Source of the DNA: Puniceicoccaceae bacterium K14
GTDB lineage: Bacteria; Verrucomicrobiota; Verrucomicrobiia; Opitutales; Opitutaceae
Assembly: GCA_022538095.1 (NCBI GenBank)
Contig: JAKYXN010000041.1
Location: forward strand, 1 to 47,295
DNA: 47,295 nt
Direction: 5' to 3'
Shown here: one piece after another, positions 1-47,295 of the stretch
Layout: each line of letters opens with the position of its first letter
Position numbering within the stretch: the stretch's first letter is position 1
Translations under genes and position numbers: made by a program
The notes under the pieces: model-generated
Seen by the model: the letters and a program-made list of their open reading frames with translations, nothing else
What the model was told of the DNA's origin: nothing
Databases searched by the model: none

Positions 1-1
1 A

Positions 2-94
2 AGGTACGATAGAAAACCGGAAACTTATATGGGATTCGCAACGCTCTCAGCATTAACTGATTGGATCAAATTCGATATTGTCCACACGGCCTAA
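2..94 (+). mobile_element. C-terminal tail of a transposase (IS5-like), cut by the window edge
   Basis: An open frame enters from the left edge and stops at 92-94. It encodes about 30 residues beginning RYDRKPETYMGF and ending WIKFDIVHTA. The R-Y-[DE]-[KR]-x4-[YF]-x-[AG]-F pattern followed by a hydrophobic stretch and I-[KR] is the usual C-terminus of IS4/IS5-type DDE transposases, just after the catalytic Glu region. The family is recognised by pattern memory only, and no inverted repeat could be defined within the window. Whether the element is intact depends on sequence to the left. Confidence 0.5.
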
Positions 95-106
95 TCTGTT
101 GTTACC

Positions 107-751
107 ATGAAAATAAAGATATCTTCTTGTTTATTAATACTAGTCGCAGTCACACCCCTCGCCCAAACCCTCTCAGCGGAAGGCCTCTTAGGTAAAAAAT
201 ATTTTGAAATTGTCTATAAAACTGGGAACCTAACAAACTCATTCTCCGACGGAGACATAGACGTTTGGGGCGTCAACACTCGACTAAATATTCCATTGGC
301 AAATGAAGACGAAACAGTTTCTTACGATGCATTTATCAGCCTCTCACACGCAGAAATAGACGACTCGACTATTGATGGTGACGGTCAAGAAATTGATCTA
401 GGGATCGTATTCTACAATTCTAACAGCAAATTTCAGGATATCGAATTCAAGCCATTCCTAGCACTGTCAGGTGGATACGCAGACGGTACAATTTTTGAAT
501 ACAGCGACAAATCTTTCATTTATACAGCAACTGCAGGAATCGAATTCCCGATCGATAATTTCATTACGATCACCCCATATTTCCGATACGTAAACATCGT
601 AGAACTAGAAGATGGAGATGATACAATTGCAGGAATTGATTTTAACTTTTGGATCACCAAAAGAAGTAACATTGGAATCAACTGGGAACAAGTAAGCAAT
701 TCCGGTTCAACACTCGACGTTTACGGTTTTGCTTTTCGAATCGGGTTCTAG
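107..751 (+). CDS. Small outer-membrane beta-barrel protein, function unknown
   Basis: The 214-residue product starts with a Sec signal peptide (MKIKISS then a hydrophobic stretch, likely cleaved near SAEG). The rest alternates polar and hydrophobic residues in strand-like blocks, with many Asp/Gly turns such as DGDG and EDGDD. It ends in Phe (AFRIGF), the classic C-terminal signature for BAM-dependent insertion. The length suits an 8-stranded barrel of the OmpA/OmpW/porin-like size class. No catalytic motif was seen and the ligand is unknown. It lies directly after a transposase tail and before a rearranged stretch, so this part of the window looks like a site of insertions. Confidence 0.6.
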   Translation: MKIKISSCLLILVAVTPLAQTLSAEGLLGKKYFEIVYKTGNLTNSFSDGDIDVWGVNTRLNIPLANEDETVSYDAFISLSHAEIDDSTIDGDGQEIDLGIVFYNSNSKFQDIEFKPFLALSGGYADGTIFEYSDKSFIYTATAGIEFPIDNFITITPYFRYVNIVELEDGDDTIAGIDFNFWITKRSNIGINWEQVSNSGSTLDVYGFAFRIGF

Positions 752-772
752 GAACAACGGTTTTGAGCTTAA

Positions 773-897
773 TCAGCCTAGCTGGTTAGGCGTTACCACG
801 AGGCGGGCTTCGAGCTTTTTTATACAAGACATTTTTTTAGGTGTAATAAAAGCGACAGAAACTCCACTATTGCCTGTACGCCCGCTACGATGCGTAT
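773..897 (-). pseudogene. 3' remnant of a second DEAD-box RNA helicase gene
   Basis: Read on the minus strand, this encodes YTHRSGRTG, then NSGVSVAFITPKKMS, then KKLEARL, and ends NQLG-stop. That parallels the last ~43 codons of the intact helicase at 1293-2405 (THRSGRTGRAGNSGVSVVF, then KLEARLGITFNQLA). An in-frame two-codon gap (RA) and many third-position changes show it is an old paralogous copy rather than a recent duplicate. Homology stops abruptly at about 897, before the Tyr-Tyr of the parent motif VI region, so motifs I-V are missing. It is a dead fragment whose stop codon is still in register. Confidence 0.8.
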
Positions 898-1219
898 AGC
901 AGCTGACCCCATTATTAGATTATTCTATACGGACGTCTTTTTGGAAGAAAACGACGATTTAATGGAAGCTCCACATCGCTTAGAAGATAACACCGATGGG
1001 TATCCTACGCACTTCTACATTGAACGTATTACAGAAGCCCTTGGTGCAAAAAACCTATCCCATAGCGGCAATTCTTCTGAATTATATCTAAAGCTTTCGC
1101 CGGGCATCTATACTGTTACTTTTGAGGACAAAGAAAATGCAGGCGGTCTAGGGTTTATCGAAATTTATGGTGTCGACTCAGAAATTATGAACAAGCTCAA
1201 CATCCTTTTAAAAGAGTAA
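890..1219 (+). pseudogene. Fragment of a secreted-protein C-terminal module
   Basis: The 109-codon frame begins with an ATG inside the helicase relic on the other strand, so its first ~10 residues are probably not original. From about residue 35 it resembles the C-terminal module of the two secreted proteins at 37906-39123 and 39208-40431: EALGAKNL, then SSELYLKLSPGIYTVTFED, then GGLGFIEIYG, against GATVLEEGSTSSAMLLELSPGAYSV and GIVLLEVY. There is no signal peptide and no N-terminal domain, so it looks like the 3' end of a lost gene joined to the relic. It could still be translated as a small cytosolic protein, but nothing favours that. Confidence 0.6.
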
Positions 1220-1292
1220 AACCAAGCACGCTCTCTTGATTTCATTCTACCCGAGCCAAACGTCTCTCATGAAAATCGATGTTAAGCCGCCA

Positions 1293-2405
1293 TCAAGCTA
1301 GCTGATTAAACGTAATTCCGAGGCGAGCTTCTAGCTTTCGAATGCCAGACATTTCCTTCGACGTGATAAATACCACTGAAACGCCACTATTCCCAGCACG
1401 CCCCGTACGCCCACTACGGTGCGTGTAGTACTCGACTTGATCCGGCAAGCTTTGATGGGCTACATAAGCTAAGCCTTCGATATCAATCCCTCGCGCAGCG
1501 ACATCAGTAGCTACTAATATTTGAATACGACCATTTCGAAAACCACGCATAATTTTTTCACGCTCATGCTGTGACAAGTCGCCCTGAATTGCTCCAATCG
1601 CACACCCTTCGTCTTCCAGCTTTTTTGCGAAGTTCACTACATCTGAACGCATGCGACAGAACACCACACCACGAGCTTCACCTTGAGATTGAATGAACTT
1701 GCTAATAGCATATACCTTATCATCCGAACGACAAACTACGAAGCGATGATCAATCAATTTGTTCACTACGTTTTTCTTATCCAGCTGCACAAACTTTGCG
1801 TTGTTCGCTAGATACTCTTTGATGAGCTCCCGCAAATTCTTCTGCATAGTTGCGGAAAACAACCACGTGCGGCGGCGACCTCGCACCTGATCAAAGATCG
1901 CTTCTAAATCCTTACGAAAACCAAGGCTAATCATTTCGTCTGCTTCATCGAGAATCACAGTACTGATTTTGGACAAATCAATCGCACCCAGCTTTAACAA
2001 ATCGAGCAAACGTCCTGGGGTTGCAACTACAATGTGAGTCGGCCGCGAGAGCGCTTTTACTTGGATGTCGATTGGATCGCCTCCGTAGACTGCCTCAATA
2101 AAGATGCGATGATAATGCTTGGTGAACTTAAAAAGCTGTTTTGCAATTTGCTTACCAAGCTCGCGAGTCGGAGCCAAAATAAGCGTCTGCACATGCGTTT
2201 TCTCGGGCTTAATTTTCTGCAACATCGGCAACCCGAACGCTGCTGTCTTTCCGGTTCCCGTCTGTGCCTGACAAATAAAATCTGCACCCTCCTCGATCAA
2301 AAACGGAATCGCCTGCTCCTGCACAGGCGTTGGCTCGACAATACCCATTTCGTCTAATCGTTTTATCAAGTCCTCATGGACACCCAGTTGCGCAAAATTC
2401 TTCAT
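1293..2405 (-). CDS. DEAD-box ATP-dependent RNA helicase, minimal core
   Basis: ATP-dependent RNA unwinding or RNP remodelling in the cytoplasm (RhlE/DeaD-type family). All core motifs are visible in order: Q-motif region (EPTPVQEQAIP), motif I AQTGTGKT, Ia PTRELG, TPGR, II DEAD, III SAT, then domain-2 VATDVAARGID and motif VI HRSGRTGRAG. The protein is about 370 residues and stops soon after motif VI, with no basic or RNA-recognition tail, so substrate choice cannot be inferred. I chose the ATG at 2405 because AAGGG lies six bases upstream; in-frame starts at 2411 and 2423 are less well placed. Divergent from the secreted-protein gene at 2631. A fragment of a paralogue lies 0.4 kb past its 3' end. 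Confidence 0.93.
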   Translation of the reverse strand: MKNFAQLGVHEDLIKRLDEMGIVEPTPVQEQAIPFLIEEGADFICQAQTGTGKTAAFGLPMLQKIKPEKTHVQTLILAPTRELGKQIAKQLFKFTKHYHRIFIEAVYGGDPIDIQVKALSRPTHIVVATPGRLLDLLKLGAIDLSKISTVILDEADEMISLGFRKDLEAIFDQVRGRRRTWLFSATMQKNLRELIKEYLANNAKFVQLDKKNVVNKLIDHRFVVCRSDDKVYAISKFIQSQGEARGVVFCRMRSDVVNFAKKLEDEGCAIGAIQGDLSQHEREKIMRGFRNGRIQILVATDVAARGIDIEGLAYVAHQSLPDQVEYYTHRSGRTGRAGNSGVSVVFITSKEMSGIRKLEARLGITFNQLA

Positions 2406-2630
2406 AATCATCCCTTTAAGCAATCAACGGCATCAAGCAACCGCATTGTGGACGTTCGGCATAAAACCGACCCAATTCCAAAGACCAAGAACAAAACGCA
2501 CGAAAAGTAGAAGAAGAAATAGGCATGAAATGGCCGGTGACTCATTTTAGTCCGCCTTGAGCGTATTGAATTTTGACACGGACTCGGTCGGCGAATATTA
2601 GATAACCTGAATTTCAAACCAAGCTTACCC

Positions 2631-3932
2631 ATGAAAAGATTACTTTCATTCCTACTAGCTCTCTTTGCTCCTATCCAATCAATCATTTGCCAAGAGACAG
2701 AAGACGGCTCCGCTGTAAATTTTTCCGTCAGGGCAGAACTCAACGGCAAGCCTCTTATCCACGGACTCGCAGTCGAAGGAAGTCAAAACGTACTCTTTCG
2801 AGCTATAGGGACCAGCTTAGGAGCCCAAGGTGTCAACACTGCGATCGACGACCCTTGCCTCATCCTGTACGATTCAGACGGTAACGAAGTAGCGCAAACG
2901 GTTCCAGTTGCTGTGTTGGCCCAACAAGAATTCCAACTGTTAACGTCTGCAGTGGAAGCAAGTGGAGCCTTCCCTGTTCCCTCTTTTTCTACGGAGGCTG
3001 TGATGATCTACCCAGTTAGCGGACCAATGACTCTTCACGCTAAGAGCATTTCTGGAAAAATTGGTGAAATGCTTATAGAAACCTACACATTACCTTCGGA
3101 TCTATTCGGCCAAAACGACTCACTCACAGGCAGCCCATCTCAGCAGTTAACTAAAATTCAGCCCTTAATCGGCGAAAACCCTGAGAGTTTGTCGGACGGC
3201 GCTAAGATAATGAACTCTACTCTAGTGGGTAATCTCGTCAGTATCACCGCTGAATTTAGCGGGGGATGTGAAAATCATCATTTTGGCCTATACTATGACC
3301 TGGAACACATTCTAAGAACCAATGAGTTTGGGGCGACTGACAGTTCGGTTAAAATATACTTGGAGCATCGCGCCCCAGGGGATCCATGCGATGCAATTGT
3401 TCAGCAAAACCTACTGTTCGATCTATCTCCGATGTTTCAGCATATCTTCGAAAACTACCAGAATCCACAGTTCATCTCGATTGATAGAGACGCTATAGTT
3501 GGTGGCTCTCCAGCGATTTTTTCATTAGGCAACGTTCCCACGATTGGAGAAATCACTTTGCTCGAAACAACGCTCCCAGGAGACGACGAAGATCTTTTCT
3601 ACACTTCTTTTTTAAAATTGGATGATAAGAGCCTAATCATTTCAGCGGCTTCCCCATTGGGAAGTAATCATTTTCAATTATTCGCTGAGTCCAATTTCAC
3701 TAATTCTACTCCTCCTGAACTCAATTTGTACATGACGCACGACCATCCCAATGGAGGAGCTGCAGTTGTAACTACGACCACATTTTACTACAACATTGCA
3801 GAGTTACTAACCCTTCATGACAATTTGATCGGAGACAGGTCAGACTTTATTCTAAGCCTGTTTTCTAGAATTAAAGGCGAAAACGAGTTAATTTCAAAGT
3901 TCACCGTAAACTCAAGTGCCCTAGATAAATAG
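2631..3932 (+). CDS. Secreted protein with an N-terminal copy of the NFSVRA/NISTRG module
   Basis: A 433-residue exported protein with a signal peptide (MKRLLSFLLALFAPIQSIICQ). Residues ~23-150 resemble the C-terminal module of the 37.9-40.4 kb paralogues: NFSVRAELNG with LIHGLAVEGS, LFRAIGTSLGAQGV and DDPCLILYDSDG, against NISTRGRVG with LIGGFVVEG, LLQAVGMELEGVD and LSDPQLRLV. Here the module is N-terminal. The second half has a GGCENHHFGLYYD motif, then LEHRAPGDPC and NLLFDLSP, which looks like a separate beta-rich domain that I cannot name. Envelope or extracellular location is likely; function is unknown. Confidence 0.6.
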   Translation: MKRLLSFLLALFAPIQSIICQETEDGSAVNFSVRAELNGKPLIHGLAVEGSQNVLFRAIGTSLGAQGVNTAIDDPCLILYDSDGNEVAQTVPVAVLAQQEFQLLTSAVEASGAFPVPSFSTEAVMIYPVSGPMTLHAKSISGKIGEMLIETYTLPSDLFGQNDSLTGSPSQQLTKIQPLIGENPESLSDGAKIMNSTLVGNLVSITAEFSGGCENHHFGLYYDLEHILRTNEFGATDSSVKIYLEHRAPGDPCDAIVQQNLLFDLSPMFQHIFENYQNPQFISIDRDAIVGGSPAIFSLGNVPTIGEITLLETTLPGDDEDLFYTSFLKLDDKSLIISAASPLGSNHFQLFAESNFTNSTPPELNLYMTHDHPNGGAAVVTTTTFYYNIAELLTLHDNLIGDRSDFILSLFSRIKGENELISKFTVNSSALDK

Positions 3933-3979
3933 GCTATATTCAAAGAGTTCCCGCCCGTAGTAACTCTGAACCTTTAGCC

Positions 3980-4002
3980 CTTTAACACATAGCGTGTTAA
4001 GG
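3980..4002 (+). terminator. Short dyad after the secreted-protein gene
   Basis: TTAACAC and GTGTTAA face each other across a 5-base loop about 50 bases after the stop codon at 3932. There is no clear T-run behind it, so it may be a weak terminator or a protein-binding palindrome ahead of the Fur-suf transcription unit. Confidence 0.3.
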
Positions 4003-4017
4003 TATTCTCACCCTTTA

Positions 4018-4064
4018 TTTGGAATTATTCTAATTTCTACTTGATATTTAGAATTATTCCATTT
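4018..4064 (+). promoter_or_regulatory. Paired Fur/PerR-like operator palindromes upstream of the fur-suf operon
   Basis: Two near-palindromes, TTTGGAATTATTCTAATT (4018-4035) and TTTAGAATTATTCCATTT (4047-4064), are inverted relative to each other with centres about 29 bases apart. Each has the AT-rich inverted GAAT-x-ATTC core typical of Fur-superfamily operators (7-1-7 style). They sit 40-85 bases upstream of the start codon of a Fur-family gene that leads the suf cluster, so autoregulation and control of Fe-S assembly is the natural inference. Confidence 0.6.
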
Positions 4065-4103
4065 TGCTCTTGAGATTCATTCTTATAAACAATTCTTTCA
4101 CGA

Positions 4104-4526
4104 ATGCTAAGCGACGCCAAAACAGATACATTAAATCGGAAGCTCTCAGCTGCGGGCCTCCGATCCACTCGGCAGAGAGAAGTCGTGTACGATGCGATTC
4201 TCTCCAAGAGAGATCACCCCACTGCAGACGAGATTTTCGCCCGAGTGAAAAAGGAAATGCCAACTATTTCCTTAGCCACTGTCTACAACTGTCTCGATAC
4301 CCTTGTGCAGTGCGATCTCGTCAAGCATGTGAACATTGATCGAGAGTCCACCCGCTACTGCCCCAACCTCAACGAACATGCCCACTTCCACGACAACGAT
4401 TCGGGTACGATCTACGACGTGCAACTCGACGAGGATTTTATCGGCAAACTTAAAGCCATTCTTCCCGAAGGCTTCGAACCTACTTCGATCGACATCACGC
4501 TACGCGGCAAAGTCCAACAAAACTAA
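4104..4526 (+). CDS. Fur-family transcriptional regulator leading the suf operon
   Basis: A 140-residue DNA-binding repressor of the Fur/PerR superfamily. The winged helix occupies residues ~8-85 (GLRSTRQREVVYDAI, HPTADEIFARV, ISLATVYNCLDTL), followed by a short dimerisation domain. The region that normally reads HHHLICxxCG is EHAHFHDNDSG. The usual structural-zinc cysteine pairs are missing, so metal binding must rely on His/Asp/Glu, as in Zur/PerR regulatory sites, or be altered. It ends 22 bases before sufC and is preceded by two palindromes (4018-4064). Control of suf in response to iron or peroxide is inferred from position; this is not an Rrf2 IscR/SufR type. Confidence 0.85.
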   Translation: MLSDAKTDTLNRKLSAAGLRSTRQREVVYDAILSKRDHPTADEIFARVKKEMPTISLATVYNCLDTLVQCDLVKHVNIDRESTRYCPNLNEHAHFHDNDSGTIYDVQLDEDFIGKLKAILPEGFEPTSIDITLRGKVQQN

Positions 4527-4548
4527 ATAATTTCAAGAACGTAACAAC

Positions 4549-5310
4549 ATGAGCAATACACTGGAAATCACAAACCTCAACGTAAGCATTGGCGACAAGC
4601 AAATCCTCAAGGACTTCTCGCTCACAATTCCAAAAGGCGAAGTTCACGCCATCATGGGACCCAATGGCACAGGAAAGAGCACACTCGCAAAAGCGATCGC
4701 TGGCCATCCTGATTACGAAATCACCAGCGGTGAGGTCCTATTAGACGGCGAGTCCATCCTCGATATGGAACCAGACGAGCGTTCCCGTGCTGGCCTCTTC
4801 CTCGCCTTCCAATACCCGATGGAAATACCAGGTGTATCCATCGCAAATTTCATTCGCGCCGCTAAAAATGCTCGCCTTTCAGAAGACGAAGAACTCAACG
4901 CGCCGGCTTACTACAAGGAATTGTACGAAAAAATGGATATGCTCCAAATCGACCGTAAGTTCACCGCTCGTTCCGTAAACGACGGCTTCTCAGGCGGCGA
5001 AAAGAAGCGCTGTGAAATCCTTCAAATGGCGATGCTTCAACCAAGCTACGCAGTTCTTGACGAAACTGATTCCGGCCTCGATATCGACGCCCTGAAAGTT
5101 GTATCAGAAGGTGTAAACACTCTCCGTGGCGACAACCTCGGCGTACTCGTCATTACTCACTATCAACGTCTACTCGACTACATTGTTCCTGACGTCGTTC
5201 ACGTTATGTACGATGGTCGCATCGTTAAAAGCGGCGACAAGAATCTCGCGCTCGAACTCGAAAGCAAGGGTTACGATTGGGTTAAGGAACTCGCCCCCGC
5301 TGGCGCATAA
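4549..5310 (+). CDS. sufC: Fe-S cluster assembly ATPase SufC
   Basis: Cytosolic ABC-type ATPase of the SufBC(2)D scaffold that drives Fe-S cluster assembly. At 253 residues it has the usual SufC length. Visible motifs are Walker [10 protein letters not shown], a Q-loop ([12 protein letters not shown], typical of SufC), signature [11 protein letters not shown], Walker B with [12 protein letters not shown] and an H-loop ITHYQRLL. The EIPGV and KKRCE variants separate SufC from transporter ATPases. First structural gene of the cluster after the Fur-type regulator, with sufB 33 bases downstream. Confidence 0.97.
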
Positions 5311-5343
5311 TTCGTCACCAAACATTCAACACAAAAATTGACC

Positions 5344-6753
5344 ATGGCAACACCCACACCCGAAATCGAAGTCGATAGAGAATCAGGTAATTTCAAGTAC
5401 GAGGAAAGCCACAAATATGACGCTGGCTACGGTCTTACCGAAAAGACGATCGATTACATTAGCGACGTTAAAAAAGAAGACGACTGGATCCGCGAATTCC
5501 GCAAGCGGGCCCTCAAAGTATTCGAAGACAAGCCAATGCCAACAAATTGGGCGACCAAGGACTTGGAAAATATCGTATTCGAAAACATCCGCTACTACCT
5601 TGCCGACGGACAACGCGCCAAGAAAAGCTGGGACGACGTACCCGACGATGTAAAGGAAACCTTCGAACGCCTCGGCATTCCAGAAAACGAGCGTAAATTC
5701 CTTGCGGGTGTTGAAGCCCAGTTCGACTCAGAAGCCGCCTACTCCAACATGAAAGACAGCGTCATGAAGCAAGGCGTAATCTTCATGGGATCGACAGAGG
5801 CATTGATGAAGCACCCAGAGATTTTCCGTAAATGGTTCGGTAAAGTCATCCCAACAGGCGACAACAAATTCTCCGCACTCAATAGTGCCGCATTCTCCGG
5901 AGGATCATTCATCTACGTGCCAAAAGGCGTAAAAGTTAGCCACCCTCTCCAAGCCTACTTCCGTATCAACGCGGAAAACTTCGGCCAATTCGAGCGTACA
6001 CTTATCATCGCAGACGAAGGTTCAGAAGTCACCTACATGGAAGGTTGTACTGCACCGAAATTCGACACCGCAACGCTTCACAGCGCAGTCGTTGAGCTCG
6101 TCGCAATGCCGGGAGCAAAAATTGAATACGTAACCGTACAAAACTGGTCATCCAATGTATTCAATTTGGTAACAAAACGTGCCATCGCCCACGAAGACGC
6201 CGTGGTAAAATGGGTCGATTGTAACATCGGTTCTCGACTCACCATGAAATACCCAGGTGTGATCCTAAAAGGAAAACGCGCACGTGGCGAAGTTCTCAGT
6301 ATTGCCCTCGCCAACGATGGACAGCACCAGGACACTGGAGCGAAAATGATTCACGCTGCGGACGAAACAACCAGTAACATCATTTCCAAGTCGATTAGCG
6401 TAGGCGAAGGCCGTTCCACTTATCGGGGACAAGTTCATATGCCGAAACACTTGAAAGGCTGTAAGAACAACACCGAGTGCGACGCCCTACTCATCAATAC
6501 CAATTCCCGTACAGACACGTATCCAGCAATCACTGTTCGCGGCAACGACAACTCCGTACAGCACGAAGCGTCCGTAAGTAAAGTATCCGCTGAACAAATC
6601 TTCTACATGCAGCAACGCGGCATGAGCGAAGGCGAAGCAATGAGCTTAAGCGTCAATGGATTCGTAAACGACCTCACACGCCACTTCCCCATGGAATACA
6701 GCGTAGAATTAAAGCGTCTCATCGAATTGGAGATGGAAGGCTCCGTCGGGTAA
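5344..6753 (+). CDS. sufB: Fe-S cluster scaffold protein SufB
   Basis: Core scaffold subunit on which the nascent Fe-S cluster is built with SufC and SufD. The product is about 469 residues. Diagnostic stretches include [39 protein letters not shown], the beta-helix core, and [13 protein letters not shown] near the C-terminus with conserved cysteines. I prefer the ATG at 5344 ([10 protein letters not shown]) over a TTG two codons upstream. Tightly packed between sufC and sufD, consistent with one transcript. Confidence 0.97.
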
Positions 6754-6784
6754 ACGGGCAACAAATACAAACAGATTTTAAATA

Positions 6785-8131
6785 GTGAACTCTCTTACAG
6801 AAGAAATTTCAGTGGATTCGGAAACCGATGCATTAGCAGCCGTGAAAAGCGACTTCCAAGAATACCTAGATATTTTGGATACCGCTCCATCATGGTGGAA
6901 AGACATCAAGAAGTCTGCCTTTGAAGACTACTGTGCCCTTCCCGATCCCAGTCGCAAGGACGAGACCTGGCGCTTTGCCAACCTAAAGGCATGGCGAGGG
7001 ACAAATCCCGAATTTTCCGCAATGCCTTCGATCAGCAATGCCCAGTCATTGATCGAGCGATCGGACCTGATCAAAACGTATTCCGGACAAATCGTCATAG
7101 CAGACAATCAAACGATTCAAGCGGAATCAATCTCGCCTGAATTGAGTGCCAAGGGCGTGGTCTTCACGACTTTGAAGAAAGCCTTGTCCACCCACGGAGC
7201 TCTCATCAAAGACTACTTCATGAAGCAAGAAGTCGATCTCGGATCGGCTAAAGCGGCAAAGCTGCACACCGCATTCTTGGAAAATGGCGTTATTCTTTTC
7301 GTCCCCAAAGGCGTCGAAGTGGAAGACCCATTCATCGTCTACAATTGGGCAACATCCGCTACTGTCCCGTCATTGCCACACACGCTCGTAATCGCGGAAG
7401 ACTTGGCGAAGGTTTCACTAATTGAAGCTCAACTATCAGCCGACGAATCGACACCTTCCTATTCCTGCGGTGTCGGCCACATTTTTGCGGGAGCCAGCTC
7501 CAAGGTTCAGTTGACCGTGCTACAAAATTTCAACGAGCAGTCAGTCGGCACTCAAATCAGTTCCAACATCACCGGAAAAGACGCCCTCGTGAAAACGCTG
7601 AGCGTGAACGTAGGTTGCAAGCAGTACCGCTCTGAAACTCATGGAAAGATCGTAGGCTCGGGCGCCCACGTCGAAATGCTCTCGCTCGCCGTTACCGATA
7701 ACGACCAAGAGATCGACCAACGCACCTTGCAAACGCACGACGCGCCGCACGCCACTTCGGACCTCCTTTTCAAGAACGCCTTAAGGGATAAATCCAAGAC
7801 AATCTTCTCCGGCCTAATTAAGGTAGCAGAACACGCTCAGCAAACGGACGCTTATCAAACAAACCGCAACTTGCTCCTCAGCAGCGATGCGGAAGCGAAT
7901 TCCTTGCCCGGCTTGGAAATCGAAGCCAACGACGTAAAGTGCAGCCACGGTGCGACCACCAGCCAGATCGAGCCAGAAGAGATCTTCTACATGCTGGCTC
8001 GCGGCATCGATCGAGACGCAGCCAACGAGCTCATCGTCAACGGATTCTTCGAAGAGGTGCTCGAACGCATTGATGTCGAAGAATTGGCCGAAAACGTTCG
8101 CCAGCTCATTCGTTCGAAATTTAAAAAGTAA
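6785..8131 (+). CDS. sufD: Fe-S cluster assembly protein SufD
   Basis: SufB-like partner that forms the heteromeric scaffold with SufB and SufC. The 448-residue product starts with GTG (no in-frame ATG fits). The N-terminal region contains DETWRFANLKAW (family signature RxExWKYT/FTNL). The C-terminal beta-helix contains ENGVILFVPKGVEVEDPF, QTDAYQTNRNLLLSSDAEANS, EIEANDVKCSHGAT and FYMLARGIDRDAANELIVNGF, all characteristic of SufD. It starts 31 bases after sufB. Confidence 0.96.
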   Translation: MNSLTEEISVDSETDALAAVKSDFQEYLDILDTAPSWWKDIKKSAFEDYCALPDPSRKDETWRFANLKAWRGTNPEFSAMPSISNAQSLIERSDLIKTYSGQIVIADNQTIQAESISPELSAKGVVFTTLKKALSTHGALIKDYFMKQEVDLGSAKAAKLHTAFLENGVILFVPKGVEVEDPFIVYNWATSATVPSLPHTLVIAEDLAKVSLIEAQLSADESTPSYSCGVGHIFAGASSKVQLTVLQNFNEQSVGTQISSNITGKDALVKTLSVNVGCKQYRSETHGKIVGSGAHVEMLSLAVTDNDQEIDQRTLQTHDAPHATSDLLFKNALRDKSKTIFSGLIKVAEHAQQTDAYQTNRNLLLSSDAEANSLPGLEIEANDVKCSHGATTSQIEPEEIFYMLARGIDRDAANELIVNGFFEEVLERIDVEELAENVRQLIRSKFKK

Positions 8132-8179
8132 CCTTCTTAACTAGAAATACAAAGCCAGGTTCACCCTGTCGTTGACATT

Positions 8180-8761
8180 ATGCAAACAGAAGAAACTCAA
8201 CAGCGCTCTCTCACCCGAGAAGTCGAAGCGGTACAAATTCCTAGTGGCGATCCCGTCCAGCTTCCTGCCCTTTCAAAAGTCTATATCACGCAACAGCTCG
8301 GCGGTAGCTACACGGTGATGACCGACTTCGGCCTAGCTCGCATCGAAGGACGCGACGCCGATGCACTGGGAGCGGATATTGCGAATCAACGCCAAGAAGA
8401 GGAAGCCCAAGCTGCCGAAGAAAAGAAGGCTCAGCCAAGTGGTATCGAACCAGACGAAGAAGCGATCTGGACTGGCCTCCGCAACGTCTACGATCCAGAA
8501 ATCCCGGTTAACATCGTCGACCTCGGACTCGTCTACTCCATGACAGTTTCCCCAACGGAAGACGGCGGCTACGGAGTAGAAATTCAAATGACTCTCACAG
8601 CTCCTGGCTGTGGGATGGGACCTGCCATTGCCGAAGATGCCAAAAGCAAAGTAATGCTTGTTCCCGGAGTCGACGCAGCCGAAGTAAATCTCGTTTGGGA
8701 GCCAGCTTGGGATCAAAGCATGATCAGCGAAGAAGGCCGCATGATCCTCGGCTTGGTTTAA
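8180..8761 (+). CDS. sufT: SufT-like Fe-S maturation protein (MIP18/DUF59 family)
   Basis: A 193-residue protein with an N-terminal extension (residues 1-85, including LPALSKVYITQQLGGSYTV) and a C-terminal MIP18-family domain: DPEIPVNIVDLGLVY and TAPGCGMGP, with the conserved Cys. This N-extended arrangement is the one called SufT, an auxiliary factor in cluster maturation or transfer. Last gene of the suf block; no cysteine desulfurase (sufS) or sufU follows here, so sulfur delivery must be encoded elsewhere. A 140-base gap with no clear hairpin separates it from clpP. Confidence 0.9.
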   Translation: MQTEETQQRSLTREVEAVQIPSGDPVQLPALSKVYITQQLGGSYTVMTDFGLARIEGRDADALGADIANQRQEEEAQAAEEKKAQPSGIEPDEEAIWTGLRNVYDPEIPVNIVDLGLVYSMTVSPTEDGGYGVEIQMTLTAPGCGMGPAIAEDAKSKVMLVPGVDAAEVNLVWEPAWDQSMISEEGRMILGLV

Positions 8762-8902
8762 ACCAAAGCGAAATCCATCCGATTTTTTGCTGATCAAATA
8801 ATTGTGAATTCGCAAACAAGGGAAATAGAACACAGTTTCCCATTGAATTCCTTGCGATTGCGCACTTCTTAGCTACGTACATTTAACGAATTACAATTTT
8901 CT

Positions 8903-9493
8903 ATGCCCGATAAAAAAGAAGACAAAGAGTCAGAATCATCAGCAGCGCCACAAATCCAAAAGAAGTTTCTGGAGGAGCGCAAAATTTTCCTATGGGGAGA
9001 GGTCAACGATGAATCCTGCAAAGACGTAACCCACAAGCTTCTCTATTTGGAAGCAACAGATCCCGGAAAACCCATCTACTTTTACATCAACACTCCGGGC
9101 GGTTCCGTAACCGCAGGATTGGCAGTGTACGATACAATAAAGCTGATCTCATCCGAAGTGATCGTAATCGTCACCGGGCTCGCCGCCAGCATGGGCTCTA
9201 TCTTACTTTCCGCACCCAAGAAAGGCAACCGCCTACTGTATCCGCATTCCAAGGTCTTGATTCACCAGCCACTCATTGGCGGACGCTTCACCGGTCCAGC
9301 GGTAGACATCCACATCTTCGCTCAAGATATGGAAAAAACACGCGACGAGCTTAACCGCATCCTCTCCGAAGCATCCGGTCAACCGATGGAGAAGATTGTC
9401 GAGGACACAGATCGCGACTTCTATCTCAATGCTCAAGAGGCGATCGAATACGGTCTCGCTGACCGTATAATTGATAGCCTCGACGGCATCTAA
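8903..9493 (+). CDS. clpP: ATP-dependent Clp protease proteolytic subunit
   Basis: Serine peptidase barrel that degrades proteins unfolded by ClpA/ClpX-type partners. The 196-residue product contains INTPGGSVTAGLAVYDT, nucleophile Ser96 in GLAASMGS, His121 in HSKVLIHQP and the Asp of TDRDFYL (about 172), so the triad is complete. There is no clpX or tig beside it, which suggests this may be a ClpP paralogue rather than the main operon copy. A clear terminator follows at 9519-9552. Confidence 0.96.
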   Translation: MPDKKEDKESESSAAPQIQKKFLEERKIFLWGEVNDESCKDVTHKLLYLEATDPGKPIYFYINTPGGSVTAGLAVYDTIKLISSEVIVIVTGLAASMGSILLSAPKKGNRLLYPHSKVLIHQPLIGGRFTGPAVDIHIFAQDMEKTRDELNRILSEASGQPMEKIVEDTDRDFYLNAQEAIEYGLADRIIDSLDGI

Positions 9494-9518
9494 GACCTCA
9501 CTGATAATTTTTACTACT

Positions 9519-9552
9519 AAACGGCAGTCTTCCTAGAAAGGCTGCCGTTTTT
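9519..9552 (+). terminator. Rho-independent terminator after clpP
   Basis: AACGGCAG pairs with CTGCCGTT across a ~14-base loop, and the right arm runs into TTTTT. It lies 26 bases after the clpP stop and insulates clpP from the convergent minus-strand cytochrome operon. Confidence 0.88.
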
Positions 9553-9558
9553 GCATTA

Positions 9559-10485
9559 TCACTGAATGGCCAATCGGTAAGCGAAAGAAAGCGTCGCTGG
9601 CTCATTCAGTTGGATTCTCGCGATTCCCTGATCCTCTGAAAGCTCGTCCACGTAACTACTACTTGAGTTCAACAGTCCATTCTCCCGGACCGCGACGTTT
9701 TCCCAATTCAAATAGTCTATGCTTCGTTGCACATGAATAGACGTTTCAGCCAAAGCGTCATCTACTAAAAACTCGAGTGAATACTGACCGCCGTCATTCA
9801 GTAGTTTTAAATTAGGAGCCAATAGGACCGACTCTTCCTCTCCAAGAACTCTCAAGTAGAATGACTGCTCTTGATACGAAAGCTGAACACCCGATCGACG
9901 CGCTAAGCCAAAGGTTAGCAAATAAACATCCGCAGCTGTGCTATCATCGATTTCCAAAGGCAAGTAGCGTATCTCGGCGGCCTTATCATCCTCAACCTCA
10001 GAATGGATATAATCAAAGGTTGGAGAAATATAAGTAGACTGCACTGTCCAATACTCATCGCCAACATAGCTATATTCCAACTTATTGGCTCGGCTATTTA
10101 CCTGCCCCCCATCCTCTAATCCAACCAAAACTACGGCGTGATCAGCTTCGCCGTCCAACACCTCCACAGGTAAATTAATAGTGGCGCCTGGATCGACATT
10201 CAATACTTCCAGTACCCCAAGAACATTCCCATCAAGCTGAGTGCCTAAATCCAATTGTTCGTCCTGCCCCGGAATTCGCATCAATCCCTCAACTAACATC
10301 CCATCATAAATACCACCCCATGACAATTTACCGGACTGCTCGCTAATGGGCGTACCATGACAAGCAATACACCGACCTCCAATCTCTGCTCCGTACTCAG
10401 GCAAAGCATTTGTGATGAGGCACGAATTCAAAGTGCCTACAGCAAACAGTAACACTTTAAAAAATCTTCTATTTCTGGCTACCAT
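9559..10485 (-). CDS. Exported monoheme (CIACH) protein with a long beta-rich domain
   Basis: About 308 residues: a signal peptide (MVARNRRFFKVLLFAVGTL, ending near NALPEYG), then one heme-c motif C-I-A-C-H ~30 residues in, then ~250 residues of beta-rich sequence without further Cys pairs. The start at 10485 is supported by GGAGGA nine bases upstream and overlaps the previous gene by 17 bases, so the two are probably translationally coupled. Last gene of a minus-strand set with an octaheme cytochrome and an MtrB-like barrel, which suggests an envelope electron-transfer role. I do not recognise the beta-rich part; it may be a surface or extracellular domain. Confidence 0.6.
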   Translation of the reverse strand: MVARNRRFFKVLLFAVGTLNSCLITNALPEYGAEIGGRCIACHGTPISEQSGKLSWGGIYDGMLVEGLMRIPGQDEQLDLGTQLDGNVLGVLEVLNVDPGATINLPVEVLDGEADHAVVLVGLEDGGQVNSRANKLEYSYVGDEYWTVQSTYISPTFDYIHSEVEDDKAAEIRYLPLEIDDSTAADVYLLTFGLARRSGVQLSYQEQSFYLRVLGEEESVLLAPNLKLLNDGGQYSLEFLVDDALAETSIHVQRSIDYLNWENVAVRENGLLNSSSSYVDELSEDQGIARIQLNEPATLSFAYRLAIQ

Positions 10486-10843
10486 CTGAATTTTCCTCCG
10501 TCTTGAACTCTCTGATAAAGGCAACTAAACTATCGATTTCTTCTTCCGAAAGAATCCCGTTGAAAGGGATCATCCGCATCACGCCACGATCGTCTGTGCT
10601 TCCGTTCTGTATTTGATTTTTTAGGTCTTCATCGCTTCGAAGAGCTTGAAAATCCTCCGTTGTTAAATCGACAACATTGAGTGCTTTGCCGATTGAGGTT
10701 CTTCCCTTACCGTCATTTCCATGACAGCTTGCGCATTGTATTTTCCAGATTTTAGTTGCGCTGCTTGGTTTCGCGAGCAGCGCGCACTGGCAAGTAAAGG
10801 TAGTTGCAAGAAACAGCAATAAGACTCTTTTAAATTTCCTCAT
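10469..10843 (-). CDS. Small periplasmic class-I cytochrome c
   Basis: A 124-residue exported cytochrome: signal peptide (MRKFKRVLLLFLATTF), heme site C-A-S-C-H followed by GNDGKG, and a distal Met in VMRMIPFNG that can act as the sixth ligand. The C-terminal helix LSEEEIDSLVAFIREF is typical of class-I monoheme cytochromes. It starts 13 bases after the MtrB-like gene and overlaps the next monoheme gene. The likely role is to shuttle electrons in the periplasm to or from the multiheme protein encoded at the head of the operon. Confidence 0.88.
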   Translation of the reverse strand: MRKFKRVLLLFLATTFTCQCALLAKPSSATKIWKIQCASCHGNDGKGRTSIGKALNVVDLTTEDFQALRSDEDLKNQIQNGSTDDRGVMRMIPFNGILSEEEIDSLVAFIREFKTEENSDGSQK

Positions 10844-10856
10844 GTTCTATTACAGG

Positions 10857-12956
10857 TTAAAACTTTTTGCGATACCCCAGATAGACCTGATTAGCTGTGT
10901 AATCTAAATGATCAGCGTACGCTTCGTCACGTGAGTGCTCATAAACGTATCCAATATTTAGATCTGTTTCTTCCCCCAACGGGAGGTTATACATTATGTT
11001 CACAGTTCGTTCCGCCAACAAACTCCCATAAGGCGTCGACACCTCGGAATTATCGCGATAACTATCGATATCCAAACTAGATAAAGTCAGTTGTAGACTC
11101 GTTTCATTTTTAAAAACATAATTACCCGAGATACTAGTATACCAGGAACTATTATCTACAGCTGGAACGAGCGATTCCACAGAGCCTTCCAAAAGATTAG
11201 CAGGCGTTTCGAAATCATAGCCCGAGTAGTAAGCAAGGAGGTTAATTTGACAACGAGAAGACAGTGTCCAGAAAACCGACTGACTTATATTTCGTTCACT
11301 GCAAGTTCCACTTTCGATAAAATCGGATTCAATTCCTAGCGTATCTAAATCGTAGTTAGAGAAACCAATTAGAGTCGAAAATCTTAGCGAATTGTGAGCT
11401 TTCCAATTTAATGATGCGCTACCTTTTACTTCCGTTTTTTCATGCTGCAAAAGGTAGTTCGGGTACTCCATCCGGCTGCTTACTTCGCTTTCACGGAGAA
11501 TTGGATCATATTGGTTCTTCTTTTCCGTCAACCTGCAACGAGCACTAAAAAACAAGCCCCTTGCAATCATCCAATTCCCACCCAACGTAACCTTTCTTTC
11601 ATTACGCGTATAATCGTTTTCTCGCGCGATTTGCAATTCCCTATCCTCGACTACAGGCGTAACCTCATTACCATAATAGTTCTCTCGAATGTATCCATCC
11701 CCTCCTGATACCTCAGCTCTAAGGTACAATTTAAGTGGATCCCATTTCGAATACCTCAACTCAAGTTGGCCGGATAATTCGTCATAGTCATCCTCGCTTG
11801 CCCCGTCTCGATTCGACTCTAAACCTTCAAAGTCTAAGCTACCCGAAATTCGTGTGATTCCTGTTTCAATGAAGTCTGAGTAACTACTACTCGACACCTT
11901 CGAGAGTTGCCCCGCAATCAACAAACGCCAGTACTTGTTTAAGCGGATCAAAACGTTGAGATTCGACAAGTATTTTTCCAAATCGGAATTCCCCACCAGG
12001 TCAACAAAACCGTTATCATCGACCAATCGATTTCCCACTTCTGAACTGTAGGGAGAGTCAAATGCATCTCCATATATCCGGCTCCCAGAAAAGTCACTAG
12101 AGAAGTCATAATAGGAGGAGGCTAGTGACAAACGAACCCTATCTTGCCACAAGCTCTTTGTATCTATTTTGAACCTTGCATAGTCCGCTTTAGAATCAGC
12201 GACTTCCGTTTGAGCCACCTTTCTATTCGACTCTTCTTCAGATGGAGCACGGTCTAAGTATCGAATCTCATTAGTCGCAGTTTCCTCATGGCCATAGGCT
12301 AAATCGAAATCAAGTCGCCCTACAGCCTGCGTCAACCCCAACTCAAGTCGGTCAGAGGTTTCATCCACTTGGATCACAGAAGGTACGATTCCCCTCCTCA
12401 CTCCAGTGGCGGGCCTACTCTGATTATTCTCAGTCCAAATCGTTGAACCTTTTTCCCCTTCTCTACTACTTCTTTGATAACGAAATTGCACTTCAGGAAG
12501 GCCTTCTCTTAGTAATTTTGTGGATACAGATAAATACTCCGTATCCATTTTCATAACATTGTCCGACCATTCATACAACTCGTCCGTATCAGAGAGATAG
12601 GACCCAACAGGATAATCAAAGGTCGAAAAGGTCCGAAAAGTTAAGGCGAACTCGCCCCAATCATAATGATCGAACTCTATTTCGATATCGTTCTCATCAG
12701 TTCCAAGCTCAAAATCTCCGTCAAATTTAAACTCTAGGCCGCTATCAAACTCTTCAGTAAATTCGATTCCAAAGCGAGACGTAAAAGGTTCTTCGGCAGA
12801 TCCGTTTCGTTCGTAGTACGCAGCTTCGTTTCCATCAATAGAAATGAAGCTCGTCTCTACCTCCACCCTCTCAACATTTATGCCAAGTACAGGAAGCACA
12901 ATACATGAAAGAGCTCCGAAACAAAAGAGCGTATCTCGATTTCTATTCAACCTCAT
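10857..12956 (-). CDS. MtrB/PioB-like outer-membrane beta-barrel of a porin-cytochrome complex
   Basis: A 699-residue exported barrel with a signal peptide (MRLNRNRDTLFCFGALSC, then VLPVLG). It has repeated amphipathic strands with acidic turns (DELSGQLELRYSKW, LGGNWMIARGLFFSARCRL) and a C-terminal Phe (YLGYRKKF). The size is close to MtrB (~700). It follows an octaheme MtrA/DmsE-like gene by only four bases, the arrangement seen in Mtr/Pio/Pcc conduits, where the barrel sheathes the multiheme wire. The CXXC near the N-terminus of Shewanella MtrB is not evident. Identification rests on size, strand pattern and gene pairing rather than a diagnostic motif. Confidence 0.72.
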   Translation of the reverse strand: MRLNRNRDTLFCFGALSCIVLPVLGINVERVEVETSFISIDGNEAAYYERNGSAEEPFTSRFGIEFTEEFDSGLEFKFDGDFELGTDENDIEIEFDHYDWGEFALTFRTFSTFDYPVGSYLSDTDELYEWSDNVMKMDTEYLSVSTKLLREGLPEVQFRYQRSSREGEKGSTIWTENNQSRPATGVRRGIVPSVIQVDETSDRLELGLTQAVGRLDFDLAYGHEETATNEIRYLDRAPSEEESNRKVAQTEVADSKADYARFKIDTKSLWQDRVRLSLASSYYDFSSDFSGSRIYGDAFDSPYSSEVGNRLVDDNGFVDLVGNSDLEKYLSNLNVLIRLNKYWRLLIAGQLSKVSSSSYSDFIETGITRISGSLDFEGLESNRDGASEDDYDELSGQLELRYSKWDPLKLYLRAEVSGGDGYIRENYYGNEVTPVVEDRELQIARENDYTRNERKVTLGGNWMIARGLFFSARCRLTEKKNQYDPILRESEVSSRMEYPNYLLQHEKTEVKGSASLNWKAHNSLRFSTLIGFSNYDLDTLGIESDFIESGTCSERNISQSVFWTLSSRCQINLLAYYSGYDFETPANLLEGSVESLVPAVDNSSWYTSISGNYVFKNETSLQLTLSSLDIDSYRDNSEVSTPYGSLLAERTVNIMYNLPLGEETDLNIGYVYEHSRDEAYADHLDYTANQVYLGYRKKF

Positions 12957-12960
12957 TTCA

Positions 12961-13779
12961 CTAGTATCTCAATTTAGGGCTAGCGTTTGATCCATGCACC
13001 GCTTCATGGCAGGAAGAGGTCCAGCAAGTGCCTTGAACAAGCTGGAAAAACGAGGCATGCTCTTGACCTCCAATTGCGATGCTATTCGTCCCGATCTCAG
13101 TCATATGACATTGCAAACAAAGGTTCGCATCACGAATACGAAGCATCTTTTCATTGTGCGAACCGTGAGGGTCATGGCAGTTCGCACATCCCTCGCGCAT
13201 CGCTTCATGTTCAAAAACGAATGGACCGGCATGTTCGCTGTGACACTTTAGACAGGCTTCATCCTCGGGCACTTCTCGCATCCTGTAATCGGATACGTTT
13301 TTTTCTTCGTGAAAAGCATGACAATCAACACACCCCACTTTTCCATCTAGTAATGGGTGAGCTCCAGGCATGTTAAATCGAGCTTCTTTGTCTTTGTGAC
13401 ATTGAAAACAAGCCTCAGGATCATTTTTAGGATTGAGGATTTTTTCTGGATCGCCCCCGGAGGTCATATGCAAACTGCCAGCTCCATGACAGGTCTCGCA
13501 CCGACGATCACCCAATGCCTCCACGTGGGAAAAATTTAGATTTCCATGGGCAGACGATTCTAAGCTATGCATAGCGTCTATATGGCAAATCAAACATTGA
13601 TCTGACCCAATAGCAGTGGCCCCTTCCACTCCAATCGGTCGAGAATAAAGATCCTCTTCAAACGTTGCACAAGACACTGAAAACAGAGCAAAGCCAAACA
13701 GACAAAACAAGTACGTAACCAATAATAGGGCACAACTAAAAACAGTTTGGTTACGGCTTATCTTAAGCTTAAGTTTCAT
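12961..13779 (-). CDS. Octaheme c-type cytochrome, MtrA/DmsE-like
   Basis: Seven CXXCH sites are readable in order (CLICH, CETCH, CFQCH, CVDCH, CLKCH, CANCH, CLQCH) plus a C-terminal CWTSSCH (CX4CH) followed by EAVHGSN. That unusual last site, with FVFEHEAM, CANCHDPHGSHNEKML and CLQCH before it, is characteristic of the DmsE/MtrA family, whose members usually carry ten hemes; this one has eight. I chose the ATG at 13779 because MKLKLKISRN and a hydrophobic core form a signal peptide ending in SVSCATF (lipobox-like but imperfect); a longer frame upstream has no export signal. First gene of the operon with the MtrB-like barrel. Confidence 0.9.
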   Translation of the reverse strand: MKLKLKISRNQTVFSCALLLVTYLFCLFGFALFSVSCATFEEDLYSRPIGVEGATAIGSDQCLICHIDAMHSLESSAHGNLNFSHVEALGDRRCETCHGAGSLHMTSGGDPEKILNPKNDPEACFQCHKDKEARFNMPGAHPLLDGKVGCVDCHAFHEEKNVSDYRMREVPEDEACLKCHSEHAGPFVFEHEAMREGCANCHDPHGSHNEKMLRIRDANLCLQCHMTEIGTNSIAIGGQEHASFFQLVQGTCWTSSCHEAVHGSNASPKLRY

Positions 13780-14171
13780 TACGAAAAATGTCGGGTAAAC
13801 ATTAACAATGTTTGCCCATTCGAAAACGGTTCGGGTAAATACTAGGGAGTCGTCAAGAACTGCTCTCTTTCTAAAGAGAACAGCTAGCACCTCAATACAA
13901 TTAAATATTAATTTATCTTTATTTAATTTATTTATCGACACTATTTGACCACTTAATACCAAGCAGAAGCCATGAAATCCTTGCGAACCGCTCACCTATA
14001 TGAGTCTGCCAGCACCGTTCAATGACTCCCTTAAGAAGATAGAGTCCTGTGTCCTTTCTCAGGACAGAAACAAAAGGCTCCACCTATTCGTCACAATCCC
14101 CTGCAAACTAAGCATTTGGGGTATTTATAGTTGCGAAGCCCAAGTGACTCGCCTTCTATCTCCTACCGCAT
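13780..14171. other. Divergent control region between the cytochrome operon and glgM
   Basis: 392 bases without a convincing gene. GGGTAAACAT (13793) and ATGTTTGCCC (13808-13817) form a 10-base dyad just upstream of the octaheme cytochrome start, able to act as an operator or mRNA hairpin. Around 13895-13940 there is a very AT-rich tract (ATTAAATATTAATTTATC) suited to a promoter. No CRP/FNR site was recognised with confidence. Confidence 0.4.
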
Positions 14172-15374
14172 ATGAAATCCCTTCTTTATACGAATGAATA
14201 TCCGCCTCATACGTATGGCGGAGCTGGCGTACATGTTGAGTATCTCAGCAGAGAGCTCTCTAAGTTAATTGATGTCGATGTACGCTGCTTTGGCGACCAG
14301 GATATTCCTGAAGGCCCTCTTTCCGTAAAAGGACATACTGTAGATACCGATCATTACAAATCACCCACACAGCTAAAAAGTGTCTTCGGGGCGCTCCAAA
14401 GGGGACTCGATTTTAATACATCGGGCAATGACGCCCAAGTTGTGCACTGCCATACTTGGTACACCCATATGGCAGGAATCATGTCAAAATTGAATTATGG
14501 GATCCCACTCGTTGTTACAGTACACTCGCTTGAGCCCCTCCGCCCCTGGAAACGAGAGCAAATAGGCTGTGGTTACGATTTCAGTTTATGGGTTGAGAAA
14601 ACAGCCATTGAAATGGCAGACGCTGTCATTTGCGTATCCGAAGGCACTAAGGCCGATGTTGAACGACTTTTCAACGTATCCTCAGAAAAGTTACACATCA
14701 TTTACAATGGTATCGATCCAGAAGAGTATTATAAACAAGACGCCACTCCAGCTTTAAAAAAATTCGGCATAGATCCAAATATTCCCTACGTACTTTTCGT
14801 CGGCCGCATAACTCGACAAAAAGGAATCGTCCACCTCGTAGAGGCGATCAAGCATATGCACAAGGACTTTCAAGTAGTACTTTGCGCTGGAGCTCCCGAC
14901 ACTCCAGAAATCGCAGAGGAGATGAAACGTGCCGTCGAAGAGGCAAAGAAAGACCGCGATGGAATATTCTGGATCGACGAAATGGTAGACAAGCCTACCG
15001 TCATAAAACTTTACTCCGGTGCCGAGGTCTTTTGCTGCCCATCGGTGTATGAGCCTTTTGGTATTATAAACCTTGAAGCTATGGCCTGCGAAACCGCGGT
15101 CGTCGGCTCAGCTGTGGGAGGAATTCCTGAAGTTGTGGTTCACGACGAGACTGGCTACTTAGTGCCGCTCGCCCAATCGCATGAAAGTCCTTTCTCTCCG
15201 CTACATCCAGCGGCATTTGCCAAAGACCTCGCCTATCAAGTCAATCGACTGATGGCTGATCCAGAAAGTCGCAAGCAATTCGCTAAAGCTGGACGCAAAC
15301 GCGCCATAGAGCAATTTGGTTGGACAGCGATTGCGAAGCAAACCCAAGAACTTTACCAATCCCTTATCAAGTAA
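14172..15374 (+). CDS. glgM: GT4 glycosyltransferase, GlgM/actinobacterial GlgA type
   Basis: A 400-residue cytosolic retaining glycosyltransferase (GT-B fold). The N-terminus NEYPPHTYGGAGVHVEYLSREL matches the short family of glycogen synthase / alpha-maltose-1-phosphate synthase (ADP-glucose + glucose-1-P to maltose-1-P) rather than the ~480-residue E. coli type. Donor-site motifs are FVGRITRQKGI and E-P-F-G-I-I-N-L-E (EX7E). The next gene, 17 bases on, is glgE, which consumes maltose-1-phosphate, so the GlgM reaction is the favoured assignment. Simple ADP-glucose glycogen synthase activity remains possible. Confidence 0.87.
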   Translation: MKSLLYTNEYPPHTYGGAGVHVEYLSRELSKLIDVDVRCFGDQDIPEGPLSVKGHTVDTDHYKSPTQLKSVFGALQRGLDFNTSGNDAQVVHCHTWYTHMAGIMSKLNYGIPLVVTVHSLEPLRPWKREQIGCGYDFSLWVEKTAIEMADAVICVSEGTKADVERLFNVSSEKLHIIYNGIDPEEYYKQDATPALKKFGIDPNIPYVLFVGRITRQKGIVHLVEAIKHMHKDFQVVLCAGAPDTPEIAEEMKRAVEEAKKDRDGIFWIDEMVDKPTVIKLYSGAEVFCCPSVYEPFGIINLEAMACETAVVGSAVGGIPEVVVHDETGYLVPLAQSHESPFSPLHPAAFAKDLAYQVNRLMADPESRKQFAKAGRKRAIEQFGWTAIAKQTQELYQSLIK

Positions 15375-15391
15375 AACAGGAATCAATTATA

Positions 15392-17362
15392 ATGAGTTCA
15401 CTCCGCAACGCTCCCGGTCGCAGACGCGTCATCGTCGAGAATGTAAGGCCTTCGTTAGATGGCGGCAAATACCCAATCAAGCGTGTCATCGGCGATGCGA
15501 TCTCAGTACAGGCTGCCGCTTTTACCGACAGTCATGATCGCATAAACGTCAGTCTTCTACACCGCCTCACAGGCTCAAGCGAATGGGTCCGCACTCCCAT
15601 GAGAAGCTTAGGGAACGATGAGTACGAAGCTGAATTTCAGCCATGGGAAATCGGACTCTATGAATACGCTGTCTCTGGCAGTATTGATCACTTCGGCTCG
15701 TGGCTACACGGCTTCGCACGGAAAGCTGAAAGTGGTGCCCCCCTCGAAGTCGAGCTCCTAATCGGAGGCGACATCATACTCGCTGCTGCCAAAAGAGCTA
15801 CCGGAGACGAAAAAAAGCACTTACTCAAATTTGGCAAATCTCTCAAAAACGAATCTAAGAGCGTGAACGAGCGAATCGAAATCGCACGCGACGAAGACCT
15901 CAAATGGTTAATCAGCCGGATCGTCGATGCGAAACTTGAAGCTCTTTCGCCAATCTACCCAATACTCTTCGAACGTAAGCTCGCAGCTTTCAGCACCTGG
16001 TACGAATACTTCCCGCGTTCCTGTGGCCCCGATGCCAGCACGCACGGAACCTTTCACGAAGCAAAAAATCGATTGTACGAAATCGATCGCATGGGCTTCA
16101 ACATAGTCTATTTCCCGCCAATCCACCCGATTGGAAAATCTCATCGCAAAGGTAAGAACAACAGCCTGACTCCGAGCGAGTTCGACGTCGGGAGCCCTTG
16201 GGCCATCGGAGGCAAAGAAGGCGGTCACAAAGATATCCTGTCAGAACTTGGCACTCTCGAAGACTACAAATCATTTATTCAAGAAGCGGCTAGCTACGAA
16301 ATAGAGGTCGCGATGGATATCGCCTTCCAATGTTCACCGGATCATCCTTGGGTCGAGGAGCACCCTGAGTGGTTTAAATGGCGCCCAGACGGGACTGTAC
16401 AATACGCCGAAAACCCGCCAAAGAAGTACCAAGACATCCTTCCTATAAATTTCGAAACGGAAGATTGGGAGAACCTTTGGCAGGAGCTAAAGTCTGTATT
16501 CGACTATTGGATTGAAGTAGGCGTAAAAGTCTTCCGCGTGGACAACCCGCACACCAAATCGCTCGCATTCTGGAACTGGTGTATAATCGAAATCAAAAAG
16601 GAGCATCCTGAAGCGATTTTCCTCGCTGAAGCATTCACCGTTCCAAAGCGCAAATACAACCTTGCAAAAGGTGGCTTTACTCAAGGATACACTTACTTCA
16701 CTTGGAGAAACAATCCGTCGGAAATGCGTGAATACGTTCAAGAACTCACTCAGTCCGAAGCCAAGGAATTCTTCTGGCCAAATTTCTGGCCAAACACCCC
16801 GGATATCCTCCACGAAGACCTTCAAGTCAAAAACCGAGCGACTTATATGGGCCGCTATATTCTAGCCGCAACCCTCTCTTCGAACACGGGTATTTATGGG
16901 CCTGCATTCGAATTAATGGACCATGAGCCATTCCCAGGTAAAGAAGAGAATAACAACAGTGAAAAGTACGAACTCAAGCAATGGGATTGGGATAAGTCCG
17001 GCAACTTAAAGGATGATATTGCGCGAGTAAATGCGATTCGCAACTCCCACCCTGCTCTGCAACGCACTTTCAATATAGCGTTCGGCAACTCGGACAACCC
17101 GCACTTCATTTGCTACTTGAAACAAAACTTTGATCGGACTGATCAACTCTTGATTATTGTGAATATGGACTGGACGCACACGCAAAGTGGATACGTTCAT
17201 CTACCGCTCGATCACATGGGCATTGATCACAACCAAAGTTTTTCGGTCCGGGATTTGTATGATCCATCAGAATCGGAATACACCTGGAGAGGCCATAGCA
17301 ATTTCGTAAAGCTCGATCCCAAAGTCAGTCCAGCGCACATTTTCAAGATCAGACACCTCTGA
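15392..17362 (+). CDS. glgE: Alpha-1,4-glucan:maltose-1-phosphate maltosyltransferase
   Basis: GH13_3 enzyme extending alpha-1,4-glucans with maltose from maltose-1-phosphate. About 656 residues, matching known GlgE (~660-675). Visible: N-terminal beta-sandwich (GRRRVIVENVRPSLDGGKYPIKR), FERKLAAFSTWYEYFPRS, HPIGKSHRKGKNNS, nucleophile Asp384 in FRVDNPHTK and acid/base Glu413 in FLAEAFTVP; the 29-residue spacing equals that of Streptomyces GlgE (D394/E423). The ATG at 15392 is preceded by AACAGG and follows the glgM stop by 17 bases; the same frame is open further upstream but overlaps glgM. No treS or maltokinase gene is present, so the GlgM route is the likely donor source. Confidence 0.96.
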   Translation: MSSLRNAPGRRRVIVENVRPSLDGGKYPIKRVIGDAISVQAAAFTDSHDRINVSLLHRLTGSSEWVRTPMRSLGNDEYEAEFQPWEIGLYEYAVSGSIDHFGSWLHGFARKAESGAPLEVELLIGGDIILAAAKRATGDEKKHLLKFGKSLKNESKSVNERIEIARDEDLKWLISRIVDAKLEALSPIYPILFERKLAAFSTWYEYFPRSCGPDASTHGTFHEAKNRLYEIDRMGFNIVYFPPIHPIGKSHRKGKNNSLTPSEFDVGSPWAIGGKEGGHKDILSELGTLEDYKSFIQEAASYEIEVAMDIAFQCSPDHPWVEEHPEWFKWRPDGTVQYAENPPKKYQDILPINFETEDWENLWQELKSVFDYWIEVGVKVFRVDNPHTKSLAFWNWCIIEIKKEHPEAIFLAEAFTVPKRKYNLAKGGFTQGYTYFTWRNNPSEMREYVQELTQSEAKEFFWPNFWPNTPDILHEDLQVKNRATYMGRYILAATLSSNTGIYGPAFELMDHEPFPGKEENNNSEKYELKQWDWDKSGNLKDDIARVNAIRNSHPALQRTFNIAFGNSDNPHFICYLKQNFDRTDQLLIIVNMDWTHTQSGYVHLPLDHMGIDHNQSFSVRDLYDPSESEYTWRGHSNFVKLDPKVSPAHIFKIRHL

Positions 17363-17395
17363 CCCTGACTCTGCAAAGTGAAAACATTTAGGTGA

Positions 17396-17443
17396 CATGG
17401 GGGCAGTTCCAGGATCGTAGAGATCCGCGAAACTTAGTCCCAT
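17396..17443. terminator. Possible bidirectional dyad between convergent glgE and glycosyltransferase genes
   Basis: An outer ATGGG/CCCAT pair encloses an inner GGATC-gtaga-GATCC hairpin in the 94-base gap between two convergent genes. No T-run follows on either side, so a terminator role is only suggested by position. Confidence 0.25.
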
Positions 17444-17456
17444 GCCATCTGAAGAA

Positions 17457-18668
17457 TCACTGACATTTATTTTTCGCCTCGATCCAGCGACTCATAAACT
17501 CGGTGCTTCGATGCTGATGATGTCTGAGCATCTGACCGATAAAATTCTTTCTGCGTGTATCTGATTTTCGATTAAATGACAACTCGATCGCCTGTCTCAA
17601 TCGCGGTACCCACTTCGATTGATCGAATCGCGACTCTGCAATTGAAAAGCCACAGTCACGAACGTTTTTCCAGAGGGCCTCACTTTCGTACACACTAACA
17701 GCTGTCTTTGCAAACCCTTGAGCATCTTTGTGAATTTCGGTACCCCAGTCCAGTTCACCATTCATTGCTTCTGCCGCAATCGGCGTAACTACACTAGGCA
17801 ACCCCGCGACAAACGCATCCATTAACTTACCTTTTAATCCGGCGCCAAAACGAAGCGGGGCTAAATTAACTCGGTAAGATTTCATAACCTCAGAAACATC
17901 AGCTGCTCGACCCTTTACTCGAATCCCTCTCTTCGCATTGTCCAATTGATACACCTTGTCAGTCGCATAAGACCCATAGATATGCAGTTCAGCATCGTCG
18001 ATTCTTTGCTTGATAAGGGGCCAGATTTCACGACAGCACCATTGAACCGCGTCCCAGTTTGGCTCGTGCAAAAAACTGCCAATCATCATAAAATTCTGAC
18101 GTTCACTGTATCGCGAAGTTTTTCCGTTCGTCATATCCGCAAAAAAAGGACAATAAGCTAGCAAACCGCTGTCTATTCCAAAATCTTCCCGTAAGACACT
18201 CATCTCATACTCGGAAATCATTATTGTCAGATCTGAACGATAAATTGAAGCGATCTCGCGCAATGCCGCCTCATTGAATAAATCAAGCGGTTTCCCTGTC
18301 TTTAAACGCCGGTGACGCGCTTCCCTCAAACAATGCAAATCGCTTGTATCCAATACCCTCAAAGCTTCAGGAGCATTTTTCTCTATGCGCCACCCAAATT
18401 GTTCTTCAGTCATGAAGCGGTCGAACAGAACGATATCTGGCTTAAGCTTCTGTATCCAAGAATCAAAGCTCGAATCATTCAGTTCAACCAAAACACTCTC
18501 AATACCTTCTTCTTTTAGGTCTAAACTAAATTCAGAAGGCTGCGCTGCCGTCGCAAAGTGAACCTCCCACCCGAACTCTTTCATCGCAGTGAGCATTTCC
18601 ATCGTTCTCCTACCCGCCGCGCTCGACGCAGGTTCCGGCCAAATTTTTCCTATCAGAAGGGCTCGCAT
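17457..18668 (-). CDS. GT4-like glycosyltransferase
   Basis: A 403-residue GT-B protein. The N-terminal acceptor half starts MRALLIGKIWPEPASSAAGRR with IVLFDRFMTEEQFGWR. The C-terminal half has IGSFLHEPNWDAVQW, then RIRVKGR-like and RFGAGLKGKLMDAFVAGLPSV, the donor-site pattern of GT4/Glyco_trans_1_4 proteins that work on surface polysaccharides or cap glycans. No membrane segment. Isolated, convergent with glgE and 42 bases from the RND operon end. Substrate cannot be read from sequence. Confidence 0.75.
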   Translation of the reverse strand: MRALLIGKIWPEPASSAAGRRTMEMLTAMKEFGWEVHFATAAQPSEFSLDLKEEGIESVLVELNDSSFDSWIQKLKPDIVLFDRFMTEEQFGWRIEKNAPEALRVLDTSDLHCLREARHRRLKTGKPLDLFNEAALREIASIYRSDLTIMISEYEMSVLREDFGIDSGLLAYCPFFADMTNGKTSRYSERQNFMMIGSFLHEPNWDAVQWCCREIWPLIKQRIDDAELHIYGSYATDKVYQLDNAKRGIRVKGRAADVSEVMKSYRVNLAPLRFGAGLKGKLMDAFVAGLPSVVTPIAAEAMNGELDWGTEIHKDAQGFAKTAVSVYESEALWKNVRDCGFSIAESRFDQSKWVPRLRQAIELSFNRKSDTRRKNFIGQMLRHHQHRSTEFMSRWIEAKNKCQ

Positions 18669-18710
18669 AGAAAACGAACCCTCAAGGCCAATTTATCAAA
18701 ATGCAATTCC

Positions 18711-21700
18711 TTACTGCTCAACCAATTCGCGAGTCTCTTCCTCTTCTTCGTGATTTGACTCCTCAGGCAAATTATACAAGCGACAGAATAACAGTCGAAT
18801 ATCCTCGAAGATTAGATTAATAACAGGAACAAGCAGAAGCGTGATAAAAGTCGCAAAAATCACACCCCAGGCCAACGAAATAGCCATAGGAATCAAGAAG
18901 AGGGCCTGCCGGCTCTGTTCAAGCATTAGAGGAAACAAACCAAAAAAGGTAGTTAGCGATGTAAGCAAAATTGGCCGAAACCGTTTTACCCCTGCAACCC
19001 GAACTGCTTCTTGAAGAGGCATGCCCTTCTTCTTCATTTTGTTTATATAATCCACCATCACTAAGCTATCGTTCACAACGACCCCAGAGAGGGCCAACAT
19101 CCCCAATATCGAAAGCATAGTCACTGCTGATGCCGGGTTAACACGATTGAACGCATCTGAAAACGTTGACATAATAGAATGCCCTAACAGAGCTCCAACT
19201 ATACCGAACGGAATCGCTGACATAACAATCAATGGCTGCACATAGCTGCGCAGCGGAATCGCTAACAAGATATAAACAGACGCTAGTACCAAATAAACCC
19301 CATTACGCATCTCAGAATTATTATCCCGGTCTTCAGCAGCTCTTCCCTCCAAACTGTATTTAACACCAGGATACTTCGCAGCTACTCCTGGTAAAAAATT
19401 ATCTACGATATCCGATTGAATTGCCTCTGTATCCACGGTCTCCACATCCGCATCTGCATTCACCCGAATAATCCGGTTCCTATCGATCCGTCGGATAGAA
19501 GGCAGGCTTTTCCCAGGAATGATCTCGGCAACCTCTTCAAAAGGCACTTCGGTCCCTTCTCGCGTACGAATCATCATAGTGTTTAGTGACGCGATCGATC
19601 TTCTTTCACTTTCCGGATACCTGACCATCACTCGCACATCATCTCGTCCGCGTTGGAGACGCTGAGCCTCCGCTCCGAAAAATGCTTGCCGTACCTGCTG
19701 AGCCAAATTTTGCGTCGTCACTCCTAGATAAACCGCTTGCGGCTTTAGCTTGAGCTCAAACTCCTCATTCGCTCGCTCAAACGAGTCTTCAATATCATAC
19801 AGGCCTTCATAGGTCTGCAGCTTTCGTTGTAACTCCGTAGAGAGAGCGACCAAGTCTTCAATTCGAGGACCTTCAAGTTGTATCGAGACTGCGGTACTAC
19901 TCCCTCGACTAAAGGCATAATTCAATTGCTCAGCCTCGGGGACCGGCCCCACTCGGCTTCGCAGTTCCATCACAACATCGCGACTCCCATACTTTAACCC
20001 CGTCTCAATAGCCGGGACCAATTCCAAAACAATCTCTCCTTGCTCCGCGACTCCAGAGGAACCGCCTCGACCACTACCAAATGGCCTCCCTCCAGCCGTT
20101 GCAAAAACGTTCGCTATTACAGTTTGACCAAATTCTTCATTCTTTTCCTTCTTCAAAGCTAACGCATGAGCTTCGATCCGGTCCACATAACTCTGCGTTG
20201 TTTCGTACGTCGTCCCAACGGGCATAGTCAAATTCACATTCACCCGATCATTTGGAATGCGAGGAAACGATTGATAGTTAATGTGCCCACTCGCGATCAT
20301 CGCTAAAAACACACAGAGAATAGCTATAAACGCAGCAGCAGTCGCATACCTAAAATTTAAGCATGTATTCAAAATTGGACGATAAAACTTCAAAATTAAA
20401 GTTTCCAACCCATCCGCAAAAAATCGCTGAAAATTCACAAACCAATTACGCTTGGTCGTTCCTTTTCCCAAACTCGTGCAATGCTTCAAATGCGCTGGCA
20501 AAATTAGCTTCGACTCAATAAGCGAAAACAACAAAACCGGGATTATCACAATAGGAATTTGCTTAAAGAAATTACCTCGAAAACCACTCATTACAGTAAG
20601 TGGATAAAATGCTACCATAGTCGTGAGCACTCCAAAAATAACAGGAACCGCCACCTCCTGCGTTCCTTTTATCGAAGCGTTCAGAGCAGATTGCCCGCTT
20701 TGCATATGTTGAAAGATATTCTCCCCCGTCACAATCGCATCATCTACCACGATTCCCAGCACTAAGATAAAAGCGAACAGAGTTACCAAATTTAATGTAA
20801 CCCCCAAGTAAGGCATCATCCAAAGCGCTCCCGAAAAAGCGATTGGAATACCAAGAGCCACCCAAAACGCCAAGGAGGGGCGCAAGAACAACGAAAGGGT
20901 TATAATCACCAAGAAGAAGCCAGAGATAGCACTGCCTTTCAACGTATCCAATCTTTGGCTAATTCGTTCAGAGTCATCCTGCCAGTAACTAATACTCATC
21001 CCCTCAGGAAGAAGCTCTTGAGTCGCTTTTACATAGTTCTTAATCGTGTCTCCCAATTCGATGATATTCTGAGAGCCAGTGCGATATACGTTTATAGCAA
21101 TCGCCCGCTCTCCATTGTAGCGTGCTACGATCGGAGTTTCGTCGAATCCATCAGTCACCTCGGCGATATCCCCAATTGAGATTCGAGTCCCATCGGCATT
21201 CGTCCGAACAACAATTCTCGAAAACTCATCTTGAGTATACGCCTTCTGAGCTGTTCGAAGGAGAATGTTCCCCCCCTCGGACTTAATACTTCCCGCACTC
21301 AGGTCGATAGAGTGTGTGCGTATCGCCGAAACCACTTCGTCAAAAGTTAGGCCATATTGCTTCAAGGTCTGCTCTGGTATTTCAATCGCGATTTCGTATG
21401 GCCTCACAGCCTTCAAATCTGCAATAGAAACTCCGGGCAATCCCGATACATCGTCGCGTATTTGCTCACCCATACGCTTCAAATCCATCTCGGTCAAATC
21501 ACCGGCCAATACAATTGTAATGGCTCGTTCCAAGCGATCACTTAAACTTACTTGAGGCCGTTCCGCCTCGTCGGGAAACGTATTAATTCCATCAACACGA
21601 TTTTTAATTTCGTCCAAAGCAACACCCAAGTCGTAGGTATCTTCAATAGTCAATGGCACTCTGCCTGAGCTCGAGCTTGCAACGCTTTCCATCTCTTTAA

Positions 21701-21935
21701 GACCTTCGAGATCGTAAACGGCCTCCTCGATTAGAGCTACTATTCCCTCTTCGACTTCCGTAGGAGTAGAACCACGATAACTTACACTCACATTAATCGT
21801 TCGCGATGGGTAATCAGGAAATTCCTGCAAGATTATCTTCGATAGCCCTGTATACAAACCTGAAAGAACAATAATAACCATCAATATATTGGCAGCTACA
21901 CTGTTCCGAGTAAACCAGTCGATTATCTTGTTCAT
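18711..21935 (-). CDS. RND efflux pump inner-membrane permease (HAE-1/AcrB-like)
   Basis: A 1074-residue proton-driven exporter that pumps substrates to a TolC-type channel. It begins MNKIIDWFTRNSVAANILMVI (TM1), has two large periplasmic loops and 12 predicted TM segments. TM4 carries LGIVVDDAIVTGENIF with the paired Asp of the proton relay, and the second half has GVVVNDSLVMVDYI. The start is preceded by AAGGAGAG. It belongs to the broad AcrB/MexF-related family found in environmental bacteria. A long C-terminal acidic tail (EEEEETRELVEQ) follows TM12. Third gene of a minus-strand operon with an OMF and an adaptor. Confidence 0.95.
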   Translation of the reverse strand: MNKIIDWFTRNSVAANILMVIIVLSGLYTGLSKIILQEFPDYPSRTINVSVSYRGSTPTEVEEGIVALIEEAVYDLEGLKEMESVASSSSGRVPLTIEDTYDLGVALDEIKNRVDGINTFPDEAERPQVSLSDRLERAITIVLAGDLTEMDLKRMGEQIRDDVSGLPGVSIADLKAVRPYEIAIEIPEQTLKQYGLTFDEVVSAIRTHSIDLSAGSIKSEGGNILLRTAQKAYTQDEFSRIVVRTNADGTRISIGDIAEVTDGFDETPIVARYNGERAIAINVYRTGSQNIIELGDTIKNYVKATQELLPEGMSISYWQDDSERISQRLDTLKGSAISGFFLVIITLSLFLRPSLAFWVALGIPIAFSGALWMMPYLGVTLNLVTLFAFILVLGIVVDDAIVTGENIFQHMQSGQSALNASIKGTQEVAVPVIFGVLTTMVAFYPLTVMSGFRGNFFKQIPIVIIPVLLFSLIESKLILPAHLKHCTSLGKGTTKRNWFVNFQRFFADGLETLILKFYRPILNTCLNFRYATAAAFIAILCVFLAMIASGHINYQSFPRIPNDRVNVNLTMPVGTTYETTQSYVDRIEAHALALKKEKNEEFGQTVIANVFATAGGRPFGSGRGGSSGVAEQGEIVLELVPAIETGLKYGSRDVVMELRSRVGPVPEAEQLNYAFSRGSSTAVSIQLEGPRIEDLVALSTELQRKLQTYEGLYDIEDSFERANEEFELKLKPQAVYLGVTTQNLAQQVRQAFFGAEAQRLQRGRDDVRVMVRYPESERRSIASLNTMMIRTREGTEVPFEEVAEIIPGKSLPSIRRIDRNRIIRVNADADVETVDTEAIQSDIVDNFLPGVAAKYPGVKYSLEGRAAEDRDNNSEMRNGVYLVLASVYILLAIPLRSYVQPLIVMSAIPFGIVGALLGHSIMSTFSDAFNRVNPASAVTMLSILGMLALSGVVVNDSLVMVDYINKMKKKGMPLQEAVRVAGVKRFRPILLTSLTTFFGLFPLMLEQSRQALFLIPMAISLAWGVIFATFITLLLVPVINLIFEDIRLLFCRLYNLPEESNHEEEEETRELVEQ

Positions 21936-21984
21936 GGTAATTTTCTCTCCTTTTGAATCACTTCAAATTTTCTCAATTCACTAT

Positions 21985-23406
21985 TTAAGATCCAGGACGT
22001 CTCAGCTTTAGCTCGATTCCCTCACCCTCCGCCCAAGAGCGGAGTTCCTGCATCGCCGACCTCATGTCTCCAGAAGCAGAGGCGGCTTCCAATTTCTCTC
22101 TCAAATCGCCTGGAATTACCGTCCCCTTCGGAAGCTGCTTCTCGATGCGTTCCAAAATATTGCCGCCTTGAGAGTTAGCATTGGATGGCCGTCTTCGCTT
22201 GACCTCTTTTTCTTCCTTGTTTTCAGCAGCCGCAACGCTCTCTTCAGGAGTCGCATTCACCTGCCATCCTTCCAAAGCAAACGGCACATATGTTAAGCAA
22301 ACTCGATCGCCCGCGTTCAATCCTCCTTCGATCACTATCACATCGTCATCTTGCCAAGCGATCTCAACTTTCCTGCGCTGCAAATAATTATCGGCATCGA
22401 CGGTGAGTACATTGACATTCTCTCGCAGCAACTTCCTTGGAAGAACAAAAACATTCTCAAGTGTCTTACCCTTAATTGTCGCCTCTACAAACGCGCCCAC
22501 CTTCAACGGAGGACGACCGTCTTTCGTACGCCCATACGGATTTTCAACGTGAGCCACCACAAAAATTTGTCTCGTAGAAGAATTAACAGCCCCCTCACTC
22601 CGCACAATTTTGCCTTCCCACTCGTATTCATCTCTTCCATCTGATGCTCTAAGAATTACTTTAGGTCCGCCTTCAACAGTTGGATCCTCCCCGCGATAAA
22701 TATTCGGCAAATCAAGAAACCCGAACTGAGACGCAGTTAACGGCAATCGGACCTCAGCAAAGTCAACTGCATAGATATCCGCTAATTGCCCACCGGAGCC
22801 AACGTATTGGCCAACATCCACGCTCTTGCTAAGAATTCGCCCAGCATACGGAGCCGTGATACGCGTTCGCTCCAAATTGGTCTCGGCCGTCTTTACCCGA
22901 GCTCGAGCGGCCGCCACCGAAGCCTGAGTTTCTTTTAGTTGGGGCTCTCGCAATACTAGACTGTTAGGTTCTTCATTTGGATTAAGTCGCTTCCAATCCA
23001 ACTTCGCTTGTTCGCTACGAGCCTGTTCTTCGAACAACTGAAGCTTTGCTTGGACAAGATCACCCTCTGCTACGATTAATTCTGTCTCGTAGTCGCTCTT
23101 ATCCAATTCGAGAAGAACATCCCCTTTTTCAAAAAAAGCTCCCTCTTGGAAATTTTCAGAGATCCGAATGACTCTTCCTCTTACTTCAGCGACCAATACG
23201 CTTTGAGTTCGAGCTCGCACTTCCCCTTGCGATTTCAATGTCATATCAAAATCGATTTCTTCCAGAACACGAGTCACCACGCTCGGAGTCGGTGTCTGAA
23301 ATTTTCGCTGACGCGGTTCCTCCTTGGATGAGAGGAAATAATAAACGATCATAGCCGCGATAGCTAAGAACGCGAACGGAAGTGATATTTGCAGAATGCG
23401 CTTCAT
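21985..23406 (-). CDS. RND efflux periplasmic adaptor (membrane fusion protein)
   Basis: A 473-residue MFP with one N-terminal membrane anchor (MKRILQISLPFAFLAIAAMIVYYFL), the lipoyl half-motif VLVAEVRGRVIRISENFQEGAFFEKGDVLLELDKSDYE, an alpha-hairpin rich in Glu/Ala/Arg, and the second lipoyl half ITAPYAGRILSKSVDVGQYVGSGGQL. It links the RND permease to the outer-membrane channel. The last ~80 residues (EEKEVKRRRPSNANS, then a helical Leu/Glu segment) are an extra tail not usual in AcrA. It lies 49 bases upstream of the permease gene. Confidence 0.93.
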   Translation of the reverse strand: MKRILQISLPFAFLAIAAMIVYYFLSSKEEPRQRKFQTPTPSVVTRVLEEIDFDMTLKSQGEVRARTQSVLVAEVRGRVIRISENFQEGAFFEKGDVLLELDKSDYETELIVAEGDLVQAKLQLFEEQARSEQAKLDWKRLNPNEEPNSLVLREPQLKETQASVAAARARVKTAETNLERTRITAPYAGRILSKSVDVGQYVGSGGQLADIYAVDFAEVRLPLTASQFGFLDLPNIYRGEDPTVEGGPKVILRASDGRDEYEWEGKIVRSEGAVNSSTRQIFVVAHVENPYGRTKDGRPPLKVGAFVEATIKGKTLENVFVLPRKLLRENVNVLTVDADNYLQRRKVEIAWQDDDVIVIEGGLNAGDRVCLTYVPFALEGWQVNATPEESVAAAENKEEKEVKRRRPSNANSQGGNILERIEKQLPKGTVIPGDLREKLEAASASGDMRSAMQELRSWAEGEGIELKLRRPGS

Positions 23407-23424
23407 TTGTCGGAAAAAATTGGG

Positions 23425-24834
23425 TTACTCGCTGGGAAATTCAAAACCTCCGCCTAAAGCTAGGTAGAGATCAATGCGGCTTTGTATTCGCTCGTTTGCT
23501 ACTTCAATAAAAGAACTCTGGCTAGAAAGTGACCGCCTCTCAGCATCTAAAACTGTAGTTATATCCGAAAGACCGCGCTTATAATTCGACCAGGCTAACT
23601 CGGTCGCCGCAATCGACTCTTCTTGAGCAATTCTCTGAGCCTCGTAGTCTCGCTTGTAGGAACTTTGCTCATTGAGAGCGTCTTCAACTTCCTTAAACGC
23701 AACTAAAATAGCATCCGCGTAACGAGCCAAACTCGCTTCATAAACGCCTCGCGCTCTAACCACTCCACCTTTCAAACGTGAAGTCGGAAACAAAGGTTGC
23801 GTCAAATCCAAAGCAAGATTCCACACCTTGAACTGTTCATCCAAAAGATCGCTAAACTCACTGCTGCTTGTCCCCGCGCTCCCCGTCAAACTAAAGGTCG
23901 GGAGGTTCGATTTGAATGCCATTTTTTTACGCATCAAATCTGCAGCTAAATCCCTCTCCGCTGACGCTAAATCCGGTCGACGCCACAAAATTTCACTCGG
24001 CAACCCAGCTGGCACCTCCTCTTTTATTTCCGGCAACTCTGTTGCTATCCCTAATTCGTTCGATGGATAACGCCCTAGCAAAATCTCAATGCTACGGACT
24101 CTCGCATCCCGTGACCGAAGTCGCTGTTCATAAGAACTTCTGGCTGACGCTACATTTGCCCGAATCAAGCGAACATCCAATGCCTCCGCGACCCCTCTCC
24201 TAAAATTGTCTTCGACCACTTCGAGGTTTCTCTCAAACGCATCTAACGTTTGCTTTGCTAAGTTTAAAAGTAGTTGGGCTTCAACCGAGTCATACCACAA
24301 ACTAGCTGTAGACGCTGCTAGAGAAAGACGCGCAGCTCTATAATCTTCCACTGACGCCTCCCAATCCGCGATACCCGCTTGCCTCTCGTTCCTAACCCTC
24401 CCCCAAAGGTCCAATTCCCAACTCACTCGAGCCCTTAGACCAAAAGAATCACTATGCGTATCAGAAGTTCCATTATAAGTACGCGAACCACTCGGATTCA
24501 AAGTAACCTGTGGATAAACACCAATTCCCGCTTGGATAGCCGCCCCCCTAGCCTGCTCCAATGCAGCGGCCGAAGCTTTCAAATCGTAGTTATTCTCCAA
24601 GGCTTCTTTTATAAGCGAGTCCAAAGTCATATCCGACAAATCAGCCAGCCATGAATTCGTATCTACTTCGCCCGTAATCGCTTCGCTCTGCCAAGCCAAC
24701 GGAGCATCCACATCCACGGAGGAAGATTGGTTCTGAGGAGAGGTCGCACAGCCAGCCAAAAGGGCAATCGCCCCTAAACCCGCTAAGACGCAAACGTTTT
24801 TAGAATCGTTTAGAAAAGGGAATACAAATCTCAT
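23425..24834 (-). CDS. TolC-family outer-membrane efflux lipoprotein (NodT type)
   Basis: About 469 residues with a lipoprotein signal peptide ending LLAGC-ATSPQ. Two OMF repeats are visible, with LDSLIKEALENNYDLKASAAALEQARGAAIQAG and a second LPSEILWRRPDLASAERDLAAD (the ...RRPDL/I...AE pattern of NodT/OprM proteins). It forms the outer-membrane exit duct for the adaptor and permease encoded 18 and ~1500 bases downstream. I chose ATG 24834; the frame can be read six codons further to a TTG. First gene of the operon, so the promoter should lie in 24840-25000. Confidence 0.93.
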   Translation of the reverse strand: MRFVFPFLNDSKNVCVLAGLGAIALLAGCATSPQNQSSSVDVDAPLAWQSEAITGEVDTNSWLADLSDMTLDSLIKEALENNYDLKASAAALEQARGAAIQAGIGVYPQVTLNPSGSRTYNGTSDTHSDSFGLRARVSWELDLWGRVRNERQAGIADWEASVEDYRAARLSLAASTASLWYDSVEAQLLLNLAKQTLDAFERNLEVVEDNFRRGVAEALDVRLIRANVASARSSYEQRLRSRDARVRSIEILLGRYPSNELGIATELPEIKEEVPAGLPSEILWRRPDLASAERDLAADLMRKKMAFKSNLPTFSLTGSAGTSSSEFSDLLDEQFKVWNLALDLTQPLFPTSRLKGGVVRARGVYEASLARYADAILVAFKEVEDALNEQSSYKRDYEAQRIAQEESIAATELAWSNYKRGLSDITTVLDAERRSLSSQSSFIEVANERIQSRIDLYLALGGGFEFPSE

Positions 24835-25008
24835 TCGGAAAATAGATAGCAATAGCTTTCATTCAACCACCTGTTAAACGCTACCAACTCGCGAACGGTT
24901 ACACCATTTAACATGCCAAAGATAAAGACCTTCCTGTCATAAAAGCCAGCTAGCAGGTTCAGGCCTCTAGTCTGCTTGCATTTCGCTCACAGCCCGACGC
25001 CTGCAAAT

Positions 25009-25075
25009 GTCCCGCTAACAGCGGGCCTACAATCCGAACTCTCGCAACACCTGTAGGTCCTGCTGCTAGCAGGAC
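25009..25075. repeat. REP-like palindromic repeat, copy 1
   Basis: 67 bp starting GTCCCGCTAACAGCGGGC and ending in CCTGCTGCTAGCAGGAC. Each end is a hairpin, and the two ends are also inverted copies of one another (GTCC-GCT-AGC-GGACCTACA against its reverse complement) around a short centre. It matches the copy at 25250-25317 with about three differences, including one indel. This mirrors BIME/REP-type mobile repeats. Confidence 0.85.
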
Positions 25076-25090
25076 ACCCTCACCATTCTA

Positions 25091-25240
25091 TCCCAGGCTC
25101 AGCACCGAATCCTCCTTCGACTTCATAACATGGAGATAAATCTACATCGTTTTGATACCCTAATGTCCCAACAATTCCTGCAAAGTACGAATATCAGTGC
25201 TATTCTCCAACAAATGCGTCGCAAAGGAATGCCTCAACTT
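25091..25240 (-). pseudogene. Decayed C-terminus of an integron-integrase-like tyrosine recombinase
   Basis: Read on the minus strand from 25240: KLRHSFATHLLENSTDIRTL, then QELLGH, an in-frame TAG, GIKTM, a second TAG, then IYLHVMKSKED and a stop. This lines up with the end of IntI/XerC-type recombinases: HTLRHSFATHLL (Arg II), DIRTVQELLGH (His III), KTTMIYTHV (Tyr nucleophile). The TTMIYTHV-type spacing and following RSPLD-like tail favour the IntI branch. Two internal stops and the missing N-terminal ~250 residues show it is dead. The repeat copy at 25250 abuts its truncated 5' side, as if it had inserted into or replaced the rest of the gene. Confidence 0.78.
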
Positions 25241-25249
25241 CTACAAAAC

Positions 25250-25317
25250 GTCCCGCTAACAGCGGGACCTACAATCCGAACTCTCGCAATACCTGTAGGT
25301 CCTGCTGCTAGCAGGGC
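25250..25317. repeat. REP-like palindromic repeat, copy 2
   Basis: 68 bp, same orientation as copy 1, starting GTCCCGCTAACAGCGGGACC and ending in CTGCTAGCAGGGC. The extra A in GGGACCTACA improves the long-range pairing with TGTAGGTCC in the right half. It lies nine bases from the integrase relic and about 90 bases upstream of ffh. Confidence 0.85.
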
Positions 25318-25405
25318 ACTGCCTGTGACTGATCCGCTATATTTAAAACAACGGCACATCTTCACACTTTACATCCCCCCACTCACTCTCCCATTTTAAG
25401 GAGCT

Positions 25406-26812
25406 ATGTTCGAAAGTTTGACCGATAAGCTGACCTCCGCGATGCGCCAATTCCGCGGCAACGCAAAGTTGACCGAGGAAAATATGGCCGAAGCCCTCAA
25501 AGAAGTGAGAGCCGCCCTCCTGTCAGCCGACGTGCACTTTAAAGTCGCCCGCCAATTTATCGAACGCGTCAAAAAAAAATGCGTCGGCCAAGACGTTCTC
25601 AAAACCGTCAGTCCAGGCCAGCAGATCATCAAGATCATCAACGACGAGCTCATCGAACTCCTCGGAGAGGGCACCACCGAGCTCAGCACTAAGAAGCCGC
25701 TCAAAATTATGATGGTCGGTCTACAGGGTGGCGGTAAAACAACCACAAGCGGAAAACTCGCTAAGCGACTCAAAAAAGAAGGCTCCAATCCATACCTAGT
25801 CGCCTGTGACGTATACAGACCCGCAGCGATCGACCAACTAGAAACTGTTGCCAAGCAGATAGAAGTTCCCTGCTACGCCAATCGCGGTACAAAAGACGTA
25901 CCTTTCATCGGAGAGCTCGGCCTTTCCCAGGCCCAAGGAGCGGGAGCCGATCTCATAATATTCGATACCGCCGGTCGCCTCCAAATCGACGATCAACTCA
26001 TCGACGAGATCAAAGAGCTCAAAGCTCGCATCCAACCAGACGAGGTACTCCTCGTAGCTGACGGAGCAATCGGCCAAGAAGCCGTAAACGTCGCCAAGAC
26101 TTTCAACGAAGCAGTTGAGCTCACCGGTATTGTAATGACCAAATTGGATGGCGATGCCCGAGGCGGTGCTGCTCTGTCCATGAAGGCAATCACCGGCGTT
26201 CCTATAAAATTTGCCGGTATGGGCGAAAAACTCGATGAGTTCGACGTTTTCCACCCAGACCGTATGGCCTCCCGCATCCTCGGTATGGGAGACGTTGTTT
26301 CCCTAGTCGAAAAAGCTCAGGAATCAATCGACCAAAACGAAGCTGAGAAGATGGCCAACCGCATGATGGAGGCCGACTTCAACTTCGATGACATGCTCAA
26401 TCAAATGAAGCAGGTTAAGAAACTTGGCTCCATGCAATCCATTATGAGTATGATGCCAGGCATGAGTAACATGAAAATCGATGACAAAGCTGAGAAGCAA
26501 ATGAAACGCTCCGAAGCCATCATCCTCTCCATGACTGTCAAAGAACGCCATAAGCCTACTCTTCTCAATGCCAGTCGAAGAAACCGCATCGCCCGTGGGT
26601 CTGGCGTCCGTATATCCGAAGTTAACCAGCTCGTGAAACAATTCCAACAGATGCGCAAAATGATGAAAAAGCTTAAAGGCGGCGGCAAAGGCAATATGCG
26701 TAAGATGATGAAAGAGATGAAGAAAAACGGCGGTGCTGGCATGCCCAATCTCCCTGGCGGCGGAGCCGGCATGGGCGGTCTCGGAGGCCTCGGGGGCAAA
26801 TTGCCGTTCTGA
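25406..26812 (+). CDS. ffh: Signal recognition particle GTPase Ffh
   Basis: SRP54-type GTPase targeting nascent inner-membrane proteins to FtsY/SecYEG. The 468-residue product has the N domain ([18 protein letters not shown]), G domain with [18 protein letters not shown] (G1), [20 protein letters not shown] (G3) and [14 protein letters not shown] (G4), and a Met-rich M domain ([45 protein letters not shown]). It ends in a Gly/Met-rich tail ([17 protein letters not shown]), common in this phylum-level group and others. SD AAGGAG is only two bases from ATG. Confidence 0.98.
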
Positions 26813-27051
26813 TTCTCACTTGATAGGAGCGTGTCTCAGACGGGGCAGTTATAAACTCTCTCTCGCACATAGATTCACCCAACTCGACCAACACAAGCAA
26901 GGCGTACGCATAGAAAAAGTTGCGAAGACTTATCTATTTTCTCTATAAAAGAAAGATAGTTTTCGAATTCAATTTACTGATACATTTTCTTTTAGGCTAC
27001 TATAGAATCTATCTAGTGCCTCAACAACTCTAACAAAGACAAGGAAAAATC

Positions 27052-27423
27052 ATGCTCTGGGACATATTTCAGCAATCGCAAATTGAGGACAATAAACGAA
27101 AAACAACAGAGGCTAGAAACCTAAGTCTACAGTCATCTGCTATGAATATTGAGATTCAAGAACGGATCTCCAAGCTTTCATTAATCACTCAAGCAGTCTG
27201 GAGTTTTCTAAAGGAAAAGCATGGACTAGACGAAACCGACCTCATGAACCGAATAGAAGAGCTGGATATGTCAGACGGAGTAAAGGATGGAAAACTAACA
27301 GCAGTTGTACACACCTGCCTCGGCTGTGCGAAAAAAATCAGTACAAAGTATAAAACCTGCATATACTGCGGGTGTCAGAATCACAAATACTCCCCATTCG
27401 TCGAAATAAACGAAAAGAAATAG
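27052..27423 (+). CDS. Small zinc-ribbon protein, function unknown
   Basis: A 123-residue protein with a good SD (AAGGA, seven bases upstream). Residues ~1-75 are helical and charged (LWDIFQQSQIEDNKRKT, IQERISKLSLITQAVWSFL). The C-terminal part has two Cys knuckles, C-L-G-C and C-I-Y-C-G, 15 residues apart, forming a likely zinc ribbon. No signal peptide. Isolated between ffh and a convergent response regulator. The zinc ribbon suggests nucleic-acid or protein binding but nothing more specific. Confidence 0.65.
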   Translation: MLWDIFQQSQIEDNKRKTTEARNLSLQSSAMNIEIQERISKLSLITQAVWSFLKEKHGLDETDLMNRIEELDMSDGVKDGKLTAVVHTCLGCAKKISTKYKTCIYCGCQNHKYSPFVEINEKK

Positions 27424-27689
27424 AAGTTCTTCTCGAGGCTTGCGAATACGTATTTGGTACATACCTCAATACTTATCTTAAACTCGAACCAGTAGTGAAG
27501 TGAGTTCTTCGCGATTTTATTTAGGCGTGTTCTCTTAAGCCAACCCCAAATCAACCCCTGCATCAATAGCCAACTGTAAAGACCCTAACATCCGTCGGCG
27601 ACAATGTCTTTATATCATTTAGTCAAATGACTCACATCTCTGTGTAAACTCATAAAATGAATTGATCAATATTGATAGGGACTTGTCCC

Positions 27690-28073
27690 CTAGTGCACAA
27701 CTGGCAATTCAACCAAATTTGCAATGGCAGCACGTAAATCCTTCATCCCAAAAGGTTTCATTAGATAGTGGCAAGAATCACTTTCTGCGAGTATCTCCTG
27801 AAAGACCTCAGGCTCTTCACCTTCACCACTCATAATAATTATAGGCAACTCAGGACATCTACTATAAATTTCTGAATACAATTCTCTACCACTCATACCA
27901 GGCATATTCAGATCAATCATCACAAATGCCCATTTCTCGTCTCGATCATCATAAAGTTCGATCGCCGCTTCGGCACCCTCAACTGTAATGGGTTCATAGC
28001 CAAATTTTTTCAAAAGAGAAGTCAGCACCAATCGTAGCACTTCTTCATCATCTACAACTAAAACTTTTTCCAT
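27690..28073 (-). CDS. Single-domain response regulator (CheY-like receiver)
   Basis: 127 residues, receiver domain only: acidic pair Asp8-Asp9 (VVDDEE), phospho-acceptor Asp54 (MIDLNMPGMSG), Ser82 (IIMSGEG) and Lys106 (LMKPFG). There is no output domain, so it probably acts through protein-protein contacts or in a phosphorelay. SD GAGGAA sits five to six bases from the ATG. No histidine kinase lies nearby, so its partner is encoded elsewhere. Confidence 0.93.
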   Translation of the reverse strand: MEKVLVVDDEEVLRLVLTSLLKKFGYEPITVEGAEAAIELYDDRDEKWAFVMIDLNMPGMSGRELYSEIYSRCPELPIIIMSGEGEEPEVFQEILAESDSCHYLMKPFGMKDLRAAIANLVELPVVH

Positions 28074-28430
28074 TACAATTCCTCATTTCACTACCTACAC
28101 CAAAAGCACGCCATTTTGACGAAGCAACGCGACAACCGTATTTTTGCCTAGTAAATATCTCGTATTCAAGAACCCAAGTCATTGCACGCTGAAGAAAATC
28201 TTCATCAGTCCTATTTAAAAGGATACTCACAATGGTAATTAAATTAGAAATAATCACGACCTGGTCGACTGCATCTAACAGTTATTAGCAGGTTACCCGA
28301 CAAGGATAAATCCCGTCGATCTCCTGCTTACCAATTTGCGGTATGAAACTATCGCTCGATCAACAAAGCAATGATCTTCTTCGAACCGTATCCATATATA
28401 TGTAATAAAATTTTAAAAGAAACAGGCACG
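28074..28430. other. Gene-free stretch upstream of the response regulator
   Basis: About 357 bases with only short, composition-driven open frames on either strand. I see no tRNA, no strong repeat and no recognisable gene remnant. It presumably contains the promoter for the minus-strand response regulator. Confidence 0.4.
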
Positions 28431-28462
28431 AAAAAGCGACCAAGGGTAATCCCTTTGGTCGC
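28431..28462 (-). terminator. Strong rho-independent terminator for the UDP-sugar pyrophosphorylase gene
   Basis: On the minus strand GCGACCAAAGGG pairs with CCCTTGGTCGC across loop ATTA (one-base bulge) and is followed directly by TTTTT. It is the second of two hairpins after the gene ending at 28504. Confidence 0.9.
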
Positions 28463-28468
28463 CACAAA

Positions 28469-28494
28469 ACAAAACGTTTGTATTAACGTTTTGT
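28469..28494 (-). terminator. First hairpin of a tandem terminator
   Basis: ACAAAACGTT and AACGTTTTGT form a perfect 10-bp stem with a six-base loop, ten bases after the stop at 28504. AT-rich with no immediate T-run, so it may stabilise the mRNA end or act together with the GC-rich hairpin at 28431-28462. Confidence 0.6.
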
Positions 28495-28503
28495 TTACAT
28501 ATA

Positions 28504-29922
28504 TTAAGAAATATAAATTTCTCCAGCAATATCAACATCCGGAGTGGACTCCGCCCACTTCGCATCAAAGGTTTCAGAACTGTAGGCAAAAGATGCCGCA
28601 ATCTCAATATTCTTTACTGGTACCCCGCTTTCATCGACCTCTAACTCAACACCTTTCGAGGCCAACCAATTCGCATACAATTTTTGCTGGTCCGCTCGAC
28701 TGGACTCTGGAGAATCCACGCCTTCAGCATTCTTAACGGGGCTAAAGTCGTTCAGTCGCGTTGTTTCCATAACCAATGCACGATCCGCAAATGGAAGTGC
28801 GTCGAAAACGAACATTTCAAACTTAATGCCATTCGCATCAGAAGGCTTCACAGTCTCGCCGCCTTCATTGAGGCAAGCTATCTTTTTAACCGCCTTGTGA
28901 AACGGTAACTGAACAGAACTTTCGGCCGAAGCTATTTTATCAATGAACGCCACATCCATAATGTGAATCGCAATACTTCCAGCAATAAACTTCAATTTGC
29001 CCTCTTCGTCACGCAACGCAGTTAGCTCTTCTGGCATATCGCTGTACTCGACTACAATTTGTTTGCCATCAAGCTCACAGAAATGACCGAGTTTTTCAGC
29101 TTCATAAGCCTTCGGGAGCATTTTGCTAGACATTGCTGATCCACTCTTAATGTGAAACCCAATAAAATAGGGATCAATCACTTGAACCAAGGGGTTGTCG
29201 ACCTGGAAGTAGCTAAGAATTTCAATTCCCTTAGACTTCATCTCCGCTATCGCTCCACTTCTTTCTAGTGCTCGAAGCGCGCCACCATGCCCGTCTGGGC
29301 TCATAGCGATAGTCCCCTTGCCTTCTAAGATGATCTTACCATCAAAGTCTACCGCTGCCATCCGGCCTTGCTTGAAAAACTTAACAGAACCTTCAGCTAA
29401 ACCAAAATATGCATTTTCTTCGAAGAATGAAACTGTCGCATCATGGTTCACATGGCTCGTCATAATAAACCATGGAATTTCAGCTCCATAAAGCACACGA
29501 GCAGCTCCTACTTTTTCGGCGAAGAGTTGGAACAACGTTTTACTCTTAATCGGAGAAATTGGGAACGTCCCCTTTGGCCCGTTGTAACCAAGCCGAGTTC
29601 CTTGCCCACCGGCAACCGTGAAAGCTGCGACTTTTCCATCTCTCAAGGCTGATTCGCCTTTAGTTTTGGCTTCCTGCCAGCTTGAGTCTTCGCTAAGATC
29701 CTCCGGGATTTTTTCGTAGGGAGCGGGCTTCAAATTGGCAAAATCTACCACTTCCTTGGCCTCGCTTCCCTTCACGAATGTGTCGACCAGCTCATCTAGT
29801 TCTCCGAGGTCAATCTCTCCTGCCTGCTCTAGCAAGGAAGCCTGCTCTTTAGAACCGAGTTCGTCCCAGTATTTAAATACGTGCCCTTGGCCGTGTTTTT
29901 CAAAAAGTTCCTTAGTATCCAT
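28504..29922 (-). CDS. UDP-sugar pyrophosphorylase (UDPGP / UAP1-like)
   Basis: 472-residue cytosolic nucleotidyltransferase making a UDP-sugar from UTP and a sugar-1-phosphate. Signature TVAGGQGTRLGYNGPKG (uridine-binding loop of the eukaryote-type UDPGP family), then MTSHVNHDATVSFFEEN, GKGTIAMSPDGHGGALRAL, YFQVDNPLVQVIDP and KPSDANGIKFEMFVFDALPFA. The order and PDGHGG/VDNPL motifs favour the UAP1 (UDP-GlcNAc/GalNAc) branch, although UDP-glucose specificity cannot be excluded. It is unrelated to bacterial GalU and GlmU. Preceded by an ftsB-like gene on the same strand and followed by tandem hairpins. Confidence 0.9.
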   Translation of the reverse strand: MDTKELFEKHGQGHVFKYWDELGSKEQASLLEQAGEIDLGELDELVDTFVKGSEAKEVVDFANLKPAPYEKIPEDLSEDSSWQEAKTKGESALRDGKVAAFTVAGGQGTRLGYNGPKGTFPISPIKSKTLFQLFAEKVGAARVLYGAEIPWFIMTSHVNHDATVSFFEENAYFGLAEGSVKFFKQGRMAAVDFDGKIILEGKGTIAMSPDGHGGALRALERSGAIAEMKSKGIEILSYFQVDNPLVQVIDPYFIGFHIKSGSAMSSKMLPKAYEAEKLGHFCELDGKQIVVEYSDMPEELTALRDEEGKLKFIAGSIAIHIMDVAFIDKIASAESSVQLPFHKAVKKIACLNEGGETVKPSDANGIKFEMFVFDALPFADRALVMETTRLNDFSPVKNAEGVDSPESSRADQQKLYANWLASKGVELEVDESGVPVKNIEIAASFAYSSETFDAKWAESTPDVDIAGEIYIS

Positions 29923-30000
29923 ATTTCTAATTCGCTAGGTAAAATTCTGCAGAAGGCGTCTATGGCGTTACTAGTCTTGAGTCTTATCAACGACTTAGCT

Positions 30001-30279
30001 TTATTCAAAACGAAATACAACTTCGTCCTTCTCTGCGTACCCCAGTTTTGTACGAATCGACCGCTCAATATATTCAGGGTCATCTTCAAGCTTCTGTAAC
30101 ACGATTTGGCGTCGCTTAGATTCTGCCTTCAATTCGTTCAATTTCATCTCCGCAATCGCTTCCTGATCTTCCATTTCACGCAACTCTTGATAATTTTCGT
30201 ACAGAGAAGCTGCGGAATAAACAGCTATTCCGGCGAAGGCTAAAACAGAAAGATAATGCACTATGCGGCCAATGTTCAT
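30001..30279 (-). CDS. ftsB: FtsB/DivIC-like septum formation initiator
   Basis: 92 residues with an N-terminal membrane segment (LSVLAFAGIAVYSAASLY), a coiled coil (YQELREMEDQEAIAEMKLNELKAE region) and the family-typical C-terminal DPEYIERSIRTKLGYAEKDEVVFRFE (E-R-x-A-R-x-x-L-G-x-x-x-x-[DE]-E pattern). A bitopic divisome protein that bridges FtsL/FtsQ and the septal synthase. It reads into the UDP-sugar pyrophosphorylase gene after 78 bases and is divergent from the ExeA-like gene. Confidence 0.87.
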   Translation of the reverse strand: MNIGRIVHYLSVLAFAGIAVYSAASLYENYQELREMEDQEAIAEMKLNELKAESKRRQIVLQKLEDDPEYIERSIRTKLGYAEKDEVVFRFE

Positions 30280-30369
30280 ATTGGAAAACGAACTCGATAA
30301 CGAAGATTGTTTGTTAATTATGCAAAAAAATAATTGTAAGATCTTTAATATTTATGGATTTTTCATCCA

Positions 30370-31188
30370 ATGTACCAATCTTTCTACGGTCTCAAGGAAA
30401 TGCCTTTCAACATAACCCCGGACCCAAATTTTTTATATTTGAGTCCAACTCACCAAGAGGCGCTACAACATATAAAGTACGGCGTAGCTGAAAAGAAGGG
30501 GTTTATCGTTCTCACTGGTGAAGTCGGATGCGGCAAAACAACCCTTTGCCGTCACTTCATTGACGAGATCGACGAAGAGAAATACGAGACTGCTTTGATT
30601 CTGAATCCACGAATCACAGAAACTCAACTTCTCACGACAATTTTAGCCGAGCTAGGAGAACCGTCTGAAGGAGCAAATAAAAACAACCTCGTCCAGCAAG
30701 TAAACGACGCCCTACTTAAGAGAATCCAACAAGGAAAGGACATACTTCTTATTATAGATGAGGCCCAAAACCTTACGTTCGAACTACTCGAACAGCTACG
30801 TCTCCTATCCAATCTTGAGACAGACAAGCAAAAGCTCTTGCAAATCATTCTTCTGGGTCAGCCAGAGTTTAAAAAAATCCTAGCGGAGAAAAGACTTCGC
30901 CAGCTTAGGCAACGAATTCTGGTCCATTCAGAACTTCGCAGGCTTAACCGCTACCAAGTTGAACAGTACATCCACCACCGAATCGCTATGGCTGGAGGGC
31001 AAGGGATTCCATTTTTCACCTCTTGGGCGGTTCGCCTCGTTCATAGAAAGTCCAAAGGCACTCCCCGTGTTATCAATAACATCTGCGATAAAGCACTACT
31101 CGCATCATACATTCGTAACTCTGAGGTGGTGCAGCGCAAAGACATTCGCACCGCCCTTAAAGACATCGACACACTCAATTTTGGATAG
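30370..31188 (+). CDS. ExeA/MshM-like AAA ATPase
   Basis: 272 residues: MYQSFYGLKEMPFNITPDPNFLYLSPTHQEAL is the signature N-terminus of the ExeA/GspA family. Walker A GEVGCGKT, Walker B LLIIDEAQNL, sensor region ILLGQPEF, and RLNRYQVEQYIHHRIAMAG. It lacks the C-terminal peptidoglycan-binding domain of full ExeA, so it resembles the shorter MshM or PEP-CTERM/exosortase-locus ATPases. The next gene is GspB/ExeB-like and the one after is a polyprenyl sugar transferase, suggesting a role in secretin/envelope assembly or in an exopolysaccharide-linked export locus. Confidence 0.88.
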   Translation: MYQSFYGLKEMPFNITPDPNFLYLSPTHQEALQHIKYGVAEKKGFIVLTGEVGCGKTTLCRHFIDEIDEEKYETALILNPRITETQLLTTILAELGEPSEGANKNNLVQQVNDALLKRIQQGKDILLIIDEAQNLTFELLEQLRLLSNLETDKQKLLQIILLGQPEFKKILAEKRLRQLRQRILVHSELRRLNRYQVEQYIHHRIAMAGGQGIPFFTSWAVRLVHRKSKGTPRVINNICDKALLASYIRNSEVVQRKDIRTALKDIDTLNFG

Positions 31189-31232
31189 ATAAATTTCAGA
31201 ATACAGGCCTTATTGTTCAAAGGCTATTTAAC

Positions 31233-31245
31233 TGAATTCACTCTA
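31233..31245 (+). repeat. 13-base direct repeat in a 5' region, copy 1
   Basis: TGAATTCACTCTA occurs here, 76 bases before the GspB-like start, and again at 32111-32123, 56 bases before the sugar-transferase start. Its placement ahead of consecutive genes hints at a shared regulatory site; no known regulator is recognised. Confidence 0.4.
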
Positions 31246-31308
31246 TGTCGAAATAAGTAGTGGAGCCTACCTGCTCCTAAGCTGAAACGACAACGAATTC
31301 ATTTAAAG

Positions 31309-31962
31309 ATGAGCCTTATCAACCAGGCCTTAAAAAAGGAACAAGTCCGCAGAAGCGGCCAAAGCGACCTTGGAAACACTCCATTGCCCCCTGCTCACCG
31401 GGCACTGGTAAAGAAACAACGAGGTAACCGTAATACCAAAATTGTCGTAGGCGTTTGTTCCCTGGGATTAGTGCTACTTGTCGGAATCACTTTTTTGTCG
31501 ATCACTGGAATGAAGCGAATAATCGAAGAGACCCCGACCCCAAAACAAGAGCTCGCAGGCACGCAAGATTCTGGAATCAAGGCAATAACAGACTCAACTG
31601 CATCAATGGAGCAAAAAGCAGCAAATGGTAATTCCGGGGCTTCGAGCACTTCTACTTCAATTGCTCAAACAACTCTCCAAGAGCCGTCCTTAGAAAGCGC
31701 CCCAGCAGTCGAAGAAGAAATAATTCCACCTCCTCCCCCTTTACCTAAGCCAGACCCAGCGACACAGCGATACCTTGAAGATATTCAGTTCCAGGCAGTT
31801 CGAATGGCTGAGGAACAATCCAGACTACTCCTAGACGGTCGAGTCTACCAAATAGGTAATTTAATTGGCGAAGTGGACAACCCATTGCTCTTTAAAGGCG
31901 TCGAAGGCACACATTTGGTTTTTCAGGACAAAAACGGAGCTCTTTACAAAATTAGAGGTTAA
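31309..31962 (+). CDS. GspB/ExeB-like inner-membrane protein
   Basis: 217 residues. MSLINQALKKEQVRR is the conserved cytoplasmic start of GspB/ExeB-like partners of ExeA. One TM segment (IVVGVCSLGLVLLVGITFLS) is followed by a low-complexity Ser/Thr/Pro linker (with PPPPPLPKPDP) and a C-terminal ~55-residue domain (DGRVYQIGNLIGEVDNPLLFKGVEG, ending KIRG) like the GspB periplasmic domain. It lies ~120 bases after the ExeA-like ATPase, matching the ExeAB pairing that helps place secretins through peptidoglycan. Confidence 0.78.
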   Translation: MSLINQALKKEQVRRSGQSDLGNTPLPPAHRALVKKQRGNRNTKIVVGVCSLGLVLLVGITFLSITGMKRIIEETPTPKQELAGTQDSGIKAITDSTASMEQKAANGNSGASSTSTSIAQTTLQEPSLESAPAVEEEIIPPPPPLPKPDPATQRYLEDIQFQAVRMAEEQSRLLLDGRVYQIGNLIGEVDNPLLFKGVEGTHLVFQDKNGALYKIRG

Positions 31963-32099
31963 ACAACTGGATATAAAGATCTTAAATGATCCACTAGGAT
32001 ACATTACTCAAGGCCTTCGCCATCGCTAACCTTGAGACAACGATCGAGGCTTCCACTAGAGTGACCTAATATTTTCCTTTTTTCTGTAAGTACTAGCAC

Positions 32100-32154
32100 G
32101 AATTCAATTGTGAATTCACTCTAGTTCAGCCAATTCTCTTCACAAGAATTCGGC
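32100..32154 (+). promoter_or_regulatory. Two hairpins immediately upstream of the sugar transferase
   Basis: GAATTCA-attg-TGAATTC (32100-32117) is a perfect 7-bp dyad containing part of a 13-base repeat. GCCAATTCT and AGAATTCGGC (32129-32154) form a second stem with one bulge, ending 12 bases before the ATG at 32167. The second could limit ribosome access or terminate upstream transcription. Confidence 0.4.
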
Positions 32155-32166
32155 TTAACAACAGAC

Positions 32167-33576
32167 ATGCTAAAGAATAGACAAGAAGGAATAGTAAATT
32201 TACACGGGCTCTGGGCAGCGGCCTTAACGGTGTTTTTATTTCTAGGATGGGGTAAACTGTTTGATCTAACCGGACGCCACGTCTCCTCTGAAAACCTTCA
32301 TATGTATTTGGTAGGGACTGCAATCGCCTCAGTATTAAATTTGAGGTTATACCGCTCTTACAGCAGTCAATTTTCATCTTTAGGCTGGAGCCAAACTTTC
32401 AGACTCACTTATCATCAAGTTTTTCGTATCACCTTAGTCCTCCTAGCTATCTATTTTGCTTTGCAAGACGTTAAAGCGAGTCGAATGTTCTTAGGCTCAT
32501 TCCTATTGGCCACTTTTCTTAGCCTGTACGTAGTCAACAAAGTGTTACCGAAGCGACTATGCCAGCTCAGCTTCAAAACCCAAATCATTTCAACAGTTAT
32601 AATCGGAACTCCCAAATCCTTAAAGTCGCTCAAGGATTGGACAGCCTCCACATCAGACCTCGGCATCGATATCGTTGGGTATATTTCAGAGGAAGAACAT
32701 CCTGACTCTCTAGAAAACAGTCCAATTCCGCACCTCGGGTCACTGAAAGACTTGAGAAGTATCTTGGATTCCAAAGGGATCGCTCAAATCGTTTTAATCC
32801 AAAACGCCGTATCCAAAGAAGCGACTAACGAAGTGCTGGCTGCGTCTCAAAAAGCAGGCTGCCGTATTCGCATTTACAACAACTGGCAGGAACAATACAA
32901 TCATCGCATCGTTGTCGAACACGAAGGTAAACACACATTCCTTACCCTCGAAGACGAACCCTTGGAAAACCCAATCAATCGTATAACAAAGCGCGGCTTC
33001 GATATTGCAGTTTCCTTGCCAATCGTCGCCTTTGTACTCCCGGTCCTGACCCTGTTCGTTTACTTATTCCAACGCAAACAATCTGAGGGGCCTATTTTCT
33101 ACGCTCAACCGCGCACCGGAATGACCAAACGGACTTTCCACATCATCAAATACCGCACCATGCATGTATCTGATGAGAACGCAAAGAACGTCGCCAAACA
33201 GGCAACGAAAGGCGATTCCCGCATTTATCCGTTCGGAGCAATCCTTCGCAAAACAAGCCTCGATGAGTTACCACAATTCATCAACGTCCTCCTCGGAGAC
33301 ATGAGCGTAGCAGGCCCAAGACCTCATTTGATCAACCACGACAAGGAATTCAGCGAAACTCTAAAAACCTACTACACACGCCATTTTGTTAAGCCTGGCA
33401 TCACCGGCCTCGCTCAATCAAAAGGATACCGTGGTGAAATCCAAGAATTGGAAACGCTCAAACGCAGAATTTCCTACGACATTTTCTATATCAATAACTG
33501 GTCGTTACTCTTGGATGTCAAAATTTGCATTATGACAGCTCGGGACGTTCTCTTCCCACCAAAGACCGCTTATTAA
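32167..33576 (+). CDS. Polyprenyl-phosphate sugar-1-phosphate transferase (WcaJ/EpsL type)
   Basis: 469 residues: about four N-terminal TM segments, a Rossmann-like region (TVIIGTPKSLKSLKDW, IVGYISEEE), one more TM (RGFDIAVSLPIVAFVLPVLTLFVYLF) and the catalytic bacterial sugar-transferase domain: GPIFYAQPRTGMTKRTFHIIKYRTM, RIYPFGAILRKTSLDELPQFINVL, GDMSVAGPRPHL, RHFVKPGITGLAQ. It transfers the first sugar phosphate to undecaprenyl phosphate for exopolysaccharide or O-antigen. No glycosyltransferase cluster follows, so it is an isolated initiator. A terminator lies at 33611-33645. Confidence 0.93.
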   Translation: MLKNRQEGIVNLHGLWAAALTVFLFLGWGKLFDLTGRHVSSENLHMYLVGTAIASVLNLRLYRSYSSQFSSLGWSQTFRLTYHQVFRITLVLLAIYFALQDVKASRMFLGSFLLATFLSLYVVNKVLPKRLCQLSFKTQIISTVIIGTPKSLKSLKDWTASTSDLGIDIVGYISEEEHPDSLENSPIPHLGSLKDLRSILDSKGIAQIVLIQNAVSKEATNEVLAASQKAGCRIRIYNNWQEQYNHRIVVEHEGKHTFLTLEDEPLENPINRITKRGFDIAVSLPIVAFVLPVLTLFVYLFQRKQSEGPIFYAQPRTGMTKRTFHIIKYRTMHVSDENAKNVAKQATKGDSRIYPFGAILRKTSLDELPQFINVLLGDMSVAGPRPHLINHDKEFSETLKTYYTRHFVKPGITGLAQSKGYRGEIQELETLKRRISYDIFYINNWSLLLDVKICIMTARDVLFPPKTAY

Positions 33577-33610
33577 TCCCAGCGGGAATTGAAGTAAACA
33601 AACTCTAACG

Positions 33611-33645
33611 GGAGAATTTCACAAAGCTGAGATTCTCCTTTTTTT
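33611..33645 (+). terminator. Rho-independent terminator after the sugar transferase
   Basis: GGAGAAT and ATTCTCC form a 7-bp stem with a 14-base loop followed by a run of seven T, 35 bases after the stop at 33576. Confidence 0.82.
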
Positions 33646-33848
33646 CTAGTCGTTGCCGCGATCAACACAGCCACCCGAACCGTGCCCTAACACCGTTTTC
33701 GTCGCAATAGCCGGAGCGAGCAGCATAATCCGAAAGAGCTCAATTAGCACACGAATCCCAATTGGGGCGAAAAGACTGATTGCTCAATCACAAGAGAACA
33801 TTCATCAATGTTTCTCAAAACTCCACCCCTCATCAAGTGCACCACCCG

Positions 33849-35240
33849 ATGAGTATCACTGAAGCCCTAGAAATAGTCTCTCCTCACATCGGAACTCTCA
33901 TCGGTTTCGCATTAGCGTTCGCTCTGATTTCGCGTCTCATGCGCGAGAAAAGACGGCCCAGTAACACCTTCGCCTGGCTTCTCATTATTGTGCTAGTCCC
34001 TTATGTCGGAGTGCCGCTTTACTTGGTCTTTGGGGGTCGCAAAATAGCCAAGCTAACTCGTAACAAAAGTCCCATCAACTTAAAGGACGGTTCGGATAAA
34101 GACCTTCAAACACAAGGCACTCCCTTTGGCATACTCAGCCATAACAACCAGACCCAATTTTTAAATACAGGAACTGAAGCGTTTGAAACTCTCATCAAGC
34201 AAATTCGACAAGCAAAGCACTCCATCGAAATAACCACCTTCATCTTAAGTCATGACTCAATAGGCCGAAGAATCGTAAAGGAGCTTTCCGACAAAGCACG
34301 TGCCGGGATCCACGTTCTCCTTCTCTTAGATGCAATGGGCTCGTTCGGAAAGAAAACCCTCTACATGCTAGAACTCGAAAAAGCTGGCGGACACATTGCC
34401 CGCTTTATGCCCATTTTCCCATTTTTGTCGCTTGGCCACGCCAATCTTCGAAATCACAGAAAAATGGCTATTTTCGACAGAAAACGGGCGATCATCGGCG
34501 GCCGAAATATTGGTCGCGACTACATGGGACCAAGCTCGAACAATAAACGCTGGAAAGATTTTGGGGTACTCATCGAAGGATCGGCTGTTACTCAGTTCAA
34601 TGCTATCTTCAAAGCGGATTGGCAATTCGCCGCACCCAAAATACCGATTATCGCGTCATCACAAAACCACGACACACACAACCTCGAAGCTAACCGCTCA
34701 ATAGAAATAATGGCAAGCGGGCCCGACACTCGAGGAGATCCTCTTTACGAAAAAATCCTGCTTACCATACAAGAAGCAGAAGAGTCCGTTACAATCGTCA
34801 CTCCATACTTTATACCTGACGAAGTCCTGCAACGCACGCTAATCGTTAAAGCCCGCACCGGCAAAGAAGTCACTTTACTTGTTCCCCTCAAGTCCAACCA
34901 TCGGGTCACCGATCTTGCGCGAGCCTACTACCTCAGGGAGCTCGTAGACGCAGGGGCGAAAGTCCGCTTATACCTTCCTGGAATGAACCATGGAAAAGTC
35001 CTCTTAGTTGACGATAAGATCGCAATGACCGGATCAGCCAATGTCGATTTCAGGAGCTTGTTTGTGAACTACGAAATCGGGGCATTTTTCTACCATAAGA
35101 GCGATATCTTAGCATTCAAAAAATGGATATCGACTATGATGAATGATTCTGGCAGCTACCAAGAAGTAATCGACAAAAAGCGAAGCTTCCTACGCGAAAT
35201 AGCCGAAGACATCAGCAGACTCCTGACTCCACTATTATAA
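33849..35240 (+). CDS. cls: Cardiolipin synthase (PLD family)
   Basis: Membrane enzyme joining two phosphatidylglycerols into cardiolipin. About 463 residues from the ATG at 33849 (MSITEALEIVSPHIGTLIGF), preferred over an upstream in-frame ATG at 33780 because it opens with the TM/PLDc_N segment (RRPSNTFAWLLIIVLVPYVGVPLYLVFGGRK). Two HKD motifs: NHRKMAIFDRKRAIIGGRN and NHGKVLLVDDKIAMTGSANVDFRS. Length is near ClsA (~480). Monocistronic context; convergent with the aminotransferase gene. Confidence 0.94.
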   Translation: MSITEALEIVSPHIGTLIGFALAFALISRLMREKRRPSNTFAWLLIIVLVPYVGVPLYLVFGGRKIAKLTRNKSPINLKDGSDKDLQTQGTPFGILSHNNQTQFLNTGTEAFETLIKQIRQAKHSIEITTFILSHDSIGRRIVKELSDKARAGIHVLLLLDAMGSFGKKTLYMLELEKAGGHIARFMPIFPFLSLGHANLRNHRKMAIFDRKRAIIGGRNIGRDYMGPSSNNKRWKDFGVLIEGSAVTQFNAIFKADWQFAAPKIPIIASSQNHDTHNLEANRSIEIMASGPDTRGDPLYEKILLTIQEAEESVTIVTPYFIPDEVLQRTLIVKARTGKEVTLLVPLKSNHRVTDLARAYYLRELVDAGAKVRLYLPGMNHGKVLLVDDKIAMTGSANVDFRSLFVNYEIGAFFYHKSDILAFKKWISTMMNDSGSYQEVIDKKRSFLREIAEDISRLLTPLL

Positions 35241-35337
35241 ATATGCACCTTCGCCTGAATTCAAAATGTAGTCACTAAAGTAGGCTAAATCAATTCGGTT
35301 AGGCTAAGATCAGCCCTCATAAATAATTAAATTATAA

Positions 35338-36510
35338 TTACACGGCTGAATTTACCAAAACTTCTTCACTTAACACCTGGATACCGAGATCAATTTCTTC
35401 CAATTTTGGATTGGTAAAATTCAATCTTAACCAACGGGAATTATTCGCCACTTCAGCGAAAAAAGCGTCCCCAGACAAAATTGCTACATTCCGCTTTAGG
35501 CAAGACTTCATCAAACGCTTCGAAGATCGATTCCCCCTCAGTTTCAACCAAAAGAACATTCCTCCCTCCGGTAATTTCCAATCCGCGTAAACCGACATTC
35601 GCTTTGCCAAAGACCTAGCCATCTCATCACGTTTAGCACGGTATACTCCGATTAACTGACTCAAATGCCTGTCCATTTCATACTGAGATTGAAGCATTTG
35701 AAAAACAATCGACTGGGACACACGGCTCGTATGCAAATCCGCTGTCTGCTTCACCTTCAAAAAAGAATCAAAAAGGTTTTCAGAACATGCGAGACACCCA
35801 ATCCGTAATCCAGGCACCAGTATTTTAGATACACTGTTCAAATAAATCCAATTCGTATTCAATCGAGATACAACTGGAATATTTTTTTGAACTTTCTCAA
35901 AACTCAATTCTCGATAAGGATCATCTTCTATCAACAACGTTCCTGACTCGTTTAAAAGCTCTGCTAATTTCCTACGTCGAACCTCACTGTAATTAGCGCC
36001 CGATGGGTTTTGGTATGTCGGATTGATATACACGAAAGCAATGTCCTCAGTTTCTATCGCCTTTTGCAAAAGCGATAAGTCTATGCCTTCATCATCCAAA
36101 GGAACGCCTACGACCTTGGCCTCAAAAAATCGAAAGACCTGCAGTGCAGCCAAATACGTTGGGCTTTCAACAATTACCGTCCTCCCTTTCATCAAAAAAA
36201 GTTTAGATATAAGATCTAAGCCTTGTTGAGAACCTGAAAGAACCAAGGTTTCTTTCCAGCTCACTTCACGACCCAGTCCACGTATTCGATCTGCAAATAA
36301 TTTTCTCAATTCACAATCGCCTTCACTGGCACCGTATTGATAGCTCAATTCGCTAGCCCTTGGAAGAGCCATCCCCTCTAGAAAATCGTCATCCGGCAAG
36401 CCACCAGCAAACGAAATAGTGTTTCCACTTTTAGATACTGATAAGATTTCTCGAGAAATCGACCCAGTAAGTCTCTCAACACGATCTGCGAATTTTATAT
36501 TAGGCTTCAC
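35338..36510 (-). CDS. PLP-dependent aminotransferase (class I/II, 2-aminoadipate/MocR-like branch)
   Basis: Fold-type I aminotransferase of about 390 residues. ISFAGGLPDDDF and YQYGASEGDCELRKLF at the N-terminus, VYINPTYQNPSG, IEDDPYRELSFE and the PLP-lysine in SVSKILVPGLRIG, with RLNFTNPKLEEIDLG near the end. This pattern matches LysN/AruH-type aminotransferases related to MocR effector domains, but there is no GntR domain here. Start taken as GTG 36510, which gives the usual KPNIKFADRVERL opening; a TTG at 36546 is the alternative. Divergent from a LysR gene, which probably controls it. Confidence 0.9.
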   Translation of the reverse strand: MKPNIKFADRVERLTGSISREILSVSKSGNTISFAGGLPDDDFLEGMALPRASELSYQYGASEGDCELRKLFADRIRGLGREVSWKETLVLSGSQQGLDLISKLFLMKGRTVIVESPTYLAALQVFRFFEAKVVGVPLDDEGIDLSLLQKAIETEDIAFVYINPTYQNPSGANYSEVRRRKLAELLNESGTLLIEDDPYRELSFEKVQKNIPVVSRLNTNWIYLNSVSKILVPGLRIGCLACSENLFDSFLKVKQTADLHTSRVSQSIVFQMLQSQYEMDRHLSQLIGVYRAKRDEMARSLAKRMSVYADWKLPEGGMFFWLKLRGNRSSKRLMKSCLKRNVAILSGDAFFAEVANNSRWLRLNFTNPKLEEIDLGIQVLSEEVLVNSAV

Positions 36511-36591
36511 AATTACTATATTATCTGATCGAAAGGTATTCCTCAAATAGTATCTTTGAATCTCAATTATATCTTTTTTAGATCATTAACA
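36511..36591. promoter_or_regulatory. Divergent promoter region of the aminotransferase and LysR genes
   Basis: The ~80-base AT-rich interval between the divergent starts includes TGATC and GATCA elements facing each other about 50 bases apart. A LysR-type regulator usually binds such a shared interval. No exact T-N11-A box could be fixed. Confidence 0.35.
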
Positions 36592-37494
36592 ATGAGTGCC
36601 ATGTTCTCCATCACCCACAGGCAAATAGAGTGTTTCCTCGAAATCTGTAGAGACTTTCATTTTTCAAATGCAGCGAAGCGATTAGGTCTGACGCAGCCAC
36701 CATTGAGTAGAAACATTAAAGAACTCGAAACAGCTATCGGTGCCCGACTCTTCGATCGAAATCCCAAAAACGTACGCCTAACCCCAGCCGGAACCGCGTT
36801 TCTCGATGAAATATATAGACTTCCTTCATTGATTAACCGAGCTGTCAGCTCAGCTCAACGTGCCCAAAACGGAGAGCATTCTATTTTGAAAATTGGGTTT
36901 GTCGGAGCCCTCCTTGGATTCGACTTACTAAAAATTATTGACGAATTTCGAAGCAGCTTCCCGAAGGTTCAATTAAAGCTCATCGATGACTCTCCGGCTA
37001 GTTTACTCGAACAGATAAACAACGACGCTCTCGATGGCATTTTCCTTGGCTTAATGCCCAACAAACTCTCTCCGAACTTAAACACACTTGTATGGAAAAA
37101 AGAACGACTACTTGCTTGCGTTCCCACCTCCCACAAATTCGCAAACGCAAAACACATAACCCTCAAGAAACTTGCGCATGAAAATCTCGTCACCCTCTCA
37201 CCACAAATCGCACCTGCATACAGCAACCTAATTGATCAATTATTCGAATCGTTTGCGACTAAACCTAAAGTTGTTCAACAAACAGACAAGGTACCTGCTC
37301 TCCTCAGTAACGTTGCAGCAGGGATCGGCACCGCGATCCTACCCTACACAGCCTTCTCACAAGCCAAATCCCACATCTGCGGGATCCCTATTCATTCCTC
37401 AAAGGCAAAAGTGTCGAATACATTTGTGTTCAGAAAAAACACTCGCAACACGCAACTCATCGAACTGCTAGCCATCCTAGAAAGATCAAATTAA
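36592..37494 (+). CDS. LysR-family transcriptional regulator
   Basis: About 300 residues. N-terminal winged helix with ITHRQIECFLEICRDFHFSNAAKRL, then TQPPLSRNIKELE, then ARLFDRNPKNVRLTPAG, followed by a two-lobe periplasmic-binding-like effector domain (LKIGFVGALLGFDLLKIIDEFRSSFP, GIFLGLM, VAAGIGTAILPY). Start chosen at 36592 (MSAMFSITHRQ). It is divergent from a PLP aminotransferase and probably regulates it in response to a related amino or oxo acid. Confidence 0.93.
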   Translation: MSAMFSITHRQIECFLEICRDFHFSNAAKRLGLTQPPLSRNIKELETAIGARLFDRNPKNVRLTPAGTAFLDEIYRLPSLINRAVSSAQRAQNGEHSILKIGFVGALLGFDLLKIIDEFRSSFPKVQLKLIDDSPASLLEQINNDALDGIFLGLMPNKLSPNLNTLVWKKERLLACVPTSHKFANAKHITLKKLAHENLVTLSPQIAPAYSNLIDQLFESFATKPKVVQQTDKVPALLSNVAAGIGTAILPYTAFSQAKSHICGIPIHSSKAKVSNTFVFRKNTRNTQLIELLAILERSN

Positions 37495-37905
37495 AAGCAA
37501 CTGTAGCCAAAAGGATTCATTCTGTCTCAACTACCAATCGGTTTACCCAAACTCGCCCATCTCCGACCACAAAGCCTTGCCTCGTCTAAGCATACACACT
37601 ACGAAACTCCTTTCACCAAAGCAAAAAAAACGATGCGACTATCGTCGTTACTTTAAAACTTCTAAAACTTCACACTTCTGAGGGCGTGTTCGTAAATAAA
37701 CTCAAAGCTGGCTTGAGCTCTAAACGAGACCACACTCGATAACAATTACTCAAAGCGAAGGCGTCTTAAAAGGCTGCAATTTAAGCATCAGAAAAATCGC
37801 CACAGTCCTCAATTTCGGCGACTCATTTTACCTTACGAGTTGGCTAAAAACAAGTCGATCTACATCTCCCAAAGTGGACCTAATCACGGCAAACGATTAC
37901 CTGCG
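37495..37905. other. Gene-free stretch with a degenerate tRNA-Tyr-terminator copy
   Basis: 411 bases after the LysR gene. 37600-37650 holds TACGAAACTCC, then A-rich sequence and an imperfect hairpin, followed by a TTTAAAACTTC block, all matching the repeats at 40764-40845 and 41010-41067. The remaining bases (37690-37905) show only a loose dyad (AAAATCGCC with GGCGACTCATTTT, around 37790-37835) and no coding signal. Confidence 0.5.
37600..37650 (-). repeat. Degenerate copy C of the tRNA-Tyr terminator region
   Basis: TACGAAACTCC at 37600-37610 is followed by an A-tract and an imperfect hairpin (AACGACGATAGTCGCATCGTT on the minus strand, next to a T-run). The same order occurs beside the intact tRNA-Tyr. 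This copy has lost any tRNA sequence and bounds the far side of the two secreted-protein genes. Confidence 0.55.
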
Positions 37906-39123
37906 TCATTCATACTCGTAGACCTCCAATAAAGCAATACCTTCAGCGCCTCCGACACCACTCACAACAACAGTATACGCTCCTGGTTCCAAGGTCACTA
38001 ACATAGCAGCCGAACCACTACCAGGGACCAATTTGGTTGCACCTAAAACATCAGCAGCCCTCTCAACAAGAGTAGTATTTGACTGATCATCATCCCAATC
38101 ATCTATTATCATGTGAGTTGACTCATCATCTTTAGAAATCATTGGTACCAAACGAAATTGCGGATCACTTAATTTAAATGTATCATCTATATTCTCTAGC
38201 TCCATCCCAACCGCCTGAAGAAGCACCTTCCGACTAGAGTTTCCATCAATTACAAATCCACCAATCAAACCAGCGTCATTAGGCCCGACCTTTCCACGAG
38301 TACTTATATTAACCAAATTTGAATTCACAACTTCAACACATCGCACAGTAGAAAAATTCAAATTTTCTCCGCTTGGATCAATCATGAAATCATCAAAATA
38401 AAGTGCCTCTACTCCCCGTACTCCATTGAATATATTTCCAGCTGATGAAAAAATTAAAATCCTACTTATATTTTCAAGCGACTGAAACCGAAAATCGGCA
38501 TCAACAGACACTCTCGTTTGTATTGAAAAATCACTACCTCCTCTAATGTACATCGACGATTGAAAATTCCAATGATCTACAACAAACCAAATTTCGTAGT
38601 AAACCTCTAGGTCGTGAGAAGTTTGAGCAATAGGTTGAAACGAATCTGACACATTTCCCTCATCACGGTACTGAATAATACCGTCTTCAATAATTCTAGC
38701 TTGCACCGCATGTCGTGAGAAATGAGTTACACTATCAGCATCTTCCGTAGACAAGCCAAAAAAGTGATGAACCCTCCCCGCTGTCTCGCCAGCAGAGGGT
38801 ATCGCCATTTTGAAATAAAACGTGCTCTTTTGACCTTCAACACCTTCTATTTGAGCATTTCTGGGAATTGGAAGAGTTCCAATAACATTGTGAGTAAGAC
38901 CTCCCGCAACACCCGGATCAATTCGCATCACATTACCCTGCCCACGATTAAAAGGATCATCCACTATTGTAATTGAACCAAGCTCGCTCGCTTCTTCTTC
39001 TCCATAGAATTCGATTATCCAATTTGAAAGGTTACCACTCTCGAAATCATCAACAACAATAAACCCTGCAGAGCAGGGCCTGCCAAATATAAATACAAAC
39101 AATACAACAACAAGCCTTCTCAT
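37906..39123 (-). CDS. Secreted two-domain protein, paralogue A
   Basis: 405 residues: signal peptide (MRRLVVVLFVFIFGRPCSAG), then a jelly-roll/LamG-like domain of ~240 residues starting VVDDFESGNLSNWIIEFYGEE and including STFYFKMAIPS, YYEIWFVVDHWNF and YFDDFMIDP, then a C-terminal module (NLVNISTRGKVG, LIGGFVIDG, LLQAVGMELENIDD, LSDPQFRLVPM, GAYTVVVSG, LLEVYEYE). No LPXTG or PEP-CTERM anchor. It closely resembles the adjacent paralogue at 39208-40431. Probable extracellular or surface carbohydrate-related protein; activity unknown. Confidence 0.7.
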   Translation of the reverse strand: MRRLVVVLFVFIFGRPCSAGFIVVDDFESGNLSNWIIEFYGEEEASELGSITIVDDPFNRGQGNVMRIDPGVAGGLTHNVIGTLPIPRNAQIEGVEGQKSTFYFKMAIPSAGETAGRVHHFFGLSTEDADSVTHFSRHAVQARIIEDGIIQYRDEGNVSDSFQPIAQTSHDLEVYYEIWFVVDHWNFQSSMYIRGGSDFSIQTRVSVDADFRFQSLENISRILIFSSAGNIFNGVRGVEALYFDDFMIDPSGENLNFSTVRCVEVVNSNLVNISTRGKVGPNDAGLIGGFVIDGNSSRKVLLQAVGMELENIDDTFKLSDPQFRLVPMISKDDESTHMIIDDWDDDQSNTTLVERAADVLGATKLVPGSGSAAMLVTLEPGAYTVVVSGVGGAEGIALLEVYEYE

Positions 39124-39207
39124 TGGATTAATGAATTTTGAAAAATTCGAAAAAACGACAATTCAAACCATATCGTTTTCTCATTCAAATTTGAAAAATT
39201 GGCATAG

Positions 39208-40431
39208 TCACTTTGTATCATAAACTTCCAACAATACAATTCCTTCGCCAGCTGTGGAACTGTCAACAATAACCGAATACGCCCCAGGAGATAATTCAAG
39301 TAACATCGCAGAAGAAGTGCTACCTTCTTCAAGTACCGTAGCTCCAACTTCACTACCCAATTCAATTATTTCAGCAGAATTCGACTCGTCTCCCCAATCG
39401 TTATTCAAAATATGAGTCGATTCATCATCCTGAGAGTCCATGGGCACCAAACGAAGTTGTGGATCACTCAATTTAAGCGAATTATCAACACCCTCTAATT
39501 CCATACCCACAGCTTGCAGAAGCAGTTTTCGATTCAACTGCCCTTCAACCACGAACCCACCTATCAAGGCATCATCCTGAGTTCCCACTCGCCCACGCGT
39601 ACTTATGTTCACTAAATTTCCACTATCCAGTAAACCATCACAATCGCGACTCAATCCCCATATATCCATATAAGAAGTATTTATATAGATGTCATCTACA
39701 TAAATCGGATCTTGGCCACGACTAGTTAACACTCCATCAACCATAGACTCACCGCCTGCCGTAATTAACATGAGCGTATTTATATCACTATAATTTTCTT
39801 TTCGATAGCAGGCATTAACAACAACCTCAGTAATCACTGGAAAATCGACACCTCCTTTCAAATAAACCGAGTATGTGTTATCCCAATGATCTAAAACAAA
39901 CCATACTTGATAATAGGTATCAACATCCTGAGGACTAGTTGATACTGGCACGAACCATGGGAAGCTACATTGATCCCGAACATTGATTTCACCCTTTGTA
40001 TTACTGCGAATATAGGCCGCATAGTCGCTAAATGTACTCGGGCTTTCAACCGCGCTCAACCCAAACGAGAAATCAGCAACTCCTGGATTCCCACCTACAC
40101 TCGGTCTCCCAATCCTAAAATAGAAGGAACTCTCTCTACCGTCGATTCCACGAATTCGAGCCTCATTTGGAAATCTCAAAGCCGCGATCATATTACTGAT
40201 GCCACCTTCTGCAATACTCGGATCGATTCTCAATACCTTTCCCTGACATTTGCCCAGAGGATTATCAACTACCGAGATAGAACCAAGCTCACTCGCATAC
40301 TCCTCTCCACTAAAATCAACACTCCAATCAGATATATCTTCATCCTCAAAATCATCAACTAATTGCCAACCCGCAAACAAGTATAACTGGCAAATTTGAA
40401 CGAAAAGAAAAAATAGCGTCTTAGACATCAT
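39208..40431 (-). CDS. Secreted two-domain protein, paralogue B
   Basis: 407 residues with the same plan as paralogue A: signal peptide (MMSKTLFFLFVQICQLYLFAG), WQLVDDFEDEDISDWSVDF with GEEYASELGSISVVDNP, YYQVWFVLDHWDNTYSVYLKGG, YVDDIYINTS, then NLVNISTRGRVG with LIGGFVVEG, GMELEGVDNSLKLSDPQLRLVPM and LLEVYDTK. The strongest match is in the C-terminal module. Tandem duplication followed by divergence is evident, with an 84-base spacer. It lies between degenerate copies of the tRNA-Tyr terminator region. Confidence 0.7.
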   Translation of the reverse strand: MMSKTLFFLFVQICQLYLFAGWQLVDDFEDEDISDWSVDFSGEEYASELGSISVVDNPLGKCQGKVLRIDPSIAEGGISNMIAALRFPNEARIRGIDGRESSFYFRIGRPSVGGNPGVADFSFGLSAVESPSTFSDYAAYIRSNTKGEINVRDQCSFPWFVPVSTSPQDVDTYYQVWFVLDHWDNTYSVYLKGGVDFPVITEVVVNACYRKENYSDINTLMLITAGGESMVDGVLTSRGQDPIYVDDIYINTSYMDIWGLSRDCDGLLDSGNLVNISTRGRVGTQDDALIGGFVVEGQLNRKLLLQAVGMELEGVDNSLKLSDPQLRLVPMDSQDDESTHILNNDWGDESNSAEIIELGSEVGATVLEEGSTSSAMLLELSPGAYSVIVDSSTAGEGIVLLEVYDTK

Positions 40432-40493
40432 CTAAAGTCGAGTCACTGGTGGGGCATTTTCCAAAATCAATGAAGTTCAGTTAAAAACGCAAT

Positions 40494-40658
40494 CTACTTA
40501 GGATGAATGGTTAATTTCGCCTGATGAATAGTTCCTTCCGCAATTTCAAAAGACGATCTAGATGCAACAAGTGACGTTAACGGAGTCCCTAAAAGAGCGG
40601 TAATAAGGATAGAATCCGTAACCACGGTAGCCGCAAAGTAATCGAAGCACCACTCTAT
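40494..40658 (-). pseudogene. Possible 3' remnant of an unidentified gene
   Basis: The minus strand stays open for ~54 codons with protein-like composition (WCFDYFAATVVTDS, ITALLGTPLTSLVASR, GTIHQAKLTIHPK, stop). A stop lies just upstream and there is no start codon or SD. It may be the tail of a gene lost when the tRNA-Tyr region was rearranged. I do not recognise the family, and chance cannot be excluded. Confidence 0.3.
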
Positions 40659-40698
40659 TTATTAAGATCACCCATCACCGCTCTGCTCACAATCGCTT

Positions 40699-40886
40699 CG
40701 TCTACCGAGCCGATCAGGCGACTATGTACCACAAGAGCCCAACCATATACGCTCTCACCCAATTACGAAACTCCGTTTACCAAGGACGAAAAAACGACGC
40801 GACTGGCGTCATTTCTTTTAAACTTCGAATACTTCACTATTCAAAATTCACTCTTCTAAATTCAAAATGGTGGTAGGAACAGGATT
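40699..40886 (-). repeat. Copy A of the tRNA-Tyr 3' end plus terminator region
   Basis: It shares with copy B, in the same order: CGTCTACCGAGCC, ACCACAAGAGCCCAACC, TACGAAACTCC, an A-tract with a hairpin (GACGC-gactg-GCGTC), and a 23-base block at 40864-40886 identical to 41068-41090, which is the 3' end of tRNA-Tyr including CCA and three flanking bases. The tRNA match stops in the T-arm, typical of an integrase attachment core. Confidence 0.82.
40864..40886 (-). other. Truncated tRNA-Tyr 3' end, probable old att site
   Basis: 23 bases identical to the 3' end of the intact tRNA-Tyr gene (41068-41090). Everything upstream of the T-arm is absent. Elements using tyrosine recombinases leave exactly this kind of tRNA 3'-end duplication as attL/attR. 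Confidence 0.7.
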
Positions 40887-41033
40887 GGTTGACGCTAACG
40901 CATCAATCGCTTTGCGACTCGTATTCACGCTCGCAGAAGCTCGCTCCGTCTACCGAGCCCGCTAGGCGATATGACCACAAGAGCCCAACCTTACAGGTTC
41001 TTATCCTGCTACGAAACTCCTTATCGCAGGGCA

Positions 41034-41060
41034 CAAAAAAACGACTTGGCCTAAGTCGTT
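41034..41060 (-). terminator. Rho-independent terminator of tRNA-Tyr
   Basis: On the minus strand ACGACTTAGGCCAAGTCGT folds into a 7-bp or longer stem and runs into seven T. It lies 12 bases after the CCA end. Its degenerate homologues are at 40795-40811 and 37629-37650. Confidence 0.88.
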
Positions 41061-41071
41061 TCTTTAAAAAA

Positions 41072-41157
41072 TGGTGGTAGGAACAGGATTCGAACCTGTG
41101 TAGGGTTGCCCCAGAAGATTTACAGTCTTCCCTCGTTGGCCACTTGAGTATCCTACC
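41072..41157 (-). tRNA. tRNA-Tyr (GTA)
   Basis: 86 bases with encoded CCA. The acceptor stem GGTAGGA pairs with TCCTACC; anticodon loop GACTGTAAATC gives GTA; a long variable arm (TTCTGGGGCAACCC region) is typical of bacterial type II tRNA-Tyr; T-arm ACAGGTTCGAATCCTGT. Transcribed away from queA, whose product modifies this tRNA. The 3' end has been duplicated at 40864-40886. Confidence 0.96.
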
Positions 41158-41294
41158 AAATTGAAGAGCCGCTACAGTTATAATTCTGAAATAAAGATCA
41201 AGTGAAATGTTAAGATTTCTAAATTTTATTTCAAACCACTCCCTTAAGCTCTGGACAGACGCTGCCAAGTTATAAAGCTGCTGCGGTCTTACAC

Positions 41295-42443
41295 ATGGAA
41301 ACTTCCCTTTTCGATTACCATTTGCCAACTGAACGAATCGCCCAAAAGCCGACGCAACAACGCGATGCGTCTAGGCTTTTAGTTGTTAACAGAAAAGACC
41401 ACTCCCTCGAACATCGTTCTTTTAAAGATATAACTGACTACCTCGGTCCCAGCGATTTCCTCTTTCGCAACACCGCAAAAGTACTCCCCGCACGCATTTT
41501 TGCCAAACGCCCCACCGGCGGAAAAGTGGAATGCCTTCTCCTAAGGCCGGCAGCCGAATCAAATAGCGAAACCTCACCTGCCGGGCATAGCCCAAATAGC
41601 GAATCAGCCTGGCATGCCAGCCGTAGCTCGAAGAGCGAAGGATGGTGGTGCCTCCTACGCCCAGGAAAGAAACTCCCCCCAGGGTCAACGTTTGCTGCCG
41701 AAGATTTCTCCGCCGAGGTGCTACAAAAAAACGACAACGCAGAGTATCTCGTAGCCTTCACCCTCTCTGTCCACAGCTCGGTTTCCGAAATGGCCGCAGC
41801 CCATGGCAAAATGCCTTTGCCACCCTATATTAGCCGTGAAACCGAGGACTCGCGAGATGGCGAAGACATCGAACGTTACCAAACTCGCTACGCAAACGAT
41901 AATAAAATGGTTGCCGCCGCGGCCCCAACCGCCGGCTTACACTTCAATGATGAGCTCCTCAATAAGCTCTCTCAACAAGGTGTCACTTTCCACGATCTTG
42001 TGCTTCACGTCGGGATGGGCACATTCAAGCCGCTTGAAGCAGACAATATCGAAGATCACGAAATACATCGAGAAATCTACGAAATCTCCGCTGAAGCCCA
42101 ATCAGCTTTACGTTTTGCTCCTGCCGAAGGCAAACGACGCGTCTGTGTAGGAACCACCAGTGTGCGAACAATCGAAGACTACCTTCGCAAAACAAACACC
42201 AACCAGCCAACGACTTACACAAACGAAGCTGACATATTTATCTACCCGCCCAGGAAATTTGCCGGCGTCGACGCCCTCATCACAAACTTCCACCTGCCTA
42301 AGTCTACTCTTCTCTGCTTAGTATCTTCTTTCCTTGCCCCCGGCAAAGAAGACGGAATTCTTTGGCTGAAAGAAATTTACCAAGAAGCCATCAAAGAGGA
42401 GTATCGTTTTTTGAGCTATGGCGACGCCATGCTGATACTTTAA
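41295..42443 (+). CDS. queA: S-adenosylmethionine:tRNA ribosyltransferase-isomerase QueA
   Basis: Transfers and isomerises the ribosyl group of SAM onto preQ1 at position 34 of GUN-anticodon tRNAs (queuosine pathway). 382 residues, longer than the usual 340-360. Family motifs: FDYHLPTERIAQKPTQQRDASRLLV, FRNTAKVLPARIF, RYQTRYANDN (usual RYQTVYA), AAPTAGLHF, VLHVGMGTFKPL, EIYEIS, VGTTSVRTIE, TNFHLPKSTLLCLVSSFL and FLSYGDAMLI. The extra length is a ~31-residue Ser/His/Ala-rich insert at about residues 87-117, encoded by small nucleotide repeats. Divergent from tRNA-Tyr. Confidence 0.96.
   Translation: METSLFDYHLPTERIAQKPTQQRDASRLLVVNRKDHSLEHRSFKDITDYLGPSDFLFRNTAKVLPARIFAKRPTGGKVECLLLRPAAESNSETSPAGHSPNSESAWHASRSSKSEGWWCLLRPGKKLPPGSTFAAEDFSAEVLQKNDNAEYLVAFTLSVHSSVSEMAAAHGKMPLPPYISRETEDSRDGEDIERYQTRYANDNKMVAAAAPTAGLHFNDELLNKLSQQGVTFHDLVLHVGMGTFKPLEADNIEDHEIHREIYEISAEAQSALRFAPAEGKRRVCVGTTSVRTIEDYLRKTNTNQPTTYTNEADIFIYPPRKFAGVDALITNFHLPKSTLLCLVSSFLAPGKEDGILWLKEIYQEAIKEEYRFLSYGDAMLIL
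41561..41639 (+). repeat. In-frame repeat insertion within queA
   Basis: AAATAGCGA starts at 41561 and 41594 and a related AAGAGCGA at 41631, giving tandem units of 33 and 37 bases. Each contains a small hairpin (CCTGCCGGGCA region; CTGGCATGCCAG). It translates as NSE-x8-NSE-x9-KSE and is absent from normal QueA, so it looks like a small palindromic repeat that entered and duplicated without breaking the frame. Confidence 0.65.
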
Positions 42444-42500
42444 AAAACGCCACAACTGACCTCGACAGAAACGTAAAATCGCTCTATTTTCCAATCCTCA

Positions 42501-42869
42501 ATGGAAGAACCTTGCCCAATTAAAGACTTGGTCGACGACGCAACCTTCGATTTCACCATGGGTGAAGAAAAGACAGCGATCGCCAAACTCACACAAATAA
42601 CCCTCGACCATCCAAGCTCGTTCGAAGCATGGCACGCTCTTTCAGAAGTTGAATACTCCTTGAATAACTTCGAAAATGCTCTCTCTTCCGCCGAAAAGGC
42701 TTACCAACTCAAGCCAGACGATCTTTTCATAAACACCACCCTCTCCCGCATTTGGGTTGAGAAAGGAGATAAGGAAAAGGCCGAACATTTCGGAGCTCAG
42801 GCAAAAATGCAGGGGTGGAAAGAACAGATACAAAATCCGTCCGATGCCCAAACCGGCATAGATCTTTAA
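42501..42869 (+). CDS. Small TPR protein
   Basis: 122 residues containing about two tetratricopeptide repeats: FEAWHALSEVEYSLNNFENALSSAEKAYQLKP and DLFINTTLSRIWVEKGDKEKAEHFGAQAKMQG (W/L-G/A-Y/F-A-P spacing). Cytosolic, probably a protein-protein adaptor. Between queA and accA, followed by a terminator at 42888, so it may be cotranscribed with queA (57-base gap). Confidence 0.75.
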   Translation: MEEPCPIKDLVDDATFDFTMGEEKTAIAKLTQITLDHPSSFEAWHALSEVEYSLNNFENALSSAEKAYQLKPDDLFINTTLSRIWVEKGDKEKAEHFGAQAKMQGWKEQIQNPSDAQTGIDL

Positions 42870-42887
42870 ACTCGACATTCGTTAACT

Positions 42888-42909
42888 GGGCAGCATTTTG
42901 CCCCTTTTT
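42888..42909 (+). terminator. Short terminator between the TPR gene and accA
   Basis: GGGCA and TGCCC pair across a 6-base loop and are followed by a C and five T. The stem is short but placed 18 bases after the TPR stop and just before the accA start. Confidence 0.55.
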
Positions 42910-42923
42910 CCAATTAAGGCCTT

Positions 42924-43928
42924 ATGGATAAAAAGTACGCTTTAGATTTTGAAAAGCCGCTTCGCGGTCTCATTGCTCAGTTAGATAACCTTCACCAGCT
43001 ATCGACTGAAAACGATATCGATGTATCGAGCGAAATTCACGCGATAGAAGCTAAGATCGAATCGACCAAGAAGTCTATCTACTCAAACCTTTCCTCTTGG
43101 CAACGCGTCCAACTCTCACGCCACCCAGACCGCCCCTACGCTCTGGACTATATCAATTCCATTTTTGACGGTTTTCAAGAACTCCACGGAGACCGCTCTT
43201 ATAAAGACGACCGCTGCATCATCGGAGGAACTGCCTTCCTAAATGGCAAAGCCGTCATGGTTATTGGCCAACAAAAAGGCCGAAGCACCAAAGAAAAGAT
43301 CGAGCGCAACTTCGGACTCCCCAATCCAGAAGGTTACCGCAAGGCTCTTCGCTTGATGAACATGGCAAACAAATTTGGCATGCCAATCATCACCCTGGTC
43401 GACACTCAAGGAGCATACCCAGGAATTGGTTCGGAAGAACGTCACATCGCTGAAGCCATCGCTATCAACCTACGCGAAATGGCCTCACTCGAAGTGCCAA
43501 TCATCACTGCAGTAATCGGCGAAGGCGGATCAGGCGGAGCTCTCGGACTCGCAATTGCCAACCGCGTACTAATGATGGAAAATGCATACTACTCCGTCAT
43601 CACGCCAGAAGGCTGTGCAGCGATTCTTTGGAGAGACGCCGGCCAAGCCCCAGCAGCCGCTGAAGCGCTCAAATTGAGTGCCAAGGACTTGTTAAAATTT
43701 GAAGTCGTAGAAGAGCTCGTAGAAGAGCCCATGGGAGGAGCCCACAACGACATCGAGAAAGCAGCCGAATCGCTCAAAACCGTTTTCCTCAAGCACCTCG
43801 AAGAACTCGGCACCCTCAGTCCTGAGGAATTGGAGACAGATCGCTATGATCGTTTCCGCAAGATCGGCGTATTCACAGAAGCTGTCAACGACGGCAAAAT
43901 CGTACCGATCGAAGAAGCCGCCTCCTAA
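42924..43928 (+). CDS. accA: Acetyl-CoA carboxylase carboxyltransferase subunit alpha
   Basis: Half of the carboxyltransferase that makes malonyl-CoA for fatty-acid synthesis; needs AccD, not in this window. 334 residues; N-terminal LDFEKPLRGLIAQLDNL and helical linker, then RPYALDYINSIFDGFQELHGDR, GGTAFLNGKAVMVIGQQKGR, NFGLPNPEGYRKALRLM, TLVDTQGAYPGIGSEER and IGEGGSGGALGLAIANRV, all family hallmarks. Followed 45 bases later by ilvB. Confidence 0.97.
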   Translation: MDKKYALDFEKPLRGLIAQLDNLHQLSTENDIDVSSEIHAIEAKIESTKKSIYSNLSSWQRVQLSRHPDRPYALDYINSIFDGFQELHGDRSYKDDRCIIGGTAFLNGKAVMVIGQQKGRSTKEKIERNFGLPNPEGYRKALRLMNMANKFGMPIITLVDTQGAYPGIGSEERHIAEAIAINLREMASLEVPIITAVIGEGGSGGALGLAIANRVLMMENAYYSVITPEGCAAILWRDAGQAPAAAEALKLSAKDLLKFEVVEELVEEPMGGAHNDIEKAAESLKTVFLKHLEELGTLSPEELETDRYDRFRKIGVFTEAVNDGKIVPIEEAAS

Positions 43929-43973
43929 TTCGCATATTTCAAAAAAACATTCACACGCCAAAAAATCAAACGC

Positions 43974-45749
43974 ATGAGCACTGACACAGATACAAAGAAA
44001 CCATCGACCGAAGCGGCCACAAAAGGCGGCGAAATGTCAGGTTCCGATGTCGTCATTGAAGCCCTCATACGCGAAGGCGTGAAGGACATATTCGCTTATC
44101 CAGGAGGAGCATCCCTAGAGCTTCACCAGTCCCTAGCCAAACGCAAAGACGACATCCGCGTCATCCTCCCCCGCCATGAACAAGGTGGCGCCTTTGCTGC
44201 CGAGGGCTACGCCCGTGCATCCGGGAAGCCAGGCGTATGTATGGCAACCAGCGGACCTGGGGCCACCAATTTGATGACAGCCATCGCAGACGCATTCATG
44301 GACAGCACGCCCATGGTTGCAATTACTGGCCAAGTCTATTCAAAATTCATAGGAAAAGCAGCCTTCCAAGAAACTGACTTTTTCGGCATGACGCTCCCCG
44401 TGGTGAAGCACAGCTTCCTTGTACTCGACGTCACGGAGCTACCAATGATCATGCGAAAGGCCTTTAAAATCGCTACTTCCGGTAGGCCTGGCCCAGTCGT
44501 CGTCGACATACCAAAAGACATTCAGCAAGCGATGACCGTTCCGCAATGGGTTGAAGATGTGCCTCTTCGCTCCGACAAATTGCCAACATTTGCCTCAGAC
44601 CTTGAACTTAAGAACGTCGTAAAACTCATCGAGGAAGCAAAACGCCCAGCGATTTATTTCGGTGGAGGAGTCGTTTCAGCCGAAGCTCACAAAGAGCTCA
44701 CCGAATTCGTAGAACGTACCGGCATCCCCTGCGCTTCAACCCTCATGGGTGCTGGCAGTTTCCCAGAAACGCACGAGCTTTCCTTAAAATGGTTCGGCAT
44801 GCACGGCTCTGCTTATGGGAATTGGGCAGTGCACAATTGTGATTTACTCCTGACTTTTGGGGCACGCTTCGATGACCGAATAACTGGGGACGTTACGAAG
44901 TTCGCGCCTCAAGCTGAGATCGTTCACATCGATATCGATCCATCTGAACACAATAAAAACAAAATCGTTCATCACCCAATCGTATCCGAAATCAAATACG
45001 CAATCGGACGCATGAACGAGCTGATGGCGCAAAGCTTCCAGAAGCCGGACATCACCCCGTGGATCGAACAAGTTCAGCAGTGGAAACGCGATTTCCCCTT
45101 CTCATGGGAAGAAAGCGAGCACATCCTCCCGCAAGAAGCCATCAAAACTCTTTATGATCTAACTAAAGGCGAAGCGATTATTTCCACCGGCGTCGGACAG
45201 CACCAAATGTGGGCCGCTCAATTCTACAATTTCGCTCACCCTCGCAGTCTCATTTCTTCTCTTGGTCTCGGTTCAATGGGATACGGCTATCCGGCCGCAG
45301 TAGGTGCAAAGGTCGCTTGCCCAGACCGTCAGGTTATCGACATCGACGGAGATGGATCATTCGCCATGAATATCCAAGAATTGGCGACAGCTAAGATTGA
45401 GAAGATTGCTGCCAAAGCAATGATCCTAAACAACCAGCACCTTGGAATGGTTGTTCAGTGGGAAGATCGCTTCTACAACAGCGTTCGCGGAAATACGATT
45501 CTAGGCGACGAAAACAACATCGGTTCTCCAGAAAACTTGGGTGGCATCTATCCAGACTACGTAACAATCGCCAAAGGCTTCGGTCTCCCCGCTCGTCGCG
45601 TGCACAAACGCGAAGAACTCAAAGACGCTATCCAAGAGATGCTCGATTCCGACGAAGCCTTCCTCCTCGACGTAATCGTCCCCTACACCGAACACGTCCT
45701 CCCAATGATCCCTGCCGGCAAGACGGTCGATCAAATGGTCGTCAAGTAA
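43974..45749 (+). CDS. ilvB: Acetolactate synthase, large (catalytic) subunit
   Basis: TPP-dependent first common step of branched-chain amino-acid synthesis. 591 residues. [30 protein letters not shown], catalytic Glu in [35 protein letters not shown]-domain [11 protein letters not shown], and the TPP motif [30 protein letters not shown] ~20-residue Lys/Thr-rich leader precedes the domain, so an internal ATG at 44034 is a possible alternative start. The regulatory subunit gene ilvN, which usually follows directly, is not found downstream; cassette-like DNA begins instead. Confidence 0.96.
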
Positions 45750-45759
45750 GTATTCAATT

Positions 45760-45824
45760 TGTAGGCCCGGCATGTCCGCCGTAATCAAATGAAGGCAGGA
45801 TGACAGGGCTTTTTTGGGCCTACA
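45760..45824. repeat. 65-bp element with 9-bp inverted ends
   Basis: TGTAGGCCC and GGGCCTACA bound a 65-bp segment that starts ten bases after the ilvB stop; TTTTTT precedes the right arm. The ends resemble the CCTACA/TGTAGG core of the 25-kb repeats, so this may be a related small repeat. It could also help end ilvB transcription, or mark the left edge of the cassette-like region. Confidence 0.5.
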
Positions 45825-45856
45825 TTCGCTCAGATACTTCCGAGATTCAAAAAAAG

Positions 45857-45927
45857 GCAGAACGGGCAAGCGGAGACAAGAGGACTCGTGCAGCGAGTAC
45901 GAATTACTCTCAATCGACTGGTTCGGC
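45857..45927 (-). other. attC-like site 1
   Basis: On the minus strand it runs from GCCGAAC (near RYYYAAC) to GTTCTGC (near GTTRRRY), 71 bp, with an internal ACTCG-ctgca-CGAGT hairpin. About 70-80 bases here align imperfectly with site 2 (46763-46831), sharing AAGAGGAC, GAATT, CTC, CAATCG and CCTTTC in order. It directly follows the stop of a small gene, the position expected for a cassette recombination site. Confidence 0.5.
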
Positions 45928-46165
45928 CTTTCTCGTTTTGGGGTGGTTTTCAGAAAGTTCCTTTAGCTTTTCTATCTTCTCTCCATAGTCCATCCGTAGT
46001 GCGGATCTGATTTCTTCTTTTTTCCTCTTCCTTTGTTCTTCTTCATATGTTGATCCTCTATTACAGAGAATCTCGTGTCCACTATTCTCAGGGCGCATCA
46101 CTTGGACTAAATGCCGAAGTTGTTGAGGTAAATGCGAGTAAGATAAATGCCTTTAGAAGATTCAT
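45910..46165 (-). pseudogene. Small secreted protein gene, frameshifted
   Basis: From ATG 46165 the minus strand encodes a convincing signal peptide (MNLLKAFILLAFTSTTSAFS) and stops at GCG-CCC-TGA near 46090. Dropping one C from the CCC at 46091-46093 continues smoothly into the frame APENSGHEILCNRGSTYEEE, then QRKRKKEEIRSALR, and ends AEPVD at 45910. So the original product was about 84 residues, charged and exported. The frame break could be a real mutation or a sequencing error. The start is 16 bases after an attC-like site. Confidence 0.5.
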
Positions 46166-46181
46166 GTTTTATTCAGTGAAT

Positions 46182-46263
46182 GCCTAAATATGATGCCGTA
46201 GTGGAGGAGCGAGGCGACAGAACGAAGGTCCAGCTATTCTGCGCCATGATTTACTTGTTATGT
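46182..46263 (-). other. attC-like site 2b (between GNAT gene and small secreted gene)
   Basis: 82 bp on the minus strand from ACATAAC to TTTAGGC (one mismatch each to RYYYAAC and GTTRRRY). Inner arms GGCGCAGAA and TTCTGTCGCC pair with a single extrahelical T, and outer TAAAT/ATTTA can pair. It starts at the stop codon of the GNAT gene and ends 16 bases before the next start. Confidence 0.55.
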
Positions 46264-46746
46264 TTATATGGTTAGCTCCATTAATTTCGCCGAGTCTCCA
46301 TAGTTGGAATCAATAGTAACACTTATCACCTCTTTAAAACCGAAGCTGCCCCAAAATAAGTCTGAACTTTGCACCGCAACAAGCCGTATTTTGATAAACC
46401 CAATTGAGCGTGCCTTAAGAATGAGACTCTCTACCATTGTGCGAGCGATGCCCTTCCCTTGCGAGCTCGAGGAAACAGCAAGGTCGTGAAGAAATAAAGT
46501 TGAGCTGCCGACTCCAATGGGGGAATTGTCATTCAACGTCGGCGGTTCCTCACCTGCCCAAGGGTGAGACAGAAGATAGGCACAAACACTGCTTTCATTC
46601 GTTGTGTATATCAAACAGGTACCTGGCGACGAAATCCATTTTTTCTTGAGACAACTCATCTCTTCAGCAGGTACTTCTCTATAAGCTTCCTCCTGAATCC
46701 TGGAAATATCATTCCATGAATTTTCCGAAATTAAATCAATGGGCAT
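46264..46746 (-). CDS. GNAT-family N-acetyltransferase
   Basis: 160 residues. Acetyl-CoA loop in FLHDLAVSSSSQGKGIARTMVESLIL (Q-x-x-G-x-G/A), then IRLVAVQSSDLFWGSFGFKEV (the N/D-x-x-A-x-x-x-Y-x-x-x-GF-type end region, here L-F-W-G-S-F-G-F). Full domain length. Substrate unknown; GNATs are among the most common integron cassette genes, some giving drug or toxin resistance, but nothing here shows that. Its stop touches an attC-like site and its start lies ~17 bases from another. Confidence 0.88.
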   Translation of the reverse strand: MPIDLISENSWNDISRIQEEAYREVPAEEMSCLKKKWISSPGTCLIYTTNESSVCAYLLSHPWAGEEPPTLNDNSPIGVGSSTLFLHDLAVSSSSQGKGIARTMVESLILKARSIGFIKIRLVAVQSSDLFWGSFGFKEVISVTIDSNYGDSAKLMELTI

Positions 46747-46762
46747 GCTTTAACCTCATAAA

Positions 46763-46831
46763 ACACAACGTTCCAATGTGGCAAGAGGACCAGTCGAGCC
46801 GGTATGAATTGCTCACAATCGGCTAGTCAGC
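46763..46831 (-). other. attC-like site 2
   Basis: 69 bp on the minus strand from GCTGACT to GTTGTGT, with an AGCCG/CGGCT stem enclosing ATTG-tgag-CAAT. Imperfect homologue of 45857-45927 and in the same position relative to the preceding stop codon (TGA in the CGATTG context). Ends are degenerate relative to the attC consensus. Confidence 0.45.
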
Positions 46832-47189
46832 CTTTCATCTTTCCAAGGGGCTATTTCCATGAGTTCTCTATATAGCAATCTAAATTTTCGAAACTGAGAC
46901 ATTCCATTTGGAGAGAATTGAGCGGTCGCCTCTCCGATTTTCTGGTCAACGATTCGAATGGATCTCTCTTCTTCTTCATCCTGATACTTAATCCCAAGTG
47001 TTGGCATGTCATCCCACGAAGATGAATGGGTTTCTTTTTCGATCAAATCGAAGTCAAGAGCCGTGATTCTTTCGCAAACGCTACTAGCGAAGAAGAATCT
47101 GAAACATCCGGCCAAATTCGTATTTGCCAAGCGAACAATGTGAACGGCAAGGTCATGAGCAAGGTGAGTGATAGCAGTATTCCTTTCAT
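46813..47189 (-). pseudogene. Small exported protein gene, apparently frameshifted
   Basis: ATG 47189, seven bases after GTTAGGC of the attC-like site at 47197, opens a clear signal peptide (MKGILLSLTLLMTLPFTLFAW) but that frame stops after ~48 codons. Another frame, readable from a TTG at 47130, carries the body (DLIEKETHSSSWDDMPTLG, EEERSIRIVDQKIGEATAQF, QFRKFRLLYRELMEIAPW) to the stop at 46813. The two halves make sense together only with a frame change around 47040. If no frameshift exists, the product is a 105-residue protein starting with TTG. Function unknown. Confidence 0.45.
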
Positions 47190-47196
47190 CTTATTT

Positions 47197-47282
47197 GCCT
47201 AACGGACGGGCGGATCAAACACGAGCATTCGGCGAAACGCAAGTTTCGGCGAAGCGCAGCTGTTTGCTTCCGCTTGTTGGCG
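47197..47282 (-). other. attC-like site 3, best match to consensus
   Basis: 86 bp. On the minus strand it begins CGCCAACAAG and ends in a perfect GTTAGGC. The arms CGGAAGCAAACA and TGTTTGATCCG pair with a small AG/A internal loop, giving the imperfect hairpin with unpaired bases that integron integrases recognise. A start codon follows seven bases after GTTAGGC. The sequence to its right (GCGCGCGGAGCGCG) leaves the window. Confidence 0.65.
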
Positions 47283-47295
47283 CGCGCGGAGCGCG

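Follow-up and report, generated by a model that had tools for sequence, protein, structure and literature searches.

Several systems are known or proposed in which a porin and a multiheme cytochrome pass electrons across the outer membrane. The closest to the locus described below are the verrucomicrobial clusters of He et al. 2017 (PMC5615132), in which a porin gene adjoins an octaheme cytochrome gene. The authors placed the cytochromes in the periplasm and regarded the pair as lacking homology to the systems of Shewanella and Geobacter; several of the clusters have a gene for an extracellular multiheme cytochrome, and a homologous cluster is reported from the cultured Opitutus terrae PB90-1. 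In the MtrAB(C) complex of Shewanella (6r2q; PMC7198977), the MtrB barrel has short first strands and a channel-capping helix after strand 1. The OmbB-OmaB-OmcB complex of Geobacter (PMC4245776, PMC6148476) consists of a porin, an eight-heme cytochrome and a surface partner that differs from cluster to cluster, and it has no sequence similarity to MtrCAB (PMC6148476). PioAB and MtoAB (PMC6344600) have a barrel and a wire, and an extracellular multiheme cytochrome is absent. PCC3 and PCC4 are porin-cytochrome gene clusters proposed from gene order (PMC5566968).

The window is a stretch of 47,295 nucleotides from Puniceicoccaceae bacterium K14 (contig JAKYXN010000041.1). The features of the locus, in the order of the four genes, are as follows.

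12961..13779, minus strand: octaheme c-type cytochrome gene (probable lipoprotein and MtrA-type wire; start ATG at 13779, 272 aa)
13669..13671, minus strand: lipobox-like Cys codon (Cys37 from the ATG), context FSVSC, 25 residues before heme 1
12964..13026, minus strand: eighth heme site, CX4CH with HGSN tail (CWTSSCHEAVHGSN...), C-terminal; CX4CH is last in 53/55 octahemes
10857..12956, minus strand: beta-barrel gene (699 aa, C-terminus RKKF; 26-strand, predicted MtrB fold)
12804..12827, minus strand: helix predicted in the model, barrel residues 44-51, between strands 1 and 2, at the site of the MtrB channel-capping helix
10469..10843, minus strand: class-I monoheme cytochrome c gene (exported, 124 aa; Pfam Cytochrome_CBB3, E 3.5e-11)
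10721..10735, minus strand: CASCH heme site of the monoheme cytochrome, from the sequence
9559..10485, minus strand: CIACH protein gene (exported, one heme, unknown family; 308 aa)
10357..10371, minus strand: CIACH heme site, from the sequence

The original prediction described four genes in this order, separated by 4-13 bases or overlapping, and the sequence agrees: all four open reading frames are on the minus strand, the octaheme-barrel gap is 4 bases and the barrel-monoheme gap 13 bases. It also agrees on the octaheme cytochrome with 7 CXXCH plus CX4CH, the 699-residue barrel ending in Phe, the class-I monoheme cytochrome (Pfam Cytochrome_CBB3) and the exported CIACH protein. The longest open reading frame of the octaheme gene begins at 13995. 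That of the CIACH gene spans 9559-10524 (321 aa), and the ATG at 10485 (308 aa) is the more likely start because of a GGAGG upstream; from this ATG the gene overlaps the monoheme gene by 17 bases. Promoter and terminator scans gave scores below the shuffled means.

The best explanation of the locus as a whole, which we consider highly probable, is that the four genes form an operon encoding an Mtr-type (porin-cytochrome) conduit for electrons across the outer membrane. This reading holds because the octaheme cytochrome is MtrA-like by sequence and the barrel MtrB-like by fold, both of which bear out the MtrA/MtrB-type pair proposed originally. The mechanism and the gene pair are also supported by published precedents, MtrAB (PMC7198977) and the clusters of He et al. 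2017 (PMC5615132).

By sequence, the octaheme protein and decaheme MtrA are homologous. It has seven CXXCH sites followed by CWTSSCHEAVHGSN. The seven are not due to chance, since 20,000 residue shuffles of the protein contain 0.1 CXXCH on average and never more than 3. The best match among PDB sequences (phmmer) is 6r2q_A, with an E value of 3.7e-30; on the strength of the entry title and PMC7198977, we take this chain, labeled Cystathionine beta-synthase in the search, to be MtrA. An HMM search for MtrA/DmsE, which the original prediction had proposed as a check, finds decaheme families as the best matches, NCBIfam TIGR03508 (MtrA/DmsE; 154.2 bits, curated cut-off 192.2) and NF041028 (GSU2203; 156 bits), both below cut-off. 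The spacings of octaheme hemes 3-8 follow those of decaheme hemes 5-10, and the pair equivalent to decaheme hemes 3-4 is missing. A wire of eight hemes rather than ten had been called unusual; it is instead the norm of the verrucomicrobial family, as 53 of 55 octahemes have eight hemes with CX4CH as the last site, and He et al. 2017 (PMC5615132) likewise describe octahemes.

These matches also bear on whether the protein could be a soluble periplasmic reductase of the nitrite, tetrathionate or hydroxylamine type, with an ordinary porin as its neighbor. The eight hemes and the CX4CH site do resemble those of such octaheme enzymes. However, the best families are decaheme DmsE and GSU2203, the best PDB match is 6r2q_A, the barrel is MtrB-like and the octaheme-barrel pair is conserved, which together make a reductase highly implausible. 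Placement in a soluble nitrite/tetrathionate-type octaheme family had been named beforehand as a refuting outcome. It did not appear in Pfam, NCBIfam or the PDB; on the nitrite side, the Pfam and NCBIfam searches give nothing beyond weak similarity to the NrfB and NrfH types, short of the cut-offs.

According to its AlphaFold2 model (pLDDT 83.8, pTM 0.79), in which we count 26 strands of at least 10 residues, the barrel adopts the MtrB fold. The top Foldseek match is 6r2q_B (E 8e-15; next 1.6e-9), and alignment to this chain (MtrB) with VIA-align gives a Z score of 23.0 over 568 residues at 4.0 Å, with 17.6 for the next best. Strands 1-4 are each 10-15 residues long, and the predicted helix follows strand 1; the 26 strands, the short first strands and the position of the helix are all shared with MtrB (PMC7198977). 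The sequence of the barrel does not match Pfam MtrB_PioB (PF11854) and matches no family at E <= 0.001, while 5 of 26 related barrels match MtrB_PioB (best E 9.7e-7). A profile of the barrel alignment finds only weak matches among PDB sequences, located at the fused heme domain described below. The proposed MtrB/PioB identity is thus upheld by the fold (6r2q_B, 26 strands) and not by the sequence (PF11854). From homology and fold, we infer that the cytochrome is enclosed by the barrel. The kinship of the verrucomicrobial porin-octaheme pair with MtrAB, by fold and sequence, is apparently new; it would bring into the MtrAB family a phylum-level conduit for which the 2017 description (PMC5615132) saw no relationship to known systems.

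The pair is conserved among relatives. At 53 of 55 loci (window included), the octaheme gene is directly followed on the same strand by an open reading frame of at least 500 residues, called as the barrel by position, strand and length rather than homology, and the pairing is therefore not due to chance. The exceptions, L040 and L023, have no called barrel and belong to neither heme class below. The relatives were selected for their kinship and scored against the barrel of the window, and the named loci were found through peptide patterns of its octaheme protein; both sets are therefore biased towards similar loci.

In the clusters of He et al. 2017 (PMC5615132), an eight-heme cytochrome is encoded next to a porin with 20 or more transmembrane strands; the window has 26 strands in the model, 8 sites and a gap of 4 bases. 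It differs from their clusters, as described, in a pair that is MtrAB-like and in a cytochrome that looks lipid-anchored, and no gene of its cluster encodes an extracellular multiheme cytochrome. Relative to Shewanella MtrAB(C), with which it shares a homologous multiheme wire, the window has 8 hemes instead of 10, a lipobox-like Cys, CX4CH as the last heme site, a monoheme partner and no MtrC; the lack of an MtrC-like multiheme partner among the four genes speaks against the conduit reading. Relative to PioAB and MtoAB, with their decaheme wire and PioC-type HiPIP partner, it has an octaheme wire and a monoheme cytochrome partner. The remaining systems are compared by published description. 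The Geobacter complex (PMC4245776, PMC6148476) resembles the window in pairing a porin with an eight-heme cytochrome and in a surface partner that is variable in both kinds of cluster; the MtrA-like octaheme sets the window apart from OmaB/OmbB. PCC3 differs in having an inner-membrane protein and multiheme cytochromes of very large size (medians of 34 and 21 sites), and PCC4 in its three periplasmic multiheme cytochromes (PMC5566968).

The octaheme wire itself looks lipid-anchored, because a lipobox-like Cys before heme 1 is found throughout the family. An equivalent Cys, with Ala, Gly or Ser just before it, is present in 55/55 octahemes, window included, and in 13/13 octahemes fetched later. 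A PROSITE-like lipobox pattern after PS51257 fits 50 of the 55, with the FSVSC of the window among them, where a small residue precedes the Cys at the close of a hydrophobic stretch. Two narrower patterns, tried first, require a larger hydrophobic residue (or Ala/Thr) at -3; they fit 39/55 and 48/55 octahemes, and the SVSC of the window fails both. The Cys is absent from the five decahemes inspected, a small control set judged by script for three and by eye for two (L121 and the second L062 protein); the one decaheme relative in the plasmid collection was taken as a control. This Cys before heme 1 of octaheme wires is apparently new; neither 'lipoprotein' nor 'fused' occurs in the main text of He et al. 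2017 (PMC5615132). If the lipid anchor is true, the wire itself, besides a surface cytochrome, would be membrane-tethered, which would alter electron entry into the conduit.

The related barrels suggest a place for the monoheme cytochrome. A PSCyt1 domain is present in 16 of 26 of them, and in one clade this heme domain is fused to the barrel N-terminus, with a separate monoheme absent nearby. Among the 36 loci with heme-free barrels, 21 (window included) have a monoheme homologue no more than 3 kb from the octaheme gene; among the 17 with heme-bearing barrels, defined by a CXXCH within the first 220 residues, none has one. Several of the 17 have short flanks (e.g. L043, L046 and L050 upstream; L036, L046 and L048 downstream). 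Seventeen of the 21 monohemes are on the strand of the octaheme gene and four on the opposite strand (L078, L079, L082 and L029). Among the 15 heme-free loci with no monoheme in this range, L035, L076 and L083 have one 5.7-7.6 kb away, L022 and L025-L027 have flanks below 3 kb on both sides, and the upstream flank of L066 is 163 bases. In the octaheme tree, the loci with heme-bearing barrels group as a single clade (support 99/95; 18 rows, L040 included), and the missing separate monohemes may therefore count as a single event. At other genomic positions, homologues of the monoheme are found in 5/16 genomes with heme-bearing and 9/10 with heme-free barrels, a count that leaves out L043 and the genome of L040 (two homologues). 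The 5 genomes with a heme-bearing barrel speak against the monoheme pattern of the conduit reading. The fusion of PSCyt1 to the barrel N-terminus where the separate monoheme is missing suggests that the monoheme of the window works at the periplasmic mouth. The fusion in this clade is apparently new.

In the proposed conduit, the octaheme wire would lie inside the barrel, with the C-terminal heme 8 at the cell surface. A lipid on its N-terminus would anchor it in the inner leaflet of the outer membrane, and its reach into the periplasm would as a result be shorter than that of MtrA. The class-I monoheme would dock at the periplasmic mouth and trade electrons with the respiratory chain. After export, the CIACH protein may act as an accessory in redox transfer or docking, and it may occupy the outer slot filled by multiheme or Reeler-type proteins in relatives. 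The host organism would thereby be able to exchange electrons with the outside of the cell, and the set of Verrucomicrobiota that may join iron and humic electron cycling becomes wider.

We tentatively propose, at slightly less than even confidence, that Verrucomicrobiota and some Planctomycetota (Scalindua and a Phycisphaerae MAG) share their own Mtr lineage, with a lipoprotein homologue of MtrA that has lost heme pair 3-4 and is held on the periplasmic side of the outer membrane, and with an '8+1' wire in many Verrucomicrobiota. In such a wire, a cytochrome with one heme would stand in for the lost periplasmic hemes, in the form of a separate class-I protein or of PSCyt1 fused to the periplasmic N-terminus of the barrel; the periplasmic reach would be shortened and the donor or acceptor fixed at the mouth. 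A one-heme cytochrome is not next to the Scalindua copies of the conduit. The octaheme minus pair 3-4, the CX4CH last heme, the lipobox-like Cys and the PSCyt1-barrel fusion could serve as recognition marks in genomes where Mtr profiles score below cut-off.

As regards the direction of electron flow, in relatives a hexaheme protein of ~500 aa or a CbcL-like protein is found beside the conduit, and the one hexaheme copy scanned (L081) has a NapC/NirT domain. These neighbors suggest quinol as the electron source in those relatives, and they favor a conduit that mainly sends electrons out, by which the cell would respire Fe(III) or humic quinones anaerobically. He et al. 2017 (PMC5615132) hypothesized the same for this gene pair in a humic lake, and Verrucomicrobia are listed with four CbcL/MtoC/MtrH homologues and one ImcH homologue in PMC6295460. 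However, the sole NapC/NirT match over cut-off in the genome of the window is NrfH adjoining NrfA, the relatives' hexaheme as query finds only an NrfH-like place, and a CbcL-like query has no match, in a search run without a positive control, where an empty answer proves nothing. The results of both queries speak against the conduit reading. Outward flow has nearly an even chance of being the main one.

Flow mainly inward is possible but rather doubtful. An extracellular donor (Fe(II) or a reduced humic substance) would be oxidized at the surface, and electrons would pass from the octaheme wire through the class-I monoheme cytochrome to a terminal oxidase. The partner is indeed a class-I monoheme cytochrome and not a CymA-like tetraheme, and the genome has three COX1-family oxidases, by our own reading of the open reading frames cbb3-like ones among them, one adjoining alternative complex III genes. 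The cluster is also without an MtrC-like protein, as in PioAB and MtoAB (PMC6344600). The hexaheme and CbcL-like neighbors in relatives argue against this direction.

Neither Pfam nor NCBIfam has a family that matches the CIACH protein, and no convincing homologue was found in 94 other genomes or in 386 others of the phylum, in keeping with the original description of it as unusual. In addition, the octaheme cytochrome of the window lies on a long terminal branch of the octaheme tree (1.09 changes per column, median 0.19), and its function may have shifted. The operon could accordingly be one that is losing or changing its function in this lineage, with a fast octaheme and an orphan one-heme protein in place of a multiheme partner. 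The eight heme motifs, the lipobox-like Cys and the four open reading frames are all intact, however, and the barrel models well with AlphaFold2, so such a change is unlikely.

Membership of the CIACH protein in the choice-of-anchor V/Reeler group was rejected: the L043 partner matches NF041895 and PF02014 and the L052 partner NF041895, while the CIACH protein matches neither. BLASTP comparison with these two partners yielded no convincing similarity (the best alignment has E 0.042 and covers 12 residues), nor was there a convincing match to the L064 nonaheme, and the single-sequence AlphaFold2 model is useless (pLDDT 32.5). By eye, the C-terminus of the CIACH protein resembles those ending in FYRV or FYRAL in other proteins, a likeness supported by no more than a weak C-terminal match in 1 of the 386 other genomes (E 0.0047) and a low-scoring alignment of 78 residues (E 0.10).

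The four open reading frames (ORFs) of the original prediction are confirmed, in head-to-tail order and all on the minus strand.

12961–13779, minus strand, octaheme cytochrome gene
10857–12956, minus strand, barrel gene
10469–10843, minus strand, monoheme cytochrome gene
9559–10524, minus strand, CIACH protein gene (likelier start, ATG at 10485 with GGAGG upstream)

The octaheme-barrel and barrel-monoheme gaps are 4 and 13 bases, and the monoheme and CIACH genes overlap by 17 bases if the latter starts at ATG 10485. The octaheme protein (272 residues) carries seven CXXCH motifs, far above the count in shuffled sequences (mean 0.1, maximum 3, n = 20,000). The set is flanked by a clpP-like gene (by ORF inspection) and a glycosyltransferase gene. 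An ordinary efflux operon is found at 17457–24852 on the minus strand (outer-membrane efflux protein, HlyD-type adaptor, AcrB-type pump, then a glycosyltransferase).

The predicted kinship of the octaheme protein with MtrA/DmsE holds. It matches PDB chain 6r2q_A with an E value of 3.7e-30; the title of the entry reads 'Structure of the Mtr complex' and chain A is taken as MtrA, though the match label reads Cystathionine beta-synthase. The NCBIfam DmsE and GSU2203 decaheme families score 154.2 and 155.6 bits, under their cut-offs of 192.2 and 325. In an alignment with three decahemes (loci L057, L060 and L062), the octahemes lack heme pair 3–4. Octaheme sites 3–8 follow decaheme sites 5–10 in spacing (26, 26, 22, 23, 31 in the window; 26, 24, 22, 23, 33 in L057). 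The last site is CX4CH in 53 of the 55 octahemes compared (CXXCH in L043 and L056) and in 12 of 13 fetched later. One genome (L120, G402:C40) has a second, divergent octaheme gene with eight CXXCH and no CX4CH; it keeps the lipobox-like cysteine, and no barrel match adjoins it.

The window barrel matches no Pfam or NCBIfam family over cut-off and no PDB sequence at E ≤ 1. An AlphaFold2 model, built on an alignment of 26 related sequences, has a pLDDT of 83.8, a pTM of 0.79 and, by our count, 26 strands of at least 10 residues. Its closest structure is 6r2q_B, both with Foldseek (E 8e-15, TM 0.61 by query; next E 1.6e-9) and with VIA-align (Z 23.0, 4.0 Å over 568 residues; next Z 17.6). Strands 1 to 4 are short, at 15, 12, 11 and 10 residues, and residues 44–51 form a helix before strand 2. 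This resembles the description of MtrB, in which the four strands at the start are shorter, another 22 follow and a capping helix separates strand 1 from strand 2 (PMC7198977). Pfam MtrB_PioB is matched by 5 of the 26 barrels (best E 9.7e-7), the window's own not among them. The proposed MtrB-type barrel thus stands by fold and not by a sequence match of its own.

The four genes form a genuine conduit operon of the porin-octaheme kind, which was already known. It is now better placed, by modeled fold and by sequence, in the Mtr family; its function, direction and substrate in electron transfer we infer. In six verrucomicrobial MAGs, He et al. (2017) report an eight-heme cytochrome next to a porin of 20 or more transmembrane motifs; they judge the clusters not homologous to Shewanella or Geobacter systems and list homologues from Opitutus terrae and other organisms (PMC5615132). 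Putative porin-cytochrome genes of Verrucomicrobia without significant homology to known ones are likewise mentioned in another article (PMC6344600). The listings, abstracts and article passages covered by the literature search describe no octaheme-wire lipoprotein, MtrB fold of the porin or PSCyt1-barrel fusion, which is not proof of absence. In the searched text of a survey of Mtr transmission (PMC8805035), 'verrucomicrobi', 'lipoprotein', 'planctomycet' and 'opitut' each occur 0 times. A lipid-anchored octaheme wire, with a monoheme at the mouth of the conduit, is a plausible new architectural feature.

All 55 octahemes, the window's included, have a cysteine 22–27 residues ahead of heme 1, preceded by Ala, Gly or Ser; the loci were chosen in ways that favor look-alikes. 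Two narrower lipobox patterns, applied first, fit 39 and 48 of the 55, and the window's SVSC fails both. A PROSITE-like lipobox pattern fits 50. The following residue is Asp in none of the 55. The cysteine, the small residue before it and the PROSITE-like pattern are present in all 13 octahemes fetched later. No such site is found in three decahemes (by script) or in two more, L121 and L062 (by eye). The wire itself therefore looks lipid-anchored in the verrucomicrobial family, judging from these sequences. The decaheme encoded beside the L121 wire carries LLAAC, the kind of motif that a surface lipoprotein should have. This L121 set (1393–6578, plasmid pDA100 of Photobacterium sp. DA100) has three Mtr-like genes, for the LLAAC decaheme, a decaheme wire and a 656-residue barrel-like protein, and lacks gene annotation in the collection.

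The N-terminus of MtrA is described as reaching out into the periplasm; heme A1 lies about 20 Å within that space, and the heme chain is 80 Å long (PMC7198977). With a lipid at its N-terminus and two fewer hemes, the octaheme wire would project less into the periplasm than MtrA, a geometry that we infer.

In 21 of 36 heme-free-barrel loci, the window included, the octaheme gene has a homologue of the window monoheme no more than 3 kb away (17 on the octaheme's strand, 4 divergent). None is found in the fetched stretches of 17 loci with a heme-bearing barrel, defined by a CXXCH close to the barrel's N-terminus; some of these have short flanks. The fused heme domain is PSCyt1, matched in 16 of the 26 aligned barrels, a count equal to that of the heme-bearing barrels included. 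Strict exclusion between the two is disfavored, as a monoheme homologue occurs elsewhere in 5 of the 16 genomes whose barrel bears heme, versus 9 of the 10 whose barrel is heme-free. The loci with heme-bearing barrels group as a single clade (99/95) in the octaheme tree, so the missing adjacent monohemes may reflect one event. At the barrel N-terminus the PSCyt1 heme would be periplasmic, which suggests a place at the periplasmic mouth for the separate monoheme as well.

The fused barrels (L036, L037, L039, L041–L043, L045–L052, L054, L055 and L059; about 795–931 residues, with an N-terminal CXXCH domain) combine an MtrB-like barrel with a planctomycete-type cytochrome; those of L043 and L052 have two N-terminal heme sites.

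The CIACH protein is an orphan partner of the operon. It has no Pfam or NCBIfam family and no usable structure model. A search of 94 other genomes gives no convincing homologue (the best E is 0.02), nor does one of 386 other genomes of the phylum, which has a single match (E 0.0047, over 68 C-terminal residues). Relatives have other neighbors: nonahemes upstream (L064, L034, L053) and adjoining hexahemes of about 500 residues, the L081 copy with a NapC/NirT domain. That hexaheme stands in a row (L081:9650–14650) with a tetraheme, a DsrO-like Fe-S protein and a DsrP/NrfD protein; the row is located after the octaheme, barrel and monoheme genes and may form a quinol module in the inner membrane, coupled to the conduit. 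Downstream of another octaheme-barrel pair, a 746-residue protein (L083:8864–11104) joins 13 CXXCH to a cytochrome b561-type domain, an architecture we label CbcL-like. In one Roseibacillus MAG, one-heme proteins (L043:3929–4708, L052:11522–12706) directly follow the octaheme-barrel pair on two contigs; both match NCBIfam choice-of-anchor V, and the L043 copy also Pfam Reeler. Geobacter conduits similarly have a variable outer component, replaced beside a conserved wire (PMC6148476).

The window's own genome has three COX1-family oxidases. By ORF inspection they include cbb3-like ones, one of them next to genes for alternative complex III, and an aa3-like one. Its NapC/NirT match over cut-off is NrfH adjoining NrfA; a search there for the relatives' hexaheme finds only the NrfH-like place, and one for a CbcL-like protein finds none. 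Two other multiheme loci are C198 and C329. The latter (L102, G000:C329:3000–21000) encodes at 8048–9592 a 514-residue protein that has ten CXXCH and starts with a hydrophobic segment at its N-terminal end. It adjoins a pyridine-nucleotide-disulphide oxidoreductase bearing a BFD-like domain, and an ORF that by inspection is globin-like.

At E ≤ 1e-30 the octaheme is matched in 21 of 387 genomes of the phylum, 16 of them from the window's family. The barrel is matched in 26 of 95 genomes, and each of these counts includes the own genome. Of the 33 named loci, which were picked by peptide patterns from the window's octaheme protein, most belong to Verrucomicrobiota MAGs; three are from Scalindua and one is from Phycisphaerae, and other phyla contribute a few decaheme or larger relatives. 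The octaheme tree places the window's protein in the heme-free-barrel group, where its neighbor is from an Opitutales MAG (83/91); its branch is long (1.09), and the tree tool flags the position of such a row as unsure. Two contigs (L046, L048) are labeled Akkermansia muciniphila, from genomes of about 5.9 and 6.4 Mb. The genome of that species is far smaller, and the label looks wrong.
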